Shown here piece by piece: positions 1-64,000 of a DNA stretch of 64,000 nucleotides; position 1 is the stretch's first letter, and each line of letters begins with the position of its first letter. The stretch is from Actinomycetota bacterium (lineage in GTDB: Bacteria; Actinomycetota; Thermoleophilia; Solirubrobacterales; Solirubrobacteraceae): positions 62,001 through 126,000 of the forward strand of contig WLOQ01000001.1 in assembly GCA_009699245.1 (NCBI GenBank), read 5' to 3'. A program made the position numbers and the translations under genes. The notes beneath the pieces are model-generated. The model saw nothing but the letters and a program-made list of their open reading frames with translations. It did not search any database and was not told the DNA's origin.

Positions 1-1
1 C

Positions 2-643
2 GTCTGGCTCCTGCACGTCCTCCAGCGCCGCCTCGGCGCGAACTTCGATGACGTCATCATCTACGCGCTCGCGGGCGCACTGCTCCTCACCGCCGCCGCG
101 GTGCTGGCGCGCGCGCTCTTCATCCCCGAGCATCTGCGCGTCGAGCGCGAGTCGTCGGACCTCCACCTGACCAGCACGCGGGCGGGCACCGTCGCCTTCG
201 GCTTCGTCGTCGGCGTGGTGCTCGGCACGACGTCCGCGGGCAGCGGCGCGCTGATCGCGCTGGGGCTGATCCTCTTCTACAAGCTCAGCCCGCGCCGCGT
301 CGTCGGGACGGACGTCGCCCACGCGGCCATCCTTCTCTGGGTGGCGAGCATCGGGCACATGATCACCGGCAACGTCGACTACGGCCTCGCCGGCAACATC
401 CTCATCGGGTCGATTCCCGGTGTGTGGATCGGCGCGCATCTTGCCACGCGGCTCCCCACCCAGGGGCTGCGCCCGCTGCTCGGCGTCGTGCTCCTCGCCG
501 CCGGCCTCGGGCTGCTGACGAAGGCCGGCGTCGCCATCCCGCCGGTAGCGATCGTCGGCGCACCGGCAGCCGCCGGCCTCGCCGCATTCATCGTCCATCG
601 CCTGCGCCCCGTCCCGGTGATCCAACCGGAGCCCGTGGCATGA
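2..643 (+). CDS. TauE/SafE-family sulfite/anion exporter, 5' truncated by window edge
   Basis: The frame is already open at base 2, so the start lies upstream; 213 residues remain. The visible part has several hydrophobic segments rich in Gly and Ala, including one with the residues VLGTTSAGSGALIAL, and a second repeat-like half ending in a basic tail. This is the layout of TauE/SafE (DUF81) permeases, which move sulfite, sulfonates or related anions across the membrane. The stop overlaps the next start in ATGA, so it is translationally coupled to cysD. That context suggests a role in sulfur assimilation, for example exporting excess sulfite. The family assignment rests on topology and context, so the substrate is inference. 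Confidence 0.75.
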   Translation, partial: VWLLHVLQRRLGANFDDVIIYALAGALLLTAAAVLARALFIPEHLRVERESSDLHLTSTRAGTVAFGFVVGVVLGTTSAGSGALIALGLILFYKLSPRRVVGTDVAHAAILLWVASIGHMITGNVDYGLAGNILIGSIPGVWIGAHLATRLPTQGLRPLLGVVLLAAGLGLLTKAGVAIPPVAIVGAPAAAGLAAFIVHRLRPVPVIQPEPVA

Positions 644-1560
644 GCGGCGCAGCACTGACCCCCCAGCTCTCGTCGCTCGACGCGCTCGAGAGCGAGGCGA
701 TCCACATCATGCGCGAGCTCGCGGCCGAGCGCGAGCGGCCCGTGCTGCTCTTCTCCGGCGGCAAGGACTCGATCGTCCTCCTGCGCCTCGCCGAGAAGGC
801 GTTCCGCCCCGGGCGCTTCCCCTTCCCCGTCATGCACGTCGACACGGGGCACAACTTTCCCGAGGTGACCGCCTACCGCGATCGCCGCGCGGCCGAGCTT
901 GGTGAGCGGCTGATCGTCGCCTCGGTCCAGGACTCGATCGACGCCGGGCGGATCGCCGACGTGCACGGCCCGCGCTCCTCGCGCAACCAGCTCCAGACGG
1001 TGACGCTGCTCGATGCGATCGCCGAGCACCGCTTCGACGCCTGCATCGGCGGCGCACGTCGCGACGAGGAGCGCTCGCGCGCGAAGGAGCGCATCTTCAG
1101 CCTGCGCGACGACTTCGGCGGCTGGGATCCGCGCTCACAGCGCCCGGAGCTGTGGGACCTCTACAACGCGCGTGTGCGTCCCGGCGAGCATCTGCGCGTC
1201 TTCCCGATCTCGAACTGGACGGAGCTCGACGTCTGGCAGTACGTCGAGCGCGAGGGCCTCGAGCTCCCGTCGATCTACTTCGCCCACGAGCGCTCGGTGT
1301 TCGAGCGCGACGGGATGCTCTACGCCGACGACCCGATCATCGAGCGGCTGCCCGGCGAGGAGCCGTTCACGACGAGCGTGCGCTACCGCACCGTCGGCGA
1401 CATGACCTGCACCGGCGCCGTCCGCTCGACGGCTGCCACCATCACCGACGTCGTCGCCGAGATCGCCTCGTCGCGGATCACCGAGCGCGGCGAGACCCGC
1501 GCCGATGACCGCGCGAGCGAGGCCGCGATGGAAGACCGCAAGCGCGAGGGGTACTTCTAA
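640..1560 (+). CDS. cysD: Sulfate adenylyltransferase subunit 2 (CysD)
   Basis: The protein has 306 residues and is full length for CysD. It forms adenosine 5'-phosphosulfate from sulfate and ATP together with the GTPase CysN, in the cytoplasm. The PP-loop motif SGGKDS is at about residues 39-44, followed by the HVDTGHNFPE segment that is typical of the family, and the C-terminus ends in the usual REGYF. The ATG at 640 was chosen because it overlaps the upstream stop (ATGA) and is followed by a typical CysD N-terminus; a longer upstream extension in the same frame lies inside the exporter gene. The stop shares one base with the cysN start. Confidence 0.96.
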   Translation: MSGAALTPQLSSLDALESEAIHIMRELAAERERPVLLFSGGKDSIVLLRLAEKAFRPGRFPFPVMHVDTGHNFPEVTAYRDRRAAELGERLIVASVQDSIDAGRIADVHGPRSSRNQLQTVTLLDAIAEHRFDACIGGARRDEERSRAKERIFSLRDDFGGWDPRSQRPELWDLYNARVRPGEHLRVFPISNWTELDVWQYVEREGLELPSIYFAHERSVFERDGMLYADDPIIERLPGEEPFTTSVRYRTVGDMTCTGAVRSTAATITDVVAEIASSRITERGETRADDRASEAAMEDRKREGYF

Positions 1561-2798
1561 TGTCCGACCTGCTGCGACTGGCGACGTGCGGGTCGGTGGA
1601 TGACGGCAAGTCCACGCTGCTCGGTCGCCTGCTCCACGACACCCGCCAGATCGCCGACGACCAGCTCGAGCATGTCCGCGACGTCTCCGCACGCCGCGGC
1701 GGCGAGCTCGATCTCGCGCTGCTCACCGACGGCCTGCGCGCCGAGCGCGAACAGGGCATCACGATCGATGTCGCCTACCGCTCATTCGTGACCGAGCGCC
1801 GTCGCTTCATCCTCGCCGACTGCCCGGGCCACGAGCAGTACACGCGGAACATGGTCACCGGCGCCTCCACCGCCGACGCCGCCGTCCTGCTCATCGACGC
1901 CCGCTACGGCGTCGTCAGCCAGACTCGGCGCCACCTCGCGATCGCCGCGCTGCTGCGCGTTCCGCACGTCGTCGTCGCGGTCAACAAGATGGACCTCGTC
2001 GCGTGGTCCCAGGAGCGCTTTGACGAGATCGTCGCCGACGTGCGCGTGCTCGCCGACGGCCTCGGCGTCGCCGACGCAGCCTGCATTCCGCTGAGCGCGC
2101 TCGAAGGCGACAATGTCGTCACGAAGTCGGCTGCGGCGCCGTGGTACACCGGCCCTGCACTGGTGCCATACCTCGAGGAGCTTCCACTCGACGGGCTCGA
2201 CGACACGGGTCCGGTGCGCTTCCCCGTCCAGCTGATCATCCGCCCCGACGGCGAGGCCGGCGGCGGCCGTCGCTACGCCGGCCGGATCGAGCGCGGCACG
2301 CTGCGCACCGGCGACGCGGTCGTCGCGCTCCCGTCGGGCCGCGAGGCCGTCGTGGAGGCGATCGAGATCCTCGACGAGCAGCTTGAGGTCGCCGGGCCGT
2401 CGCTGTCGGTCAACGTCGTGCTCGACCGTGAGATCGACATCGCACGTGGCGACCTGCTCGTGCGCCGCGGAGAGGAGCCGAACGTCCGGCGTGAGCTCGA
2501 AGCCACGCTCTGCTGGATGAGTGACAGGCACCTCAAGCCCGGTCAGCGTCTGCTGCTCAAGGCCGGGGCGCGCACGACGCGCGCCGTCGTCGACGAGGTG
2601 CGCGAGCGCCTCGACCTCGAGAGCCTTCAGCCGGTGGCGGCGCCCGATGGCCTCGCGCTCAACGATCTCGGGCGCGTGCGCCTGCGCGTCGCCGACGCCG
2701 TCCCTGCAGACACCTATGCCGAGTGCCGAGCGACCGGCGCGTTCGTCCTGATCGACGATGCGACGAACGACACGGTCGCGGCAGGCATGATCGCCTAG
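1560..2798 (+). CDS. cysN: Sulfate adenylyltransferase subunit 1 GTPase (CysN)
   Basis: The protein has 412 residues and is the GTPase that drives APS formation by CysD. The G1 loop GSVDDGKST is at about residues 11-19, the G3 motif DCPGHEQY at about 87-94 and the G4 motif NKMD at about 142-145. Beta-barrel domains like those of EF-Tu follow. It is shorter than the Escherichia coli protein (475 residues), and there is no fused APS kinase (CysC) domain. The start overlaps the cysD stop by one base (TAATG). The stop codon overlaps the stop of the convergent purE gene in the palindrome CTAG. Confidence 0.95.
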
Positions 2799-3289
2799 CT
2801 GCTCCCGGCGACCCGCAAATCGGCGGCGATCGCGCGATCGGCGGAGCGGCAGCGGTCGGCCGTCACCGCGGCGCGGATGCGCTCGTCAGCCACGCCGAGG
2901 ATGCGGGCGGCGAGGATCCCGGCATTGCGCCCTCCGGCGATCGCGACCGTCGCGACGGGAATGCCGGCGGGCATCTGGGCGATCGAGAGCAGCGAATCGA
3001 TCCCGTCCAGCTGCCGCAGCGGGACCGGGACGCCGATCACTGGAAGCGACGTACAGGCCGCGAGCATCCCCGGCAGATGCGCGGCACCGCCTGCCCCGGC
3101 GATGATGCTGCGCAGGCCGCGCTCCTCGGCGTGGAGTCCGTACTCGAGCATCCGTTCCGGGGTCCGATGCGCTGACACGACGCGCAGCTCGTGCGCGATG
3201 CCGAACTCCACCAGCGCCTCGGCTGCCGGGCGCATCACCGGCAGGTCCGAGTCACTGCCCATCACGATGCCGACCAACGGAGTACTCAT
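2795..3289 (-). CDS. purE: N5-carboxyaminoimidazole ribonucleotide mutase (PurE)
   Basis: The protein has 164 residues and is a class I PurE. It moves the carboxylate of N5-CAIR to give CAIR in de novo purine synthesis. The N-terminal [14 protein letters not shown], the SAHRTPERM segment and the later [11 protein letters not shown] form the ribonucleotide-binding site typical of PurE. Its ATG overlaps the purK stop (ATGA), so the pair is a coupled operon with purK first. The 3' end overlaps the convergent cysN gene by four bases (CTAG). Confidence 0.95.
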
Positions 3290-4401
3290 CTGCGACCTCC
3301 TTCGAGTATCGACGCGGCCTCGCGGGCGCGAGCCGCGACCTCATCCATGTCCTGTCCACACGCCGTCACGTGGCCGAGCTTGCGCCCTGCGGCCGGGTCC
3401 TTGCCGTAGAGATGGACGTGTACGCCGGGAACGCCGAGCGCCCGCGCGAGGTGGTCGTCGGGCTCGCCGCCGTCCGGCGGCCCGACGACGTTGACGGTGA
3501 CCACCGCGGGCGCCAGGAGATCGGTGAGGCCGAGCGGCCAGCCGAGGACGGCCCGCAGGTGCTGCTCGAACTGCGAGGTGCAGGTGCCCTCGATCGTGAA
3601 GTGGCCGGAATTGTGCGGCCGCAGCGCGACCTCGTTGACGAGGAGTCGCCCGTCGACGACGAAGAGCTCGAGCGCCATCAGCCCCACGACGCCGGCGTCG
3701 CGAGCGATCTCCAGGGCGAACGCACCGGCCTGAGCGGCGAGGTCCGGGGCGATGGCGGCGGGCACGCGGATCTCGCGGCACATGGCATCCCGCTGGACGG
3801 TCTCGGCGACGGGATAGACGACCTCGTCGCCGGCCGCCGTGCGCGCGACCAGGACCGCCAGCTCGCATTCGAGCGCCAGCAGCGGCTCGAGGAGAACCCC
3901 ATCGCCGAGGAGCTCCGGGGCGGCGGCGGCGTCCTTGACGATCGCGACCCCCCGGCCGTCGTAGCCTCCCCGCGGCGCCTTCGCGACGAGCGGCCAGCCG
4001 TGCTGCGCCGCGAACGCCTCGGTCTCCTCGCGCGAGTGCACGAGCGCGAATGGCGGCACCGGAAGCCCCAGCTCGGCGAGGACGCGGCGCTGGTGGGCCT
4101 TGTCCTGGGCGAGCAGCTTGGCGGCTGCCGGCGGCGCGAGCCGCACGTCCTCCCCCTCGAGCGCCTGGAGCAGCTCGGGCGGGATGCGCTCGTGGTCGAA
4201 CGTGACGACGTCGGCGCCGTCCGCGAGGCGCCGGAGATCGCCGAGGTCCTCGGGCGAGCCGATCAGGTGCGTCGCCCCGGCGAGCACCGCCGGATCGTCC
4301 GGCGCGGCCGCAAGGACGCGCAGCTCGACCCCGAGATCGATCGCCGCGCGGTGCGTCATGCGCGCGAGCTGCCCGGCTCCCACCATCGCGACCGTCGGCA
4401 T
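3286..4401 (-). CDS. purK: N5-carboxyaminoimidazole ribonucleotide synthase (PurK)
   Basis: The protein has 371 residues and is an ATP-grasp enzyme. It makes N5-CAIR from AIR, bicarbonate and ATP, which is the step before PurE. The N-terminal [12 protein letters not shown] is the Rossmann-like preATP-grasp motif. An ATP-grasp core follows with the segments [14 protein letters not shown] and [14 protein letters not shown] and the metal/phosphate segment [14 protein letters not shown]. Its stop overlaps the purE start. Its start lies one base from the stop of the upstream SbtA-like permease gene, so all three may be on one transcript. Bicarbonate uptake beside a bicarbonate-using enzyme is noteworthy. 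Confidence 0.95.
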
Positions 4402-4402
4402 C

Positions 4403-5365
4403 TCAGCCCCCCGTCAGGAGGCGCGCGAACGCCAGGTAGAGGGGGATGCCCGCGATCAGGTTGAGCGGGAAGGTCACCGCGAGGACGAGCGGCATCGAGA
4501 GCCCCGGGTCCGCCTCGGGGAGCGCGATCCGCATCGCCGCCGGCGCGGCGATGTACGAGGCGCTCGCGGCCAGCGTCGCGAGCAATGCGACGTCGCCGGC
4601 ATCCATCCCGATCGCCCAGCCGAGCAGCGCGCCGACCGTTCCGCCGACCAGGGGCATGTAGAGCGCGAACGCCACCAGGCGCCAGCCCGCGAGACGCAGC
4701 GCGCCGATCCGGCCGAAGGCGAGCAGCCCCATGTCCAGCAGGTAGAGGGCGAGAACGCCCGCGAACGGCGCGATGAAGAAGCCGTCGAGATCGTTGCGGC
4801 CTTCGGTCCCCAGGACGACGCCGATCACCGTCGCGCCGATCAGGACGAGAACGCTGCCGCTCGTGACGGCCTCGCGGACCTGGGCGCCGAGCGCGCCGCC
4901 GGGCGCGCCGGACCGGCGCGCGAGCAGCACGCCGACAGCGATCGCGGGCGCCTCCATCAGCGCGAGCACCGCCGGCATGTAGCCCGAGGTCGGTTCGCCG
5001 ACCGCCTCGAGCAGCGTGAGCGCCGCACCGAAGGTCACGAGACTCACGGAGCCGTAGTGCGCCGCGATCGCCCCGGCATTCGTGCGGTCCACCGGCGTGA
5101 AGCGGCAGAGCAGCGCGAAGGCGATTACCGGCAGGGTCATCCCGAGCACGAGGCCTGCTGCGAGGCCCAGCAGGGCCTCACCGTCGATCCCGGCCTCGCG
5201 GAGCTGCACGCCGCCCTTGAAGCCGATCGCGGCCATGAGGTAGATGCCGAGCGCCTGGGCCACCGGCCTGGGGAGCGCGACATCGGAACGCACCCACGCC
5301 GCGAATGCGCCGAGCGCGAAGAAGAGGACTGCGGGCGAGATGAGGTTGTCGAGTGCGGCGCTCAT
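4403..5365 (-). CDS. SbtA-like sodium-dependent bicarbonate permease family protein
   Basis: The protein has 320 residues and about ten hydrophobic segments. The N-terminus (NLISPAVLFFALGAFAAWV, then RSDVALP) and the inner stretch GIYLMAAIGFKGGVQL match the SbtA (DUF897) family, whose cyanobacterial members import bicarbonate with sodium. The ATG at 5365 was preferred over an upstream ATG at 5461, because the 32 extra residues are hydrophilic and unlike the family. The stop lies two bases before purK. It is divergent from glnK-amtB across a 178-base gap. In cyanobacteria SbtA is controlled by the PII-like SbtB; here a true PII is the neighbour. The substrate in this organism is inference. Confidence 0.85.
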   Translation of the reverse strand: MSAALDNLISPAVLFFALGAFAAWVRSDVALPRPVAQALGIYLMAAIGFKGGVQLREAGIDGEALLGLAAGLVLGMTLPVIAFALLCRFTPVDRTNAGAIAAHYGSVSLVTFGAALTLLEAVGEPTSGYMPAVLALMEAPAIAVGVLLARRSGAPGGALGAQVREAVTSGSVLVLIGATVIGVVLGTEGRNDLDGFFIAPFAGVLALYLLDMGLLAFGRIGALRLAGWRLVAFALYMPLVGGTVGALLGWAIGMDAGDVALLATLAASASYIAAPAAMRIALPEADPGLSMPLVLAVTFPLNLIAGIPLYLAFARLLTGG

Positions 5366-5383
5366 GGCCGACGTCATACGCAT

Positions 5384-5412
5384 TTCATATCGCGTATTGC
5401 GAACACGGTAAA
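5384..5412 (-). promoter_or_regulatory. Candidate sigma70-type promoter for the SbtA-like gene
   Basis: On the minus strand a TTTACC box (5412-5407) is followed after exactly 17 bases by TATGAA (5389-5384). Each matches the -35/-10 consensus at four of six positions, and the area is AT-richer than its surroundings. The -10 box ends 18 bases before the ATG at 5365, which implies a short leader. An inverted repeat overlaps the -35 box. Confidence 0.4.
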
Positions 5413-5416
5413 CCGT
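5405..5416. promoter_or_regulatory. Inverted repeat ACGGT-AA-ACCGT, candidate operator
   Basis: This is a perfect 5-base inverted repeat with a 2-base spacer. It lies in the 178-base divergent gap between the SbtA-like gene and glnK and overlaps the proposed -35 box of the former. It does not match the spacing expected of a GlnR box, so the binding protein is unknown. A chance occurrence is possible. Confidence 0.3.
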
Positions 5417-5543
5417 AGCCGCTTTTATCGGTCTGACGGATGGACAAACACCGGCGCGCAACGTTGGACACGGGGCGAACGACCGGAACGCCGACGCCCG
5501 TCACGCTGTCGTTCATGACTACGCCCAGGGAGGGCACCCAGCG

Positions 5544-5897
5544 ATGAAGCTCGTGATCGGCATCTTCCGGCCGGAGAAGACCAACGACGTCCTCGAGGCG
5601 CTCTACCACGCCGATGTGCGCGGGTTCTCGATGAGCCGCGTCCAGGGCCACGGCGGCGAGCTCGAGCGGGTCGAGACCTACCGCGGGACGACGGTCCGGA
5701 TGGACCTCTCCGAGAAGGTCCGACTCGAGGTCGCCGTCTCCGACGAGTTCGTCGAGCCGACGGTCTCAGCGCTCCGCGAGGGCGCGCGCACCGGTCAGGT
5801 GGGCGACGGGAAGATCATGGTGCTCCCCCTCGACCAGGTGATGCGCATCCGCACCGGTGAGCACGACCGCGGCGCCGTGACGCCGGTGAGCAACTGA
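5544..5897 (+). CDS. glnK: PII nitrogen regulatory protein (GlnK/GlnB family) with altered T-loop
   Basis: The protein has 117 residues and aligns without gaps to E. coli GlnB through the T-loop. The B-loop TGQVGDGKI and the C-loop RIRTGE are intact, so ATP/ADP binding is expected. In the T-loop, Tyr46-Arg-Gly48 and Lys58 are kept, but Tyr51, the site of uridylylation or adenylylation, is Val, and Gln39, a Mg/2-oxoglutarate ligand, is Glu. The start has a good ribosome binding site (AGGGAGGG, 5527-5534). The stop overlaps the amtB start (TGATG), the classic glnK-amtB pair in which PII plugs the channel. Signalling by modification at residue 51 is not possible in this copy. Confidence 0.93.
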   Translation: MKLVIGIFRPEKTNDVLEALYHADVRGFSMSRVQGHGGELERVETYRGTTVRMDLSEKVRLEVAVSDEFVEPTVSALREGARTGQVGDGKIMVLPLDQVMRIRTGEHDRGAVTPVSN

Positions 5898-7162
5898 TGA
5901 CCGCCGGCATCGACACGGGCGACACCGCCTGGGTGATGATGGCGACGGCGCTCGTCCTCCTCATGACGCCGGCCCTGGGCCTCTTCTACGCGGGGCTCGT
6001 GCGCTCGAAGAACACGCTCAACACCTTCATGATGTGCCTCGGGGCGATCGCCGTGGCGATGGTCACGTGGGCGCTCGTCGGGTACTCGTTCGCCTTCGAC
6101 GCCGGGAACGGCATCATCGGCGGCTTCGGACACGCGCTGCTGAGCGGGGTCACGCTCGAACCGCGCGCGGGACAGACGATCCCCCACCTGCTCTTCTTCG
6201 CCTTCCAGGCGACGTTCTGCATCATCACCACGGCACTCGTGTGCGGAGCGGTGGTCGAACGCATGCGGTTCGGCGCGTTCCTGATCTTCGCGGCGCTCTG
6301 GTCCGTCCTCGTCTACGCGGTGCTCGCGCACTGGGTCTTCGGCGGTGGCTGGCTTCAGGCCGGCGGCGCGCTGGACTTCGCGGGCGGCGTCCCGGTCGAG
6401 ATCGCCTCCGGCTTCTCGGCACTCGCCGCGGCGATCGTGGTCGGCCCGCGGCGCGACTGGGGCCGTCAGGCGTTCCTCCCGCACAACGCGATGTTCGTCC
6501 TGCTCGGCGCGGGTCTCCTGTGGTTCGGTTGGTTCGGCTTCAACGGCGGCAGCGCGCTCGCAGCCAACCGGACGGGCGTGCTCGCGTTCGTCAACACGCT
6601 GCTCTGCCCCGCCTGCACCCTTGCGGTGTGGTTCGTGCTCGACCTCCTGCGCACGAAGCGCATCACGGCGATCGGAGCAGCGACGGCGGTCATCGTCGGG
6701 TGCGTCGCGATCACGCCTGCCGCCGGGTACCTCAGCCCCGGCTGGGCGATGGCGCTCGGCGTGGTGGCGGCGCTGCCGAGTTACGCGGTCATCGTCCTGC
6801 GACCGCGCTGGCGCGTGGATGAGACGCTCGACGTCCTCGCCGCCCACGGCACCGCGGGCCTCGTCGGGCTCCTGTTCATCGGTCTCGTCGCGCAGATCGG
6901 CTGGAACGGCGTCTCCGACGGCCTGCTGTACGGGAACGCCGACCAGTTGCTCTGGCAGGCGCTCGCCGTGGCCGGAGCGGTCGCCTACGCGTTCGTCGTG
7001 ACGTTCGCCCTACTGAAGGCGCTCGGTGCGCTCATGCCGCTGCGGGTCAGCCCGAGCGACGAGGCGATCGGCCTCGACGTCATCAGCCACGGCGAGGAGG
7101 CCTACGCGACCGGCGAGGGCGCGCTGCTCGTGCTGCAGTCCGAGTCGGCCTCGGCTGCCTGA
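5897..7162 (+). CDS. amtB: Ammonium transporter (Amt/Mep family) with Glu at the first twin-His site
   Basis: The protein has 421 residues and 11 predicted membrane segments. It conducts ammonium/ammonia across the inner membrane and is probably gated by the PII protein encoded just upstream. The Phe gate residues align (QATFC at about 104-108 and GWFGF at about 211-215), and the second pore His is present in AAHGTAG (about 317). The position of the first pore His (E. coli His168, in GGTVVHI) reads GGVPVEI here, so it is Glu168, as in the fungal Mep1/Mep3 transporters. The C-terminal cytosolic tail keeps the GLDVISHGEEAY motif used in gating and PII contact. Confidence 0.95.
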   Translation: MTAGIDTGDTAWVMMATALVLLMTPALGLFYAGLVRSKNTLNTFMMCLGAIAVAMVTWALVGYSFAFDAGNGIIGGFGHALLSGVTLEPRAGQTIPHLLFFAFQATFCIITTALVCGAVVERMRFGAFLIFAALWSVLVYAVLAHWVFGGGWLQAGGALDFAGGVPVEIASGFSALAAAIVVGPRRDWGRQAFLPHNAMFVLLGAGLLWFGWFGFNGGSALAANRTGVLAFVNTLLCPACTLAVWFVLDLLRTKRITAIGAATAVIVGCVAITPAAGYLSPGWAMALGVVAALPSYAVIVLRPRWRVDETLDVLAAHGTAGLVGLLFIGLVAQIGWNGVSDGLLYGNADQLLWQALAVAGAVAYAFVVTFALLKALGALMPLRVSPSDEAIGLDVISHGEEAYATGEGALLVLQSESASAA

Positions 7163-7164
7163 GC

Positions 7165-7179
7165 GACGCGCGCCGCGTC
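7165..7179. terminator. Candidate bidirectional hairpin between convergent genes
   Basis: GACGCG-CGC-CGCGTC forms a perfect 6-base stem with a 3-base loop. It sits between the amtB stop and the convergent stop at 7178. There is no T-tract, so intrinsic termination is uncertain. Confidence 0.3.
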
Positions 7180-9104
7180 AGGCGGCGCCGAGCTGGAGCT
7201 TCTTGATCGGCTGCGGCGCGGCACCCGATTCGAACTCGATCTCCCGCACGAACGATCCCGCGACGAGCAGCGGAAGGCATGCGTCGCCCTCGGCCTCCGA
7301 GCCGTTCGCCACGACGCACTCGAGTTCGGTCGAGCCGTCGACGAGACCGCTCACCTCGGTGCCGTCTCCCTGGCGGAAGACGAGCACGCCGCCGACGTAG
7401 GAGACGATCGCGCCCGCGGCCTCGCTCCCGTCCTTGACCCCGTCGTCGTCCGAGTCGTCATCGCCGGGGTTCGTTCCCGAGTAATCCTCGACCTCATTGG
7501 AAACCCCGTCGCCGTCGGCGTCCTCGGCGGCGTCGTTCGTCCCGTCATCGTCGCTGTCGGTGTCGCGCGGGTTCGTGCCCGCGCGGATCTCGCCGGCGTT
7601 CGAGAGGCCGTCGTCGTCGGCGTCCTCTGCCGCATCGTCGGTGCCGTCGTCGTGAACGCGATCGACGGCGTCGCGGTGTTCGTGAGGCCGCCGCTGAAGG
7701 TCGTGGTGATCGTCGTGTCCGGCACCGTCAGGTCCACGGTGAAGGTCGTGGACGCCGGCGTCGCGTCGGTGTTGCCCGCGGTGTCGGTCGCCCGGACCGA
7801 GATCGTGTGCGCGCCCTCGCTCAGCGAGGTGAACGTGGTCGGCGTCGTGCACGCCGCGTAGCTCCCGCTGTCGAGCTTGCACTCGAACGTCGAGCCGCTC
7901 TGGGTCGACGTGAAGCTCACCGTCGCGCTGGTGTCCTTCGTCGGGTTCGGGGTGGTGAGCGTGACCGACGTGTCCGGCGCGACGGTGTCGACGGTGAAGG
8001 TCGTCGTCGCCGCAGTCGCGTCGGTGTTGCCCGCCGGATCGATCGCGCGGACGCTGATCGTGTGCGAGCCATCGGCGAGCCCGGAGTACGTCTTCGAGCT
8101 CGTGCAGGTGGAGTACCCGCCCGCGTCGAGCTGGCACTGGAAGGTCGACCCGGCCTCCGTGGCCGAGAACGTGACCGTGGCAGAGGTGTTCTTCGTCGCG
8201 GTCGCCGGGGCGGAGTCGATCGAGGTGTCCGGCGCGGTCAGATCGACGGTGAAGGTGATCGACGCGGGCGTCGCGTCCGTGTTGCCCGCCGCATCGGTCG
8301 CCTTGACGTAGAACGTGTGCTCACCCTCGGTCAGCGTCGCGAGCGTCCGCGGGCTCGTGCACGACGCGTACGCGCCGGCGTCGACGGCGCACTGGAATGT
8401 CGCGCCGGTCGGCTCGCTCGACGAGAAGGCGATCGAGGGCGTCGCGGTGTTCGTCACGCCGCCGGAGAACGTCGTGCTGATGGTCGTGTCGGGCGCCGTC
8501 AGGTCGACGGTGACGGGGACGGTGGCGGGCGTCGCGTCGGTGTTGCCCGCGGTGTCGGTCGCTCGGAGGAGGCGAACGCGATCGACGGGGTGGCGGTGTT
8601 CGTCACATCGTTCGTGAACGCCGTCGAGATCGTCGTGTTCGGCGCGACGGTGTCGACGGTCCACGTGTAGGTCGCGGCGGTCGACGTCTTGGCGGAGTTG
8701 TCGGTGACCGTGACGGAGAACGTGTGCGAGCCGTTGGTCAGGCCCGTGTAGGACCTGGTGCCGCTGGCTCCGCTGCCGCACGCCGCCGCGGTGCCGCCGT
8801 CCAGGGTGCAGGAGTAGGAGGAGTAGACGCCTGAACCACCGGAGCCCGCGTAGCTGAACGACGCACTCGAACTGTTCGAGTAGTTGACCCCGCCGACGGT
8901 CGTGACCGTCGGTGTCGCGGTGATGGAGATGCTCGGAGGACCGGCCGCCAACGCGAGCGCCACCCCGATCGCGGCAAGGCAGAGCGCGACCGCGCCGAGG
9001 GCGGCGGCGCTTCGCCGCGTGACACGGCGGGACGATCGGAATCTCTGCTTCCAGTTGGCCACTGCGGAGGTGCGACCGGCACCGGACGCCCTCCTGGCGC
9101 CCAC
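7178..9104 (-). pseudogene. Secreted Ig-like repeat / TSP3 calcium-repeat surface protein, broken by two frame changes
   Basis: The N-terminal part (frame starting at 9104) has a basic region, a hydrophobic signal or anchor segment (LGAVALCLAAIGVALALAAG) and an Ig-like domain. Three further Ig-like units (NTDATPA, PDTTI and SIAF motifs) continue in a second frame, and two TSP3-like acidic repeats (DTDSDDDGTNDAAED type) plus a short C-terminal domain continue in a third. The frame breaks lie near 8565 and 7655, each just after the same SIAF motif. One unit is 149 bases long against 255, 255 and 261 for the others. Either repeat-mediated deletion or collapsed assembly would explain this. A probable role is a cell-surface adhesin or structural protein; this is inference. 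Confidence 0.75.
7732..8652 (-). repeat. Tandem Ig-like domain repeats within the surface-protein gene
   Basis: Landmarks for the conserved linker (GTCGACGGT or close variants on the plus strand) fall at 7732, 7987, 8242, 8503 and 8652. This gives units of 255, 255, 261 and 149 bases. The first three are whole codon multiples; the last is not and is short by about 106-112 bases. Confidence 0.85.
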
Positions 9105-9143
9105 TCACCGGCTCATGATTCTAGGGTGGTGAACCCCGTGGAT

Positions 9144-9222
9144 GCGCAAGAGTTGCGCCAGCTTTCTGGGTATCGGCATCCCTTCAGGGGAGCCTGAACG
9201 TGCGATGGACGGGATCGTTCAG
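9144..9222 (-). other. Cluster of small inverted repeats downstream of the GT39-type gene
   Basis: In the 114-base gap there is a perfect 6-base stem GCGCAA-GAG-TTGCGC (9144-9158), a 6-base stem TTCAGG-GGAG-CCTGAA (9183-9198) and a 7-base stem CTGAACG-N15-CGTTCAG (9194-9222). The last two share bases 9194-9198 and cannot form together. The last stem overlaps the stop codon of the upstream membrane glycosyltransferase gene. No T-tract follows, so whether they terminate transcription is open. Confidence 0.35.
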
Positions 9223-10688
9223 CGCCGCTCGCCGCCGAGCAGCCAGACGCGATTGCCCGAGTCGGTGAACGTCAGGCGGTACGGCTCGGTGCGCAGCAAT
9301 TCCTCGATCGCCGGCGACGGCTGTTCATCCTGCATCACGACGATCGCCCGCGGCGGCGCAGCGAGCAGGTCGCGGCGCTGCTCGGCCACCCAGGCCGCGT
9401 TCCACTCGGACGTGTAATCGTCGAAGAACCGCGACGGCGAGCGGCGGCCCGAGAGCCAATAGAGCTCCGGGTGGTAGCGGTTCTGGATGCGCTCCTGCGG
9501 CGTCGTCTGACTGCGCAGATACTCCGCGATCGCCGGGCCGCGGGCGAACACCCCGAGCGGGCCGCCGTAGAGCGCGTACGAGGGCACCCGGAGCGCGGAG
9601 AACTGGGGCGCGACGACGTAGGGCCAGGCGAGCGCGGTAATGAGAAGTGCCGCGAGCAGGGCGCGATCGACGAGCCGCGTGCGCCAGAGCGACGCGGCGC
9701 CGAGCGCGACGCCGGCGCTGATGCCCGGCAGCCCGAGGACGTAATGGTGCGGATACTCGTACGAGGTGAGCTTGATCCGAGCGATCACGAGGACGATCCA
9801 CGCGACCGCCGCGATCGCCGGTGCCCGCAGATGCCGCTCACGCGCGGCGATCAGGCCGCCGAGCAGCCCCGCGGCCCAGAGGCCGCCGGCCGGCCAGTTG
9901 AAGAACCGGTGGATCCCAAGGTCGCCGGTCCAGTCGCGCCCCCGGAGGCCGCTCGTCGCTCCCGCTGAACGGACTCGGTCGAAGACGACGTCCACGAAGT
10001 CGTCGAGCGCGCCGGCGAGCGCGAGCCACAGGGCGAACGCGCCGAGCACTGCGAGCGCCCCGACGATCCCGCAGCCGAGGCGGAGCAGCCGCGCGCGCGC
10101 ATTCGGCGCGGCGCTGCGCAGCAGCTCCCAGGCGACGATCGGGACGACGAGCAGGAAGATGACGTTGACGGCCACGGCGGCGGCGGCGGCGGCACCGGCG
10201 GCGGCGGCCCACCAGGCCCCGCGCCGCGTCGCGAGATACCAGGCCCCCGCCATCGGCGCGAGACCGATCTGCTCGGAGTTCACGTCCTCCGCCTGCATCA
10301 CGACCGCGCCGGTGAAGATCGCCAGCGCCACGCCCGCCAGCGCACCGGCAGCGCGGCCGGCCGCGCGCGCGACGTAGCCCGCGACGGCGAGCGCGGCGAG
10401 CGCGAGCGTCAGCGTGACGGCACCGCGCACGAGGATCGTGTGCTCCTGCGCGATGAGCTTGATCAGCGCGAAGACGAGATAGAGCAGCGGACCCTTGTTG
10501 TTCGCCGCGTCGCTGTAGGGAGCCTGGCCGTCGAGGATGGCCTGCCCGACGTAGAGGTACTGACCTGCGTCGTTCTGCAGCGGCGCGCGCCAGTAGGCCG
10601 GCCGCGAGAGCCAGACGAGCAGGAGCAGGAGCGGGAATCCGACGAGGCCGGGGTGGCGCGCGCAGGTTCGCCGGAGCGCGGCGCTCAC
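9219..10688 (-). CDS. GT-C type membrane glycosyltransferase (ArnT/PMT, family 39-like)
   Basis: The protein has 489 residues and about ten to twelve membrane segments. After the first segment a periplasmic loop carries the acidic motif ND in QNDAGQYLYVGQAILDG, typical of lipid-linked-sugar-dependent GT-C enzymes. The family transfers sugars from polyprenyl phosphate donors outside the membrane. The start is GTG at 10688, which overlaps the upstream stop (GTGA). It is the last gene of a six-gene coupled operon. Donor and acceptor cannot be told from sequence. Confidence 0.8.
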   Translation of the reverse strand: MSAALRRTCARHPGLVGFPLLLLLVWLSRPAYWRAPLQNDAGQYLYVGQAILDGQAPYSDAANNKGPLLYLVFALIKLIAQEHTILVRGAVTLTLALAALAVAGYVARAAGRAAGALAGVALAIFTGAVVMQAEDVNSEQIGLAPMAGAWYLATRRGAWWAAAAGAAAAAAVAVNVIFLLVVPIVAWELLRSAAPNARARLLRLGCGIVGALAVLGAFALWLALAGALDDFVDVVFDRVRSAGATSGLRGRDWTGDLGIHRFFNWPAGGLWAAGLLGGLIAARERHLRAPAIAAVAWIVLVIARIKLTSYEYPHHYVLGLPGISAGVALGAASLWRTRLVDRALLAALLITALAWPYVVAPQFSALRVPSYALYGGPLGVFARGPAIAEYLRSQTTPQERIQNRYHPELYWLSGRRSPSRFFDDYTSEWNAAWVAEQRRDLLAAPPRAIVVMQDEQPSPAIEELLRTEPYRLTFTDSGNRVWLLGGERR

Positions 10689-12121
10689 CGCTCGCCCGCC
10701 TCACCCGCGGGGACGACGAGGTACGGCGACTCGGCTGCGGTCTGCTCCTCCCCGTACCACGAGTCGGCATTGACCTCCCAGAGGTCATGCTGCGCGCCAT
10801 CGAGATTGGCGACCGCGCACATCGCGGTGAGCATCGAGTGGTCGGAATTGTTGTACCGGTGCAGCCCGCTGCGGCCGACCTGCTGGAGGTTGCCGAGCCC
10901 CTCGAGCCACCCGCGGATGTGCGCGACGTGCTCCGCGTAGCGCTCGTCATAGATGGGGTACGCCATCGGCACGCGCACGACCCACCCCTGCCGCACGCGC
11001 GACGCCTCGGCCAGGCCGACACGCTCGAGTTCGGCCGTCCCCAGCGCGATGAGGTCCTCATCAGCCATCGACCAGAGCTCGTCTCCCGCGAAGCAGAAGT
11101 ACTCGAGTCCGATGCTCGTCGCGCCGAGCTCGGGGACCATCTCGGGGCTCCACGAGTGATAGTTCTGGATCCGCGCGACGCGCACCGAGGGGTCATGGAT
11201 GTAGACCCAGTTATCGGGGAAGAGGTCCTCGCCGTCGAGGGCGAGCGCGACGGTGAGGAAGCTGCGGTGGCGCAGCGCCTGTGCCGCGGCGATCACCGGC
11301 GCGGGGGCGCCGCTCGTGATGCCGGGCACGACCGTCAGCGGGAGCGAGGAGATCACGGCGCTCGCCGGGTGGAACGTGCCACCGGCGATCACGCCCGTGA
11401 CGTGCCCGTCCTCGACGACGAGCTCTTCGACCCCGACGCCGGTGCGGACCTCGCCGCCGAGCTCCTCGATCCGCTGCGCCATGCGCTCCCACATCATCCC
11501 CGGGCCAAGGCGCGGATAGAGGAATTGCCGGATGAGCGACGTCGCGTCGGACTCGGCCGTCGGGCGCAGCGCGGCGCGCACCGCCGTGACGAACGACAGC
11601 TCGCGGATCCGCTGCGCCGCCCAGTCGGCGCGCAGTTCACTGCACGGCACGCCCCAGACCTTCTCGGTGTACGAGCGGAAGAACGTGTCGAAGAGGCGCC
11701 GGCCGAATCGCCGCGTGACCCACTGTTCGAAGGTGTCCTGCGGACCGCGGAGGCGCAGCCGCGCGGCGAGGTAGCTCAGGCCGCACCGGGCGAGCTCGAC
11801 CGGCCCGAGCTTGCGCACGAGCTCCTGGGCTGAGAGCGGGTAGTCGATGAACTTCCCGTCGTAGAAGATCCGCGAGAGCCGCGGGCGCAGGAGCAGGTCG
11901 GCGCCGAGGATCTCGTGCCAGAGCGCCTCGACCTCCGGCGACTTCGTGTAGAAGCGGTGGCCCCCGAGGTCGAACCGCCAGCCGTCTCGGACCTCCGTGC
12001 GCGACAGGCCGCCGACGACGGCGTCGCGCTCGAGGACCGTGACATCGCGTCCGTCGCGCGCGAGCAGGTAGGCCGCCGTGAGGCCTGCGGGACCGGCGCC
12101 GAGCACGATCGTGCGTGTCAC
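10685..12121 (-). CDS. FAD-dependent oxidoreductase of the UDP-galactopyranose mutase-like group
   Basis: The protein has 478 residues. The N-terminal dinucleotide-binding motif VLGAGPAGLTAAYLLARDG is followed by an acidic residue ending strand 2 (LERD) and VVGGLSRT. The downstream segment GGHRFYTKSPEV and the C-terminal VGRSGLHRYNNSDHSM are shared by FAD proteins found in exopolysaccharide loci and related to Glf. It probably rearranges or oxidises a sugar nucleotide in the cytosol. A true Glf is usually near 390 residues, so it may be a divergent relative. The GTG at 12121 was chosen because it overlaps the upstream stop (GTGA) and directly precedes the Rossmann motif; a much longer extension in the same frame runs through the neighbouring gene. 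Confidence 0.78.
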   Translation of the reverse strand: MTRTIVLGAGPAGLTAAYLLARDGRDVTVLERDAVVGGLSRTEVRDGWRFDLGGHRFYTKSPEVEALWHEILGADLLLRPRLSRIFYDGKFIDYPLSAQELVRKLGPVELARCGLSYLAARLRLRGPQDTFEQWVTRRFGRRLFDTFFRSYTEKVWGVPCSELRADWAAQRIRELSFVTAVRAALRPTAESDATSLIRQFLYPRLGPGMMWERMAQRIEELGGEVRTGVGVEELVVEDGHVTGVIAGGTFHPASAVISSLPLTVVPGITSGAPAPVIAAAQALRHRSFLTVALALDGEDLFPDNWVYIHDPSVRVARIQNYHSWSPEMVPELGATSIGLEYFCFAGDELWSMADEDLIALGTAELERVGLAEASRVRQGWVVRVPMAYPIYDERYAEHVAHIRGWLEGLGNLQQVGRSGLHRYNNSDHSMLTAMCAVANLDGAQHDLWEVNADSWYGEEQTAAESPYLVVPAGEAGER

Positions 12122-12990
12122 CGCCTGGCCTCCGGGCCGCGCCCGGCGAGTGCGTAGCCGACCACCGATGCGAGTTGCGAGAGCACCACGAGCGCAAGGA
12201 TGACGCCCCGCGGGACGCCGGCGCGGCGCGGTCCGCGCAGCGGCTCGGCGGCGAATGCGGCGTAGTCGCGCAGGTCCGGCCGCAGGGCCGGCGCGCCGGG
12301 CCGCCGGTGGAAGCGCCAGGCGCCGCGTCCGTAGCCGAGGTGCTGGCGCCAGAAGATCCCAGCGGTCCCCGGGTTGCGGTGGCGTACGACGGCGCCCGGC
12401 TCGTAGACGATCGTGCCGCCGTCCGCGAGCCAGCGCGCGCAGAGCTCGCGGTCCTCCGACCAGCGGAAGGACTCGTCGAAGCCGCCGCACGCAGCGAAAC
12501 CCTCGGCGGGGATCGCGAGGTTCTTCGAGGCGAGGAACGTCGCACGCTCGGCGTCGGCGTTCGCGCGCGAGTAGACGACATCCTCGAGGGCCTGCGAGGC
12601 CTCGGCCCAAGCGTTCCCGCGCAGTCCACAGACCGAGCGGCCCCCGACCATCGCCTCGGGGTGCTCGGCCGTGGCGGCCGCGAGCGTCACGAGCCACGCT
12701 GGGTCCGGCTCGCAGTCGTCATCAGTGAACGCGAGCAGGGCGCCGCTCGCTGCTCGCGCGCCGGTGTTGCGCGCCGCCGACGGACCAGCGTTGGCCTGCC
12801 GGATGACCTGCACCGCGAGGCCATCGGGCCGCTCGGGCGCGAGCGGCAGGGTGCTGCCGTCATCCACGACGATCACCTCAAGACCGCCGATGGGCACCTC
12901 GCAGCGGGCGATGGCGGCGAGCAGGCGGCGCAGGCCTTCCGGGCGGCCGTACGCCGGCACGATGACGGAGATCGCGGGCGCACCGGTCAC
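12118..12990 (-). CDS. Family 2 glycosyltransferase
   Basis: The protein has 290 residues with a GT-A fold. It opens with ISVIVPAYGRPEGLRRLL, has VIVVDDGST at about residues 39-47 and the metal-binding FTDDDCEPDP (DxD) near residue 90, then a GFDESFRWSEDREL acceptor-site segment. These are hallmarks of inverting GT2 enzymes that use nucleotide sugars. A C-terminal hydrophobic stretch may bind the membrane. The start is GTG at 12990 overlapping the upstream stop, so it is translationally coupled. The sugar specificity is unknown. Confidence 0.88.
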   Translation of the reverse strand: MTGAPAISVIVPAYGRPEGLRRLLAAIARCEVPIGGLEVIVVDDGSTLPLAPERPDGLAVQVIRQANAGPSAARNTGARAASGALLAFTDDDCEPDPAWLVTLAAATAEHPEAMVGGRSVCGLRGNAWAEASQALEDVVYSRANADAERATFLASKNLAIPAEGFAACGGFDESFRWSEDRELCARWLADGGTIVYEPGAVVRHRNPGTAGIFWRQHLGYGRGAWRFHRRPGAPALRPDLRDYAAFAAEPLRGPRRAGVPRGVILALVVLSQLASVVGYALAGRGPEARR

Positions 12991-13964
12991 CGGGCGATCG
13001 CCTCCAGCATCGCGCGCTCCTCTGGCTCGCGGCCCGCGAGGTAGCGGTCGCGGCGCAGCTCCATATCGAACAGCGGCGCCTGCGCGCCGCCCTCGCCAGC
13101 GACATACCCAACGGCCTCGCCGACGGAGGTGAAGACGAGCCGGACGATGAGGACGGCGACGAGCCCGGGCGTCAGCCGCAGGCCGATCCGCCGCGCGTCG
13201 CCCGCATGACGGCGCACGCGCAGGGCGGTGATCAGCGGCCAGGCCAGCGCATACGCGCCCCGCCGCGCGCGCGACCAGTCCGCCGCGCGCGCCGGGGCGA
13301 AGAGCCGCCCGGCCAGGTATCCCGCGCGCAGACCCGCCCGGCGGCGCGACACGTTGAAGTGATGGCAGACGGCGTCCTCGGCGAGAAGCAGCTCATGGCC
13401 TGCGGCACGCAGGCGCCCGTGGAGGACGTACTCGAGCTTCAGCAGTTCGGTGAGCTCGCCGCCGAGGGCGAGGAGCAGATCGCGCGAGTAGGACGAGTTG
13501 TGGCCCGGGAGGTCGGTGTACGGCGGCGGGGGCGGCGGCGCGGCGAACGTCCCATAGTGGGCGAGGAAGCCGCTGGTGGACGAGCGCGTTGCCGGATTGC
13601 CATTGCGGAAGACCGGGCCGACCACCGCGGGACCGGCGGCATGCGCGGCGATCAGCGCCCGCGCCCACCCAGGCTCCGGGAAGCAGTGCGTCTCCGTGAA
13701 GACGACCACCGGTGCGTGCGCTGCGCGGATCCCGGCACAGCGCGCCGCCGCGAGACCGTGCCGGCGCACATCACAGGCGACCGCCCGCACGGCGGCGAAG
13801 CCACCGTCAATGAAGAGCGCCACCGTCTGCTCCAGCTCGCCCTGCGGAGCGACGACAACCACCTCGAGACGACTCGCGGCCGTCTGGGCGAGCAGCGCGT
13901 CGACCAGCGGGCGGGCCGGCGCGACAGCGTCGGTCACGAGAATCGCCGCGATCTCGGCGGTCAT
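12987..13964 (-). CDS. Divergent GT2-like glycosyltransferase, tandem copy A (TETH motif)
   Basis: The protein has 325 residues. The N-terminal AAILVTD, VVVVAPQGEL and the later LAAARCAGIRAA segment fit a GT2 GT-A fold. Where a DxD is expected the sequence reads VVFTETHCFPEPGWA. The middle part has a Pro-rich loop (six prolines in a row) and a LPGHNSSYSRD segment. The C-terminal third has hydrophobic stretches and ends in EPEERAMLEAIA. It is a paralogue of the next gene upstream with the same order of landmarks. Stop and start overlap the neighbours by four bases on both sides. Confidence 0.72.
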   Translation of the reverse strand: MTAEIAAILVTDAVAPARPLVDALLAQTAASRLEVVVVAPQGELEQTVALFIDGGFAAVRAVACDVRRHGLAAARCAGIRAAHAPVVVFTETHCFPEPGWARALIAAHAAGPAVVGPVFRNGNPATRSSTSGFLAHYGTFAAPPPPPPYTDLPGHNSSYSRDLLLALGGELTELLKLEYVLHGRLRAAGHELLLAEDAVCHHFNVSRRRAGLRAGYLAGRLFAPARAADWSRARRGAYALAWPLITALRVRRHAGDARRIGLRLTPGLVAVLIVRLVFTSVGEAVGYVAGEGGAQAPLFDMELRRDRYLAGREPEERAMLEAIAR

Positions 13965-14932
13965 GGCGCGATGGCCTCAAGCAGCCGCCGCTCGGCCGGA
14001 TCGCGCCCGGAGAGATCGAGATCGCGGCGCAGTTCGATGGTGTTGTACGCCTCGACGTCGCCGACGGGGCCCCGGCCGGCGAGCGCGCCCGCCGCCTCGC
14101 CGAGCGAGTGCACCGCGAGCGTCAGCAGCAGCGCGCCGACGGCGGCGGGCGTGCGGGCGCGGCCGTCCCAGCGAGCGCGCGGCAGCTCGCGCCGCAGGCG
14201 CCGCAGCGCGATCAGCGGCCAGGCGAGCGCGTAGGCCAGCCGCCTGGCGGCGCTCCAGCCCGCGGTGCGCACAGCCCCGTAGCTGCGGCCACCGAGCCAC
14301 GCATGGCGCAGCGCCGAGGCGGGGCGCGAGATGTTCAGGTGGCGCACCTGCGCGTCCGTGGCGACGGCGCAGGTGCCGCAGGCGGCGGCGTGCGCGTGGA
14401 GCAGGCCCTCGTCCGCGAGCAGGGCGTGGAGATCGGCATCGGGGGATGCGAGAACTGCACGCAGGTAGGAGGTGTTGTGGCGCGGAAGGGCGCCGGCGGG
14501 CGCTCGACCGCTGCAGAAGGCGCCGAAGTGCGCGGCGAACATCGCCGCGCTGAAGGCACTCGTCGGGTTGGCGTTGCGCACCCGGGCACCCACGGCGACG
14601 GCCCCTTGGGCGTGGCGATCGATCAGCGTCCGTGCCCACCCCGGGTCGGGGAGGGAGTGCGTCTCCGTCATCAGGATCACCGGCGCCGTCGCGGCGCGCA
14701 CGCAGGCGGCGCGCGCGTCCGCGAGGTCGGCGATCGGATCGGCGTCGAGGAGATGCACGGCGACGAACGGTCCATGTGCCAATCGCGCGAGTTCCTGGTG
14801 CTCGTCGGCGGGCGCCGCGATCACCACCTCGAGCTGCGTGGCGACCGTCTGCGCACGAAGCGCATCGAGGAGCGGGATGGCGCGGCGCGCCTCCGCGGTC
14901 ACGACGACGGCGCTCGCTCTCGCGGCCGTCAT
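13961..14932 (-). CDS. Divergent GT2-like glycosyltransferase, tandem copy B (TETH motif)
   Basis: The protein has 323 residues and shares its layout with the downstream paralogue. It has a GT2-like N-terminus (SAVVVTAEARRAIPLLDAL), the motif VILMTETHSLPDPGWA where a DxD would sit, a LPRHNTSYLR segment, hydrophobic C-terminal stretches (RRLAYALAWPLIAL) and the ending DPAERRLLEAIA. The shared ending and the TETH motif point to a local duplication. It overlaps both neighbours by four bases (ATGA). Function beyond sugar or similar transfer is not evident, and the missing DxD leaves catalysis in doubt. Confidence 0.72.
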   Translation of the reverse strand: MTAARASAVVVTAEARRAIPLLDALRAQTVATQLEVVIAAPADEHQELARLAHGPFVAVHLLDADPIADLADARAACVRAATAPVILMTETHSLPDPGWARTLIDRHAQGAVAVGARVRNANPTSAFSAAMFAAHFGAFCSGRAPAGALPRHNTSYLRAVLASPDADLHALLADEGLLHAHAAACGTCAVATDAQVRHLNISRPASALRHAWLGGRSYGAVRTAGWSAARRLAYALAWPLIALRRLRRELPRARWDGRARTPAAVGALLLTLAVHSLGEAAGALAGRGPVGDVEAYNTIELRRDLDLSGRDPAERRLLEAIAP

Positions 14933-15936
14933 CCCGCCACCTCTGCCTGAAGGATCGCTTCGAGCGCGAGGAACCCATCCGACGCGTCGGGCTGGAACGG
15001 GCGCTCCCCGCGCACGGCGGAGAGGAGGTCACGCCACTCGGCGGCGAACGCGGCGCTCAGGTCGCCACCAGCACGATGTGAGCGCACCATCGCTGGAAGG
15101 CTGCGCATGGAGGCGAGCCCCCGACGCAGGCGCAGCGGCGGGTCCCCCGGGAGCGCGCCCGCGGGCACGAGGTCGAGCCCGTCGAAGCGGTCGAGCCGCA
15201 GCGTGATCGTCCCCGCATCGCCGAGCAGGCGCAGCTCGTGGTTCGCGCCGAGGGCGTCGCCCACCGTGACGCTGACCGCGGTCCCATCGCCCATTCGGGC
15301 GCTGAGCACGGCGCAGTCGTTCCCCGCCACCGCGTGTGCCGAGGTGACCTCGGTCCCGGTGAAGAGTCGCCACAGATCGACGTGGTGGGAAGCGAGGTCG
15401 AGCAGCGCGCCGCCGCGCCGGGGGTCTGCCCGGCCTGCACCCGTCATCGTGCCGATGATCGACCGCAGCCGGCCGAGGGCCCCTGCGCGCACGAGGTCGA
15501 GCGCCTCGGTCACGAGGCGGTGGCGCCGGTACACGAACCCGACGCCGACGACACGGCCCGCCTCGTCTGCCGCCCGCGCGATCGCCCGCGCGTCATCCAT
15601 CGATGCGGCGAGCGGCTTCTCGAGAAAGACGTGGCGGCCCGCTTCCAGCGCGGCGATCGCGATCTGCGCGTGGCTCGCGGGCGGAGTGAGCACGGCGACG
15701 ACATCGACGCGGGGATCGGCGAGCAGCGCCGTATGCGTTGCCTCCCCGCGGGCGGCGGGTGCGAGGGCGAGCGCGGCTGCCAGCGACTGCGCATCCGGGT
15801 CGGCGATCGCCACGACCTCGGCACCGCGCTGGCGCGCGAGCACAGGGAGGTGGTGGCGCAGCGCGACGCTGCCGGCCCCCACCACGCCGATGCCGAGCGT
15901 CCCCGGCGGCGTCCCCTCGCTCCTCATCCGGTCCAT
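14929..15936 (-). CDS. Gfo/Idh/MocA family oxidoreductase
   Basis: The protein has 335 residues. The N-terminal Rossmann motif GIGVVGAGSVALRHHLP binds NAD(P). The EKPLAASMDDARA segment (about residues 102-114) carries the conserved EKP lysine, and LLDLASHHVDLWRLF holds the conserved His of the C-terminal domain. The family oxidises or reduces sugars and sugar nucleotides. It is the first gene of the six-gene glycan operon, so it probably supplies a modified sugar donor. The ATG at 15936 is used; ATG at 15927 is possible. The divergent ABC permease starts 58 bases away. Confidence 0.88.
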   Translation of the reverse strand: MDRMRSEGTPPGTLGIGVVGAGSVALRHHLPVLARQRGAEVVAIADPDAQSLAAALALAPAARGEATHTALLADPRVDVVAVLTPPASHAQIAIAALEAGRHVFLEKPLAASMDDARAIARAADEAGRVVGVGFVYRRHRLVTEALDLVRAGALGRLRSIIGTMTGAGRADPRRGGALLDLASHHVDLWRLFTGTEVTSAHAVAGNDCAVLSARMGDGTAVSVTVGDALGANHELRLLGDAGTITLRLDRFDGLDLVPAGALPGDPPLRLRRGLASMRSLPAMVRSHRAGGDLSAAFAAEWRDLLSAVRGERPFQPDASDGFLALEAILQAEVAG

Positions 15937-15994
15937 CGGTCACGTCACCGTAGCGGCCCGGCGGGGCGCGTCCGTTGTGTCAGGATCCCCGCCC

Positions 15995-16792
15995 GTGAGC
16001 GTCCGCGGACCCCGACCCCACACGCTGCGTCGCTCGCGTGACGTCCTCCTCGCCCTCGCCGGGTCGGACTTCCGCGTCCGTTATGGCCGCGGTCCGCTGC
16101 GCATCGTGAAGTGGCTGCTCGACCCGGTCGCCGCGCTCGGCGTCTACCTGCTGCTCGTGGCGCTCGTCCTCGACCGGCCGGGCCGGGCGCCTGGGCTGAG
16201 CATCGCCTGCGCGGTCGTGCCGTTCCAACTCGTGATGATGACGGCCGTCAACGCCCTGCGCTGCATCGAGAGTCGCCGCACGATCCTGCTGAATCTGGCG
16301 ATCCCGCGGGGGCTGCTGCCGCTCGCCTCCACCGTCACCGAATCGGTCGCATTCGCCGCGGCGCTGACGATGCCGTTCGTGATGATGATCGTCTACGGCG
16401 TGCCGTTGACGCTCTCGGTCCTCTGGCTCGTCCCCGCGATCGCGATCACCGTGATGCTCGCCGCGGCGATCGCCTACCCGGCCGCGCTGCTCGGTCTCTG
16501 GCTGCCGGAGCTCTCGGCCTTCTTCGTCTCCGTCGTGCGCGCCCTCTTCTTCCTCGCGCCCGGTCTCGTCGCATACGACACGATCAGCGGCGAGGGCCAC
16601 AGACTGCTGCCTATCAATCCGCTCACGGGGCTCTTCGAGACCTACCGGGCAGCGCTCTACTACGGGCGCGCGCCCGCCGCGTGGGAGCTGCTCGTCCCGC
16701 TCGGCGCGGCGGCCGCGATCCTCGCGGTGAGCGTGCCCCTCTTCCGCCGCGAGCAGCCGCATCTCGCGAAGATCGTGACGGGCGGGCGATGA
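15995..16792 (+). CDS. ABC-2 type polysaccharide export permease (Wzm-like)
   Basis: The protein has 265 residues and about six membrane segments. The N-terminal LLALAGSDFRVRYGRG stretch is amphipathic and typical of Wzm/TagG permeases, and the later NPLTGLFETYRAALYYGRAP motif is characteristic of the family. It should export a lipid-linked glycan from the cytosol. The start is GTG at 15995; a longer frame upstream is antisense to the oxidoreductase gene. The stop overlaps the ATPase start (ATGA), so permease and ATPase are coupled. Confidence 0.85.
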   Translation: MSVRGPRPHTLRRSRDVLLALAGSDFRVRYGRGPLRIVKWLLDPVAALGVYLLLVALVLDRPGRAPGLSIACAVVPFQLVMMTAVNALRCIESRRTILLNLAIPRGLLPLASTVTESVAFAAALTMPFVMMIVYGVPLTLSVLWLVPAIAITVMLAAAIAYPAALLGLWLPELSAFFVSVVRALFFLAPGLVAYDTISGEGHRLLPINPLTGLFETYRAALYYGRAPAAWELLVPLGAAAAILAVSVPLFRREQPHLAKIVTGGR

Positions 16793-17508
16793 CTCCCCGG
16801 ATCGCGGCGACGGGGCTCGGCGTCCGGTTCGATTTCGATCGTCAGCAGCGGGTCGTCTCGCCGACGCTGCGGCGCCTGAGGCGGCGCGGCACGACGACGT
16901 GGGGCCTGCGTGACGTGGACCTCAACGTGCAGGGCGGCGAGGGCGTCGCGCTGATCGGCCCGAGCGGCTCGGGGAAGACGTCGCTGCTGCGCGCGATCGC
17001 GGGCATCCTCCCGGCGGACGCCGGGACCCTCGCCGTCGACGGTCGCGTCGGGTCGATGCTCGCCGTCGAGGGCGGCCTCTTCGGCGCGCTGACCGGCCGC
17101 GAAAACGCGCGCTCCCTCGGCGTACTGGCGGGCCTGGGCACGGATGCGGCGCGCTCGATCGCCGGGGAGCTGGGCGAGCGGGCGCGGCTCGGGGCGGCGT
17201 TCGACCGCCCGGTCGCGACGTACTCCGAGGGCATGCGCGCGCGGCTGGGATTCGCGATCGCCGAGAGCGCGCGCCCCGAGGTGCTCGTCCTGGACGAGAT
17301 CTTCGAGGCGCTCGACCACGAGTACCGCCGCGTCGTCGAGGAGCACGCCCGGGCGCTCCGCGCCGAGGGCGGGATCGTCGTCGTCGCTGGCCACGACCAC
17401 GAGGCGCTCGGCCGGATCTGCGAGCGCGCCGTGGCGCTGCACGCGGGCCGGATCGTCGCGGACGGCCCCTTCGCGGAGATCGTCGAGGCCTACCGCGGCG
17501 GCGTCTGA
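16789..17508 (+). CDS. ABC transporter ATP-binding protein (Wzt-like, short form)
   Basis: The protein has 239 residues with Walker A GPSGSGKTS, signature YSEGMRARLGFA (the polysaccharide-exporter variant of LSGGQ), Walker B VLVLDEIFEA and switch His in AGHDHEAL. It powers the permease encoded just upstream. It lacks the C-terminal carbohydrate-binding domain of long Wzt proteins, so chain-end recognition by this subunit is not expected. In the Walker B region Asp-Glu is followed by IFEAL rather than the usual polysaccharide-exporter wording. Its 3' end overlaps a convergent gene by 19 bases. Confidence 0.88.
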   Translation: MTPRIAATGLGVRFDFDRQQRVVSPTLRRLRRRGTTTWGLRDVDLNVQGGEGVALIGPSGSGKTSLLRAIAGILPADAGTLAVDGRVGSMLAVEGGLFGALTGRENARSLGVLAGLGTDAARSIAGELGERARLGAAFDRPVATYSEGMRARLGFAIAESARPEVLVLDEIFEALDHEYRRVVEEHARALRAEGGIVVVAGHDHEALGRICERAVALHAGRIVADGPFAEIVEAYRGGV

Positions 17509-18389
17509 CGCGCCGATCGCACCAGGCCGGCGGCGAGACCCGTCGCGCCCGCGAGGTGATGGGCGACGTGCAGCGGCACGGCGAGCGCCGCCTCACGTCG
17601 GCCGCGCACGCGGGCGACGAGGCGGATGAGCGGGACGTCGGTGGCCGCGAAGCCGGCGAGCGCCGCGAGGCTCACGCGCGGGCGCCCGAGGACGAGGCCA
17701 CCCGCCGCAGCGACCGCGAGCGCCGCCTGGAGCCGATGACGCGCGCCGAGATTGAGCGCACCGGCTCCCGAGCGGTGCTCGAGCAGCAGCTCGGTCCAGG
17801 GCAGCGCCCGCTCGAACGCGTCGGAGCGCAGCATGCCGCCGACCGTGAGCTCCTTGAGGTGGGTCCCCTGCGCCCGAGGGTCGAGCAGGATGCGCTCCCC
17901 GCGAGCGCGCAGCCGCAGGCCGAGGTCCACGTCCTCCAGCCAGCGGCGCTGCGGATCGAAGCCGCCCACGCGCTCGAAGGCGCTGCGCCGCACGGCGCCG
18001 AGACCCGACCAGAAGGTCTCCGCCTCGCCGGCCCCGGCGACATGGACCGCGTGGTGCAGGAGGAACCGGAATCCGCTCGCCACGCCGCACCCCGCGGGCC
18101 GGTCGTCGTACGCGCCGAAGACCGCAGCGAGACCCGGGTCGCGGTCGAGTGCGCCGACGAGCAGCGCGAGCGCATCCCGCTGGACGACGACATCGGCGTC
18201 GACGAAGATCAAGAGGTCGCCGGAGGCGCGGACCGCGCCGGCGTTGCGCGCCGCCGCGGGCGTGCGCAGGTCCTGATCGCGCACGACGACGAGCTCGTGC
18301 TCAACGCCCTCGCTGACCGCCAGTGCAGCGAGGCAGCGGTCGAGGCCGGGGGCGGCGTCGGTCGCCGGGACGATGACCGAGATGCTCAT
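17490..18389 (-). CDS. Family 2 glycosyltransferase with membrane C-terminus
   Basis: The protein has 299 residues. ISVIVPATDAAPGLDRCLAA opens the GT2 fold, AARNAGAVRASGDLLIFVDADV carries the DxD-type motif (VDAD near residue 68), and GGFDPQRRWLEDVDLGLRL is the ED-containing acceptor segment. The C-terminal third is hydrophobic and is probably membrane associated. The 3' end overlaps the convergent ABC ATPase gene by 19 bases. It probably adds a sugar to the glycan exported by that ABC system; this is inferred from position. Confidence 0.87.
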   Translation of the reverse strand: MSISVIVPATDAAPGLDRCLAALAVSEGVEHELVVVRDQDLRTPAAARNAGAVRASGDLLIFVDADVVVQRDALALLVGALDRDPGLAAVFGAYDDRPAGCGVASGFRFLLHHAVHVAGAGEAETFWSGLGAVRRSAFERVGGFDPQRRWLEDVDLGLRLRARGERILLDPRAQGTHLKELTVGGMLRSDAFERALPWTELLLEHRSGAGALNLGARHRLQAALAVAAAGGLVLGRPRVSLAALAGFAATDVPLIRLVARVRGRREAALAVPLHVAHHLAGATGLAAGLVRSARQTPPR

Positions 18390-18421
18390 CGCGCCTGAGT
18401 CTCTCAGAGGCGCGCTTGCGG

Positions 18422-18694
18422 CTAGGAGGTGCCGGTCTGCAGGGCCGCGGCGGGCGCGCTCTGCGTGGAGGCGGTGTCGCTGGCCACCGTGGTCGCGGCC
18501 TGGTGCGCACTCGCGGTGCTCGCCGTCGCCTGGGTCCCGGCGGACGCGGCGCTCGCGGGGCTGCCGTGGATCTCCTTGTAGGTCAATCCGCCGGCGGCGA
18601 GGAGCAGCGTGGTGAGCGCGCCGGCGATGAGCGAGCGGCGGCGCGCGTCACGGCGGCGGGCGAGGTCACGGAGTCGGATGTCGTTGGACGTCAT
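18422..18694 (-). CDS. Small single-pass membrane protein of unknown function
   Basis: The protein has 90 residues. A basic N-terminus (DLARRRDARRR) is followed by one hydrophobic segment (SLIAGALTTLLLAAGGLTY, about residues 21-39) and a low-complexity Ala/Ser/Thr tail. The charge pattern puts the N-terminus in the cytosol and the tail outside. I do not recognise a family. It is divergent from the secreted protein gene at 18800, with a 105-base gap. Confidence 0.55.
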   Translation of the reverse strand: MTSNDIRLRDLARRRDARRRSLIAGALTTLLLAAGGLTYKEIHGSPASAASAGTQATASTASAHQAATTVASDTASTQSAPAAALQTGTS

Positions 18695-18799
18695 GCGAGC
18701 AGGATCGGCGGCGTCCCTGAGGCCAACCTTGGAGACCGATGAGGATTCTCTGAGAGTCCCGCAGGTTCGGTTCGCCGCCGCGCGGGGATACTGGGCCGC

Positions 18800-20236
18800 G
18801 TGACGTGCCTTCGGTTCCGCCTCCCGGCCTGTGCCATCGCGATGCTGGCCGCCGTCGGTGCGCTCAGCGCCTCCGCCGAAGCCGCGCCGCTGGCCGGCGT
18901 GCTGGCGACCGACGCGTCGAACGGACCGATCGCGGCGTACTCGAACACGGCGGCGTGGAGCCGCTGGGACCCGGCGGTCGCGGGGTACCGCCTCGTCGTG
19001 GACCGCGGCGGCGCCATCCGCACCCTGGCCGTCCCGCCCTCCAGCAGGCCGTTCGAGGTGACGGCGGGACGGGGGCCGGACGGCGCGACCTGGCTCGTCT
19101 GGGCACGCTGCGCGGGCGACTCCCAGAGTGAGCCGACAGCCTGCGACATCGAGGGGTACGACCTGGGGACCGACCGTCCAAAGACCTTCCCGTTCGCCGC
19201 TCGGGCCGACACGATGGAGCGTGCGCCGGCGATCAACGGCACCCGCATGGTGTACGTGACCGGACTGTCGTCCGGCGTCGCACGCGTCCACCTGCGCCAC
19301 GTCGACGGCAGCGGCGACCGGATCGTCTCCGTCCTCCCGCGCTCGACCTGTGCACTCTCGATCGACGACGAGTGCTTCGCCGTCACGCGCACGACGCCGC
19401 TCGCGTCGGCGCTGCGCGGCTCGCGCCTCGCCGTCGCCTCACGCGTGAGCACCACGACCGGTGGCGACGTCGGGATCTGCGGCCTCGCGAGTGTGCGTCT
19501 GCTCCACCTCGACACGCGGGCCGTGCGCACACTCGACACCGCGGTCTGCGGACTCAGCGGTCAGGGCATGCGCGACGTGGCGTTCGATGCCGACAGTCGC
19601 CTGTGGTGGCGGCAGAGCTGCAGCGGTGACGCCAGCGCCTGTCAGGGCACACGCGGTGGCCCGTTCCGTCAGACCGCGAGCGGCCTCCAGCGGCTGATGA
19701 CCGGCGTCGGCTCACGGCTCTCGGGCATCGCGGTGGCGACGCGCACGCCGGTCGTGGGCGCCCGCGCCGCCGGCTCGCCTCCCGGGTGCTTCATCACGCC
19801 GCTCGAGATCGAGTACCGCTGCGGGACCGTGACGGCGTTCACCACGCCGAGCTTCGCGGCCGTCTCTGCGCCGCGCCAGCTTCCGCCGTCGGGATACGTG
19901 ACGGTGCGCGGCACGAGTCGCGTGCGCCTCCTGAGCCCCCCGGCGACCATCGCGTGCTCGCGCGGGGACATCCGCCCGCGGCCCGGCGCGACGCTCTGGG
20001 CCGGCGCGAGCTGGGTGAACGGCCGACTGCGCGTCGCCGGCCCCGCCGTCCCGGTCAGCGCACGCTCCGGCGGGCGAACATTGCGGGACACGATTCCCGG
20101 CGGCACGGCGGGCCAGCAGACCGCGCGGATCGTGCTCGGCGGCCCATCGCATGCGTGCGGGCGCACGTGGACGCTGACCTACCGCCCGCCCGGCGCTGCG
20201 CCCATCAGCTTCACGACGCGCGTGCTCGCGCGCTGA
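18800..20236 (+). CDS. Secreted protein of unknown function, possible beta-propeller
   Basis: The protein has 478 residues. It has a signal peptide (short basic start, LPACAIAMLAAVGALSASAEA) with probable cleavage before APLAG. The mature part has repeated short strands with motifs such as WLVWARCAGD, PAINGTRMVYVTG and LRGSRLAVASRV, which resemble TolB/WD-like propeller blades of surface proteins. It has many cysteines, probably paired outside the cell. The start is GTG at 18800. No catalytic motif was seen, and a function is not assigned. Confidence 0.65.
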   Translation: MTCLRFRLPACAIAMLAAVGALSASAEAAPLAGVLATDASNGPIAAYSNTAAWSRWDPAVAGYRLVVDRGGAIRTLAVPPSSRPFEVTAGRGPDGATWLVWARCAGDSQSEPTACDIEGYDLGTDRPKTFPFAARADTMERAPAINGTRMVYVTGLSSGVARVHLRHVDGSGDRIVSVLPRSTCALSIDDECFAVTRTTPLASALRGSRLAVASRVSTTTGGDVGICGLASVRLLHLDTRAVRTLDTAVCGLSGQGMRDVAFDADSRLWWRQSCSGDASACQGTRGGPFRQTASGLQRLMTGVGSRLSGIAVATRTPVVGARAAGSPPGCFITPLEIEYRCGTVTAFTTPSFAAVSAPRQLPPSGYVTVRGTSRVRLLSPPATIACSRGDIRPRPGATLWAGASWVNGRLRVAGPAVPVSARSGGRTLRDTIPGGTAGQQTARIVLGGPSHACGRTWTLTYRPPGAAPISFTTRVLAR

Positions 20237-20259
20237 GCTGACGGATCGGTCCCCCGGCC

Positions 20260-21225
20260 TCAGGGCTGGAGGACGACCTTGCCGACGAGGTCCTCGGCGC
20301 GCATCGACTCGAGGCCCTCTCGCGCCTGCGCGAGCGGCAGCACACGGTCGATGACCGGTCGGCGACCGCTCGTCCCGAGCAGCTGCATCATGTCCTCGAG
20401 CTCCTCGCGCGTGCCCATCGTCGACCCGACCACGCGCAGCTGGAGGAAGAAGACGCGGGCGAGATCGGCGGGCGGAGCGCCGCCCGTCGTCATCCCCGAC
20501 ACGACGATCGTGCCGCCGGGGCGCAGCGACTTCAGCGAGTGGTCCCAGGTCGCCTCGCCGACGGTCTCGATGACGGCGTCGACGCGCTCCGGCAGCCGCG
20601 CGCCGCTCTCAAACGCGGCGTCGGCGCCCCAGGCGAGCGCCTGCTCGCGCTTGGACTCGGTGCGGCTCGTGACCCAGACGCGCAGCCCGGCCGCGGCGCC
20701 GAGGGCGATCGCGGCGCTGGCGACACCGCCGGTCGCGCCCTGCACGAGCACGGTCTGACCGGGGAGCACGTCGGCCTTCACGAAGAGCATGCGGTACGCG
20801 GTGAGCCACGCCGTCGGCAGGCAGGCGGCCTCCTCGAAGGAGAGCCACGACGGCTTCGGGACGAGGTTGCGCCGCGGCACCATCACCTGCTCGGCGAGCG
20901 TCCCCTGATGACGCTCGGAGAGCAACGAGCGCTTCGGGTCGAGCGTCTCGTCGCCGCTCCAGCCCTCGCTCGAGACGACGCCGTGGACGACGACCTCGTT
21001 GCCGTCGGGGTCGACGCCCGCGGCATCGGTGCCGAGGATCATCGGGCACTGCTCAGCGGCCAGCCCGTAGCCGCGCAGCGACCAGAGATCGTGGTGGTTG
21101 AGCGCGGCGGCGCGGACGTCGACCGTGACCCAGCCCGCGGGCGGCTCGGGCGCCGGGCGCTCACCGACGATCAGGCCTGAGAGCGGATCGGCGTCGTTGA
21201 TCTGGCTGGCGTACGCGGCGAGCAT
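20260..21225 (-). CDS. Medium-chain dehydrogenase/reductase, zinc-free quinone-reductase-like
   Basis: The protein has 321 residues. A GroES-like N-terminal domain (AAALNHHDLWSLRGYG, then MILGTDAAGVD) is followed by a Rossmann domain with VLVQGATGGVASAAIALG near residue 156. The four-cysteine structural zinc site of classic alcohol dehydrogenases is absent, so it fits the NADPH-dependent quinone or enone reductase branch. The ATG at 21225 is preferred to a TTG one codon earlier. It lies downstream of the hydrolase gene with a 16-base gap, so it is probably co-transcribed. Confidence 0.85.
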   Translation of the reverse strand: MLAAYASQINDADPLSGLIVGERPAPEPPAGWVTVDVRAAALNHHDLWSLRGYGLAAEQCPMILGTDAAGVDPDGNEVVVHGVVSSEGWSGDETLDPKRSLLSERHQGTLAEQVMVPRRNLVPKPSWLSFEEAACLPTAWLTAYRMLFVKADVLPGQTVLVQGATGGVASAAIALGAAAGLRVWVTSRTESKREQALAWGADAAFESGARLPERVDAVIETVGEATWDHSLKSLRPGGTIVVSGMTTGGAPPADLARVFFLQLRVVGSTMGTREELEDMMQLLGTSGRRPVIDRVLPLAQAREGLESMRAEDLVGKVVLQP

Positions 21226-21241
21226 CAAGCGGATCCTCGGG

Positions 21242-22213
21242 TCAGAGCAGGTCGCGGCAGAACGAGATGAGCGCCGAGTTGAAGATCTCGGGCTGCTCCC
21301 ACGACACGAAGTGGCCGGCGTCGGGGATCATGAACGGGCCGACGAGCTTCGCGTAGCCGATCTTCGCGCGGCGGCACATCTGCGGGCCGTTGATGACCTT
21401 GTCCTCCATCCCACAGAGGATCAGCGTCTCGGTCTTCGTGTTCTTCTCGAAGAGCATCGGCACCTCGGAGAGCAGCTCCGGCTTGGCACTCGTCTCGTAG
21501 AACGAGAGCGTCGCGTGCAGCACATCGGCGTCCATGAACGGCTCGGCCTGGAACGCGGCGGACGCGTCGTCGAAGGCGCCGGGGGCGGCGAGAGGGATGA
21601 CGGGCCCACCCTCGCGCCACGTGCGACCAAGGTAGAAGCCCTTGATGAACTCGCGGCGCTTCTCGGGCGTGTCGAGGGAGGCGACGAGCGCATCGCGATC
21701 GGCCTGGATCGACATGTGGTCGGAGATCTCGAGGATCTCCTCGAACTGATCGCTCGGGATGCCGGCCGCGTGATACTCGTCGTAGACGGCGGGCGAGAAC
21801 CCGTTCCAGACGACCTGGCGGATGATCTGGTCGGGGAAGCGGATCGCCATGTCCTGCGAGGCCATCGACCCGAAGTCGTATCCGGCGAGGACCCAGCGCT
21901 CGTGCCCGAGCGACTCCATGAGCGCATGCATGTCGCGGGAGACGTTGGCCGCGTCCGCGTGCTGCGCGCGGTCGGCGGGCACCGGCGAGTCGCCCCAGCC
22001 GCGGTTGTCCGCGACGACGACCTCAAAGCCGGCCTCGGCGAGCGGCTGGATGTTCTTGTAGTAGATGCGCTTGGTGCCCGGCCAGCCGTTCATCAGGAGC
22101 AGCGGCACGCCGCCGACACCCTCGCGGATGTAGGCGAGCTCGACACCGTCGCGCACCGTCGCGCGATGGATCTGGAAGGCGTTGGGGTCGAGCGGATTGA
22201 TGGCGTGAGTCAT
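21242..22213 (-). CDS. Alpha/beta hydrolase, epoxide-hydrolase-like
   Basis: The protein has 323 residues. The oxyanion segment LLMNGWPGTKR replaces the HGxP of epoxide hydrolases, VADNRGWGDSPVP follows, and the nucleophile elbow is GYDFGSMAS, so the nucleophile is Asp as in epoxide hydrolases and haloalkane dehalogenases. The catalytic His is in DAGHFVSWEQP. The substrate is unknown. It has the strongest ribosome binding site noted in the window (AAAGGAGAGG) and follows a tRNA gene on the same strand. Confidence 0.85.
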   Translation of the reverse strand: MTHAINPLDPNAFQIHRATVRDGVELAYIREGVGGVPLLLMNGWPGTKRIYYKNIQPLAEAGFEVVVADNRGWGDSPVPADRAQHADAANVSRDMHALMESLGHERWVLAGYDFGSMASQDMAIRFPDQIIRQVVWNGFSPAVYDEYHAAGIPSDQFEEILEISDHMSIQADRDALVASLDTPEKRREFIKGFYLGRTWREGGPVIPLAAPGAFDDASAAFQAEPFMDADVLHATLSFYETSAKPELLSEVPMLFEKNTKTETLILCGMEDKVINGPQMCRRAKIGYAKLVGPFMIPDAGHFVSWEQPEIFNSALISFCRDLL

Positions 22214-22220
22214 TGCGGTG

Positions 22221-22230
22221 CCTCTCCTTT
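22221..22230 (-). promoter_or_regulatory. Strong Shine-Dalgarno sequence for the hydrolase gene
   Basis: The minus strand reads AAAGGAGAGG seven bases before the ATG at 22213. It fixes the start of the hydrolase gene and contrasts with the weak or absent sites of most neighbouring genes, which rely on overlapping stops and starts. Confidence 0.75.
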
Positions 22231-22268
22231 AGTCCACATGGCCGCGCCCGTACGGCGCGTCCTCGAAG

Positions 22269-22341
22269 TGGAGCCAGTCGGGATCGAACCGACGACCTCC
22301 TGCTTGCAAAGCAGGCGCTCTCCCAGCTGAGCTATGGCCCC
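22269..22341 (-). tRNA. tRNA-Ala (anticodon TGC)
   Basis: The gene is 73 bases on the minus strand. The acceptor stem starts GGGGCCA and pairs with TGGCTCC, including the G3:U70 wobble that identifies alanine tRNAs. The anticodon stem-loop CCTGC-TTTGCAA-GCAGG gives anticodon TGC, and the T-arm has GGTTCGATCCC. CCA is not encoded. Confidence 0.96.
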
Positions 22342-22361
22342 GCGATGCGGGAGTGTACGGA

Positions 22362-22790
22362 CTAGAAGTCGAAGTCCTTCGGCGGCTTCTGGTCGAACCA
22401 CAGACGCTCGTGCTCCGGCGTCTCCTCAAGGAAGTCCGGGGCCTGCTCGAGCTCGTCCTCGGCGTCGAAGAGCGTGGGCCCATGGCCCGCCGACAGCTCG
22501 ACCGCTTCGGACTCCTCGAGCGAAAACTGCTGCGTCGCCTGCTCGACGTGCGGCTCGGACTCGGGCTCCGCCTCCGGCTCCCGCTCGTCCTGCGGTTCGA
22601 GCGCTTCCGGCTCATGCTCGGCGACCGAATCTTCCACCTCGTGCGCGGACTCCTCAGGAGCCGGCGGCATGGCGGCGGGCCCCGAGGCGCTGAAGGCCTC
22701 TTCCTCGAGGCGCGCAACGACATCGGGGTCGGCACCTGAGCGACGCTTCAGCTCAAGATGCTCGCGGATCGCATCATCCAGGAGACCCAT
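22362..22790 (-). CDS. Small acidic protein of unknown function
   Basis: The protein has 142 residues. It starts with an amphipathic helix (MGLLDDAIREHLELKRR), has a very Glu/Pro-rich centre and ends with LWFDQKPPKDFDF. I have the impression that this head-and-tail pattern recurs in actinobacterial hypothetical proteins, but no function is known to me. The middle is probably disordered. It lies between two tRNA-Ala genes, 20 bases from one. Confidence 0.65.
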   Translation of the reverse strand: MGLLDDAIREHLELKRRSGADPDVVARLEEEAFSASGPAAMPPAPEESAHEVEDSVAEHEPEALEPQDEREPEAEPESEPHVEQATQQFSLEESEAVELSAGHGPTLFDAEDELEQAPDFLEETPEHERLWFDQKPPKDFDF

Positions 22791-22886
22791 CGCCCGACAG
22801 CGTACCCGCCCGGCCCGTGGAGCGGGAGCGCGGGCGGGACGACGACCCGTCAGGGGCGCGGCGGCGGTTACACTCTGCGATCTCGC

Positions 22887-22959
22887 GGGGCTATAGCTCA
22901 GTTGGGAGAGCGCCTGGATCGCACCCAGGAGGTCGGGGGTTCGAGTCCCCCTAGCTCCA
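22887..22959 (+). tRNA. tRNA-Ala (anticodon CGC)
   Basis: The gene is 73 bases. The acceptor stem GGGGCTA pairs with TAGCTCC, including the G3:U70 wobble. The anticodon arm CCTGG-ATCGCAC-CCAGG gives anticodon CGC (codon GCG, expected to be common in this GC-rich genome), and the T-arm has GGTTCGAGTCC. CCA is not encoded. The next gene starts only 13 bases downstream. Confidence 0.95.
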
Positions 22960-22972
22960 TCCCCGAGGACCG

Positions 22973-24493
22973 ATGCCGTCCGATCGTCACCCACGCTCCC
23001 GCCGCCATCCTGCCACGGGGACCGCGGTCGCCATCCTTGATCGCGACAGCTGGGATGGCGACACCGACAACCTCGTCGTGGTCGATCCTGACGCTCGGCT
23101 GGTGCTCTTCATTCCGCGCGACCTGTGGTGCCCGCAGCTCGGCGACCGGGTGAACGCAGCTTGGCGCCTCGGCGGCGCGGCCGGCCTCAAGGCGGCGCTC
23201 GCCGAACACGGCGTCACGATCGACGGTGGCCTCTGTCTGCGGCGCTCGGCGTCCGTGCGGTTCCTCGAGCGGGTGAGCGTGACCGTGCCGGTCGATCGCC
23301 CGCTCGTCTTCCGCTATCCGCTGGCTCCCGAGGAGCGCCTCCGCGACGGCGCGAAGCTCGTGCGCTTTGATCCCCCTCGCGAGCTCCTCGAGGGAGAGCG
23401 CCTGCACCAGTGGCTCGGCGCGCGCTCGCTGCCGGATCGTCACGGCTCGGACCTGTCGCGCATTCCGCGGCAGGTGATCCTCCTGCGCCGACTCGTCGAG
23501 GAGGGGGCGCCCTTTGCGGAGATGCTGGACAACGGCGAGCTTCTGCGCAGCTGGGGCGACGGCGTGATCGACACGCTGCGCGGCGTCGGTCCGGATTGGA
23601 CGTTCGAGATCCTCGGGGGCGTGCACGACGCGCTGATCGACGGGAAGATGGTGCTCGTCCGCGACCCCTCCCCGGCCCCCGTCCGGCTGGCGCGGGCCCC
23701 GCTGCGGCGGCTGCGCTGGGGGCGCGCCCGGGCGATGACCGCGCGGCGCCGCTTGCGGCTCATCGCCGTGCTCGCGGTCCGAGACGAGGCGGCCCACCTT
23801 CCCTCGTGGCTCACCAACGTCGCGGCCCAGGTCGACGCGATCGTCGCCCTCGACGATGGATCGCGCGACGGCTCGGCCGAGATCCTGCGCAGCCACTCGT
23901 CCGTCGCGGAGGTCCTCGCGAATCCCATCGATCGCCCGCGGTGGGATGAGGTCGGCAACCACCATGCCTTGGTGGCATGCGCCCTGCGCCACGGAGCCGA
24001 GTGGATCGTCGCCCTCGATGCCGACGAGCGGCTCGAGCGCCGCTTTCGCGACCGCGTCGAGCGGGCCATCCGGCGCGGCCGCGCGCGCGGGATCGAGGCG
24101 TTCGCGCTGCCGGTCCTCGATCTCTGGGACTCGCCGCACGCGTTCCGCGTCGACGGCCACTGGGGCAGTCGGCGGGTCCCCCGTCTCTTTCGCGCGCGGG
24201 CGGACCACGACTTCGATGAGCGACCGCTGCACGCCGCGAAGGCGCCGCTGCAGGCGCGCCGGCGGGGGGAGTTCCCGAAGGCGGGCGCGCGCATCTACCA
24301 CCTCGGGATGCTCAGCCGCGAGGATCGGACGGCGCGGCGGGCCCGCTATGAAGCGCTCGACCCAGACCGCCACTGGCAGCCCATCGGCTACGCGCACCTC
24401 ACCGACGAGACGGGTCTGCGCCTGCGGCGCGTCCGCGCGCTGCGCGCGTTTGCGCCGCTGCCCGGTGACGGCCCTGCCACGCGCCCGCGCTGA
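22973..24493 (+). CDS. LCP-domain (LytR-CpsA-Psr) protein fused to a family 2 glycosyltransferase
   Basis: The protein has 506 residues in one uninterrupted frame. Residues about 17-230 look like an LCP phosphotransferase: DSWDGDTDNLVVVDPD (25-40), FIPRDLWCP (46-54), RVNAAWRLGGAAGL (59-72), then SDLSRIPRQVILL (159-171), the region that in LCP proteins holds the Arg residues contacting the polyprenyl pyrophosphate. Residues about 262-500 are a GT2 domain with ALDDGSRDGS (292-301) and ALDADERLE (347-355). LCP proteins normally have an N-terminal membrane anchor and act outside the cell; none is visible here. GAGG lies a few bases before the ATG. The 3' end overlaps a convergent glycosyltransferase gene by 95 bases. 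Confidence 0.8.
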   Translation: MPSDRHPRSRRHPATGTAVAILDRDSWDGDTDNLVVVDPDARLVLFIPRDLWCPQLGDRVNAAWRLGGAAGLKAALAEHGVTIDGGLCLRRSASVRFLERVSVTVPVDRPLVFRYPLAPEERLRDGAKLVRFDPPRELLEGERLHQWLGARSLPDRHGSDLSRIPRQVILLRRLVEEGAPFAEMLDNGELLRSWGDGVIDTLRGVGPDWTFEILGGVHDALIDGKMVLVRDPSPAPVRLARAPLRRLRWGRARAMTARRRLRLIAVLAVRDEAAHLPSWLTNVAAQVDAIVALDDGSRDGSAEILRSHSSVAEVLANPIDRPRWDEVGNHHALVACALRHGAEWIVALDADERLERRFRDRVERAIRRGRARGIEAFALPVLDLWDSPHAFRVDGHWGSRRVPRLFRARADHDFDERPLHAAKAPLQARRRGEFPKAGARIYHLGMLSREDRTARRARYEALDPDRHWQPIGYAHLTDETGLRLRRVRALRAFAPLPGDGPATRPR

Positions 24494-25382
24494 AGGCGAG
24501 CTCGAAGACACAGAGCCACGGCAGCGCGACGACGGCCTGTGCGGGTGACGGGGCACTGCGCAGCGCCCAGAGGACATTCGCCGCCCCGCCAGCGCGTGGA
24601 GGCCGGGGCGCGAGTCGCCCGAACTGGCGCCCCGTCTGGAAGAGCTTGCGCACCGTGTCGAACGGCAGGGGCCGGTAGGCGTGGCGCACCGTTCCGGCGG
24701 GGAGATAGTGGATCTCGAAGCCCTGATCGCGCAGACGGACGCTGTGCTCGGAATCCTCCGAGCGCTCGTGGGTCTCGTCCCAGCCGCCGACCGCATCGAG
24801 GACCTCGCGACGAAAGACCGCGGCGCCGGAGGCCTCGAGCGCGCCGGTGCGCAGGCCCAGTTGCGGCGCGGACCAGCGCGGCCCATCGCGGTAGAACCGC
24901 AGCCGACCGCGCAGGCCGACGGGCTCGGGCAGCGCCTCCGCGGCGAGCCGCCTGCCGATGCCGGCGGCGTGGTGGAGGTGGCTCGCACGCGCGCCCCACG
25001 AGTCACCCGCGGGGAGCACGTCGAAGCGCACGACGGCCGCACGCGGGTGCGCCTCGAGGTACCCCAGGGCGACCGCGGCGTAGTGGGGCGCGAGCTCGTA
25101 GTCGTCGGCGACGATCGCGACGAACCGCCCGCGCGCGGCGGCCACGCCGAGGTTGCGCGCGGCGGCGATCCCGCGATGGTCATGCCGCACGTGGCGGATG
25201 CGCGCATCGGCCGCCGCCCGCTCTGCGACGACCGCTTCGGTCTGCGGACCGGACCCGTCATCGGCGGCGACGATCTCGATCGTCGCCGACGTGCCCTGCG
25301 CCGAGAGGGACGCAAGGCAGCGACCGAGGAGCGGGGGACGCTCGTACGTCAGCACCACGATCGACAGATCGGGCCGCTCCAT
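24399..25382 (-). CDS. Family 2 glycosyltransferase
   Basis: The protein has 327 residues. LSIVVLTYERPPLLGRCLASL opens the fold, IVAADDGSGPQTE gives the first acidic pair, and the usual DxD is represented by IVADDYELAPH. The acceptor segment GGWDETHERSEDSEHSV holds an ED pair. It probably extends a surface glycan. Its last 95 bases overlap the convergent LCP-GT2 gene, an unusually long antisense overlap of two conserved proteins, so the exact C-terminus of one of them may be non-essential. Confidence 0.87.
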   Translation of the reverse strand: MERPDLSIVVLTYERPPLLGRCLASLSAQGTSATIEIVAADDGSGPQTEAVVAERAAADARIRHVRHDHRGIAAARNLGVAAARGRFVAIVADDYELAPHYAAVALGYLEAHPRAAVVRFDVLPAGDSWGARASHLHHAAGIGRRLAAEALPEPVGLRGRLRFYRDGPRWSAPQLGLRTGALEASGAAVFRREVLDAVGGWDETHERSEDSEHSVRLRDQGFEIHYLPAGTVRHAYRPLPFDTVRKLFQTGRQFGRLAPRPPRAGGAANVLWALRSAPSPAQAVVALPWLCVFELAFSAGAWQGRHRAAAQTRAARGRAAGADPSRR

Positions 25383-25389
25383 CGTGCGG

Positions 25390-26864
25390 TCAGCGCCGCA
25401 GGCGTAGCGTGAAGCTCTTGCGAACGGTGTATCCAGACGTCTGGGCGCCCGAGAATGTGGCCTGCACGCGCAGGCCCTTAGATCCGGCCCGGCGCAGTAG
25501 CGCCCTCCCCGCCGTGGTGACGCCCAGCGAGACCGTGACCTTGCCCGCGCGCCTCGGCGCGGCGGTGCCCGAAGCGATGGTGCGGCCGCCGGCCGTGACC
25601 ACAGCCCGCACCGTCCCAGCGCCGCCGAGCCGCCCGACGAGCGTCAGCCTGCCGCCGCGTACGCGCAGCGCCGCACCGGCCGGGGTCGTCACCTGCAGCG
25701 CCGTGGCGCCGACGGTCTTCGCAGTGGTCGCCGCGGTCGATCCGGCGACATTCGTCGCGGTCGCCGTGCACGAGTACCGGCCGCCGGAGCGCGGCGTCAG
25801 CGAAACGCCGGTCGCTTTGGCCACCCGGGTGCCATTGCGCGTCCACGTGTAGGTCACCGTCGCCGGCGCGCGGAAGAGCTTCACCCCCGGCTCGTCGTTC
25901 GCCCAAATCGGCAGGCACTCCAGAACACCAGCGGCCAGGCTGAGCCGCGTGCCGTTGGACTTCGGCCGCTTGAGGATCGTCGGGTAGGCGACGTTCGTGA
26001 CCTTCGCGGTGCCGGTGTCGAGGTACCCGGTCGACGTCGGGTCGGTGAGGCTCACCCAGCCGACTTTGCTCGTGGCGTATTCGCCCCAGTAGAGACGCCC
26101 GCCATCAGGGTCGACGGCGAGGCCGAGCGAGTCAGGGACCCCGGCGGGGAGCAGATCACGGCAGTCCGTGCCGTCGAGATCGGCGGCGACGGGGCGATCG
26201 CCGAGGAAACTCCCGATCACGTAAAGCACGCCACGGGCGCCATCCACGGCCATCCCCTCGCCGTTCCCACCGTTGAAGGTACAGCCGCCGGTGATCTCGA
26301 ACGAGCCGATCCCGCCGGACCCGTCCAGCGCCGCATAGCCGATCTTGAAGCCGCTCGCCCAGTAGACCCGGTTGTGGAGCGGGTCGATCGCGATCTGCTT
26401 GGGAGCATCCGCCCCGACGGGCAGCGACGCGTGTGGGTAGAGCTCGCCCCCGGCGCTGCCGTCGGCCGCGGCCCAGGCGATCGTCGAGCCGTTGGGCCAG
26501 TAGAGCCGTCGTGTCGCAGCGTCGTACGTCAGGTCGTACATGTAGTCGTTGAAGGTCACGCCGGGCGGCGTGAGCGTGGTCGCGCCGGTCCCGTCGAGGC
26601 CCATGGAGAAGAGGCCGCCCGGCCCGCCGTACCTGATGGCGAAGACGCGCGAACCGACGGGGTCGAGAGCGAGCCCCCACGGGCCGTTGAGCGGCGCGCC
26701 GCTGAGGACCGTGCGGCGCCCCCGCTGCCGTCGAGGTTCGCGCGGGAGATCGCGTTGTCGCCGTCGGCCGCCCACCAGATCTGATCGGCAGCGTGGGCGA
26801 CGGGCGCGGCGGTCAGCGCGAGCGCGCCGACGCAGAGCATGAGGGTGAGTCGCGGGAGGCGCAT
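25390..26864 (-). pseudogene. Secreted NHL/LDL-receptor-like repeat protein with a one-base frameshift
   Basis: A signal peptide (MRLPRLTLMLCVGALALTA, start 26864) and the first mature residues (DQIWWAADGDNAISRANLDG) lie in one frame. The rest of the protein, with YWTD-like blades (LDPVGSRVFAIRYGG, DPLHNRVYWASG, DPDGGRLYWGEY) and an Ig-like C-terminal half, lies in another. The frames meet at a run of five Cs on the plus strand (26719-26723); six Cs would restore one reading frame of about 490 residues. A homopolymer sequencing error is the simplest explanation. If intact, the protein would be extracellular with a propeller and Ig-like module. Confidence 0.75.
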
Positions 26865-26908
26865 ATGCCAGACGTTCTCACATCGCGGCGGTCCGGCGGG
26901 CCGGACCC

Positions 26909-28900
26909 TCAGCCGAGCAGCTCGCGCACGCGCTCCGTTACTGCGACGGGCGTGATCCCCAGGCGCTCGAGCACCTCGCCGCCGGGCGCGGATGCGCCGA
27001 AGCGGTCGATCGCGACGACCGCGTCCACCCAGCGCTCCCACCCCATCGAGATCCCCGCCTCGACGGCGACCGAGACGAGCCCGGGCGGGATCGTCGCCTC
27101 CTGATAGGCGGCGTCCTGCGCAGCGAAGAGCTCCCAGCTGGGCATCGAGACGACGCGCGCGGCGATCCCGTCGGCCGCGAGCAGGTCCGCGGCGGCCAGC
27201 GCGACCTGCACCTCCGCGCCGGAGCCGACGACGGTGGCGCGGGCGTCCTGCGCGTCGCGCAGGACGTAGGCACCACGCGCGAGGCCCGACGCGGGAGCGA
27301 GGCCGTCGCTGCTGAGCGCGAGCACCGGGAGGTTCTGACGGCTGAGCGCCAGCGCCACCGGGCCCTGTGCCTCTTCGAGCGTGACGCGCCAGGCCTCGGC
27401 CGTCTCGCCCGGGTCCGCGGGGCGGATCACCGTCAGGCCGGGGATCGCGCGCAGCGCCGCGAGATGCTCGACCGGCTGGTGCGTCGGGCCGTCCTCGCCC
27501 AGCGCGACCGAGTCGTGCGTGAAGACCCACGCCACCGGCAGCTGCATCAGCGCCGAGAGGCGGATCGCGCCGCGCATGTAGTCGGCGAACTGGAGGAAGG
27601 TCGAGCCGTAGGGGCGCACGATGCCGCCGTGCGCGGCCATGCCGTTCACCGCGGCGCCCATCGCATGCTCGCGCACCCCGAAGGAGACGTTGCGGCCGGC
27701 CTGAGACCTGGAGAATCGCTCGCTCTCCCCACCGGGGAAGACGGTGTTCGTCGAGGAGCTGAGGTCGGCTGCGCCGCCGACCATCGTCGGCGTGAACGGC
27801 GCGAAGGCCGCCATCGACTCCTTGCCCGCCACGCGCGTCGCGAGCGCGTCCGCACTCCACTGCGGCGGGAGCGCGCCATCGAGGCCCGGCTGCGGGCGTC
27901 CGGCCCACGCGTTGTCCCAGACCTCCGCGCGCTGCGGATCGGCGGCGCGCCAGGCGGCCTCGCGCGCCGACCATTCCGCCTGCAGGGCGGCGCCGCGGGC
28001 GCGCTGGTCCATGTGCTCGGCGACATCGGCGGGGACGTCGAACGAGAGGTCCGGATCGAGGCCCATCGCCTCCTTCGTCGCGCGGACCTCGTCGGCCCCC
28101 AGCGGCGAGCCGTGGGCCTTCGAGCTGCCCTGCTTGTTCGGCGACGGGTACCCGATGATCGAGCGCACGCGGATCAGCGAGGGACGGTCCTGCTCGCGCA
28201 CCGCGCGATCGATCGCCTGCTCGAGCGCCGCGAGATCGTTCACGTCTGCGACGTGGTCCACGTGCCAGCCGTAGGCCTCAAAGCGCATTGCGACGTCGTC
28301 GCTGAAGGAGAGGCTCGTCGGGCCGTCGAGCGAGATGTCGTTGTCGTCGTAGAGGTAGACGAGCCGCCCGAGCCCGAGATGGCCGGCGAGCGATGCGGCC
28401 TCCGAGGCCACGCCCTCCATCAGGTCGCCATCGGAGACGATCGCGTAGATGTGGTGATCCTGCACCTCGCTGCCGAAGCGCTCGCGCAGGAAGCGCTCGG
28501 CCATCGCCATGCCGACGCCGTTCGCGAAGCCCTGGCCGAGCGGGCCGGTGGTGACCTCGATGCCGGGCGTGACGTGGTGGTGATCGAGCTCCGGGTGGCC
28601 GGGGGTGCGCGAGCCCCACTGGCGGAAGGCCTGCAGCTCGCTGAGCGGGAGGTCGTAGCCGCTGAGGTGCAGGAGGACGTACTGGAGCGCCGAGCCGTGG
28701 CCCGCGCTGAGGATGAAGCGGTCGCGATCCTTCCATCCGGGATCGGCCGGGTTGTGGCGCATCACCCGCTGGTAGAGCAGGTAGGCGGCCGGCGCCATGC
28801 CAAGCGGCAGACCCGGGTGCCCGGAGTTGGCCGCCTCGACCATGTCCATCGAGAGCGCGCGGATGACGTTGATGGAGCGCTGGGCGATGTCATCACTCAT
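26909..28900 (-). CDS. tkt: Transketolase
   Basis: The protein has 663 residues and is full length. It moves two-carbon ketol units in the pentose phosphate pathway using thiamine diphosphate. [18 protein letters not shown] is the N-terminal substrate/cofactor segment, [14 protein letters not shown] the thiamine diphosphate GDG motif, [10 protein letters not shown] holds a catalytic His region, and GVREHAMGA carries the catalytic Glu. It is flanked by a secreted protein gene and an SDR, with no other pentose-phosphate genes visible. The ATG at 28900 gives the normal N-terminus. Confidence 0.97.
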
Positions 28901-28942
28901 GGGCGCTGATGCTACGCGCCGTGGGCCCGGAGGGACGCCCGG

Positions 28943-29845
28943 TCAGTCGGGGTCGCCGGGCTCGAGCTCCTGCAGCCGGGCGGCGGCGAGCTCCGTGCCG
29001 GTCGACTGCGAGGCGCGCAGCTCGTATGCGGCACGCGCAGAGTCATCGACCTGCGAGAGGACCTTGTCCGCCTTCACGGCGCGGATGATCGCCTCGCGGC
29101 CACGGCGCGGGAGCACGGCGGCGATCTGGTTCAGCGGGCCCGCGATCCGCGGGACGTAGACGTCGAAGCGCGGCGACTTCAGCGCGCTGATGATCTCGTC
29201 AGCCACATCCTCCGGCGTCGCGTGCTTGATGCCGCGCGTCTGCTGGAGCCCGGAGCCGAGCTCGGTCTTGACCACGACCGGCATGACGCAGGAGATCTCG
29301 ACGTCCGTGCCGCGCGTCTCCCAGCGCAGCGCCTCGCTCATCCCGACGACGTAGTGCTTCGTCCCGCAGTAGGTGGCGCCCCCGGGGTACCCGCCCTTTC
29401 CGGCGGAAGAGGCGATGTTGACGATGTGTCCGCGACCGCGCTCGAGCATCTTGGGCAGCGTGAGCATGCAGCCGTAGTGGACGCCGTAGATGTTGATGTC
29501 GATCATCCGGCGCGTCGTGGCGAGCGGCTCGTCGACGAACGCCCCGAGCTGCATGATCCCGGCGTTGTTGATCATGATGTCGACGGGGCCGAGCTGCTCC
29601 TCGGCGGCCGCGATGAACGTCTCGAACGAGTCGGGATCCGTGACATCGAGCGGCAGGGCGATCGCGCCGGAGCCGAGCTCCTCGACGGCCTTCTCGGCAG
29701 CCGCGAGGTCGAGGTCGCCGATCGCGACGCGCACGCCTTCACGCACGAGCGCCCGGGCGGTCGCCAGCCCGATGCCGCGGCCACCGCCGGTGATCGCGGC
29801 GGCCTGCCCCACGATGATGCGCTGCTGCTTGGCCAACCGGGTCAC
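28943..29845 (-). CDS. Short-chain dehydrogenase/reductase
   Basis: The protein has 300 residues. The NAD(P)-binding motif is ITGGGRGIG, the NNAG motif is IMINNAGIMQ, and the catalytic set includes Ser in NIASSAGKG and YCGTK (YxxxK). The C-terminal extension of about 50 residues is longer than in simple SDRs and resembles SDRs with a PRIAGP-type tail. The substrate is unknown. The start is GTG at 29845 overlapping the stop of the secreted protein gene upstream (GTGA). Confidence 0.88.
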   Translation of the reverse strand: MTRLAKQQRIIVGQAAAITGGGRGIGLATARALVREGVRVAIGDLDLAAAEKAVEELGSGAIALPLDVTDPDSFETFIAAAEEQLGPVDIMINNAGIMQLGAFVDEPLATTRRMIDINIYGVHYGCMLTLPKMLERGRGHIVNIASSAGKGGYPGGATYCGTKHYVVGMSEALRWETRGTDVEISCVMPVVVKTELGSGLQQTRGIKHATPEDVADEIISALKSPRFDVYVPRIAGPLNQIAAVLPRRGREAIIRAVKADKVLSQVDDSARAAYELRASQSTGTELAAARLQELEPGDPD

Positions 29846-31500
29846 CCCACCTTGATCGGGATCGTCACGCTACCGATGCCGCCAGCGGACGTCGTGGGGC
29901 GGATCACGAGGGTCGCCGAGAACGCGCGCCGCTGTGCCTTGACGCGCTTGGCCGCGCCCCTCAGAACCTTGAGCGGCAGCGTCGAACCCTTCGCCGTGCC
30001 GCAGGTCGCCCGGCCGGAGCCGATCGTGAGGGTCGCGCCCTTGGCCTTCAGGCCGAGGCGCCTCGCCGTCGCACGACTCACGGTGAGCGACACCAGCACC
30101 GGCGCCTTGACAGCACAGGCGACCGGGATCGTGAGGCCGCGCAGGAGCTTCGTGCGCCGCAGCTTCGCACCCGATCTGACCCCGAGCGCCATCCCCTTCG
30201 GGCAACCGTTGAGGAAGCCGACGGCGCTGACCGTCGGGCAGCGGTCCGCCGTGTCCGATGCCCCGTCCTTGTCCGCGTCCGCGGCGGGCGGTGGGAGACA
30301 CCCGTTCGCCGTCGTGCCCTTGACCGCCGGGCATGCGTCGCTGAGGTCGACGACGCCGTCCCCGTCGGTGTCCGGCCCGGCCAGTGTGCGGAAGTCCTGG
30401 GCGCCGGTGACCGCTCCGCTGCCGTCGGTCGGCGTGAAGGTCCAGGTGATGCGCATCGGCTTGTCCAGCTCGCCGGGCTGGTCGAACGCGATCGGCGCCC
30501 AGCCGCCGAGCGGGCCCTTGGCGACGTCTGGGATGTTCACGATCCGCAGGACCTGATCGAGCTGGGTCGTGACGTTCTTCCCCCAGCCCTGGCTCTCGAA
30601 GAGCGCGCACGACGCCGCGAGGTATCCAGGCTGCGAGGGCGTGAGGTCACGGCGGGTGACGACGGGGCAGAGCGTCCCCGTCTTCCCTGCCGGCCACAGG
30701 TTCATGAAGAACTCAGCGCGACTCTCGGTCCCGGGCGTGACCCCGGCGCCGGTCTTCCAGAACGGAACCGCGCCAGGGCGCTGGAAGAAGATCTGCGGTC
30801 CGGCGGCGGCCACGGACGGAAGGACGGCGGTGTACGCGCGGCTGAGCCCCGGGTTCGCGTAGACGCCCGTCGCGTCGGTGAGCCAGTAGAAGCCGTCAGG
30901 CGGGGAGGACGTGATGCCGATCTTGGCCTGGGTGGTCTTGACCGGCACGAAGATCTTGAAGAGCTGCCCGCTGGCGATGACGCGACCGCCGAAGGAGAGC
31001 GCGCCCTGGTGATTCATCGAGGGGGAGGCTGACCGCACGCAGTACGGCCCAGAGCCGACCCCGGCGAGGGACCAACTCTGGTTCGTGACGTTCTCCCACC
31101 CGCCGGAGCGCGGAAGCCCCCAGCACTGGATCTGACGCGAGCTGTCCACCGTCGTGTTGGCCGGGAGGATGAGGTCGGTCATGATCAACGACGACCCGGG
31201 GCCGCACGGATTGCCCGGGACGCTGATCGTGAAGACCGTCCAGTACGGGGAGTTCTCGGTGGGCGGCGCCCCATTCGGCGCGCCGCCGAACCCTGCGTAC
31301 CCCTGAACCATGATCTCCGTGTAGGAGCTGCCCAGGATCGCCGTCGAGCAGTTGAGGCCGGGCTGCGAGAAGAGCTCACCGCTGAACCACTTGCCCTGCG
31401 TCCCCGAGATCGTCTCCTCCGGGGTGGCGGCGAGCGCCGACACCGGCGCAACCGCCATCACGCAGGTGAGGAGCAGGAGCAGGCGACGGAGCGTGGTCAC
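29842..31500 (-). CDS. Secreted protein with TSP3-type calcium repeats, unknown function
   Basis: The protein has 552 residues. A signal peptide (LLLLLTCVMAVAPVSALA) is followed by a large extracellular region with several cysteines, then two TSP3-like acidic repeats (DTDGDGVVDLSDACP and DADKDGASDTADRCP) and a C-terminal domain of Ala/Gly/Arg/Lys-rich strands. The last domain resembles the C-terminal domains of other secreted proteins in this window. The start is GTG at 31500. It is probably a surface-exposed protein binding calcium; any enzymatic role is not apparent. Confidence 0.75.
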   Translation of the reverse strand: MTTLRRLLLLLTCVMAVAPVSALAATPEETISGTQGKWFSGELFSQPGLNCSTAILGSSYTEIMVQGYAGFGGAPNGAPPTENSPYWTVFTISVPGNPCGPGSSLIMTDLILPANTTVDSSRQIQCWGLPRSGGWENVTNQSWSLAGVGSGPYCVRSASPSMNHQGALSFGGRVIASGQLFKIFVPVKTTQAKIGITSSPPDGFYWLTDATGVYANPGLSRAYTAVLPSVAAAGPQIFFQRPGAVPFWKTGAGVTPGTESRAEFFMNLWPAGKTGTLCPVVTRRDLTPSQPGYLAASCALFESQGWGKNVTTQLDQVLRIVNIPDVAKGPLGGWAPIAFDQPGELDKPMRITWTFTPTDGSGAVTGAQDFRTLAGPDTDGDGVVDLSDACPAVKGTTANGCLPPPAADADKDGASDTADRCPTVSAVGFLNGCPKGMALGVRSGAKLRRTKLLRGLTIPVACAVKAPVLVSLTVSRATARRLGLKAKGATLTIGSGRATCGTAKGSTLPLKVLRGAAKRVKAQRRAFSATLVIRPTTSAGGIGSVTIPIKVG

Positions 31501-31579
31501 GGGGATCCCTTCGGGACACTACGGGGGGCGTCCGGGGCTACTCCGAGGGCGCCGGACCCGCAATCGCCTCCGGGTGGGC

Positions 31580-32173
31580 TCAGCCGGGCGGCGCGTCGCG
31601 CCAGGCGGGCCCGTCGCGGTGGACGTCCTCGCCGCCGAGCACCATCCGCACCGAGCGTCGCAGCACCTCGAGGTCGAGCTTCCACGAGCGATGCTCGATG
31701 TACCAGAGGTCGAGCTCGATGCGCTCATCCCACGGGAGCGCGGCGCGGCCGTTGACCTGCGCCCAGCCGGTGATTCCGGGGCGCACCGCCAGCCGGCCAC
31801 GCTGGCGCTCGGTGTAGCGCGCGACCTGCTCGGGCACCGTCGGCCGCGGACCGATGATCGCCATCTCGCCGCGCAGGACGTTGACGAGATTCGGCAGCTC
31901 GTCGATCGACGTGCGTCGCAGCAGCCGCCCGACCCGCGTGATGCGCGCATCGCCGGCGACGATCGCCAGGCCCGCGCCCTGATGCTCGGCGCCCGCGACC
32001 ATGGTGCGCAGCTTGAGGACGTCGAACTCGCGGCCGCTGTGCCCGACGCGGCGCTGGCGGTAGAAGGCGCCGCCGCGCGACTCGAGAACGACGGCGAGCG
32101 CGGTGAGCGCGATCACCGGCGCGGCGACGACGAGCGCCGCGAGCGCGACGACGACGTCGACCGCGCGGCGCAT
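31580..32173 (-). CDS. Initiating sugar phosphotransferase (PglC/WbaP catalytic-domain type)
   Basis: The protein has 197 residues, the short monotopic form. An N-terminal membrane helix (VDVVVALAALVVAAPVIALTA) is followed by YRQRRVGHSGREFDVLKLRTM, then RRTSIDELPNLVNVLRGEM (with the catalytic DE pair) and the IGPRPTVPEQVARY and RPGITGWAQVNGR motifs. It transfers a sugar 1-phosphate from a UDP-sugar to undecaprenyl phosphate on the cytosolic face, which starts glycan assembly. The start overlaps the stop of the upstream glycosyltransferase by one base (TGATG). Confidence 0.93.
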   Translation of the reverse strand: MRRAVDVVVALAALVVAAPVIALTALAVVLESRGGAFYRQRRVGHSGREFDVLKLRTMVAGAEHQGAGLAIVAGDARITRVGRLLRRTSIDELPNLVNVLRGEMAIIGPRPTVPEQVARYTERQRGRLAVRPGITGWAQVNGRAALPWDERIELDLWYIEHRSWKLDLEVLRRSVRMVLGGEDVHRDGPAWRDAPPG

Positions 32174-33321
32174 CAGCGCGTGCCCTCGGGCGGCGCCCAC
32201 CCGGCGGGCGTCCCGTGGCGCAGGTGATCCCACAGGCCGGCGACGATCGCCGCGTTCGTCAGCACGTAGTAGCGGGCGACGAGCAGCGGCCTGGGGGCGC
32301 CCTGCGCGCCGCCGGCGACGGCGGCCGCGAGCAGCCCCAGCTGCTTGGCGAGCGCGCGACGGTAGTGGCCGCCCTCGGCGGCCAGCGAGAGGCTCGCGGC
32401 GAGCAGCGTGAGGTGCGCGAGCGGAGCGCCGTAGCGCAGCGCGCGGTGGCCGAGGACCATCGCCGCGTAGGCGGGCGGATAGCCGCGCGGGTCGAGCAGC
32501 CCGCCGCGCAGGACGATCGGCCAGGCGTGGCTCATCATCCGGCGCTTGCGCCGCCACTCACCCTCGACGCTGGGGACCATCCGCTCGGACGCGCGCGCCT
32601 GCGGCTCGTAGACGGCGCGGCGGCCGCCCTTGACGATCGTGAACGGGAACGAGAGGTCGTGGCCCATGACGGGATCGACCTCGACGTAGGCCTCGCGGCG
32701 CACGGCGTAGATCGCACCGTTGCCGCCGGTGACCGACCAGCGACGCGACTCCAGCTCGCGCAGCCACATCTCATAGCGCCAGTAGAGGCCCTCCTGATTC
32801 GTCGCGCCGTCCGCGGCGGTGAACCGCACCTGCCCGCAGACGTACCCGACGTCGTCCTGCGCGAGGCGGGCGACGAGGTCGCGCAGGGCGCCCGGCTCCC
32901 AGGACGAGTTGGCGTCGGAGAAGGCGATGACCGTCGACGACGGACGCGCGGCGCGCACGGCCGCGTCCTGCGCACGGACCTTTCCGCCCCACGGGAGTTC
33001 GAGCACCTGGTCGGCGCCCGCGGCGCGTGCGCGCTCGGGCGTCGCATCCGGCGAGCCATCGCAGGCGACGATCACCTCGAGCCGGTCGGCCGGCCAGTCG
33101 AGCGCGCGGGCGTTCGCGACCTTGTCCGCGATCACGCCCTCCTCGCGGTGCGCCGCGATCACGAGCGTCACGTGCGGCTCGCCGCCCGGGACGACGGGCT
33201 CGGGATCCGGGTCGCGGCGCGGGCGCAGGCGATCGGCCGCGGCGAGCGCCAGCGGATAGCCGATCTGGGCCGCCACGACAACGGCGGCCGATCCCCAGAA
33301 GATGGCCTTGCGCGCGCGCAT
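32173..33321 (-). CDS. Membrane-associated family 2 glycosyltransferase
   Basis: The protein has 382 residues. An N-terminal membrane helix is followed by VTLVIAAHREEGVIADKVANA, VIVACDGSPD and AFSDANSSWEPGAL (DxN instead of DxD). TGGNGAIYAVRREAYVEVDP and DLSFPFTI form the acceptor region, and a hydrophobic C-terminal region follows. The ERM then EWRRKRRMMSHAW part fits processive or membrane GT2 enzymes. The ATG at 33321 was chosen because upstream residues are low-complexity Arg. It is coupled to the initiating phosphotransferase. Confidence 0.85.
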   Translation of the reverse strand: MRARKAIFWGSAAVVVAAQIGYPLALAAADRLRPRRDPDPEPVVPGGEPHVTLVIAAHREEGVIADKVANARALDWPADRLEVIVACDGSPDATPERARAAGADQVLELPWGGKVRAQDAAVRAARPSSTVIAFSDANSSWEPGALRDLVARLAQDDVGYVCGQVRFTAADGATNQEGLYWRYEMWLRELESRRWSVTGGNGAIYAVRREAYVEVDPVMGHDLSFPFTIVKGGRRAVYEPQARASERMVPSVEGEWRRKRRMMSHAWPIVLRGGLLDPRGYPPAYAAMVLGHRALRYGAPLAHLTLLAASLSLAAEGGHYRRALAKQLGLLAAAVAGGAQGAPRPLLVARYYVLTNAAIVAGLWDHLRHGTPAGWAPPEGTR

Positions 33322-33334
33322 CCGGCCGCCGAGT

Positions 33335-34438
33335 CTAGGCAGCGCCGCCGGTGAGCCTGCCGTACAGCTCGAGGTGCGCGCGGGCGATCGGGCCCCAGCC
33401 GTAGCGCTCGCGGGCCGTCTGCGCCGCGGCCTGCGCGAGCGCGGCGCGCGCCGCGGGATCGGCGAGAAGCTCCGCAAGCTCTGCATGGAGCGCCGCCGGA
33501 TCGCCGCCCGGGACGAGCCGCGCGGCGCCGTCGCGCGCGACCTCCGGGAAGCCGCCGACGGCCGAGAGGATCAGCGGGCGTCCGAAGGCCAGCGCGGTGA
33601 AGAGCACGCCGGACTGGTCGATCTCCCGGTACGGGAGCACCACGATGTCCGCGCGCTCGAAGAGCGCCGCGATCTCACGGTCGGGGACGAACCGCTCGAT
33701 GAAGCGCACACCCTCCGGGGCGGCGGCGCGCAGCGGGGCGGTGTCCATGCGCGGCATCCCGACGATCCACAGCTCGGCGTCGTCGATCCCGCGCCAGGCC
33801 TCGAGCAGGACGTCGATCCCCTTGTACGGACGCAGCAGGCCGAAGCAGAGGACGACCGGGCGCTCGACGGCCGCGAGCTCGGGCGGCAGCGGCGCAGCGC
33901 CCGGGACGTCGAGCAGGTGCGTGAACGCGCCGTGCGGGATCACCGTCACCCGCGCCGGGTCGAGGCCGAGATCGTCGGTGAGGCGCGCGCGCCCATGCTC
34001 GGAGTGCACGACCACGTGGTCGACGCGCTCGTAGAGCCGGCGCTGCGCGTCGCGTCGCCGGCGGCCCGCCTCCCGCGGGAGCACGTCGTGCGCGGTGAGG
34101 ACGAGTGGGCGCCCGGTGGGCAACAGATGGACGTCGGCCTGCTGGACCGCGAGCCACTGGAAGTGGATGACGTCCGCCTCACGCGCGGCGCGGCGGTAGG
34201 CGACCATGTCCGGGATGTGCTGAAGCGCGCGCGCCGCCTGGCGCGCGCGCCCGGGGCGCTGCGGGCCGTGACGGTAGAAGCGCTCGTCGACGGTGTAGGT
34301 CCCGTCGCGCGGCACATCCGCGTAGCCGAAGCGGCTCGTCACGAGGGTCGTGTCCGCGCCCGCCGCGGCCAACGCGGCGCACAGCGCGTGGTCGTACGGA
34401 GGCGTGTAGGCCGGGGGGTCGACGACGTGGACGCGCAC
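33335..34438 (-). CDS. Family 4 glycosyltransferase (GT-B)
   Basis: The protein has about 367 residues. The N-terminal VHVVDPPAYTPPYDHALCAAL is a GT-B acceptor-domain start. The C-terminal donor domain has LCFGLLRPYKGIDVLLEAW and the E-x7-E region around REIDQSGVLFTALAFGRP. It would use a nucleotide sugar with retention. GTG at 34438 was chosen because it gives a typical GT4 start and avoids running across the divergent gene at 34461; ATGs at 34480 and 34471 are alternatives. It heads a three-gene unit ending in the initiating phosphotransferase. Confidence 0.87.
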   Translation of the reverse strand: MRVHVVDPPAYTPPYDHALCAALAAAGADTTLVTSRFGYADVPRDGTYTVDERFYRHGPQRPGRARQAARALQHIPDMVAYRRAAREADVIHFQWLAVQQADVHLLPTGRPLVLTAHDVLPREAGRRRRDAQRRLYERVDHVVVHSEHGRARLTDDLGLDPARVTVIPHGAFTHLLDVPGAAPLPPELAAVERPVVLCFGLLRPYKGIDVLLEAWRGIDDAELWIVGMPRMDTAPLRAAAPEGVRFIERFVPDREIAALFERADIVVLPYREIDQSGVLFTALAFGRPLILSAVGGFPEVARDGAARLVPGGDPAALHAELAELLADPAARAALAQAAAQTARERYGWGPIARAHLELYGRLTGGAA

Positions 34439-34460
34439 CGACCAGGGAAGATAGGCGGAC

Positions 34461-35399
34461 GTGCCGGACATCGAGGTCACCTACTGCGTCGTGAACACCC
34501 AGCAGCGCGAGCTCCTCGTGCGGTGTCTGGACACGCTCGCGCGCGAGCGGGCCGAGCTGCCGTTCGCCACCGAGGTGCTGGTGCTCGACAACGCCTCGAC
34601 CGACGGATCGGCCGGTGCGGCGCGGCGCCACGCGACCGTCGACGACCTTGTGACGCGCGACCGGCGCATGAGCAAGCCGGCGAACGACAACGAGCTCCTC
34701 CAGCGCGCCCGCGGCCGCTACGCCCTGCTGCTCAACGAGGACTCCGAGCTGCTCCCCGGCGCGACGCTGGCGCTGCATGGCGCCCTTGAGGCCGACCCGG
34801 ACGCCGGCGCGGCGGGGGCGCGCCTGCTGCGGCCCGACCGCCGTCCGCAGCCGAGCGCGTGGCGCTTCCCCGGACCGGGCAGCGCCCTCGCCGCCGCGCT
34901 CAACCTCCATCGCCGGCTCGTCGTCCAGAGCCGGGGCGAGGAGACGCGGCGCGTGCACTGGGCGCAGAGCGCGGCGCTGCTCGTCCGCGTCGAACACGCC
35001 CGCGAGATCGGCTGGCTCGACACGCAGTTCTTCGTCTACTCCGACGAGGTCGACTTCTGCAAGCGCCTCGCGGACGCGGGCCACCACACGCTCTACGTGC
35101 CCGGCGCACAGGCGATCCACCACGAGCAGCTCTCCACCGGCACGGTCCCGGAGCGGCGCATCGTCGAGCTCTCACGCAATCGCGACCGCTACATGCGCAA
35201 GCACCACAGCGCGCTGAGCGCCGCCATCGTGCGCTGGCTCACCGCGTGGACCTACGCCGTACGGGCGCTCTTCGCGACCGTCGTGCCCGGGCATGACGCC
35301 GCGCGCTACCGCCGCCACGTGCGCGCGACACTGCGCCCGGACGAGGGCGAGGGCCTGCGCGAGGCCGCGGCCGACTTCAACCTCGGTCCGCGGCTCTAG
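34461..35399 (+). CDS. Family 2 glycosyltransferase, rhamnosyltransferase-like
   Basis: The protein has 312 residues. VTYCVVNTQQRELLVRCLDTL and VLVLDNASTDGSAG open the fold, LLLNEDSELLPGATLAL replaces the DxD as in many rhamnosyl- and galactofuranosyltransferases, and FFVYSDEVDFCKRL is the acceptor segment. A C-terminal helix with Trp (IVRWLTAWTYAVRALFA) may bind the membrane. It starts with GTG at 34461, only 22 bases from the proposed start of the divergent GT4, leaving little room for separate promoters. Confidence 0.88.
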   Translation: MPDIEVTYCVVNTQQRELLVRCLDTLARERAELPFATEVLVLDNASTDGSAGAARRHATVDDLVTRDRRMSKPANDNELLQRARGRYALLLNEDSELLPGATLALHGALEADPDAGAAGARLLRPDRRPQPSAWRFPGPGSALAAALNLHRRLVVQSRGEETRRVHWAQSAALLVRVEHAREIGWLDTQFFVYSDEVDFCKRLADAGHHTLYVPGAQAIHHEQLSTGTVPERRIVELSRNRDRYMRKHHSALSAAIVRWLTAWTYAVRALFATVVPGHDAARYRRHVRATLRPDEGEGLREAAADFNLGPRL

Positions 35400-35410
35400 C
35401 CGCGAGCGCG

Positions 35411-35785
35411 TCAGCCGGTGAACCGCGGGATCGCGGGCACGAGGCGAAACCACGACGCCGCCTTGATGCGACACGCCCGACGGCACGCGAGCACGACCCC
35501 GCGGCCGCTGCGCAGATAGGACGGAACGCGAACCCGCGCGCTGATTCGCCCGGCAGCATCCGCGCGGGTCCAGATGACATGCGACGCCTCGCTGCGCGGC
35601 GGGCCGATGAGGAGCTCCACGCCGCGGCCCGCCGGCCAGTGCGCACCGGTGACGAGGAGCACCCCGCCCACGGGAACGTCGCGGGATGTCACGACGACGC
35701 TCGGGCTCGGCGTGGCGGCCGCTGCCGGGAGGGCGAGGGCGCCCGTGAGGGCAACGGCGGCGAGGAGGATCATCAAGCGACGCAT
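35411..35785 (-). CDS. Small secreted protein of unknown function
   Basis: The protein has 124 residues with a signal peptide (MRRLMILLAAVALTGALALP, probable cleavage after AAA). The mature part has a single Ig/Transthyretin-like beta pattern (VPVGGVLLVTGAHWPAGRGVELLIG, given here only as a landmark span near residues 38-62) that resembles domains found in actinobacterial surface proteins, plus a CRRAC pair. It lies 31 bases downstream of the flippase gene on the same strand. I do not recognise a named family. Confidence 0.6.
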   Translation of the reverse strand: MRRLMILLAAVALTGALALPAAAATPSPSVVVTSRDVPVGGVLLVTGAHWPAGRGVELLIGPPRSEASHVIWTRADAAGRISARVRVPSYLRSGRGVVLACRRACRIKAASWFRLVPAIPRFTG

Positions 35786-35816
35786 CGGCGCACCGTATAC
35801 CCGCCTTGCGGGGAAC

Positions 35817-37280
35817 TCAGGCGCTCGCGCTGCGCGCGGCGCGCAGCAGACCGAGCGCACTGCGCAGCTCCGCCCGGCGGATCACGCCGGCGAGCAGCAG
35901 GACGGCCGGGATGAGCGCCGCAACCGCGATCCGGCTCGCGAGACCGCCCACCCCCGAGGTGGGGAGCAGGAGGTTGCCGGCGATCGAGAGCCCGCCGACG
36001 ATGCACGTGAGCAGCACGAGGCGCATCCACTCGAACGGCACATGGAAGGCGCGGCGGGTGAGCGCAAAGAGGGCCCCGAGCATCGCGACGTACGCCCCGC
36101 AGAGCGCGATCGCGGCGCCGCGGATCCCGAGCGGGTCGACGAGCGTGACGAGCAGCAGGACGTTCACGACGAGCCCGACGAGCGCCGCGGGCAGCGCGCG
36201 CACCGTGACCCGCGCGCGCCCCGCGATCGTGACGAGCACGAGGTAGAGCCCGTAGAGCGCCCACCCGAGCGCGAGCCAGGGGAGCGCCTCGTACGCGGGG
36301 TAGAACGACGGCGCCGCGAGGAGCCGCACGAGCCAGCGGCCGAGCAGCTCGAACGCCCCGACCGCGACGCCGGTGACGATGAGGTACGTCGTCGTCACGC
36401 GCGCATAGAGCCGGCCCGCCTCACGATCGTCGGTGATGGAGTAGGCGAGTGGCGGCCACGCGAGCTGAAAGCCGCGCACCAGCAGGATCACGCCGGTCGC
36501 GAGCTTGATCGCCACCGAGTAGAGGCCCGCTGCGGCCGGGCTCTCGGCACGCAGCAGGTAGGCGCGGTCGACGACGTTGAGCAGGAACGCCGCCGCATCC
36601 GCGGGGATCAGCGGCCCGCCGTAGCGCACGAGCGGTCCGAGCGCGAGCCGTTGCACCGGGATCCCTATGTGCTCGCGCAGCGCCAGGGCCCAGAGGCCGA
36701 TGAGCACGGCGGCCGACGCCGCGTAGTTGCCGAGGACGTAGCCGCGCGCTCCCTCGTCGAAGACGACGACGAGCAGGACCGTCAGCGCCACGGTCAGGAG
36801 GACGTTGATGATCGCCGCGCGCATGTACGTGCGGCGACGCTCCTGCACCCGCAGGAGCGTGTAGGCCATCTCGAGGTTCGTGAAGGCCCAGATCCCGAAG
36901 ACCCCGAAGGCCATGAGCGTCGCGTCCCGTGTGCCGAGGATCAGGTCCGAGAGCGGGCCCGCGAGCGCGACGCCCGCCGCGAGCGCGACCGTGCTCGTCA
37001 GGAAGACGAAGCCCGTCGCCGTGCGCGCGAGATGGCGTCGCCGATCGGGGTGGTCGTCGTCGAACCACAGGCGCACGAGCGTCTCGCCCATGCCGAAGCG
37101 CAGCAGGATGCTCGCGAGGATCACGAGCGTGAGCAGCGTCTCGGCATAGCCGAACTGCGCCTCGGTCAGATGCCGCGTGTACAGCGGCAGCGTGAAGAGC
37201 GCGAGGAAGGCGGCCAGCAGCGCCGATGCCTGGTAGGCGAGTCCGGACGCCGCCAGGCGCTTGAGCTGCGAGCCCTCCAT
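35817..37280 (-). CDS. Polysaccharide/lipid-linked oligosaccharide flippase (Wzx-like, MOP superfamily)
   Basis: The protein has 487 residues and about 12-14 membrane segments. The N-terminal LAYQASALLAAFLALFTLP and YTRHLTEAQFGYAE match the polysaccharide-biosynthesis branch of the MOP superfamily, as does the later PADAAAFLLNVVDRAYLL. It should flip an undecaprenyl-pyrophosphate-linked repeat unit to the outer face of the membrane. The ATG at 37280 was chosen; the longer frame to 37331 adds 17 hydrophilic residues. It lies in the centre of the glycan locus beside the glycosyltransferases. Confidence 0.88.
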   Translation of the reverse strand: MEGSQLKRLAASGLAYQASALLAAFLALFTLPLYTRHLTEAQFGYAETLLTLVILASILLRFGMGETLVRLWFDDDHPDRRRHLARTATGFVFLTSTVALAAGVALAGPLSDLILGTRDATLMAFGVFGIWAFTNLEMAYTLLRVQERRRTYMRAAIINVLLTVALTVLLVVVFDEGARGYVLGNYAASAAVLIGLWALALREHIGIPVQRLALGPLVRYGGPLIPADAAAFLLNVVDRAYLLRAESPAAAGLYSVAIKLATGVILLVRGFQLAWPPLAYSITDDREAGRLYARVTTTYLIVTGVAVGAFELLGRWLVRLLAAPSFYPAYEALPWLALGWALYGLYLVLVTIAGRARVTVRALPAALVGLVVNVLLLVTLVDPLGIRGAAIALCGAYVAMLGALFALTRRAFHVPFEWMRLVLLTCIVGGLSIAGNLLLPTSGVGGLASRIAVAALIPAVLLLAGVIRRAELRSALGLLRAARSASA

Positions 37281-37345
37281 CGGCCGCGTCACCGTATCGC
37301 CACAGGTGGCATCCGGGCCGGTGCGCCCCACTAGGGTGGCGCCTG

Positions 37346-38425
37346 ATGGCCCACGCGCTCGACGAGACCCGACCGCCCATCTGTGTGCTGCTCCTGCCGC
37401 GGCAGGTCGAGGACTTCATCCTGCGCGATCAGGCGGAGGACCTCATGCGGGCCCGCAGCGTGATCGCCGTCGGCCCGCCGCGGATCCCGTACGGCGCGAT
37501 GGGACGGCTCCCCGGCTTTCTCGCGCGCCGGCTGGCGTGGCTGCAGTCGCACAACCTCACGCGTGGCCTGCGCCTCCACCGGGGCGAGCCGCGCGTCATC
37601 GTCATCTTCCACCCGCTCCAGTACCCGCTCGCGAAGGCGATGCGCCGGCGCTGCCCGGACGCTGAGCTCTGGTACGGGCGCTGGGACCGCTACGAGCACG
37701 CCTACGACGCCTCCCCGGAGATGCGCCACACGCTCGAGCACCTCCACGAGCATGCGGCGCAGGACAGCGCGCTGACCTTCGTCTGCTCGGAGCGCCTCGC
37801 CGAGCTCGAGCGCGAGGAGGGTCGTGAGGCGGCGCTCGTCCCGCTCGCGGCCGACCGCTTCCCCGCACCGAACCCGGAGGGGACTGTCGTCGCCGTCTCG
37901 CTCGGGCACCTCGGCTGGCGCACCGACTGGGCGCTGCTGCGCGAGGTCGCCGACACCCTCCGCGACCGGCTCGTCCTGCTGCTCATCGGCGAGCGGCACG
38001 ACAGTGAATGCGCGGACGATGAGGACTTCCGCCGCTGCTGCGAGCACCCGTCGCTCGTGTGGCTCGGCGGGCAGCCTGACGCCGTCGCGGCACGGCTGAT
38101 CCTCACCGCCGACGTCGGGATTGTCCCGTTCAAGGTCGAGCCGTTCAACGACGCCGGGCTGCCGTACCGCATCCTCAAGTACGCCCGCCTCGGGCGCCGC
38201 ACCGTGTCCCCCGCCCTCGGCGGCGTGCGCACGTGGGAGCGCGCCGTCACCGTCGCGGATGACGCGCAGACGTTCGCCGCCGCGCTGGTCGAGCAGGCCG
38301 GGCGGCGCGTGCGGCCGGACCTCGAGCTGCGCGAGTGGGCGCTCGCCCAGACGGCCGTGCACCAGAACGCGCCGCTCTGGGATGGGCTCGAGCGCCTCGG
38401 GCTCGCCCTGCCCGGCGAGCGCTAG
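37346..38425 (+). CDS. GT-B fold glycosyltransferase, family 4-like
   Basis: The protein has 359 residues. The C-terminal half has a GT-B donor domain: VVAVSLGHLGWRTDWALL, then LVLLLIGER and VGIVPFKVEPFNDAGLPYR with the acidic and Lys residues typical of GT4-like enzymes that lack long E-x7-E spacing. The N-terminal half is less conserved. It starts 65 bases from the divergent flippase gene. Its stop overlaps the convergent membrane glycosyltransferase stop in CTAG. Confidence 0.8.
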   Translation: MAHALDETRPPICVLLLPRQVEDFILRDQAEDLMRARSVIAVGPPRIPYGAMGRLPGFLARRLAWLQSHNLTRGLRLHRGEPRVIVIFHPLQYPLAKAMRRRCPDAELWYGRWDRYEHAYDASPEMRHTLEHLHEHAAQDSALTFVCSERLAELEREEGREAALVPLAADRFPAPNPEGTVVAVSLGHLGWRTDWALLREVADTLRDRLVLLLIGERHDSECADDEDFRRCCEHPSLVWLGGQPDAVAARLILTADVGIVPFKVEPFNDAGLPYRILKYARLGRRTVSPALGGVRTWERAVTVADDAQTFAAALVEQAGRRVRPDLELREWALAQTAVHQNAPLWDGLERLGLALPGER

Positions 38426-39873
38426 GCCGCCGGGCAGGAGACGTACGCGACCATCGGCCCGACGCGCGCGGCCATGGTGAAGCCCGCGGGCGGGACGTTC
38501 GTGACCTGACGCACACCGGCGGCGCGACCGAACCGCTTCGCGGTCTTCTCGCCGGTGAACACGAGCGCCACGCCGGCCGCGGGCGCCCCCCGATCGGACC
38601 GCGCGACCACCTGCTCGCCGTCCGCATCGAGGAGCCAGCGCGTGTCCGGGACGAGCCGGTAGTTCGGGAGCGACACCGGCCCGCAGCGGCGCCCTGCCGC
38701 CACCTGCGGTGTGCGCAGCAGCGCGCGCAGGTCGTCATGGGTCGAGCGGATGTAGCGCAGCTCAGTGGTGAACCGGTCGATGACCGAGCGGCGCGCCGCG
38801 ACGAACCCGAGCCCGCCGACGACGCAGACGGCGAAGGCGATCGCCCAAGGCCGGCGCAGCCGCTCGGCGGCCGGGAGCGCGGCCCAGCCGACCAGCGCAT
38901 ACCCGGCGAAGAGGGCGAGGGCGATCGCCGGAACGGTGAGGTACCGCGGCAGGATCGACAGGCCGGCAAGGCCGGTGAGGATGAAGGTCAGCGTGCCCGC
39001 CGCGAGCAGGCCGAGCGGGACGTGCAGCGCACGGGCCTCGCGCCGCCAGAGCGCGAGCCCAAGGCCGCCGAGCGCGATCAGGAACACCGGCGGGCGCAGC
39101 GCATCAGAGAGGAAGCGCACGAACGAGCCCGGGACATGGCCGACGCCGCGCTCGCGGCCGAGCTCCTCCGCGAGACCGCTCGTGGCGTGCAGCGACCAGA
39201 ACGGATCACCGGTCGCCCAGAGGTCGGTGAGGCACCACACCACCGGCGCGACGAGCGCGAGGGCGGCAAGGCCGACGTGCCCGCGCCCGACGCCGCGCAG
39301 GCCGCGCTCGCGGACGGCGGGCGCCACGAGCCAGAGCCAGTAGAGCCCGGCGAGCACCCAGGCCTCAGGGCGCAGCAGCCCGGCGACGGTGAGCAGCGCC
39401 ATGACCGGCAGGCCGCGGCGGGGGCGCGCCGCCTCGATCGCCGCCGCCCAGAGCACGAGCGCGAGGAACGGCACGTCGACGTACGCACGTGCGACGTAGA
39501 GGAGCAGCGCGAAGCTCGACCCCACGAGGAGCGCGGCGACGACGGCCGGCCAGGTGCCGAAGACGGTGCGCCCGGTGCGAAAGACGGCCCACAGGAGCCC
39601 GACGAAGGCGAGCACGCCGAGCAGGACGAGCGCACGATCGGCGCTTTCGCCGAACAGCGCGGCGAACAGCGTGCAGATCGCGAGATAGAGCGGGTGCTCG
39701 GTCGGCGCCTGGTAGGCGTCGAACCCCGGCTTGTGGCCGTCGAGGATCTCGCGGCCCCACGCCAGGTGGTATGAGGAGTCGTAGTTCGGGTAGGTGCGCA
39801 CGAGCGCCCAGACGGCGACCGCCAGCCCCGCGAGGGCGAGGACGACGAGCAGCTCGCGGCGCCGCGCGCTCAC
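38422..39873 (-). CDS. GT-C membrane glycosyltransferase (ArnT/mannosyltransferase-like)
   Basis: The protein has 483 residues with about ten membrane segments. The first outer loop has YDSSYHLAWGREILDGHKPGF with the acidic residue expected of GT-C enzymes. The C-terminal 120 residues are soluble and extracellular. It probably transfers a sugar from a polyprenyl-phosphate donor to the surface glycan. The start is GTG at 39873 overlapping the upstream stop, so it is the last gene of an eight-gene operon. Sugar and acceptor are unknown. Confidence 0.8.
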   Translation of the reverse strand: MSARRRELLVVLALAGLAVAVWALVRTYPNYDSSYHLAWGREILDGHKPGFDAYQAPTEHPLYLAICTLFAALFGESADRALVLLGVLAFVGLLWAVFRTGRTVFGTWPAVVAALLVGSSFALLLYVARAYVDVPFLALVLWAAAIEAARPRRGLPVMALLTVAGLLRPEAWVLAGLYWLWLVAPAVRERGLRGVGRGHVGLAALALVAPVVWCLTDLWATGDPFWSLHATSGLAEELGRERGVGHVPGSFVRFLSDALRPPVFLIALGGLGLALWRREARALHVPLGLLAAGTLTFILTGLAGLSILPRYLTVPAIALALFAGYALVGWAALPAAERLRRPWAIAFAVCVVGGLGFVAARRSVIDRFTTELRYIRSTHDDLRALLRTPQVAAGRRCGPVSLPNYRLVPDTRWLLDADGEQVVARSDRGAPAAGVALVFTGEKTAKRFGRAAGVRQVTNVPPAGFTMAARVGPMVAYVSCPAA

Positions 39874-41345
39874 GCCGCCTCGGGCTCCCGCTCAGCAGGC
39901 GCGCGCGGTGCGGCGGCGGTCGCGGCGAGGGCCGAGCCGACGCCGAGCAGCGCCCACGTGAGCGGGTCCTCGAGGAACGCCGCGTAGGTCAGCGTGTGGA
40001 CCACGAGCCCGACGAACGCCGCGGCCACACCGGCGCGCGCCGCCGTCGATCCACGGGTGCGCCGGAAGGGCCGGCGCAGCGCGAATGCGAGCAGCGCAAG
40101 GTAGGCGGCGAATCCGACGATGCCCTGCTCGGCGGCGACGGTCACGGGAATCGTGTGGGACGCGGAGGTCGCGCGATCGGCGGAGACGCCTTCGGCGCGC
40201 CGGTACTCGCGGGCGAACGACCCGGAGCCCCAGCCCTGGAGCGGGCGCTCACCGAAGAGCCGCACGCCACCCTCGACCAGCCCCTGGCGACCGCTCGTCG
40301 CCTCATTCGCGCGTGACCCGCCGTCGAAGGCGCTCGTCCCCAGGGCCACGGCGACGACTGCCGCGGCCACGGCGACGCCGCCCGCGAGCAGCGTCCAGCG
40401 CACGCTCCAGCGCAGCGCGGCGAGCACGGCGAGTCCCGCGAGGAGGGCCGCGAAGCTCGACTGCGAGAGCGTCAGCACGAGGCCGCCGAAGAGGAAGGCG
40501 CAGAGGACCGCGCCCAGCGCCACGCTGCGGGTGCGCAGCTCCCAGAGCATCCAGGCGACGACGAGGATCAGGACGATCGCGAGGAAGCGCCCGTAGATGT
40601 TGGGGTCGAAGAAGAGGGAGTTGACCCGGAAATAGTCCTCGAGCTGGTTCGACGCGATGACCTTCGGGTTGAGTAGCACGTGCCGCGTCGCGTACTCGAC
40701 GTAGCCGATGCCGGCGAGCACGACGGCGATGCCCGCAAGGACCGCGAGCGTCCGGGCGAGCGTCTGCGCCGTCCAGCGCAGGCGCGCGAGCAGGACGAAG
40801 AGCAGCGCGAACGGGACATAGAAGAAGACGACGTTCTCGAGCGCGCGGTCGTGGCCGGGGCCGTAGGCGCTCTGCAGCGCGTAGAGAACGAGCGCGGCGG
40901 CGAGCGCCCACTCAAGGCCGCCCGGCCGCCGCGCGGCGCCGTCTTCTCCATCCGGCGCACCTCCCCGCAGGCGCGGCAGCGCCCACGCGAGCGTCCCCGC
41001 GGCGACCACGAGGTAGAGCGGCAGCAGAAGGTTCGACGTCGACCCAGCGACCGCGATCGGGATGCGGAACGGGATGGTGACCGCCACCGCGAGCGGCAGC
41101 AGCTGCGGTCGGCGGGCGAAGAGCGTGGCGAGTGCGACGAGGACCGCGGCGCCGAGCACGACCGCCACGGCCGCGAGGCCCGAGTGGTGGCGCAGCGTCT
41201 GGAGCTGCTCGCTGTCCCGGATGTGGACGACGAGCATCACCGGGGCCGCGACGAGCGCGGCGAGCACGAGCCACGCGCGCACGCGGTCGGAGCGGGCCAC
41301 GAGCGCGCCGCCGACGAGGAGCGTGCAGAGGAGGACCGCGATCAT
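39870..41345 (-). CDS. O-antigen ligase/polymerase-like membrane protein (Wzy/WaaL family)
   Basis: The protein has 491 residues and about 12 membrane segments. A large outer loop carries the Wzy_C type motif near GSRANEATSGRQGLVEGGVRLF and LQGWGSGSFAREYRR, followed by SASHTIPVTVAAEQGIVG, where the conserved His and the following hydrophobic stretch fit the family. It should polymerise repeat units or ligate the glycan to an acceptor outside the cytosol. The ATG at 41345 overlaps the upstream stop (ATGA). Confidence 0.85.
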   Translation of the reverse strand: MIAVLLCTLLVGGALVARSDRVRAWLVLAALVAAPVMLVVHIRDSEQLQTLRHHSGLAAVAVVLGAAVLVALATLFARRPQLLPLAVAVTIPFRIPIAVAGSTSNLLLPLYLVVAAGTLAWALPRLRGGAPDGEDGAARRPGGLEWALAAALVLYALQSAYGPGHDRALENVVFFYVPFALLFVLLARLRWTAQTLARTLAVLAGIAVVLAGIGYVEYATRHVLLNPKVIASNQLEDYFRVNSLFFDPNIYGRFLAIVLILVVAWMLWELRTRSVALGAVLCAFLFGGLVLTLSQSSFAALLAGLAVLAALRWSVRWTLLAGGVAVAAAVVAVALGTSAFDGGSRANEATSGRQGLVEGGVRLFGERPLQGWGSGSFAREYRRAEGVSADRATSASHTIPVTVAAEQGIVGFAAYLALLAFALRRPFRRTRGSTAARAGVAAAFVGLVVHTLTYAAFLEDPLTWALLGVGSALAATAAAPRAPAEREPEAA

Positions 41346-42148
41346 CGGACCGACCGCCGCCGCAGCTCAATCACGCCACGCCGCGGAAGCGGCGTCAGCG
41401 CGGCGGGGTCCGGGAGGCCGTCGGCGCCCAGGGCGATCGAACTGCCGTCATTGCCGGCGCGGTCGCGCGTCACGATTACGGCGAGGTACGTCCCGGGCGC
41501 CAGGCGGCGCCCGCCGGGGCCGCGTCCCATCCAGGTGACGAGATGCTCACCGTCAGGGATCGACTTGCGCGCGACGAGCGCGACCGGGGCGGGCCGCAGC
41601 CGGTAGATCCGCAGGCGTCCATGGAACGCCGGCAGGTCGAACCGGATGCGTGCGGGCGCCTGGTCGCGGCGCGGCAGCACCTCAGGGTCCGGGGCCACGC
41701 TGGGGCCGACCGAGATGATGCGCACGTTCGGCGGCGTGGTGTCCACGCGGAAGGCGCGGCGCATGATGACCGTGCGGCCCTCGCCGCGCAGCGTGATCCG
41801 GATCCGGTACAGACCGTCCGGCACGATGCGCCCGCGTGCGTCGCGGCCGCCCCACACGAGGCTCGGCTTGAGCTGGCGATAGCGGCGCAGACGGATGCCG
41901 GAGGCGATGGTGCGCACCGGGTCGTCCGCGTCGTCGACGACGGCGACGTCGACGGTGTCCGTGTGCTTGAGCCGGAACGTGACCCGCTGGACGTCGAGCC
42001 GCAGGTCGCCGTTCGGCGAGATCGCGCGGTACTTCAGCTGAAAGGACTGCACCACCGACGGTGAGGACTTCAGTTCCTGCGCGACGAAGAACGCGCCGAA
42101 CGCCGCGGCGACGAGCACCCCGAAGATCACCTGCGCAAGACGGGTCAC
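41342..42148 (-). CDS. Membrane-anchored FlgD-Ig-like domain protein
   Basis: The protein has 268 residues. One N-terminal membrane helix (LAQVIFGVLVAAAFGAFFVA) anchors it outward. The next part has SPNGDLRLDVQRVTFRL, then SLVWGGRDARGRIVPDGLYRIRI, the typical FlgD-like Ig motif, repeated with WMGRGPGGRRLAPGTYLAVI. This points to two such domains. In this operon it may help polymer assembly or cell-wall attachment; that is inference. The start is GTG at 42148 overlapping the histidine phosphatase stop. Confidence 0.72.
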   Translation of the reverse strand: MTRLAQVIFGVLVAAAFGAFFVAQELKSSPSVVQSFQLKYRAISPNGDLRLDVQRVTFRLKHTDTVDVAVVDDADDPVRTIASGIRLRRYRQLKPSLVWGGRDARGRIVPDGLYRIRITLRGEGRTVIMRRAFRVDTTPPNVRIISVGPSVAPDPEVLPRRDQAPARIRFDLPAFHGRLRIYRLRPAPVALVARKSIPDGEHLVTWMGRGPGGRRLAPGTYLAVIVTRDRAGNDGSSIALGADGLPDPAALTPLPRRGVIELRRRSVR

Positions 42149-42729
42149 AGCGCCACCAGGCTTCCGTTCTCCGGGCGGCCCGGAATCTCCTGCGGCAGCG
42201 TTCCCGGCGGGGTGAGCGCCAGGCGGATGACGTTCGCATGGCAGATGACGACGATCGGGCCACCATCGACCGCGCGCGCCCGCCAGTCCGCGACCCCCGC
42301 CAGGACCCGCGCGTGCTGGTCGGCGAACCGCTCCCCGCCCGGGAACCCCCAGTCGAGGTCGAGCGCCATGAAGCGCGCGAAGCCGTCGGGATCCTCCGCC
42401 GTCACCTCGGCGAAGCTGCGGTGCGTCCACTCGCCGGCGTCGGTCTCGGCGAAGCGCTCGTCGACCACGGCCTCGAGGCCGACATGCGCACCGACGATCG
42501 CCGCCGTCTGCGCCGCCCGGGTCAGCGGGCTGGCGACGAGCAGCATTGGGGCCACGCGAGCGACCGCGAGCGCCAGGACCTGCGCCTGCTCGCGGCCCAG
42601 GGCGTCGAGCGGGACGTCGGACCAGCCCTGGAATCGGCCTTCGTCGTTGTACGCCGTGCGTCCGTGCCGGGCGAGCCAGAGGCCGGACCCCTGGGCGCCG
42701 AGCGGATCCCCCTGCGCCGGATCGGCCAC
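42145..42729 (-). CDS. Histidine phosphatase family protein (phosphoglycerate-mutase-like)
   Basis: The protein has 194 residues. The RHG motif LARHGRTAYNDEGRFQGW is at about residues 20-37, and the second His is in VVICHANVIRLAL. The Asp/Glu DERFAETDAGEWT segment completes the active site of the family. It could dephosphorylate a sugar phosphate or nucleotide intermediate of glycan synthesis; the substrate is unknown. The start is GTG at 42729, and the stop overlaps the FlgD-like gene start (GTGA). Confidence 0.85.
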   Translation of the reverse strand: MADPAQGDPLGAQGSGLWLARHGRTAYNDEGRFQGWSDVPLDALGREQAQVLALAVARVAPMLLVASPLTRAAQTAAIVGAHVGLEAVVDERFAETDAGEWTHRSFAEVTAEDPDGFARFMALDLDWGFPGGERFADQHARVLAGVADWRARAVDGGPIVVICHANVIRLALTPPGTLPQEIPGRPENGSLVAL

Positions 42730-42736
42730 GGCGCCG

Positions 42737-44080
42737 TTACTGCGCCTGGTTGGCGCCCAGGATCACGACGACCGGTGCGTCGCTGCCGAGCACACGGGCG
42801 TTCTGATCCATCGGCGCAAGCGCCGAACTGCCCAGGCCGATGGCCTTCGCGACATCGAGCGCCTCACGGCGGGACCCGGTGCTGAAGTACACGATCGTCT
42901 GCGTTCGGGCCTGGTTCGTCGTGTCGGTCTGGACCGGGCTGACGTCCTTGTAGCCGACCGCGACGATCTTGTCCGCAGCGGCGCGCGCAAGGCCGCCGGT
43001 CGTCGTCCCATTGAGGACGGCGACGCGGGTCCCAGCGCGATCGGGCGCCGTGGGGGGCGTGGTGCTCGAGGTCGAGCTGCCGCCGTCGGTGGTGACGGTG
43101 TTCGTGCCGACCGTGCTCGGCTTCGCGGGCTGGGAGTCGCCTCCGCCGCCGAAGACCTTCGTGATGAGGAGCGCGGCGATGATGACGATCGCGAGCCCAC
43201 CGAGCACGACGCCGACGAGACTGCGACGACCTCCCCCCGAGCCGGACGGGGCGGGCTCGCGGCGCGCGGCGCGCTCAGCGGGCGTCGCGGCGGCCGGGAC
43301 GCTGCGACGACTCGGGGGCGTGGGCGCCGGCGTGGGCGGCGTGACGGGCGGCACCGCGGGCGGGACCGCGGGCTGCGTCGCGCGCGCGGCGGCCGGCGTC
43401 GACGGCGTCGTCACCGAAGGACGCGCCGGCGACGGCGGGGTGACGGGCGGCGGGGTGGGTGCGCTCGGGGCGGTCGACGAAGCGGCAGCAGCGGCGGCGG
43501 CCGGCGTGGCAGCGGCGACCACCGGGGCTGCCGGCGTGCCGGTCGCCGGAGGAGACGTAGGGGCTGCCGGCGTCCCGGGAGTGGCGACGGCGGGCGCCGC
43601 GGCCGGCGTCACCGGAGCCACGGGCGCGGCCGGCGCTCCTGCTGCGGCGCCGGTGGCGGGCTCTGAAGGTGTCGGCGAGACCGAAGGGGCCGCGGTCGGG
43701 GCCGCGGCAGGCGCCGCGCCCTGGGCCGGCGTCGCGACCGGCGCAGTCGGGGCCGCGGTCGGCCTCGCACCCGGCATCGGCGGCCCGGGGCGGGCGGCGA
43801 TCGCCGTGCCGGCAGCGGCGGCGGCAACCGGCGCTCCGGCGACGGTCGGCTGCGGGCGCGCCGCGAGGACGCGGCGCTGCGCGTCGGTCGCGAGACGCTG
43901 CTGCTGCTCCGCATCACGCTCGGGCTGACGGCCCGCCCAGTCGCGCAGTCGGCGCAGCTCGCGCGCCTGCGCCACATAGAGCAACGAGAGCACGCCGAGA
44001 CCGGCGATCGCCGCGATACCCGCGTAGGCGCCGTAGTGCTCGATCTCGGTGGAGAGGGAAAAGGCCAGCAGGGCCGTCAT
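42737..44080 (-). CDS. LytR_C domain membrane protein with long Pro/Ala-rich linker
   Basis: The protein has 447 residues. An N-terminal hydrophobic helix (about 17-37) is followed by a coiled charged stretch, then about 200 residues rich in Pro, Ala and Thr (75-280), a second membrane helix (about 288-310) and a C-terminal LytR_C domain (TRVAVLNGTTTGGLARAAA, about 351-445). LytR_C domains occur in LCP and related wall-assembly proteins, but no LCP domain is present here. The two helices put the C-terminal domain outside if the linker is cytosolic. It sits between dehydratase and phosphatase genes in the operon. Confidence 0.85.
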   Translation of the reverse strand: MTALLAFSLSTEIEHYGAYAGIAAIAGLGVLSLLYVAQARELRRLRDWAGRQPERDAEQQQRLATDAQRRVLAARPQPTVAGAPVAAAAAGTAIAARPGPPMPGARPTAAPTAPVATPAQGAAPAAAPTAAPSVSPTPSEPATGAAAGAPAAPVAPVTPAAAPAVATPGTPAAPTSPPATGTPAAPVVAAATPAAAAAAASSTAPSAPTPPPVTPPSPARPSVTTPSTPAAARATQPAVPPAVPPVTPPTPAPTPPSRRSVPAAATPAERAARREPAPSGSGGGRRSLVGVVLGGLAIVIIAALLITKVFGGGGDSQPAKPSTVGTNTVTTDGGSSTSSTTPPTAPDRAGTRVAVLNGTTTGGLARAAADKIVAVGYKDVSPVQTDTTNQARTQTIVYFSTGSRREALDVAKAIGLGSSALAPMDQNARVLGSDAPVVVILGANQAQ

Positions 44081-44092
44081 TCCCGGCGCATG

Positions 44093-46045
44093 CTAGATGC
44101 TCGCCCCACCGGATGACCCCGCAGTGGCCGCATCGGGCGAGTCCGTGGGGCCGGGATCGGCGAGCTTCGCGACGGCCGATGCCAGCGCGCCGGCGTCACC
44201 ATCCGCGGCGAGGCGCGCCACCACGTCGAACCAGGTGGACACCTCCTCCGGGTCGCGCAGGTCGCGCTCGGCGCGCAGGATCTTCTCCGCGGGCGTGGGC
44301 TGCGGACGCTCGTATGGGTTGAAGAGCTCCTCGTGGAGCTTCTCACCCGGACGACGACCGACAACCTCGATCGCGATGTCCTCATCGGGCGTCAGGCCGG
44401 ACAGCTCGATCATCGCGCGCGCCAGCTCGATGATCCGCACCGGCTCGCCCATGTCGAGGACGAGGATCTCGCCGCGCTCCGCGAGCGACCCCGCGCGGAT
44501 GATGAGCTGCACCGCCTCCGGGATCGTCATGAAATACCGCGTCATCCGCTCGTCCGTGACGGTCACCGGGCCGCCGAGGGCGATCTGCCGCCGGAAGATC
44601 GGCACGACCGACCCCGATGAGCCGAGCACGTTGCCGAACCGCACGCACGCGTACCGGGTCTGCGGGAAGCGGCCGGTCATCTCCTCGACGGCGTACTCGG
44701 CGAGCGCCTTCGACGCGCCCATCACCGTCGCGGGCGAGACCGCCTTGTCGGTCGAGACGAGGACGAACCGCCCGATCCCGAGCTCGCCGGCCAGCCGCGC
44801 CATGAGGCGCGTGCCGACCGCGTTGTTGCGGACCGCCTCGACGGGATTCACTTCCATGAGCCCGACGTGCTTGTACGCGGCGGCGTGGAAGATCACGGTC
44901 GGCCGGTACTGCGTCAGGACCTCGCGCATGCGCTCCCCCTCTTTGCAGTCCGCCAGCACGGCGTGGAGGACCGAGGGATGGACGTGGCGCTCGTCCTCGA
45001 GCTCGCGCTGGATCGTGAAGAGGTTGTCCTCGGCGTGATCGACGAGCACGAGGCGTCGCGGCGCCACGCGCGCGATCTGCCGTGCGAGCTCTGAGCCGAC
45101 CGAGCCCCCGGCGCCCGTGACGAGGACGACCTCGCCCGTGAGGTACGCGCCGACCCGGTCGAGCTCCATGCGCACCGGCTCGCGGCCGAGGACGTCCTCG
45201 ACTTGGACGTCGCGGACCTGCCGCGCGATCGCGCCGCCGCCCGCCTGGAGCAGCTCGAAGACGGTCGGCATGGTGCGCACCGGCACCCCCCGCGCACGCC
45301 CCGCGCGCACGACGCTGGCGCGCAGTGTGCCCGGCGCCGAGGGGATGGCGATGAGGATCTCGTCGGGCTCGGCCTCGTCGAGGATGCGCCCGAGGTGGGC
45401 GGTGTCGCCGAGGACCTTCACGCCGTCGATGCGCACGCGCTGCTTGAGCGGGTCGTCGTCGACGAACCCGACGGGGTTCATACGCAGCTCGGGGTTGCGC
45501 AGGAGCTCGCGCAGGAGGAGCCGGCCGCCGTCGCCGGCGCCGACGATCAGGACGCGGCGCGCGCCCGCGCGCGAGCGCAGGCCGCGGACCGGTCGCTCGC
45601 GCACGTTGTGGACGACGAAGCGCGCCCCACCGACGAAGGCCAGCGTGAGCAGGAAGAAGAGGGCGACGACGCCGGTGGGGATCGAGACGTTGACCTCACC
45701 CGTCGCGGAGGTCACCGTGACGGGCTTGGCGAGCGCCACGAAGCCCGCGACCGCGAGCGTCAGGATGATCGTCGCCTGGAGCAGGCCGAGGTAGTCGCGC
45801 TGGGTGACGTAGCGCCACTGCTTGTGCTCCGTGCGGAAGAGCGCGAAGACGAGCACCGCCAGCACCGCGATCCAGGGGAGCATCGTCGTGCGCAGGTCCG
45901 CGAACCGCTTGGGGACGCCTGCTCCCTGGTCGAAGCGCAGCCAGTACGCGAGCCACCAGGCCGCAGCGGCGAGCACGGCGGAGGCCGCGAGCTGCACGAG
46001 CGAGTGCCGATGCAGCGGGAGCACCGTGCGCAGACGTCGGCGCAT
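44093..46045 (-). CDS. NDP-sugar 4,6-dehydratase, WbpM/PglF/CapD large form
   Basis: The protein has 650 residues. Four N-terminal membrane helices are followed by a Rossmann-like domain (VLIVGAGDGGRLLLREL) and the catalytic SDR domain starting VVLVTGAGGSVGSELA near residue 307. In the active site the usual YxxxK reads VMGASK (Met442, Lys446), with STDK (431-434), which is the Ser-Met-Lys arrangement of WbpM/PglF enzymes. It turns UDP-GlcNAc into a 4-keto-6-deoxy sugar. The ATG at 46045 was chosen, since the upstream gene ends at 46056. With the DegT gene it suggests amino-sugar donor synthesis. Confidence 0.93.
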   Translation of the reverse strand: MRRRLRTVLPLHRHSLVQLAASAVLAAAAWWLAYWLRFDQGAGVPKRFADLRTTMLPWIAVLAVLVFALFRTEHKQWRYVTQRDYLGLLQATIILTLAVAGFVALAKPVTVTSATGEVNVSIPTGVVALFFLLTLAFVGGARFVVHNVRERPVRGLRSRAGARRVLIVGAGDGGRLLLRELLRNPELRMNPVGFVDDDPLKQRVRIDGVKVLGDTAHLGRILDEAEPDEILIAIPSAPGTLRASVVRAGRARGVPVRTMPTVFELLQAGGGAIARQVRDVQVEDVLGREPVRMELDRVGAYLTGEVVLVTGAGGSVGSELARQIARVAPRRLVLVDHAEDNLFTIQRELEDERHVHPSVLHAVLADCKEGERMREVLTQYRPTVIFHAAAYKHVGLMEVNPVEAVRNNAVGTRLMARLAGELGIGRFVLVSTDKAVSPATVMGASKALAEYAVEEMTGRFPQTRYACVRFGNVLGSSGSVVPIFRRQIALGGPVTVTDERMTRYFMTIPEAVQLIIRAGSLAERGEILVLDMGEPVRIIELARAMIELSGLTPDEDIAIEVVGRRPGEKLHEELFNPYERPQPTPAEKILRAERDLRDPEEVSTWFDVVARLAADGDAGALASAVAKLADPGPTDSPDAATAGSSGGASI

Positions 46046-46055
46046 CAGCGTCAGT

Positions 46056-47093
46056 CTAGCCCGCAGCAGCGGGCGATTCCGCCGTCGCCAGCGGGCTTGT
46101 GAGGAGGCCGACGAGCACGTCGGGGTCCCGGCGGATCCGGCCGCCGGTCGCGGCGCTGCGGGCCTCTGGGTCGCGGCGCTCGAAGACGACATCCTCGGCG
46201 CGCTCGAGACGGCGCATCCGACCCTCGGCGATCAGCCGCTCGTCGACGGCGCCCATGCGCCCCTCGAAGGTCGTCCAGACGGGGGTCCCGAGCGCCACGG
46301 CCTCGCGGTTCATCGTGCCGCCGGCGCTCACGACGACGTCGGCGAGGCCGATCAGGGACGGCGCGTCGATCGCGCGCTCGGGGATGACGAGCCCGCCCAT
46401 CGCGCTGAGCGCCGAGCGCTGCTCCGGCGTGCGCGGGAGGACCACGACCTGGCCGCGATCGCGCAGGCGCGTGAGCACGCTGCCGAAGAGGTCGTTCTCG
46501 AAGCGGTGGTAGAGCGCCACCTCCGGGGGTGTGCGAACGACCGCGAGCGGCGCCGCCGGATCGAGGGCGAGCTCGTCGAGCACCGCCGGATCGGGCTCGA
46601 AGTCGGCGAGGTAGTACTCCTCCTTGAGGCCCGCGTACGGCCGCAGCTTGCGGCGGGCGCCGTAGCGATCGAGGCGCTCCGGCGGAATCGCGTCCGGGAC
46701 GACGACCGCCTGCGCCAGGCGGCAGTTCACGTTGTGCTGGACCGTCGCGAACTCGTAGTCGAACATCGTCGCGCTCGGGATGCGCAGCAGGCGCGCCGCC
46801 ACCGTCACGTCGTTCGACCCGTGTCCGAACGCGAGATCGAAGCGCCGCGGGCGCGCCCAGCGCGTCAGCGCGCCGGAGCGAGAGGCGAGGCCGACGGCCT
46901 TCGCCCCGAGGCGCCCGCCGCGATGATGGCCGACGACCGTCGCGTCGATCCCGTGGCGCGCGCAGAGCTCGACCGTCTGCGCGAAGTCGCGCGCCGTCAC
47001 CTCGACCTCTGCGCCCTGCGCGATGAGCCGCTCGATCACGGGCCGCAGCACGAGGACATGCGGGCTGTTCGTGAGGTCGACCCAGACGCGCAT
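46056..47093 (-). CDS. DUF354-family protein, GT-B-like
   Basis: The protein has 345 residues. The start MRVWVDLTNSPHVLVLRPVI is the DUF354 signature, and AFGHGSNDVTVAARLLRIPS and LADVVVSAGGTMNREAVALG (a UDP-GlcNAc 2-epimerase/MurG-like GGT motif) support a GT-B fold. Members occur in glycan loci, and the function is not well established. The start overlaps the DegT aminotransferase stop (TGATG). Confidence 0.85.
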   Translation of the reverse strand: MRVWVDLTNSPHVLVLRPVIERLIAQGAEVEVTARDFAQTVELCARHGIDATVVGHHRGGRLGAKAVGLASRSGALTRWARPRRFDLAFGHGSNDVTVAARLLRIPSATMFDYEFATVQHNVNCRLAQAVVVPDAIPPERLDRYGARRKLRPYAGLKEEYYLADFEPDPAVLDELALDPAAPLAVVRTPPEVALYHRFENDLFGSVLTRLRDRGQVVVLPRTPEQRSALSAMGGLVIPERAIDAPSLIGLADVVVSAGGTMNREAVALGTPVWTTFEGRMGAVDERLIAEGRMRRLERAEDVVFERRDPEARSAATGGRIRRDPDVLVGLLTSPLATAESPAAAG

Positions 47094-48178
47094 CAGATCG
47101 CGGCGTCGCGAACCGCCTCAGTCACCTCGACGACCTGCTCCCAGGTCGTCGCGGCGCTGATCGGCAGCGCGAGGTGCGTGCGGGCGGCCTCGTCGGTCCC
47201 GGGCAGTTCGCCGGAGATCGAGATGCCCTGCATGGCCCGCTGGCGGTGCGCGGGCGTGCGGTAGTAGTCGCGGGCCTCGACCCCCCGCTGCGTGAGCGCG
47301 TCACGCAGCTCATCGGGGCGGTCGTGGCGCACGACGAAGACATGCCAGGCCGGCTCGGAGCCCGCCGTGGCGACCGGAAGTCGGCAGTACTCGTCGAGGC
47401 CCGCCTCCGCATACCACCGGCCGACGAGTCGCCGGTGGGCCGCCCAGTGCGGCAGCTCGGGGAGCATCACGCGCAGCACGGCCGCCTGGAGCTCGTCGAG
47501 CCGGCTGTTCCAACCGACCTCCTCGAAGCCGGCAGGGCCCCGCGAGCCGTGGGCGCGCAGCAGCCGCACGCGGTCGGCGAGCTGCGCGTCGGAGGTCGTC
47601 ACGGCGCCGCCGTCCCCGAAGCAGCCGAGGTTCTTGGACGGGTAGAAGGAGAAGGTCGCAATCGTCCCCAGCGCGCCGGGCCGTCCGTCCGGGCCGATGC
47701 TGCCCGCCGCCTGTGCGGTGTCCTCCACCACGGGCACGCCGAGCGCCTCGATCTCGCGCACCGGGGCGACGTTCCCGAAGAGGTGCACGACGACGACGGC
47801 CTTCGTCCGCGGCGTCATGACCGCCTTCACCGTCTCCGGCGTGGCGAGGAACGTCTCGGGATCGATGTCGCAGAAGACCGGGGTCGCACCCGTCGGCGGG
47901 ATTGCGCCCGCGCTCGCGAAGAACGTGAAGGACGGCACGATGACCTCGTCGCCCGGGCCGACGCCGAGCGCGCGCAGCGCGATGGTGAGCGCGTCCGTCC
48001 CGTTGGCGACGCCGACCGCCTCGGTGGTGCCGATCGCCGCGGCGAACTCGCGCTCGAAGGCTTCGACGTTCGGGCCGAGAATGAAGCGCCCGTCATCCAG
48101 GACGCCGCGGACCGCCGCGTCGAGACGCTCGCGCAGCGGCGCGAGCGGAGTCAGCGGGTCGAAGAGCGGCACGGTCAT
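47093..48178 (-). CDS. DegT/DnrJ/EryC1/StrS family sugar aminotransferase
   Basis: The protein has 361 residues. PLP-dependent: VANGTDALTIALRALGVGPG, then VPSFTFFASA, DTAQAAGS and the Schiff-base lysine in SFYPSKNLGCFGDGG. It transfers an amino group to a keto sugar nucleotide. With the dehydratase two genes downstream and the initiating phosphotransferase it would form a PglF-PglE-PglC-like route to a lipid-linked amino sugar; the acetyltransferase of that route is not seen here. The ATG at 48178 was preferred to one at 48190. It is the first gene of the eight-gene operon. Confidence 0.94.
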   Translation of the reverse strand: MTVPLFDPLTPLAPLRERLDAAVRGVLDDGRFILGPNVEAFEREFAAAIGTTEAVGVANGTDALTIALRALGVGPGDEVIVPSFTFFASAGAIPPTGATPVFCDIDPETFLATPETVKAVMTPRTKAVVVVHLFGNVAPVREIEALGVPVVEDTAQAAGSIGPDGRPGALGTIATFSFYPSKNLGCFGDGGAVTTSDAQLADRVRLLRAHGSRGPAGFEEVGWNSRLDELQAAVLRVMLPELPHWAAHRRLVGRWYAEAGLDEYCRLPVATAGSEPAWHVFVVRHDRPDELRDALTQRGVEARDYYRTPAHRQRAMQGISISGELPGTDEAARTHLALPISAATTWEQVVEVTEAVRDAAI

Positions 48179-48207
48179 GGTCGGGCACAACGGTACCCTC
48201 CTCAGCC

Positions 48208-48870
48208 GTGCCGTTCTCCGCCGTCCTCATCCTCGCCTCGGTGACCGACAAGCTGACCGAATGGGTCACGACGGTCGTGGGCGATCTCGGTCTCGCCGGG
48301 ATCTTCCTGCTCATGACGCTTGAGAGCATGTGCATCCCGATCCCGTCGGAGCCGACGATGCTGTTCGCGGGCTTCAACGTGAGCGAGGGGAAGTACTCGC
48401 TCTTCGCCGTGGTGTCGGTCGCGGTGGCAGCGAACCTCGTCGGGTCGTGGATCGCGTACGGCGTCGGGCGGTTCGGGCGGATCGAGCTCATCGAACAGCA
48501 CGGCAAGTGGCTGCACATCAAGCCGTCGCACATCGAGTGGGCCGACCGCTGGTTCGCGCGCTACGGCGACGCTGCGGTGTTCTTCAGCCGGATGCTCCCG
48601 ATCATCCGGACCTTCATCTCCCTGCCTGCGGGCGTCGCGCGCATGCCCTTCTGGCGGTTCACGCTCTTCACGCTGCTCGGGTGCATCCCGTGGATGCTCG
48701 GGCTGACGCTCGCCGGCAAGGCCGCCGCGGACAACTGGGACAACATCCGCGACAAGCTCCACTACATCGACTACGCCGTGCTGGTGCTCATCGTCGTCGG
48801 GATCGTTTGGCTCGTCGTGCGCTGGGTGCGCGGGCGCCGCGGACCGGCCGCCGATGCGCCCGCCGGCTGA
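48208..48870 (+). CDS. DedA family membrane protein
   Basis: The protein has 220 residues with four to five hydrophobic stretches. The GIFLLMTLESMCIPIPSEP motif, then AYGVGRFGR and the FSRMLPIIRTFISLPAGVARM stretch with conserved Arg residues, are DedA hallmarks. Some DedA proteins are now known to return undecaprenyl phosphate across the membrane. It starts with GTG, and its end overlaps uppP, so recycling of the lipid carrier is the likely joint role. It is divergent from the DegT gene by 29 bases. Confidence 0.9.
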   Translation: MPFSAVLILASVTDKLTEWVTTVVGDLGLAGIFLLMTLESMCIPIPSEPTMLFAGFNVSEGKYSLFAVVSVAVAANLVGSWIAYGVGRFGRIELIEQHGKWLHIKPSHIEWADRWFARYGDAAVFFSRMLPIIRTFISLPAGVARMPFWRFTLFTLLGCIPWMLGLTLAGKAAADNWDNIRDKLHYIDYAVLVLIVVGIVWLVVRWVRGRRGPAADAPAG

Positions 48871-49669
48871 CGCACTCCCCGTCCGGCACGCGCTGGCGCT
48901 GGGGCTGCTCCACGGGCCCGCCGAACTCCTGCCGATCTCGTCGTCCGGGCACACGACGCTCGTGCCCTGGCTGCTGGGCTGGCCGTACCCCCAGCTTGAT
49001 GGCGAGCTGCGCAAGTCGTTCGAGGTGGCGCTCCACGCGGGAACCGCGCTCGGTCTGCTCCTCGCCCTGCGCGGCGAGGTCGGGGAGGCGACGCGCGCGC
49101 TCGACCGCCGGCGCCTGACACTGCTCGTCGGATCGTTCCTCCCTCCGGCGATCGCCGGACTCGCAGGCGAGCGCGTCATCGAGCAGCGGCTGGGGACGCC
49201 GCGCACGATCGCGCTCGGCCTCGCCGCGGGCGGCGCGATCATGGCGCTGGCCGATGCGGTCGGGCCGCGCACCCGCATGCGGGACGAGGCCGGGGCGGTC
49301 GATGCGCTCGCGCTCGGCCTCGCGCAGGCGGGCGCGCTGATCCCGGGCCTCTCGCGCGGCGGGATGACGCTCGCCGCGGGGCGCCTGCGGGGGTTCACGC
49401 GCCCGGAGGCGAGTGCCCTCTCGCGGCACGTCGCACTCCCGGTGATCGCGGGCGCGAGCGTCCTCAAGGGCGTGCGCCTCGCGCGGCGCGGACTGCCGCC
49501 GGGAATGGGTGGACGGCTCGCGCTGGGGGCGGGCGCCTCGTTCGTCTCGACGCTCGCCGCCGCGCGGTTCGTGCCGGTCGAGCGCGTCGGTGCGCTCTGG
49601 CCGTACGCGGCATACCGCGGCGCGCTCGCGACCGTGACGCTCGCGCGTCTGCGAGGATCGCGGCCGTGA
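48854..49669 (+). CDS. uppP: Undecaprenyl-diphosphatase (UppP/BacA)
   Basis: The protein has 271 residues. The active-site motif LLHGPAELLPISSSGHTTL (about 18-36) replaces the first E with a Pro-Ala-Glu arrangement of the usual EFLPISSSGH, and PGLSRGGMTL (about 162-171) is the second conserved motif, RSG reading RGG. The enzyme dephosphorylates undecaprenyl diphosphate to renew the lipid carrier. The start at 48854 overlaps the DedA gene by 17 bases; the stop overlaps purM (GTGA). Confidence 0.9.
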   Translation: MRPPADALPVRHALALGLLHGPAELLPISSSGHTTLVPWLLGWPYPQLDGELRKSFEVALHAGTALGLLLALRGEVGEATRALDRRRLTLLVGSFLPPAIAGLAGERVIEQRLGTPRTIALGLAAGGAIMALADAVGPRTRMRDEAGAVDALALGLAQAGALIPGLSRGGMTLAAGRLRGFTRPEASALSRHVALPVIAGASVLKGVRLARRGLPPGMGGRLALGAGASFVSTLAAARFVPVERVGALWPYAAYRGALATVTLARLRGSRP

Positions 49670-50718
49670 GCGAGGCGTACGCAGCAGCGGGAGTGGACAC
49701 CGACCAGGCCGACAGCGCGGTCGCGGCGATCGTTGGCGCGCTGCGCACGATCGAGACCGGCGCGCCGTCGCGCGTCGTCGATCTGCCGGGCCACTATGCG
49801 AGCGTCCTGCGCGTCGCGGGCAACCTCGGGATCGCGATCGCGACCGACGGCGTCGGCTCCAAGATCGTCCTCGCCGAGCAGACCGGTCGCCTGGACACCG
49901 TCGGCATCGACTGCATCGCGATGAACGTCAACGACCTCGTCTGTGTCGGCGCGGAGCCGATCGCGATGGTCGACTACCTCGCGGTCGAGCAGAGCGATCC
50001 CGAGGCACTGGGCGCGATCGCGCGCGGCCTCGCCGCCGGCGCATCCGACGCCGGCATCGAGATTCCGGGCGGCGAGCTCGCCGTCCTCCCCGAGCTCATC
50101 CGCGGCCACCCGTCACCGGGCGGCTTCGACCTCTGCGGCACCGCGATCGGCACGGTGGCGCTCGACGCGATCATCACCGGCGCCGACATCGCACCAGGCG
50201 ACGCGCTCATCGGCGTGCCCTCGAGCGGACTCCACTCGAATGGCTACACGCTCGCGCGTCGCGTGCTCATCGACAACGGGCCGGGCCTCGACGCGACCCC
50301 GCCCGAGCTCGGTGGCCGGTCCATCGCCGACGCGCTCCTCGAGCCGACCGTCATCTACGTCCGCGCGGCCCTCGACCTGCTGCGCTCCGGTGTGCCGGTC
50401 CACGGCCTGTCGCACATCACCGGCGGCGGCTTGAAGAACCTCCTGCGCCTGGGCACAGGCGTCGGCTATGCGATCGAGCAGCCGCTCGACATCCCGCCGA
50501 TCTGCGCGCTCGTCGGCAGCATCGGCGGCATCTCCGATGCGGAGATGTGGGAGGTCTTCAACATGGGCTGCGGCCTCGTCGCGGTCGTGCCCGAAGCGCA
50601 GGCCGACGAGACGGCCGCGATCCTCGCGGCGCGGCATCCGGGCACGCGGCGCATCGGCACCGTCACGGACCGAGCCGGCGTGACGAGCGCGCCCGGCGGC
50701 ATCACGCTCACCGCCTAG
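49666..50718 (+). CDS. purM: Phosphoribosylformylglycinamidine cyclo-ligase (PurM)
   Basis: The protein has 350 residues. ATDGVGSKIVLAEQTG (the DGVGTK-type motif) and MNVNDLVCVGAEPIAMVDYL form the ATP-binding core, and SSGLHSNGYTLAR and HITGGGLKNLLRLG are typical of PurM. It closes the imidazole ring to make AIR, the substrate of the PurK encoded about 45 kb away. The GTG at 49666 overlaps the uppP stop. The 3' stop overlaps the convergent DsbA-like gene in CTAG. Confidence 0.96.
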   Translation: MSEAYAAAGVDTDQADSAVAAIVGALRTIETGAPSRVVDLPGHYASVLRVAGNLGIAIATDGVGSKIVLAEQTGRLDTVGIDCIAMNVNDLVCVGAEPIAMVDYLAVEQSDPEALGAIARGLAAGASDAGIEIPGGELAVLPELIRGHPSPGGFDLCGTAIGTVALDAIITGADIAPGDALIGVPSSGLHSNGYTLARRVLIDNGPGLDATPPELGGRSIADALLEPTVIYVRAALDLLRSGVPVHGLSHITGGGLKNLLRLGTGVGYAIEQPLDIPPICALVGSIGGISDAEMWEVFNMGCGLVAVVPEAQADETAAILAARHPGTRRIGTVTDRAGVTSAPGGITLTA

Positions 50719-51473
50719 GCGGTGCGCCAGACGTCAGCCGCGAGCACGCGCTCGGGCAGCACGCGCCACTCGCCGGCGAGGCGCCACAGCTCCATCGCCG
50801 CCCGCGCCGCAGGCAGCCCGCAGACGGCGGCGAGCTCGGCCACCGACGCCCGGCCCAGCAGAGCGACCGCCTCCTCCACCCCCGGCTCCGCGGCCCACGA
50901 CGGCTCGGCGCCCGCGGCGAGCAGCGCGTCGCGCAGGGCATCGGGCGCCACGGGTGCCCCGCCGACGAGGAAGAGCGGTCCGGGCTGCGCGACGTGTGGC
51001 GCGACGCGCTCGAGGTCGGCGCCGAACGCCTCGACCGTCGCGCTCGAACGCAGGTCGATCGCGAGGCGCGCCGCGTCGAGGCCGGGCAGGGTGCGTGCCG
51101 CCGCGAGGAGGCCGTCGGCCGTGTCCAGGGGCGCGCCGTCGAGGAAGAACCCCTCGCGCAGGCAGCGCAGAAGCTCGCCATCCCGCCCCTGCTCGCCGGC
51201 GGCCTTCACCGCGAGGCAGGCGGGGTTCGTCGACGCCGGCGGGCGTTCGAGCCAGAGCCGCGGGTCGACCGGCATGCCGCTCGCCGCGCTCGCTTCGAGC
51301 GCCTCCCGGGCCACTGCCGGGCCGTCCGCGGGCGTGCGCGCGAGGCCCCGCATCACGTAGGTGAAGCGGACCGCCGCGCCGAATTCCAGGGCGATGCGCC
51401 GCACCTGCGGTTCCGCCGCCCAGGACCAGGGGCAGGCCGGATCGGTGAGGTACGCGACTTCCACGCCGGACAC
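50715..51473 (-). CDS. DsbA-family thioredoxin-fold protein (FrnE/SpxH-like) with a single active-site cysteine
   Basis: The protein has about 252 residues. VAYLTDPACPWSWAAEPQVRR near the N-terminus is the thioredoxin-fold start of DsbA-type oxidoreductases, with a helical insert after it. The expected CxxC reads CPWS (Cys14 to Ser17), so it can form mixed disulfides but not cycle alone. GTG at 51473 or 51464 fits the start; longer frames upstream run antisense to the kinase gene. It has no signal peptide and should be cytosolic. The role may be redox or adaptor; SpxH-type adaptors are one option. Confidence 0.78.
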   Translation of the reverse strand: MSGVEVAYLTDPACPWSWAAEPQVRRIALEFGAAVRFTYVMRGLARTPADGPAVAREALEASAASGMPVDPRLWLERPPASTNPACLAVKAAGEQGRDGELLRCLREGFFLDGAPLDTADGLLAAARTLPGLDAARLAIDLRSSATVEAFGADLERVAPHVAQPGPLFLVGGAPVAPDALRDALLAAGAEPSWAAEPGVEEAVALLGRASVAELAAVCGLPAARAAMELWRLAGEWRVLPERVLAADVWRTA

Positions 51474-51491
51474 ACGACCACAATACGACCC

Positions 51492-52988
51492 ATGACCGCG
51501 ACCGCGGGCACCCTCCTCGACGGCCGGTACCGGCTCGACACGCCCATCGGGCGCGGTGGGATGTCCACGGTCTGGCGCGCCTTCGACACGACGCTCGAGC
51601 GCGACGTGGCGCTGAAATTGCTCCACCGTGACGTCGCGCGGGACGGCGACCACCTCGAGCGCTTTCGTCGCGAGGCGAAGGCCGTCGCGAAGGTCTCATC
51701 GCGGTACGTCGTCGGCGTGATCGACGCCGGCGAGGAGGACGGGACGCCCTACATCGTCCTCGAGTATGTGGAGGGCGAGACCCTCAAGGACCGCATCCGC
51801 CGGCTCGGGCGCCTCGAGGTCGCCGAGGCGGTCGCCTATGCGATCGAGATCGCGCGTGGGCTCCAGGCCGCGCACGACCAGGGCATCGTCCACCGGGATG
51901 TGAAGCCGCAGAACGTCCTCCTCGACGAGGAGGGCGCCGCGCGCGTGACCGATTTCGGGATCGCGCGCTCGCTCACCGATGAGGGCCTCACAGCGGATGG
52001 GCGCGTCCTCGGCACCACCGACTACGTCAGTCCCGAGCAGGCGCTCGGACACCCGGTGACGCCCCAGTCGGACGTCTACTCGCTCGGCGTCGTGCTCTTC
52101 GAGATGCTCACCGGCGACGTCCCGTTCCACGCGGAGAGCCAGGTCGCGGTCGCGATGCACCACGTCCGCGATGAGCTGCCCGACGTCCAGTCACGGCGGC
52201 CCGAGGTCTCGAGCGCCCTCGCCGGCATCCTCGATCACGCGACCGCGAAGGACCTCACGCTGCGCTACCGCGACACCGCGACGCTCGCCGAGGACCTCGA
52301 GGAGGCGCTCGCCATCGAGACGGCGCGCAGCGGCCATCTGACCGGCGAGGCGACGACGGTGTTTCAGTCGCTCCCCGCGCAGACGCGGCGCCGGGTGCCG
52401 GGCCAGGTCCAGCACCCCTGGCGCTGGCTCGCCGGCATCGCCGCCATCGCCGTGGTCGTCGTCGCCCTCTTCGCCATCCTCGCCGGCCGCGCCGAGCGCG
52501 GCACCGGCACGAGCGGGGCTACCCGCGCGGCGGACCTCACCCCCGTCTCGCTCGGCCAGGATCGCGCGCGCGACTACGACCCGTTCGGCGACCAGACGGA
52601 GCACCCGCGCGCCGCCGGGTTCGTGCTCGACCGCGATCCGACGACGGCGTGGGACACCGAGACCTACGGCGGGGGCGAGCTCGCCAAGCCGGGCGTCGGC
52701 ATCGTGATCGACGCGAAGCCCTCGGTCGCTGCGCAGCTGATCGAGATCCGCACGTCCACCCCCGGGTGGAGCGGCGCCGTGTACGCCGCGCAGGGCGCAT
52801 CCACAGCTCCGGCGACGTTCAACGACCCCGCCTGGCGGCGCGTCGGGACGGTGTCCTCCGCCGTCGCGCGGACGAGCGTGCCGCTCGACACCGGCGGCTC
52901 GCGGGCGCGGTGGTACCTCGTCTGGATCACGGCCCTGGCCCCCGGTCAGGAGCAGGCGCGGATCAGCGAGCTGTACCTCTACCGCTAG
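51492..52988 (+). CDS. Ser/Thr protein kinase with an extracellular MviN-like carbohydrate-binding domain
   Basis: The protein has 498 residues. The kinase core has the Gly loop (IGRGGMSTVW, 19-28), Lys42 in VALKLL, HRDVKPQN (135-142), DFG (154-156) and TTDYVSPEQ (175-183), so catalysis should be intact. A transmembrane helix spans about 311-332. Residues 363-498 (DPFGDQTEHPRAAGFVLD onward) form a discoidin-like domain that resembles the C-terminus of mycobacterial MviN. In MviN the kinase domain is a pseudokinase that binds FhaA. The kinase probably senses wall carbohydrate outside. It is convergent with ddl. Confidence 0.92.
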   Translation: MTATAGTLLDGRYRLDTPIGRGGMSTVWRAFDTTLERDVALKLLHRDVARDGDHLERFRREAKAVAKVSSRYVVGVIDAGEEDGTPYIVLEYVEGETLKDRIRRLGRLEVAEAVAYAIEIARGLQAAHDQGIVHRDVKPQNVLLDEEGAARVTDFGIARSLTDEGLTADGRVLGTTDYVSPEQALGHPVTPQSDVYSLGVVLFEMLTGDVPFHAESQVAVAMHHVRDELPDVQSRRPEVSSALAGILDHATAKDLTLRYRDTATLAEDLEEALAIETARSGHLTGEATTVFQSLPAQTRRRVPGQVQHPWRWLAGIAAIAVVVVALFAILAGRAERGTGTSGATRAADLTPVSLGQDRARDYDPFGDQTEHPRAAGFVLDRDPTTAWDTETYGGGELAKPGVGIVIDAKPSVAAQLIEIRTSTPGWSGAVYAAQGASTAPATFNDPAWRRVGTVSSAVARTSVPLDTGGSRARWYLVWITALAPGQEQARISELYLYR

Positions 52989-52997
52989 GCCCGCGGC

Positions 52998-53999
52998 TCA
53001 GTAGCTGTGGCCGCGCTCGCGCTCGTGTCGCTCGATCGCGAGCGTGATGAGGCGGTCGACGAGCTGCGGATAGGGGAGCCCGGACGCCTCCCACAGCTGT
53101 CCGTAGACACTCGTGGGCGTGAACCCCGGCATCGTGTTGAGCTCGTTGAGCAGCACGTCCTCGCCGTCCACGAAGAAGTCCGCGCGCGCGAGGCCGCTGC
53201 ACCCGCTGGCGTGGAATGCCTCGGCCGCAAGTGCCTGCACGCGGTCGCGGGCGGTCGCGGAGATCGCCGCAGGCACGACGAGCTCCATGCCCCCGGGCGT
53301 GTACTTCGCCTCGTAGTCGTACCAGCCACCGGGCGAGACGCTGCCCAGGATGCGGATCTCACCGGGCTCGCTGACCTGAGGGTCCTCGGGATGCCCGAGC
53401 ACCGAGCACTCGATCTCCAGCCCCGCGGCGGCGGCCTCGACGATCGCGCGCGGGTCGTGTCCGTGCGCCTGCGCGATCGCGTCGGCCAGCGCCTGCGGCT
53501 CCGTGACGCGCGTGATCCCGACCGAGGAGCCGAGCCGCGCAGGCTTCACGAAGACGGGCAGGCCGAGCGCCGCGACCTCCGCCTCGGCGCCGGCCCGGTC
53601 AGCGGCCCAGCGGGCCACGTCGATGTCGGCGAAGGCGACCTGCGGCAGCCCCGCCTGTGCCATGAAGCGCTTGAACGCGACCTTGTCGATGCAGACCGCC
53701 GAGGTCAGGACGCCCGATCCGACATACGCCACATCGAGCAGCTCGAGCAGCCCCTGAATCGTCCCGTCCTCGCCGAAGGGGCCGTGCAGGACCGGGAAGA
53801 CGACATCGGCCCCGAGCAGCCCCCGACCGGCGCGCAGCTCGACCTCGCTCCCCGCGAACGTCCACTTCCCGTCGCGTGCGAGCTCGACCCACAGGACCTC
53901 GTGGCCGGCCTGCTCGAGGCCGTCGCGCACCGCGGCGGCCCCGGCAAGCGAGACGTCGTGCTCGGAGGAGCGGCCGCCCGCGAGGACCGCGACCCTCAT
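52998..53999 (-). CDS. ddl: D-alanine-D-alanine ligase
   Basis: The protein has 333 residues. VAVLAGGRSSEHDVSLAG, PVLHGPFGEDGTIQGLLE, FVKPARLGSSVGITRV, WYDYEAKYTPGG and LLNELNTMPGFTPTSVY are all Ddl motifs of the ATP-grasp fold. The YDYEAKY region fits D-Ala-D-Ala specificity rather than D-lactate. It makes the terminal dipeptide of the peptidoglycan stem. The start overlaps the pknB stop (ATGA), where pknA or other genes usually lie, so it is part of the wall operon. Confidence 0.96.
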   Translation of the reverse strand: MRVAVLAGGRSSEHDVSLAGAAAVRDGLEQAGHEVLWVELARDGKWTFAGSEVELRAGRGLLGADVVFPVLHGPFGEDGTIQGLLELLDVAYVGSGVLTSAVCIDKVAFKRFMAQAGLPQVAFADIDVARWAADRAGAEAEVAALGLPVFVKPARLGSSVGITRVTEPQALADAIAQAHGHDPRAIVEAAAAGLEIECSVLGHPEDPQVSEPGEIRILGSVSPGGWYDYEAKYTPGGMELVVPAAISATARDRVQALAAEAFHASGCSGLARADFFVDGEDVLLNELNTMPGFTPTSVYGQLWEASGLPYPQLVDRLITLAIERHERERGHSY

Positions 54000-55876
54000 C
54001 GCCAGCGCCCTCGACCGCGGAGCCCGGAGGGGTTCGGCGTGAACGTCCCGACGCCGATCGTCACCGTCGAGCCGGGCTCGACCTTGCCGGACTGCGGCCG
54101 CTGCTCGACGACGATGCCGTCCTGATCCTCGCTGTCGACGTCGATCGCCTGCTCGACCACGATGAGACCCAGGGCCTCGAGGCGGCGCAGCGCGGTCGCC
54201 TCGTCGTCGCCGACGGTGTCGGGCACGGTGACGAACGCCGGACGCGTGGCGATGACGAGCTGCACCGTCGATCCCTTCAGCGCCTGCTTCCCCGCTGCCG
54301 GACTCTGAGCGAGCACCGTGCCGGGCTCCGCCTTGGCGTCCTCGCGCTCGGTGAACTCGACCTTGAACCCTGCGGTGATGAGCGTCGTCTGCGCGTCGGC
54401 CTGCTGCTGGCCGACGACGCTCGGGACGTCGAGCTTCTCCGGGCCGCTCGACACGACGAGCGTCACCGTCGAGCCGCGCGCGAGCTCCTGCCCGGCTGCC
54501 GGGATCGTCTCGATCGCCTCACCCTTCTTCACATCCTCAGATGCCTTCTCCCGCACGCGCACGCGCAGTCCGGCATTCTCCAGGCGCCTGCGCGCCTGCG
54601 CGGCGGAGAGCCCGGTGACGTCCGGGATCACGGACATCCCCGGCCCATCGGACACCGTGATAGTGACGAGGGAGCCCTTGTCGGCCTTCGCCCCGCCGGC
54701 CGGGTTCTGACCGATCACCTCGCCCTTCGGGCGACTCGACGTCTTGGGCATCTCGTCGGTCGAAAAGCCCTCCCGCTCGAGCACCGACCGTGCCGTCCCC
54801 GAATCGCTGCCGACCACCGACGGCACGACGACCTGCGTCGTGCGCGTGAGCAGGAGCGCGGCGACGATGGCGCCCGCGACGAGCAGCGCGATGATCGCGA
54901 CGATCCACCAGCGATTTGAGCGGGCGTCATCGGATGGCGGCACGGGCGCGTAGGTCCGGGGCGTCGCCGCGTACGCCGTCTGCGCGGGGTACGCCGAGGT
55001 GGCCGGGGCGAGGCCGACGACCGTCGTCTGCGCCGCCGACGGGGCGACGCCATTGCGTGCCGCCTCGAGCGCATCGATGAACGCGTCGGCGTCGGGGAAC
55101 CGCGCCGCAGGGTCCTTCGCAAGCGCCCGCAGCACCACGGCGTCGAGCGCCGGCGAGACGGCCGGGTTGAGCGCCCGCGGCGGGGTCGGCGCCTCCGAGA
55201 CCTGCTTGAGCGCGATCGCGACGGCGCTCTCGCCCTCGAACGGCACGCGGGCGGTCAGCATCTCGTAGAGGACGATGCCGACCGAGTAGAGGTCCGACTC
55301 CTGGCTCACCGGCAGGCCCTGCGCCTGCTCGGGAGAGAGGTACTGGGCGGTCCCCATGATCGAGCCGGTCTGCGTCATCTCCGACGCGCCGGCCCGGGCG
55401 ATGCCGAAGTCCGTGACGGTCGCCATGCCCTCGTCGTCGACGATGACGTTGTGCGGCTTCAGGTCCCGGTGAATGACGCCGCGGCGGTGCGCGAAGCGCG
55501 CGGCGCGCAGGATCTGCGTCGTGTAGGCGATCGCGATCTCGGGATCGAACGGCGCGTACTGCTGGATCAGCGCCTTGAGGGACTGACCCTCGAGGTACTC
55601 CATCGCGATGTAGTAGGTCCCCTCCCACTCACCGCGGTCGTAGACGGCCACGATGTTCTGGTGCTGCAGGCCGGCGGCCGCGGAGGCCTCACGCCGGAAG
55701 CGCTCGACGAACTCGGGGTCCTGCGCGAAGCGGCCGTAGAGGACTTTCAGGGCCATCTTGCGGTCGAGCTGGAGGTCCGTCGCGCAGTAGACGTCGGCCA
55801 TCCCGCCCGAGCCGAGTCGGTGCTCGATCCGATAGCGGCCGTCGACGATCGTTCCGGGCTCGAGGCGATCACTCAT
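53996..55876 (-). CDS. pknB: PASTA-domain Ser/Thr kinase (PknB)
   Basis: The protein has 626 residues. The kinase domain has LGSGGMADVY (21-30), Lys44, HRDLKPHN (136-143) and DFG (156-158), with a TAQYLSPEQ activation segment. A linker leads to a transmembrane helix (about 334-352), and four PASTA repeats follow, each starting with a VPxVxG-type motif. The PASTA part binds muropeptides or lipid II. The ATG at 55876 was chosen; a longer frame is antisense or shadow. It is the last kinase of the fhaA-fhaB-pstP-rodA-pbpA-pknB operon. Confidence 0.95.
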   Translation of the reverse strand: MSDRLEPGTIVDGRYRIEHRLGSGGMADVYCATDLQLDRKMALKVLYGRFAQDPEFVERFRREASAAAGLQHQNIVAVYDRGEWEGTYYIAMEYLEGQSLKALIQQYAPFDPEIAIAYTTQILRAARFAHRRGVIHRDLKPHNVIVDDEGMATVTDFGIARAGASEMTQTGSIMGTAQYLSPEQAQGLPVSQESDLYSVGIVLYEMLTARVPFEGESAVAIALKQVSEAPTPPRALNPAVSPALDAVVLRALAKDPAARFPDADAFIDALEAARNGVAPSAAQTTVVGLAPATSAYPAQTAYAATPRTYAPVPPSDDARSNRWWIVAIIALLVAGAIVAALLLTRTTQVVVPSVVGSDSGTARSVLEREGFSTDEMPKTSSRPKGEVIGQNPAGGAKADKGSLVTITVSDGPGMSVIPDVTGLSAAQARRRLENAGLRVRVREKASEDVKKGEAIETIPAAGQELARGSTVTLVVSSGPEKLDVPSVVGQQQADAQTTLITAGFKVEFTEREDAKAEPGTVLAQSPAAGKQALKGSTVQLVIATRPAFVTVPDTVGDDEATALRRLEALGLIVVEQAIDVDSEDQDGIVVEQRPQSGKVEPGSTVTIGVGTFTPNPSGLRGRGRWR

Positions 55877-57303
55877 CGCAGCAGGCTCTCCATGACGGCT
55901 CGGGCGATCGGGGCGGCGTCGACGCCACCGAAGCCGCCGACCACCTGTTCGATCGTGACCGCAATCGCGACGCGGGGATTGTCCGCGGGCGCGAAGGCGA
56001 TGAACCAGGGTTGGGTGATGTTCTTGTCCACGTTGCGCTCGGCCGTACCGGTCTTGCCGGCGACGTCGATGCCCGCGAGCGCACCGGCCGTCCCGGTGCC
56101 CTCGTCGACGACGCGCTGCATCATGGCGGTGATCTTCCTCGCCGTGGCGGGCGACATGACGCGTGCGTACTGCGTCGGATCGACGCTGAGCGCCTTGCGG
56201 CCCTCCGGATCGACGGTCCCGGTGGCGAGGAACGGGTGCATGAGAATGCCGCCGTTCGCCACCGCGGCCGCGACCATCGCCATCTCGAGCGGCGTCACGA
56301 GGAGCTTGTCCTGGCCGATGGCCATGCGTCCGACATCGACGCAGTCCGACGTGACGTTCACGAGCTTGCCGCGGCAATACTCGCCGCTCGGCACACGCTC
56401 GCTGCGCGGAAGGTCGATCGGTACGGGCCGCCCGAAGCCCAGACGGCGCATGTAGCGCTGCATAATGCCCTTGCCGAGGTCCTCGCCGACGGTCGCCCAC
56501 GCCGTGTTGACTGAGTGGGTCAGCGCCGTGGTCAGGCTGATCTGGCCCCAGTCCTCACCGGCATCGTTGTTGAGCGGGACGCCGGAGATCCGCACGCCGT
56601 TGGACCCATTCACCGTCGAGTCCGGTGTGTACCTGCCGCTGTCGATGGCAGCGATGGCGGTCACGACCTTGAAGGTCGAGCCGGGCGGGTAGCCCGCTTG
56701 TGTCGTGCGATTGAGCAGCGGCGCGCCGGCCGCGCGATTGAGCCGCCGGGTGCCCGCCGCGCTGCGCAGGACGTTCGGGTCGTAGTCGGGGACCGAGGCC
56801 ATCACCTGCACGCGGCCGGTGCGCGGGTCGAGTGCGACGACGGCGCCGGCGCGACCCGCAAGCCCCGCGAGCGCCACGCGCTGGGCCTCCGGGTCGAGGG
56901 CGGTGCGCAGATCGTTCCCCTGTGGCTTGCGTCCCTGGATGCGCGCAAGCGCACCCTCGAGCCCCTGCGAGCGGCCGACGAGCTGGTCGTTGTAGAACCG
57001 CTCAAGGCCGGCCTGGCCGGGGTTGAGGTACGAGTAGCCGACCGCCTGCGCAAAGAGCCCGGCCTTGGGGTACCTGCGGGTGTAGGCGCCATCGGAGCGG
57101 CGGCTCGAGCGGGCGAGGACCGTGCCGTCGGCCGCTGCGATCGAGCCGCGGGCGATCCGCTGCTGCGCGATCAGCGCGCGCTTGTTCAGCGGGTTGTCGC
57201 GCAGCTCGTCGCGGCTCAGGACGGTCCACTTCGTCGTGAAGAAGACGAGCAGCCCGAAGAGGACGAGGACGACCCCGAAGACCCTGATAATCGGCCGGTT
57301 CAC
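55873..57303 (-). CDS. pbpA: Class B penicillin-binding protein (PbpA-like transpeptidase)
   Basis: The protein has 476 residues. A membrane anchor (VFGVVLVLFGLLVFF) is followed by a dimerisation domain and a transpeptidase domain with STFK (209-212, PPGSTFKVV), SVN (264-266) and KTG (417-419, AGKTGTAE). It cross-links peptidoglycan beside the RodA glycosyltransferase. The start is GTG at 57303 overlapping the rodA stop (GTGA). The stop overlaps pknB by four bases. Confidence 0.94.
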   Translation of the reverse strand: MNRPIIRVFGVVLVLFGLLVFFTTKWTVLSRDELRDNPLNKRALIAQQRIARGSIAAADGTVLARSSRRSDGAYTRRYPKAGLFAQAVGYSYLNPGQAGLERFYNDQLVGRSQGLEGALARIQGRKPQGNDLRTALDPEAQRVALAGLAGRAGAVVALDPRTGRVQVMASVPDYDPNVLRSAAGTRRLNRAAGAPLLNRTTQAGYPPGSTFKVVTAIAAIDSGRYTPDSTVNGSNGVRISGVPLNNDAGEDWGQISLTTALTHSVNTAWATVGEDLGKGIMQRYMRRLGFGRPVPIDLPRSERVPSGEYCRGKLVNVTSDCVDVGRMAIGQDKLLVTPLEMAMVAAAVANGGILMHPFLATGTVDPEGRKALSVDPTQYARVMSPATARKITAMMQRVVDEGTGTAGALAGIDVAGKTGTAERNVDKNITQPWFIAFAPADNPRVAIAVTIEQVVGGFGGVDAAPIARAVMESLLR

Positions 57304-58607
57304 GCACGTGCCTCGCGCCGTGCGCGATCGGAGACGAGCAGGAGCAGCGCGACGATCACGAAGTTCGCGACGATCGACGACCCGCCGTAGGAGACGAAGG
57401 GCAACGTCACGCCCGTCAGCGGGATGACCTTCGTGACCCCTCCGACGATCACGAAGACCTGGAGGGCGACGACGGTCGCCAGCCCGGTCGCGAGGAGCTT
57501 TGAAAACGAATCGCGCGCGAGCACCGCGATCCGCAGCCCGCGCTCGACGAAGAGGAGGTACACGAGGAGCAGCGCGCAGGCACCGACGAGCCCGAGCTCG
57601 TTGACGATCACGGCGTAGATGAGGTCGGTCTGTGCCGCCGGGAGGAGCACGGCCTGATCCGGTGGGAGCCCGACCTTCACGAGCGACTCGCCGATCCCGC
57701 TCCCCCAGACTCCGCCGTCGGCCTGCGCGAAGAGCGACTGTGCGAGCTGATAGCTGCCGCCGACCTTGTCGTAGAGCGCCGCGTCGAACGGGTGGCGCCA
57801 AGCATCGATGCGGTCGCTGACGTGGCCGACCGTCGACGCGAAGAACCACGCGCCGACCGCGAACAGGCTGAACCCCGCGATCGGAAACACGAGGCGGTTC
57901 GTCGCGACGTAGACCATGGCGAGGAACCCGCCGAAGAACATGAGCGACGACCCGAGATCGCGAATGAAGACGAGCAGCAGCATCGCAACGCCCCAGACGA
58001 CGAGCAGCGGACCCAGATGCTTGAGGCGCGGAACGGTGATCCCCGCGATCTTGCGCTGGACAAGCAGCAGGCGCGTATCGCGCAGATAGCTCGCCAGGAA
58101 GATGATGATCCCGATCTTCGCGAACTCCGCCGGCTGGAACGTGATCGAGCCCAGACGCACGCCGAGGTAGGCGCCGTTGACCTGCGCTCCGAGTCCCGGG
58201 ATGCGGGGAAGCAGCAGCAGCAGGATGCTCGCGGACGCGATGACGTAGCGGTAGCGCTCGAGAACGCGGTAGTCGCGCAGCACCACGATGGTGGCGATGA
58301 AGAAGCCGAGCCCGACGACGAACCACTGCGCTTGCTCCCGCGCGAGCGTGTCATCGAGGCGATAGATGACGACGAGCCCGACGCTCGCGAGCACCGCGAC
58401 GATCGGGAAGAGGTAGGGATCGGCGTCCGGCAGGCGCCAGCGGATCACGAGGTGCGCGACGAGACAGAGGCCGAGGAAGGCGGCGCCGTACGTCAGCGAC
58501 GCGTTGGCCACCACCGGGCGCTCCTGCACGAAGACGGCGGCGAACCCCGCGGTGATCAGGAGACTCGCGGGAATCAGGCCGAAAAGCTCGCGGTTGCGCG
58601 CGCTCAC
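57300..58607 (-). CDS. rodA: SEDS-family peptidoglycan glycosyltransferase (RodA/FtsW)
   Basis: The protein has 435 residues and about ten to twelve membrane segments. RLGSITFQPAEFAKIGIII, RDLGSSLMFFGGFLAMVYVA, NELGLVGACALLLVYL and LTGVTLPFVSYGGSS are SEDS motifs, with the catalytic Asp likely in the QPAEF/RDLGSS loops. It polymerises lipid II together with PbpA. The start is GTG at 58607 overlapping pstP. The order matches mycobacteria. Confidence 0.93.
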   Translation of the reverse strand: MSARNRELFGLIPASLLITAGFAAVFVQERPVVANASLTYGAAFLGLCLVAHLVIRWRLPDADPYLFPIVAVLASVGLVVIYRLDDTLAREQAQWFVVGLGFFIATIVVLRDYRVLERYRYVIASASILLLLLPRIPGLGAQVNGAYLGVRLGSITFQPAEFAKIGIIIFLASYLRDTRLLLVQRKIAGITVPRLKHLGPLLVVWGVAMLLLVFIRDLGSSLMFFGGFLAMVYVATNRLVFPIAGFSLFAVGAWFFASTVGHVSDRIDAWRHPFDAALYDKVGGSYQLAQSLFAQADGGVWGSGIGESLVKVGLPPDQAVLLPAAQTDLIYAVIVNELGLVGACALLLVYLLFVERGLRIAVLARDSFSKLLATGLATVVALQVFVIVGGVTKVIPLTGVTLPFVSYGGSSIVANFVIVALLLLVSDRARREARA

Positions 58608-59806
58608 GGGCCGAGGCTCCCCAGCTCCAGCTGGCGCAGATAGTCATCGGAGTCCTTGCGCGAGCGCAGGTTGTGGGAGCTCACCACCTTGCGCTGCGCT
58701 GGGGTGAGCTGCGCACCGCTCACCCCGGAGACGTAGACCTCTTGGTAGAGCCCGACGCCGCCCGGGAGCTCGACCGGGACGCCGCGGTAGAGCGTGACGA
58801 AGCCGCCATTGCCGGTCCCCACGAAGTACACGGCGAGCGATGCGAGGTAGGCGCCCGCCATGAGCGTCACGAGCACCGCCACGATGAGCGCGAACCCGAA
58901 ACCGGGGCGCCACCCACGTCGACGGCGGCGGCGCCCGCGTTCGCGCGGGGGCTCGGGCGCGCGGCGCTCGACCGGGCCGGCCTGCGCTGCAGCGGCGGCC
59001 TCGTCGTCCTGCGGCCGTACCGGTGGGACCCCGATGACCGTCGCCTCGTGCTCGGCTGCCGCCTGAGCTTGCGCGTCGCCGTCGATCTCCTCGAGGCGCA
59101 GCAGGACGACGGTGATGTTGTCCCGCCCACCGGCGGTGTTCGCCGCGTCGATGAGGCGCAGTGCTGCGTCGCGCAGCGATGTCGCGCCTGCGACCAGCTC
59201 GCCGACCTCGACCTCGGGCACCATCGAGGTCAGGCCGTCGCTGCAGAGGAGATAGACATCGCCCGACCGTCCCCGGAGCGTCTGGCCGTCGGGCTCGACG
59301 TCGAGCTCCGGGCCGAGCGCGCGGGTGATGATCGACCGCTGTGGGTGGTCCTCGGCCTCCTCGGGGCTCAGGCGGCCCTGGCGCACGAGCTCCTCGACGA
59401 GCGAGTGGTCGCTCGTGAGCCGCTCGAAGACCCCGTCGCGCAGGCGGTAGCAGCGGGAGTCGCCGACGTGGACGATCGTGATGTCGCCTTCGCCGACGTG
59501 GAGCGCGGTCAGCGTCGTGCCCATGCCTGCGCGCGCGTCATCGGTCCGGGAGAGCTGATGGATGCGCGCGTTGGCCTCACGCGCGGCCTGGCCGAGGCGC
59601 TGCTCGACCGTGCCGGAGCCGGATGGAAGTCCCTGCGCGAGGGTTTCGACGGCGAGCTGCGCGGCGACCTCGCCTGCCTGTGCGCCGCCCATCCCGTCGG
59701 CGACCGCGAAGAGCGGTGCACGCGCGAGGAATGCGTCCTCGTTCGCCCGCCGCTGACGGCCGGTGTCGGTGCGCTCGGCATGTTCGGCGACGCGCAGCAT
59801 GCTCAT
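58604..59806 (-). CDS. pstP: PP2C-family Ser/Thr phosphatase (PstP) with membrane anchor
   Basis: The protein has 400 residues. The cytosolic PP2C domain has RRANEDAFL, FAVADGMGGAQAG, HVGDSRCYRLRDG and GGRDNITVV, with metal-binding Asp residues kept. A linker with a basic run is followed by a membrane helix (VALIVAVLV region near 310-330) and a short extracellular domain. It reverses the PknB phosphorylations. The start is ATG at 59806, and a second ATG lies at 59800. It overlaps the fhaB stop by four bases. Confidence 0.94.
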   Translation of the reverse strand: MSMLRVAEHAERTDTGRQRRANEDAFLARAPLFAVADGMGGAQAGEVAAQLAVETLAQGLPSGSGTVEQRLGQAAREANARIHQLSRTDDARAGMGTTLTALHVGEGDITIVHVGDSRCYRLRDGVFERLTSDHSLVEELVRQGRLSPEEAEDHPQRSIITRALGPELDVEPDGQTLRGRSGDVYLLCSDGLTSMVPEVEVGELVAGATSLRDAALRLIDAANTAGGRDNITVVLLRLEEIDGDAQAQAAAEHEATVIGVPPVRPQDDEAAAAAQAGPVERRAPEPPRERGRRRRRRGWRPGFGFALIVAVLVTLMAGAYLASLAVYFVGTGNGGFVTLYRGVPVELPGGVGLYQEVYVSGVSGAQLTPAQRKVVSSHNLRSRKDSDDYLRQLELGSLGP

Positions 59807-60288
59807 CCCGTCACGAAGGTGAACTCGCTGTCGCCGATCCGCACGCGATCGCCCTGATGCAGCGGCTGGGGACCGGAGACGAGCTCCTCATTGAGGTACG
59901 TCCCATTGGTGGAGCCCAGATCCTCAAGCACGATGAGGGCGCCCTGGCGGGTGAGGCGTGCGTGGCGCGAGGATGCAAAGAGGTCTTCGAGCCGGATCTC
60001 CGCCTGATCACCGCGGCCGAGGACGGCACCGGTGCCGATCGCGTACTCCATGCCCGGCGCGTGCCCCGGTGCGCGGGCCACGACGAGTCGCGGGTCGACG
60101 GCGGCCTGCGCTCCGCCGACCACGCTGTGCATCCCGGTGCGCTCCTGGCCCACGGGCGCCGCCTGCCCGGCCCAGCGCTGCTCGTCCGGCCGTCGCAGAT
60201 CACGCAGCGAGCTGCGGGCGACCCAGATCACGAAGAGGAAGAGCAGCGCGACGAATGCGGCTTGGAGCGCAACGGTCGATGCGGGCAT
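59803..60288 (-). CDS. fhaB: FHA-domain membrane protein (FhaB/FipA-like)
   Basis: The protein has 161 residues. An N-terminal membrane helix (VALQAAFVALLFLFVIWVA) is followed by a linker and an FHA domain with GRGDQAEIRL, SSRHARL and DLGSTNGTYLNEE, which binds phosphothreonine peptides. It probably links PknB signalling to the divisome or elongasome. The start overlaps the fhaA stop by one base. Confidence 0.92.
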   Translation of the reverse strand: MPASTVALQAAFVALLFLFVIWVARSSLRDLRRPDEQRWAGQAAPVGQERTGMHSVVGGAQAAVDPRLVVARAPGHAPGMEYAIGTGAVLGRGDQAEIRLEDLFASSRHARLTRQGALIVLEDLGSTNGTYLNEELVSGPQPLHQGDRVRIGDSEFTFVTG

Positions 60289-61019
60289 CAGGCGCTCTCG
60301 AACTGTGCGGGGACGGTGCCAATGTCCAGGCGGTCGCCCGGGCGCAGCGGCGCCGGGCCGGTGATGCGCGCCCCGTTGACGAGCACCCCGTTCGTCGAGC
60401 CGAGGTCGTCGATCGTCCAGCCGTCGCGTAGGTCGTACGCGAGCTGGGCGTGGTGCCGTGAGACGTTGGCATCGTCGATGACGATGTCGCAGTCCGCGCT
60501 GCGACCGATCACGGCACCCTGGGTGGTGAGGGGGAAGTTGCGGCCGAGGACAGCGACCGTGGCCCGGGGCGGGCGCGGATCCTGGCGACTCGGCGCGGGG
60601 CGGCGATGCGCCGGTGTGACGTCCTGCTCTGCGCGCGGCGCCGAAGGTGCGGCGCGCAGCGGCAGCGCCTCGATCCCGAACTCGCCGAGGCCGAGACGCT
60701 CGTCGCAATCGAAGGTGATCACCGGCGTGGCGGCGAGCGCGAGCCGCTCCGCGCGCGCGTGTTCAAGGAGATATCCGGAGAGCTCCGACGCCATTTCCGA
60801 TTCGATGCCCGCGTAGCGGGCGTGGTCCTCGGCCGAGAGATGGATGACGTACTCGTGTGGCGCGTGGGTGCGTGACAGCGAGTCGGCACGGTGCTCATCC
60901 ATCTCACGCGCGAGGCCGCGGGCAAGCTCGACCGGACGTACTTCGGTCCGAAACACACGGCCGAACGTCCCCTCGACGAGGCCTGCAAGCTTGCTCTCGA
61001 GGTTGCGAAGGACGCTCAT
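60288..61019 (-). CDS. fhaA: FhaA protein: DUF3662 plus FHA domain
   Basis: The protein has 243 residues. The N-terminal DUF3662 (FhaA-type) domain starts MSVLRNLESKLAGLVEGTFG, an Arg/Pro linker follows, and the C-terminal FHA domain has GRSADCDIVIDD, SRHHAQL and LGSTNGVLVNG. In mycobacteria FhaA binds the phosphorylated pseudokinase part of MviN. In this window the MviN-like part is a separate active kinase at 51492. It is the first gene of the operon. Confidence 0.93.
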   Translation of the reverse strand: MSVLRNLESKLAGLVEGTFGRVFRTEVRPVELARGLAREMDEHRADSLSRTHAPHEYVIHLSAEDHARYAGIESEMASELSGYLLEHARAERLALAATPVITFDCDERLGLGEFGIEALPLRAAPSAPRAEQDVTPAHRRPAPSRQDPRPPRATVAVLGRNFPLTTQGAVIGRSADCDIVIDDANVSRHHAQLAYDLRDGWTIDDLGSTNGVLVNGARITGPAPLRPGDRLDIGTVPAQFESA

Positions 61020-61097
61020 GGTGCTGGTGGCGGTGGGCCGTCATCGCCGACCGCGCGCGCGGTCCATGCTACGGCCTGCACGCTCGTGCGCCGCCGC

Positions 61098-62825
61098 TCA
61101 GCCGCGCCGGCGCACTGCAGCAGCGCCGATCGCACAGAGGCCCCCGACGAGCGCACCGAGGATGAGCCCGCGAGGCTCGGGTGCGCCTCCATGCCAGGTC
61201 AGGACGGAGAGGGCCTCGGCGGTCAGGGCGGCCACCGCGGCGCTCCAGAGTGTCGCCCCGAGGAGATCCGCGGCAAGGGCGCGGCCGCGCACGACGAGCG
61301 GCAGGACCACCGCCGCGATCGCCCAGACACCAGCGAGTACCAGGGCACCGGAGTTCACGCACGGCTCGAGCACGCGCGTGAAGGCCTCGGACGCCGATGC
61401 CGTCCAGACGGCGGGCGGCGGGCCCTGCGGGCCGTCGCCGAGCAGCAGCGCGGTCCGGGCGACGGATTCCGCGAGCAGCAGCCACCAGAGCCCGAGGGCG
61501 CCGAGGGCGCCGCGCCGCCAGGGCGTGGCGGCCTGTCCGGCCAGCGCAGGCCACGCGAGGCCGAGGCCCCCGGCGCCGAGCGCTGCGGCGAGCGCCGCGC
61601 TGGGCTGGAGTCGGCCTGCGCGCCAGAGCAGGAGCATCGATGGGAGCGCCGCCGCGAGCACTGCGACGGCGAGGCCCGGGGCGCCGAGCACGACAAGCCA
61701 CGCGGCGAGCCCGGCGGCGGTGAAGAGCCACGCGGCACGCGGCGCGACGGCGACGGCGAGCGCAGCCACGACGCCCGCCGCCGCGAGCACCCCGGTCTGC
61801 GGCGTCGCGACACCGCTTGCAGCCATGGGCGCAAGCGCGACGAGCGTCCCGGCTGTGAGCGCGCCGATGCCGCGGGCCAGCTGCCCCTCCTCGCGCGCGG
61901 CGTCGTCGTCCCACGCATCCCCGAGCCCGTCGAGGACCGAAGGCGCGACGGTCCCCGCCACCGTGCTCGCATGGTCGAGCGTCGCATCGAGGGCGTCGCG
62001 CAGGTCGGCGATCGACCCGCGCTGCGCCGGATCGGGCAACACGGCGGCATCGAGCGCCTGCGTCAGCACGCGCGGAAGGTCCCGGCGCATCCGGGAAATG
62101 GGTGGCAGGCGGGCGCCGACACGGCGCGCGGTACCCGCAGCACCGCCTGCGCGGACCGGGTTGATGCCGGTGAGCGCCTCGTAGAGCACGAGAGCTAGGG
62201 CGTAGAGATCGGTGCGTCCATCGACCGCCAGTCCGTCGGCCTGCTCGGGCGACATGTAGGCGAGCGTGCCGACGACGTCGCCCGTGCGCGTCAATCCATC
62301 GTCTCCGGCGAGGTGGGCGACGCCGAAGTCCGTGAGCTTCGCGATCGATGCCTCACCGGAGGGCTCGTCCGGAACGATGATGTTCGCGGGCTTCACGTCG
62401 CGATGGACAACGCCGCGGGCATGCGCGTGCTCGAGCGCGTCACACAGCGCCGCGCCGATCCGCACGACATCGCGGTCGGACAGCGCGCCATCGGCGCAGA
62501 GCTCCCCGAGTGTGCGGCCCTCGACGAACTCTGAGGCGAGATAGACGATCCCGTCGTCGCGCCCCGCCTCGTACAACGCGACGATTCCCGGATGACTCAG
62601 GCGCGCCGCTGCGTGCGCCTCGCGCTCGGCCCGAGCCGCCGTGTCCTCGTCGTGGCAGGGGATCTGCTTGAGCGCGACCAGTCGGCCGAGCTCCGCGTCG
62701 CGGGCGAGGTAGACGGTGCCGAAGGCGCCTGCGCCGAGCCGACGCTCGAGCTGATACCGGCCGAGCACGCGGTCTCCGCTGCGACGGGTGATCGTGATGC
62801 TCGCGGTTGGGTCGACGGTCTGCAC
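61098..62825 (-). CDS. Ser/Thr protein kinase with polytopic membrane C-terminus
   Basis: The protein has about 575 residues. The kinase has LGAGAFGTVYL (30-40), Lys53 in VALKQI, HRDVKPAN (141-148), DFG (166-168) and GTLAYMSPEQ (186-195). After the kinase come about eight hydrophobic segments (residues 320-570), with WRAGRLQP and other short loops, and no PASTA repeats. This suggests a membrane sensor or channel part of unknown ligand. The GTG at 62825 was chosen; a longer frame to 63020 would cross the divergent gene at 62960. Confidence 0.88.
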   Translation of the reverse strand: MQTVDPTASITITRRSGDRVLGRYQLERRLGAGAFGTVYLARDAELGRLVALKQIPCHDEDTAARAEREAHAAARLSHPGIVALYEAGRDDGIVYLASEFVEGRTLGELCADGALSDRDVVRIGAALCDALEHAHARGVVHRDVKPANIIVPDEPSGEASIAKLTDFGVAHLAGDDGLTRTGDVVGTLAYMSPEQADGLAVDGRTDLYALALVLYEALTGINPVRAGGAAGTARRVGARLPPISRMRRDLPRVLTQALDAAVLPDPAQRGSIADLRDALDATLDHASTVAGTVAPSVLDGLGDAWDDDAAREEGQLARGIGALTAGTLVALAPMAASGVATPQTGVLAAAGVVAALAVAVAPRAAWLFTAAGLAAWLVVLGAPGLAVAVLAAALPSMLLLWRAGRLQPSAALAAALGAGGLGLAWPALAGQAATPWRRGALGALGLWWLLLAESVARTALLLGDGPQGPPPAVWTASASEAFTRVLEPCVNSGALVLAGVWAIAAVVLPLVVRGRALAADLLGATLWSAAVAALTAEALSVLTWHGGAPEPRGLILGALVGGLCAIGAAAVRRRG

Positions 62826-62959
62826 CTCAACCCGCGCGTTCGACCCACGCCGGGCCGCTCCTGCCGTTGAGCCGCGGTGACGGCAAACTTGCAGGACGGG
62901 AAGATCAGGCGTTGTGTGGTCATACTGCCCGTTCCCGCCACCGGCTGGGATCCTCCGCC

Positions 62960-64000
62960 ATGTCCTTCTTTGACGACGAGCCCACACGCGTGACGCCGCC
63001 CCGCCGGCGCCCCGCCACACCGCGCCAGCCCGCGGCGCCCGCCACCGGCGGCGCCCACCGGCCGCCCAACCGCCAGGCCGCCCGAACGCGCCAGGCGATG
63101 GCCATCGGCATCGGCATCGTCGTCCTGCTGATCGTGATCCTCGGCGCCCGCTCGTGTGCGAACAGTCGCACGGAGCGCGCGATGAAGGACTACGCCCGCG
63201 ACGCGGGCGCGATCATTACCGACTCGAACGACCAGGTGACGAAGCCGTTCTTCGACCTGCTCAGCAGCGGGGCCACAAGCGGCAACGACCTGCAGGTCCA
63301 GGTGAACCAAGTCCGGATCGCCGCCGAGGAGGACAGCAAGCGCGCAAGCAACCTCAGCGTCCCCGGGTCGATGACCGCGGCGCAGCGCAACCTCCTCCTC
63401 ACCCTCAACCTCCGCGCTCAGGCACTGACGCGCATCGCAGAGAAGCTCCCCACGGCCCAGGGCCGCGGACAGCAGGCAGAGCAAGCGGTCCAGGAGATCG
63501 CCGGCCAGATGCAGATGTTCCTCGCCTCAGACGTGATCTGGTCGCAGCGCGGCGCGCCGCTGATCGCCCAGACGCTGAACGACAAGGGCATCAACGGCCA
63601 GACGATCCCCGAGAGCCGGTCGCTCCCCGCGTACACGTGGCTCGCGCCGGCGACGATCGCCAAGGTGCTCGGCAGCACGAGCGGCGGCAGCGGCTCCACC
63701 ACCGCCGGCACCTGCCCCGCCGGAACCGCGTGCGGCCACGGCCTGCTCTCGACGACGATCGGCGATGTCACGCTGCAGCCCGACGGGGCGTCGAACCGCG
63801 TGCCGGCAACGGCGCCGCTGACGATCACGGTCAAGTTCCAGAACCAGGGCGACAACATCCAGACGAAGGTCGTCGTGACCGTCAAGCTCACGACGCCGGG
63901 CCAGGCTGCGATCACCGCGAAGAAGACGGTCAACGAGACGCAGCCCGGAGCGGAGTCCGAGGTGGCGATCCCGCTGCCCAAGGTGCCCGCATCCGGCAGC
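62960..64000 (+). CDS. Membrane-anchored protein with possible CARDB-like domain, 3' truncated by window edge
   Basis: The frame is open from ATG 62960 to the last base (347 codons), so the end is missing. A disordered Pro/Arg N-terminus (about 1-45) leads to one membrane helix (AMAIGIGIVVLLIVILGA, about 46-63), then an outward coiled region with many Gln/Asp/Asn (about 80-230) and a Gly/Ser linker. A beta-rich C-terminal part (PLTITVKFQNQGDNIQ onward) resembles CARDB/DUF11-type adhesive domains. It is divergent from the polytopic kinase gene across 134 bases. I do not recognise a named family. Confidence 0.75.
   Translation, partial: MSFFDDEPTRVTPPRRRPATPRQPAAPATGGAHRPPNRQAARTRQAMAIGIGIVVLLIVILGARSCANSRTERAMKDYARDAGAIITDSNDQVTKPFFDLLSSGATSGNDLQVQVNQVRIAAEEDSKRASNLSVPGSMTAAQRNLLLTLNLRAQALTRIAEKLPTAQGRGQQAEQAVQEIAGQMQMFLASDVIWSQRGAPLIAQTLNDKGINGQTIPESRSLPAYTWLAPATIAKVLGSTSGGSGSTTAGTCPAGTACGHGLLSTTIGDVTLQPDGASNRVPATAPLTITVKFQNQGDNIQTKVVVTVKLTTPGQAAITAKKTVNETQPGAESEVAIPLPKVPASGS

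Follow-up and report, generated by a model that had tools for sequence, protein, structure and literature searches.

The gene at 22973-24493 of the analysed window, a 64,000-nucleotide stretch of a contig from a Solirubrobacteraceae bacterium (Actinomycetota), encodes an LCP domain without a membrane anchor, fused to a GT2 glycosyltransferase domain. This fusion is not a lone repurposing. It is part of a clade of anchorless LCP proteins that extends over several phyla and is associated with as many as three types of GT2. Comparison of sequences and structure models shows a predicted LCP fold, most of the catalytic residues, no anchor, a GT-A/GT2 domain and a recurrent coupling of LCP and GT2. 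From these features we propose, with a little less than even confidence, that the protein combines, in one chain, an LCP-type phosphotransferase of the cytoplasm (inner face) with its GT2 partner, and that it would act in glycan synthesis.

The fusion occupies a single frame of 506 residues on the forward strand, with no internal stop. From stop to stop the frame spans only 512 aa, so an anchor further upstream is impossible in this frame. The ATG lies 13 nt past the gene for tRNA-Ala(CGC). No transmembrane segment was found in the protein, whose highest 19-residue Kyte-Doolittle mean is 1.14, compared with 1.8-2.8 in three canonical LCPs. The sequence-only reading had described an anchorless fusion of LCP and GT2 in a single frame, and the open frame, the low hydropathy maximum and a second genome with the same fusion bear this out. 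We also considered a missing upstream anchor exon, which is ruled out by the tRNA-Ala gene, the upstream stop and the start positions of the relatives. An in-frame ATG at 23732 (residue 254, in the linker) might allow a free GT2 protein to be translated from within the gene.

The second half of the frame is a GT2 domain, as had been read from the letters. PF13704 (Glyco_tranf_2_4) matches residues 270-354 with 33.5 bits (cut-off 27.5), and the DxD motif is D349-A-D351 (nt 24017-24025). Foldseek places the model of this half beside SunS/ThuS, K4CP and SpsA, which points to a GT-A fold. The GT-A fold and the DxD are common to PF13704 and PF00535 GT2s, to which the window protein adds the N-terminal LCP domain. 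Relatives of this GT2 in Mesorhizobium and Bauldia are missing the segment that follows the first DD motif, and they carry DPD instead of DAD. The model of the full-length fusion has a pTM of 0.52 with a disordered linker, and hence we make no claim on the arrangement of the two domains.

The LCP domain proposed for the first ~230 residues needed the help of relatives. In the window copy alone, PF03816 (LytR_cpsA_psr) matches residues 43-177 below the Pfam cut-off. The E-value is 0.06 when the full protein is searched and 0.01 with residues 1-233 as query, the match spanning positions 18-147 of the 150 in the model; TIGR00350 gives 0.037. A phmmer search of the PDB with the window LCP half yielded chance matches and no LCPs. 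PDB LCPs became detectable once a profile of 14 relatives was used, which found MsrR (1.6e-7), TagV, TagU and TagT (E-values from 1.6e-7 to 1.7e-4). PF03816 is matched by 13 of the 14 clade members (best E 1.2e-7), and the Dongia copy exceeds the cut-off by itself (30.8 vs 24.6 bits). Aligning the clade with 11 canonical LCPs by hhalign gave a probability of 98.9% (E 1.8e-17). Meanwhile, the AlphaFold model of the LCP half has a pLDDT of 91, and all 29 Foldseek matches at E<1e-3 are LCPs with the alpha-beta-alpha fold, at a TM-score of only ~0.6. The best of them are S. aureus LcpA with octaprenyl-PP-GlcNAc and TagT with LI-WTA. A viral structure library gave no match. The LCP half, as judged from profiles and the predicted fold, is thus secure as to family, through its relatives rather than through the window sequence alone.

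A plain protein search of genome contigs with the window protein found no relatives. Whole-genome searches revealed free relatives in G053 (37%) and G228 (48%), and an alignment of three sequences, used as query, detected 22 loci in named genomes. These belong to many Mesorhizobium, Dongia deserti, Bauldia MAGs, an Alphaproteobacteria MAG, a Thermoleophilaceae MAG (the G228 contig) and MAGs labelled Aminicenantes and Dadabacteria, the last two being database labels of MAGs, which may be wrong. In a plasmid collection, the anchorless LCP had weak matches only. Nearly all readable relatives start translation 6-7 residues before strand 1, which makes the missing anchor a trait shared across the clade rather than a peculiarity of one gene. 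In the tree, a long branch with support 1.0 parts the soluble clade from the canonical LCPs. The median dN/dS among Mesorhizobium copies is ~0.18, a sign that selection keeps the protein functional.

Mesorhizobium genomes also contain remnants of the anchorless LCP gene that are truncated or interrupted (L072, L073, G1171, G1214, G1215, G978 and G1204). In the MAG labelled Dadabacteria (L071, 6072-11817), the LCP gene starts where an adenylation-like frame ends, near an acyl-carrier-like frame and a second adenylation-like frame, all assigned by eye; this context is unlike all others. Several members carry basic tails behind the LCP domain (net +4 to +11). An amphipathic, membrane-binding tail was considered and dropped, since the hydrophobic moments are not clearly above those of shuffled tails (p 0.05-0.85).

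The conserved residues of the window LCP domain are D32, R49-D50, N61, G67-G68, R151, D160, R163 and R166-Q167. In our alignment, R49-D50, N61, R151, D160, R163 and R166 are invariant in 14/14 soluble and 10/10 canonical sequences, Q167 is kept in 13 of the 14 soluble LCPs, and D32 is present in all 13 that reach its position. R49 is the arginine of the PRD motif, and D32 matches the aspartate of RSDT. These positions correspond to active-site residues named in the literature for Cps2A (D234/D246, R267, R362, D371, R374, Q378), TagT (R118/R219/R227) and A. oris LcpA (R149/R266) (PMC7831098, PMC6381275).

The pyrophosphate-site arginines are largely, not wholly, kept. R49, R151, R163 and R166 stand, together with D160, Q167 and D32, whereas the first arginine of the canonical [FY]-x-R-x-R motif, present in 10/10 canonical LCPs, is a glycine (G149) in 14/14 clade members, in an alignment that is sensitive to gaps here. 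The second arginine of the pair is retained as R151, which the PDB-profile alignment instead pairs with the first arginine of TagV. Such an invariant glycine suggests that the reaction may differ. The first canonical Mg-binding aspartate is without a clear counterpart in the clade, D23 and D25 being candidates. Moreover, the stretch that carries the helix after the RQ motif in canonical LCPs appears shortened, and the prenyl tunnel may be altered as a result. The glycine and the probably shortened stretch would together leave room for a changed donor.

We next describe how the LCP genes are coupled to GT2s, referring to the type fused in the window as GT2a and to two further types as GT2b and GT2c. 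An independent record (L058) contains a collinear LCP-GT2a fusion with 56% identity to the window protein over its length, and thus the same fusion exists in a second genome. In Dongia, the LCP is fused to GT2b, whose part seems C-terminally short, at one locus, and GT2c-GT2a lies at another. A genome of the genus Mesorhizobium (G1227; L133, 5214-6720, reverse strand) has the reverse order, GT2b-LCP. Immediately ahead of the LCP domain, its GT2b ends in a borderline hydrophobic stretch (Kyte-Doolittle 1.54), which could place the LCP of this fusion outside the cell. In two Bauldia MAGs (L067/L069), the genes form a row, GT2b-GT2c-GT2a-LCP, in which GT2a and LCP overlap by ATGA. The three types of fusion, together with the overlapping gene pair, make a good case that the LCP and the GT2s act together.

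Looser arrangements occur as well. The LCP gene of G228 is convergent with GT2a, followed by GT2b and a Wzm/Wzt-like exporter, and that of G053 is divergent from a GT2a-GT2a-GT2b protein. Mesorhizobium has a solitary LCP gene behind tRNA-Pro and, elsewhere and unlinked, a GT2c-GT2b-GT2a operon. Among 120 genomes of this genus, GT2a is found in 14 of the 15 with an intact LCP vs 17 of the 105 others (Fisher p 5e-9, relatedness ignored); a profile survey detected it in none of five Mesorhizobium genomes with a broken LCP.

Further details of these loci were noticed. The hydrophobic stretch at the L133 junction, of an S-x-P kind, is found again at the C-terminal end of unfused GT2b proteins and is possibly a re-entrant membrane helix. 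The G053 protein (L018, 5131-7548, reverse strand) has 805 aa and three GT2 modules; its two GT2a modules hardly differ over their first ~110 residues, which suggests a recent internal duplication. The GT2c-GT2a pair of Dongia (L113, 4359-8867) lies beside HPr kinase-like, PqqD-like and nucleotidyltransferase-like frames, recognised by eye, a set often met with peptide or polysaccharide modification.

The features of the window are collected in Table 1. An exporter pair with GT2s stands beside the LCP-GT2a pair in L058 and G228 and 5 kb from the fusion in the window, and these three clusters differ from usual Wzm/Wzt clusters in carrying an anchorless LCP. Around the LCP genes of Mesorhizobium and Bauldia, no such exporter was seen. 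The window also has a polysaccharide region (31580-45976) that lies apart from the ABC-exporter genes at 15-18 kb. The genus keeps two opposed tRNA genes, tRNA-Ala(TGC) and tRNA-Ala(CGC), with a small conserved ORF between them (window 22268-22959). The stretch behind tRNA-Ala(CGC) differs among the relatives examined, G014 having a transketolase within about 3.4 kb, and the fusion gene is absent from all 16 other genomes of the genus. Given this variable stretch behind a conserved tRNA pair and the absence in congeners, the fusion looks recently gained.

Table 1. Features of the window around and within the LCP-GT2a fusion gene.
Feature	Position	Strand	Basis or remark
Gfo/Idh-type oxidoreductase	14929..15936	-	homologue (33%) in G228 LCP cluster
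Wzm-like ABC permease, partner of Wzt-like ATPase	15956..16792 (start approximate)	+	homologue (56%) beside G228 LCP gene
Wzt-like ABC ATPase, glycan exporter	16789..17508 (start approximate)	+	homologue (50%) beside G228 LCP gene
GT2 gene	17490..18389	-	weak similarity (30%) to GT2c of Bauldia operon
tRNA-Ala (CGC)	22887..22959	+	ARAGORN; directly 5' of fusion gene, marks its 5' limit
GAGG, probable ribosome-binding site	22965..22968	+	sequence; 4 nt 5' of ATG
Anchorless LCP domain, residues 1-233 (core ~17-230)	22973..23671	+	profile, structure, alignment
Linker, basic, low-confidence, residues 234-259	23672..23749	+	sequence and model
GT2 domain, type GT2a, PF13704, GT-A fold (~residues 260-485)	23750..24493	+	Pfam, Foldseek
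Convergent GT2 gene	24399..25382	-	3' end overlaps last 95 bp of fusion; homologue (44%) by L058 fusion
Bac_transf-type initiating sugar transferase	31580-32557		polysaccharide region
Polysacc_synt flippase-like gene	35817-37280		polysaccharide region
Polysacc_synt_2 dehydratase	44093-45976		polysaccharide region

In the reaction that we propose, the LCP domain would cleave a pyrophosphate-linked donor available inside the cell, either a glycan carried on polyprenyl-PP at the inner leaflet or a sugar or alditol in NDP-activated form. The phosphate-bearing moiety would be transferred to a hydroxyl on an acceptor that the GT2 partner or partners make or extend. A phosphodiester link, branch or cap would thus be formed before export, for which the neighbouring Wzm/Wzt-type ABC exporter may serve in Thermoleophilia. 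For the clade as a whole, we put forward tentatively that a cytoplasmic branch of LCPs, spread horizontally through Actinobacteriota and Alphaproteobacteria, performs phosphoglycosyl or alditol-phosphate transfer within a module of LCP and GT2a/b/c that has been fused repeatedly. Stealth-type hexose-1-phosphate transferases use activated sugars to build glycan phosphodiesters, likewise in the cytoplasm. We draw on them as an analogy of the proposed reaction and claim no homology, the fold here being that of LCP.

The sequence-only reading had suggested that the LCP fold might serve to hold a polyprenyl-linked acceptor for the GT2 domain. As a binding module at the inner leaflet, it would present a polyprenyl-pyrophosphate acceptor for GT2 extension and perform no phosphotransfer. 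Coupling to GT2s by fusion and operon, basic tails that could touch the membrane and the loss of one RxR arginine agree with this idea, which we nevertheless regard as unlikely: pure binding would not require the invariance seen for R49, the putative general base, and for the D..R..RQ site, the LCP and GT2a genes are separate and unlinked in Mesorhizobium, and the amphipathicity of the tails does not clearly exceed that of shuffles. With the catalytic residues retained, a working phosphotransferase or pyrophosphatase is at least as well indicated as mere holding of an acceptor. Canonical LCPs have pyrophosphatase activity in vitro, which requires the arginine equivalent to R49 (A. oris LcpA R149; PMC6381275). 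This arginine is invariant in the clade, and cytosolic water would be an acceptor by default; both points would suit a cytoplasmic pyrophosphatase that hydrolyses polyprenyl-PP- or nucleotide-linked glycans, for release, recycling or quality control, with no transfer. The recurrent one-to-one coupling to GT2s suggests a synthetic step instead, and activated donors would be wasted by hydrolysis; such an enzyme seems to us rather improbable.

A catalytically dead LCP domain with a regulatory or structural role is harder still to credit. The clade is divergent and sits on a long branch, its RxR pair has the arginine-to-glycine change, and disrupted copies occur in several Mesorhizobium genomes; yet most catalytic positions are invariant across phyla, and a dN/dS of 0.18 indicates purifying selection. 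Scarcely any weight remains for an artefact, whether a sequencing or assembly error that fused two genes or an LCP match by chance. The sub-threshold match of the window copy and the occurrence of relatives as separate genes might suggest one, and they are outweighed by the strong profile and fold matches and by the other fusions. The collinear fusion in L058 in practice excludes a sequencing error that joined two genes, and together with those of Dongia and G1227, which are of two more types, it led us to reject an assembly artefact.

By its predicted fold and its motifs, the clade is a member of the LCP superfamily set apart from the wall-ligating enzymes. It shares the LCP fold with TagT/TagU/TagV, S. 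aureus LcpA/MsrR, Cps2A and A. oris LcpA, as well as the PRD arginine, N-A-x(5)-G-G, D-x2-R-x2-R-Q and the RSDT-type aspartate. Unlike these canonical LCPs, it has no N-terminal transmembrane anchor or export signal, a shorter C-terminal part and W-x-G-x-R in place of [FY]-x-R-x-R, and it is fused to or co-encoded with GT2s. As it lacks both the anchor and the full RxR pair, we do not file it among the wall-ligating LCP enzymes. The list of phyla with LCPs, in the portion of a 2021 review that we draw on, does not name Alphaproteobacteria, where the clade occurs (PMC7831098). In the open-access literature searched, which covers few subscription journals, we found no description of an LCP-GT fusion or of a Mesorhizobium LCP, in keeping with the earlier remark that no enzyme of this kind had been described.

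LCP enzymes are described as membrane-anchored, extracytoplasmic and mainly Gram-positive, and as attaching finished glycans to the wall. Related anchorless LCP genes that travel with the same GT2s in unrelated bacteria point to an intracellular glycan-phosphate chemistry of a kind not yet described. If our proposal is right, the LCP reaction would also run on the cytoplasmic side, in a clade that includes Gram-negatives, and a soluble, easily expressed LCP would be at hand for work on mechanism and inhibitors. The fusions predict, in a testable way, which glycosyltransferases act with the anchorless LCP, and the system would open a way to a phosphodiester-containing glycan of Mesorhizobium and Thermoleophilia that is still uncharacterised.
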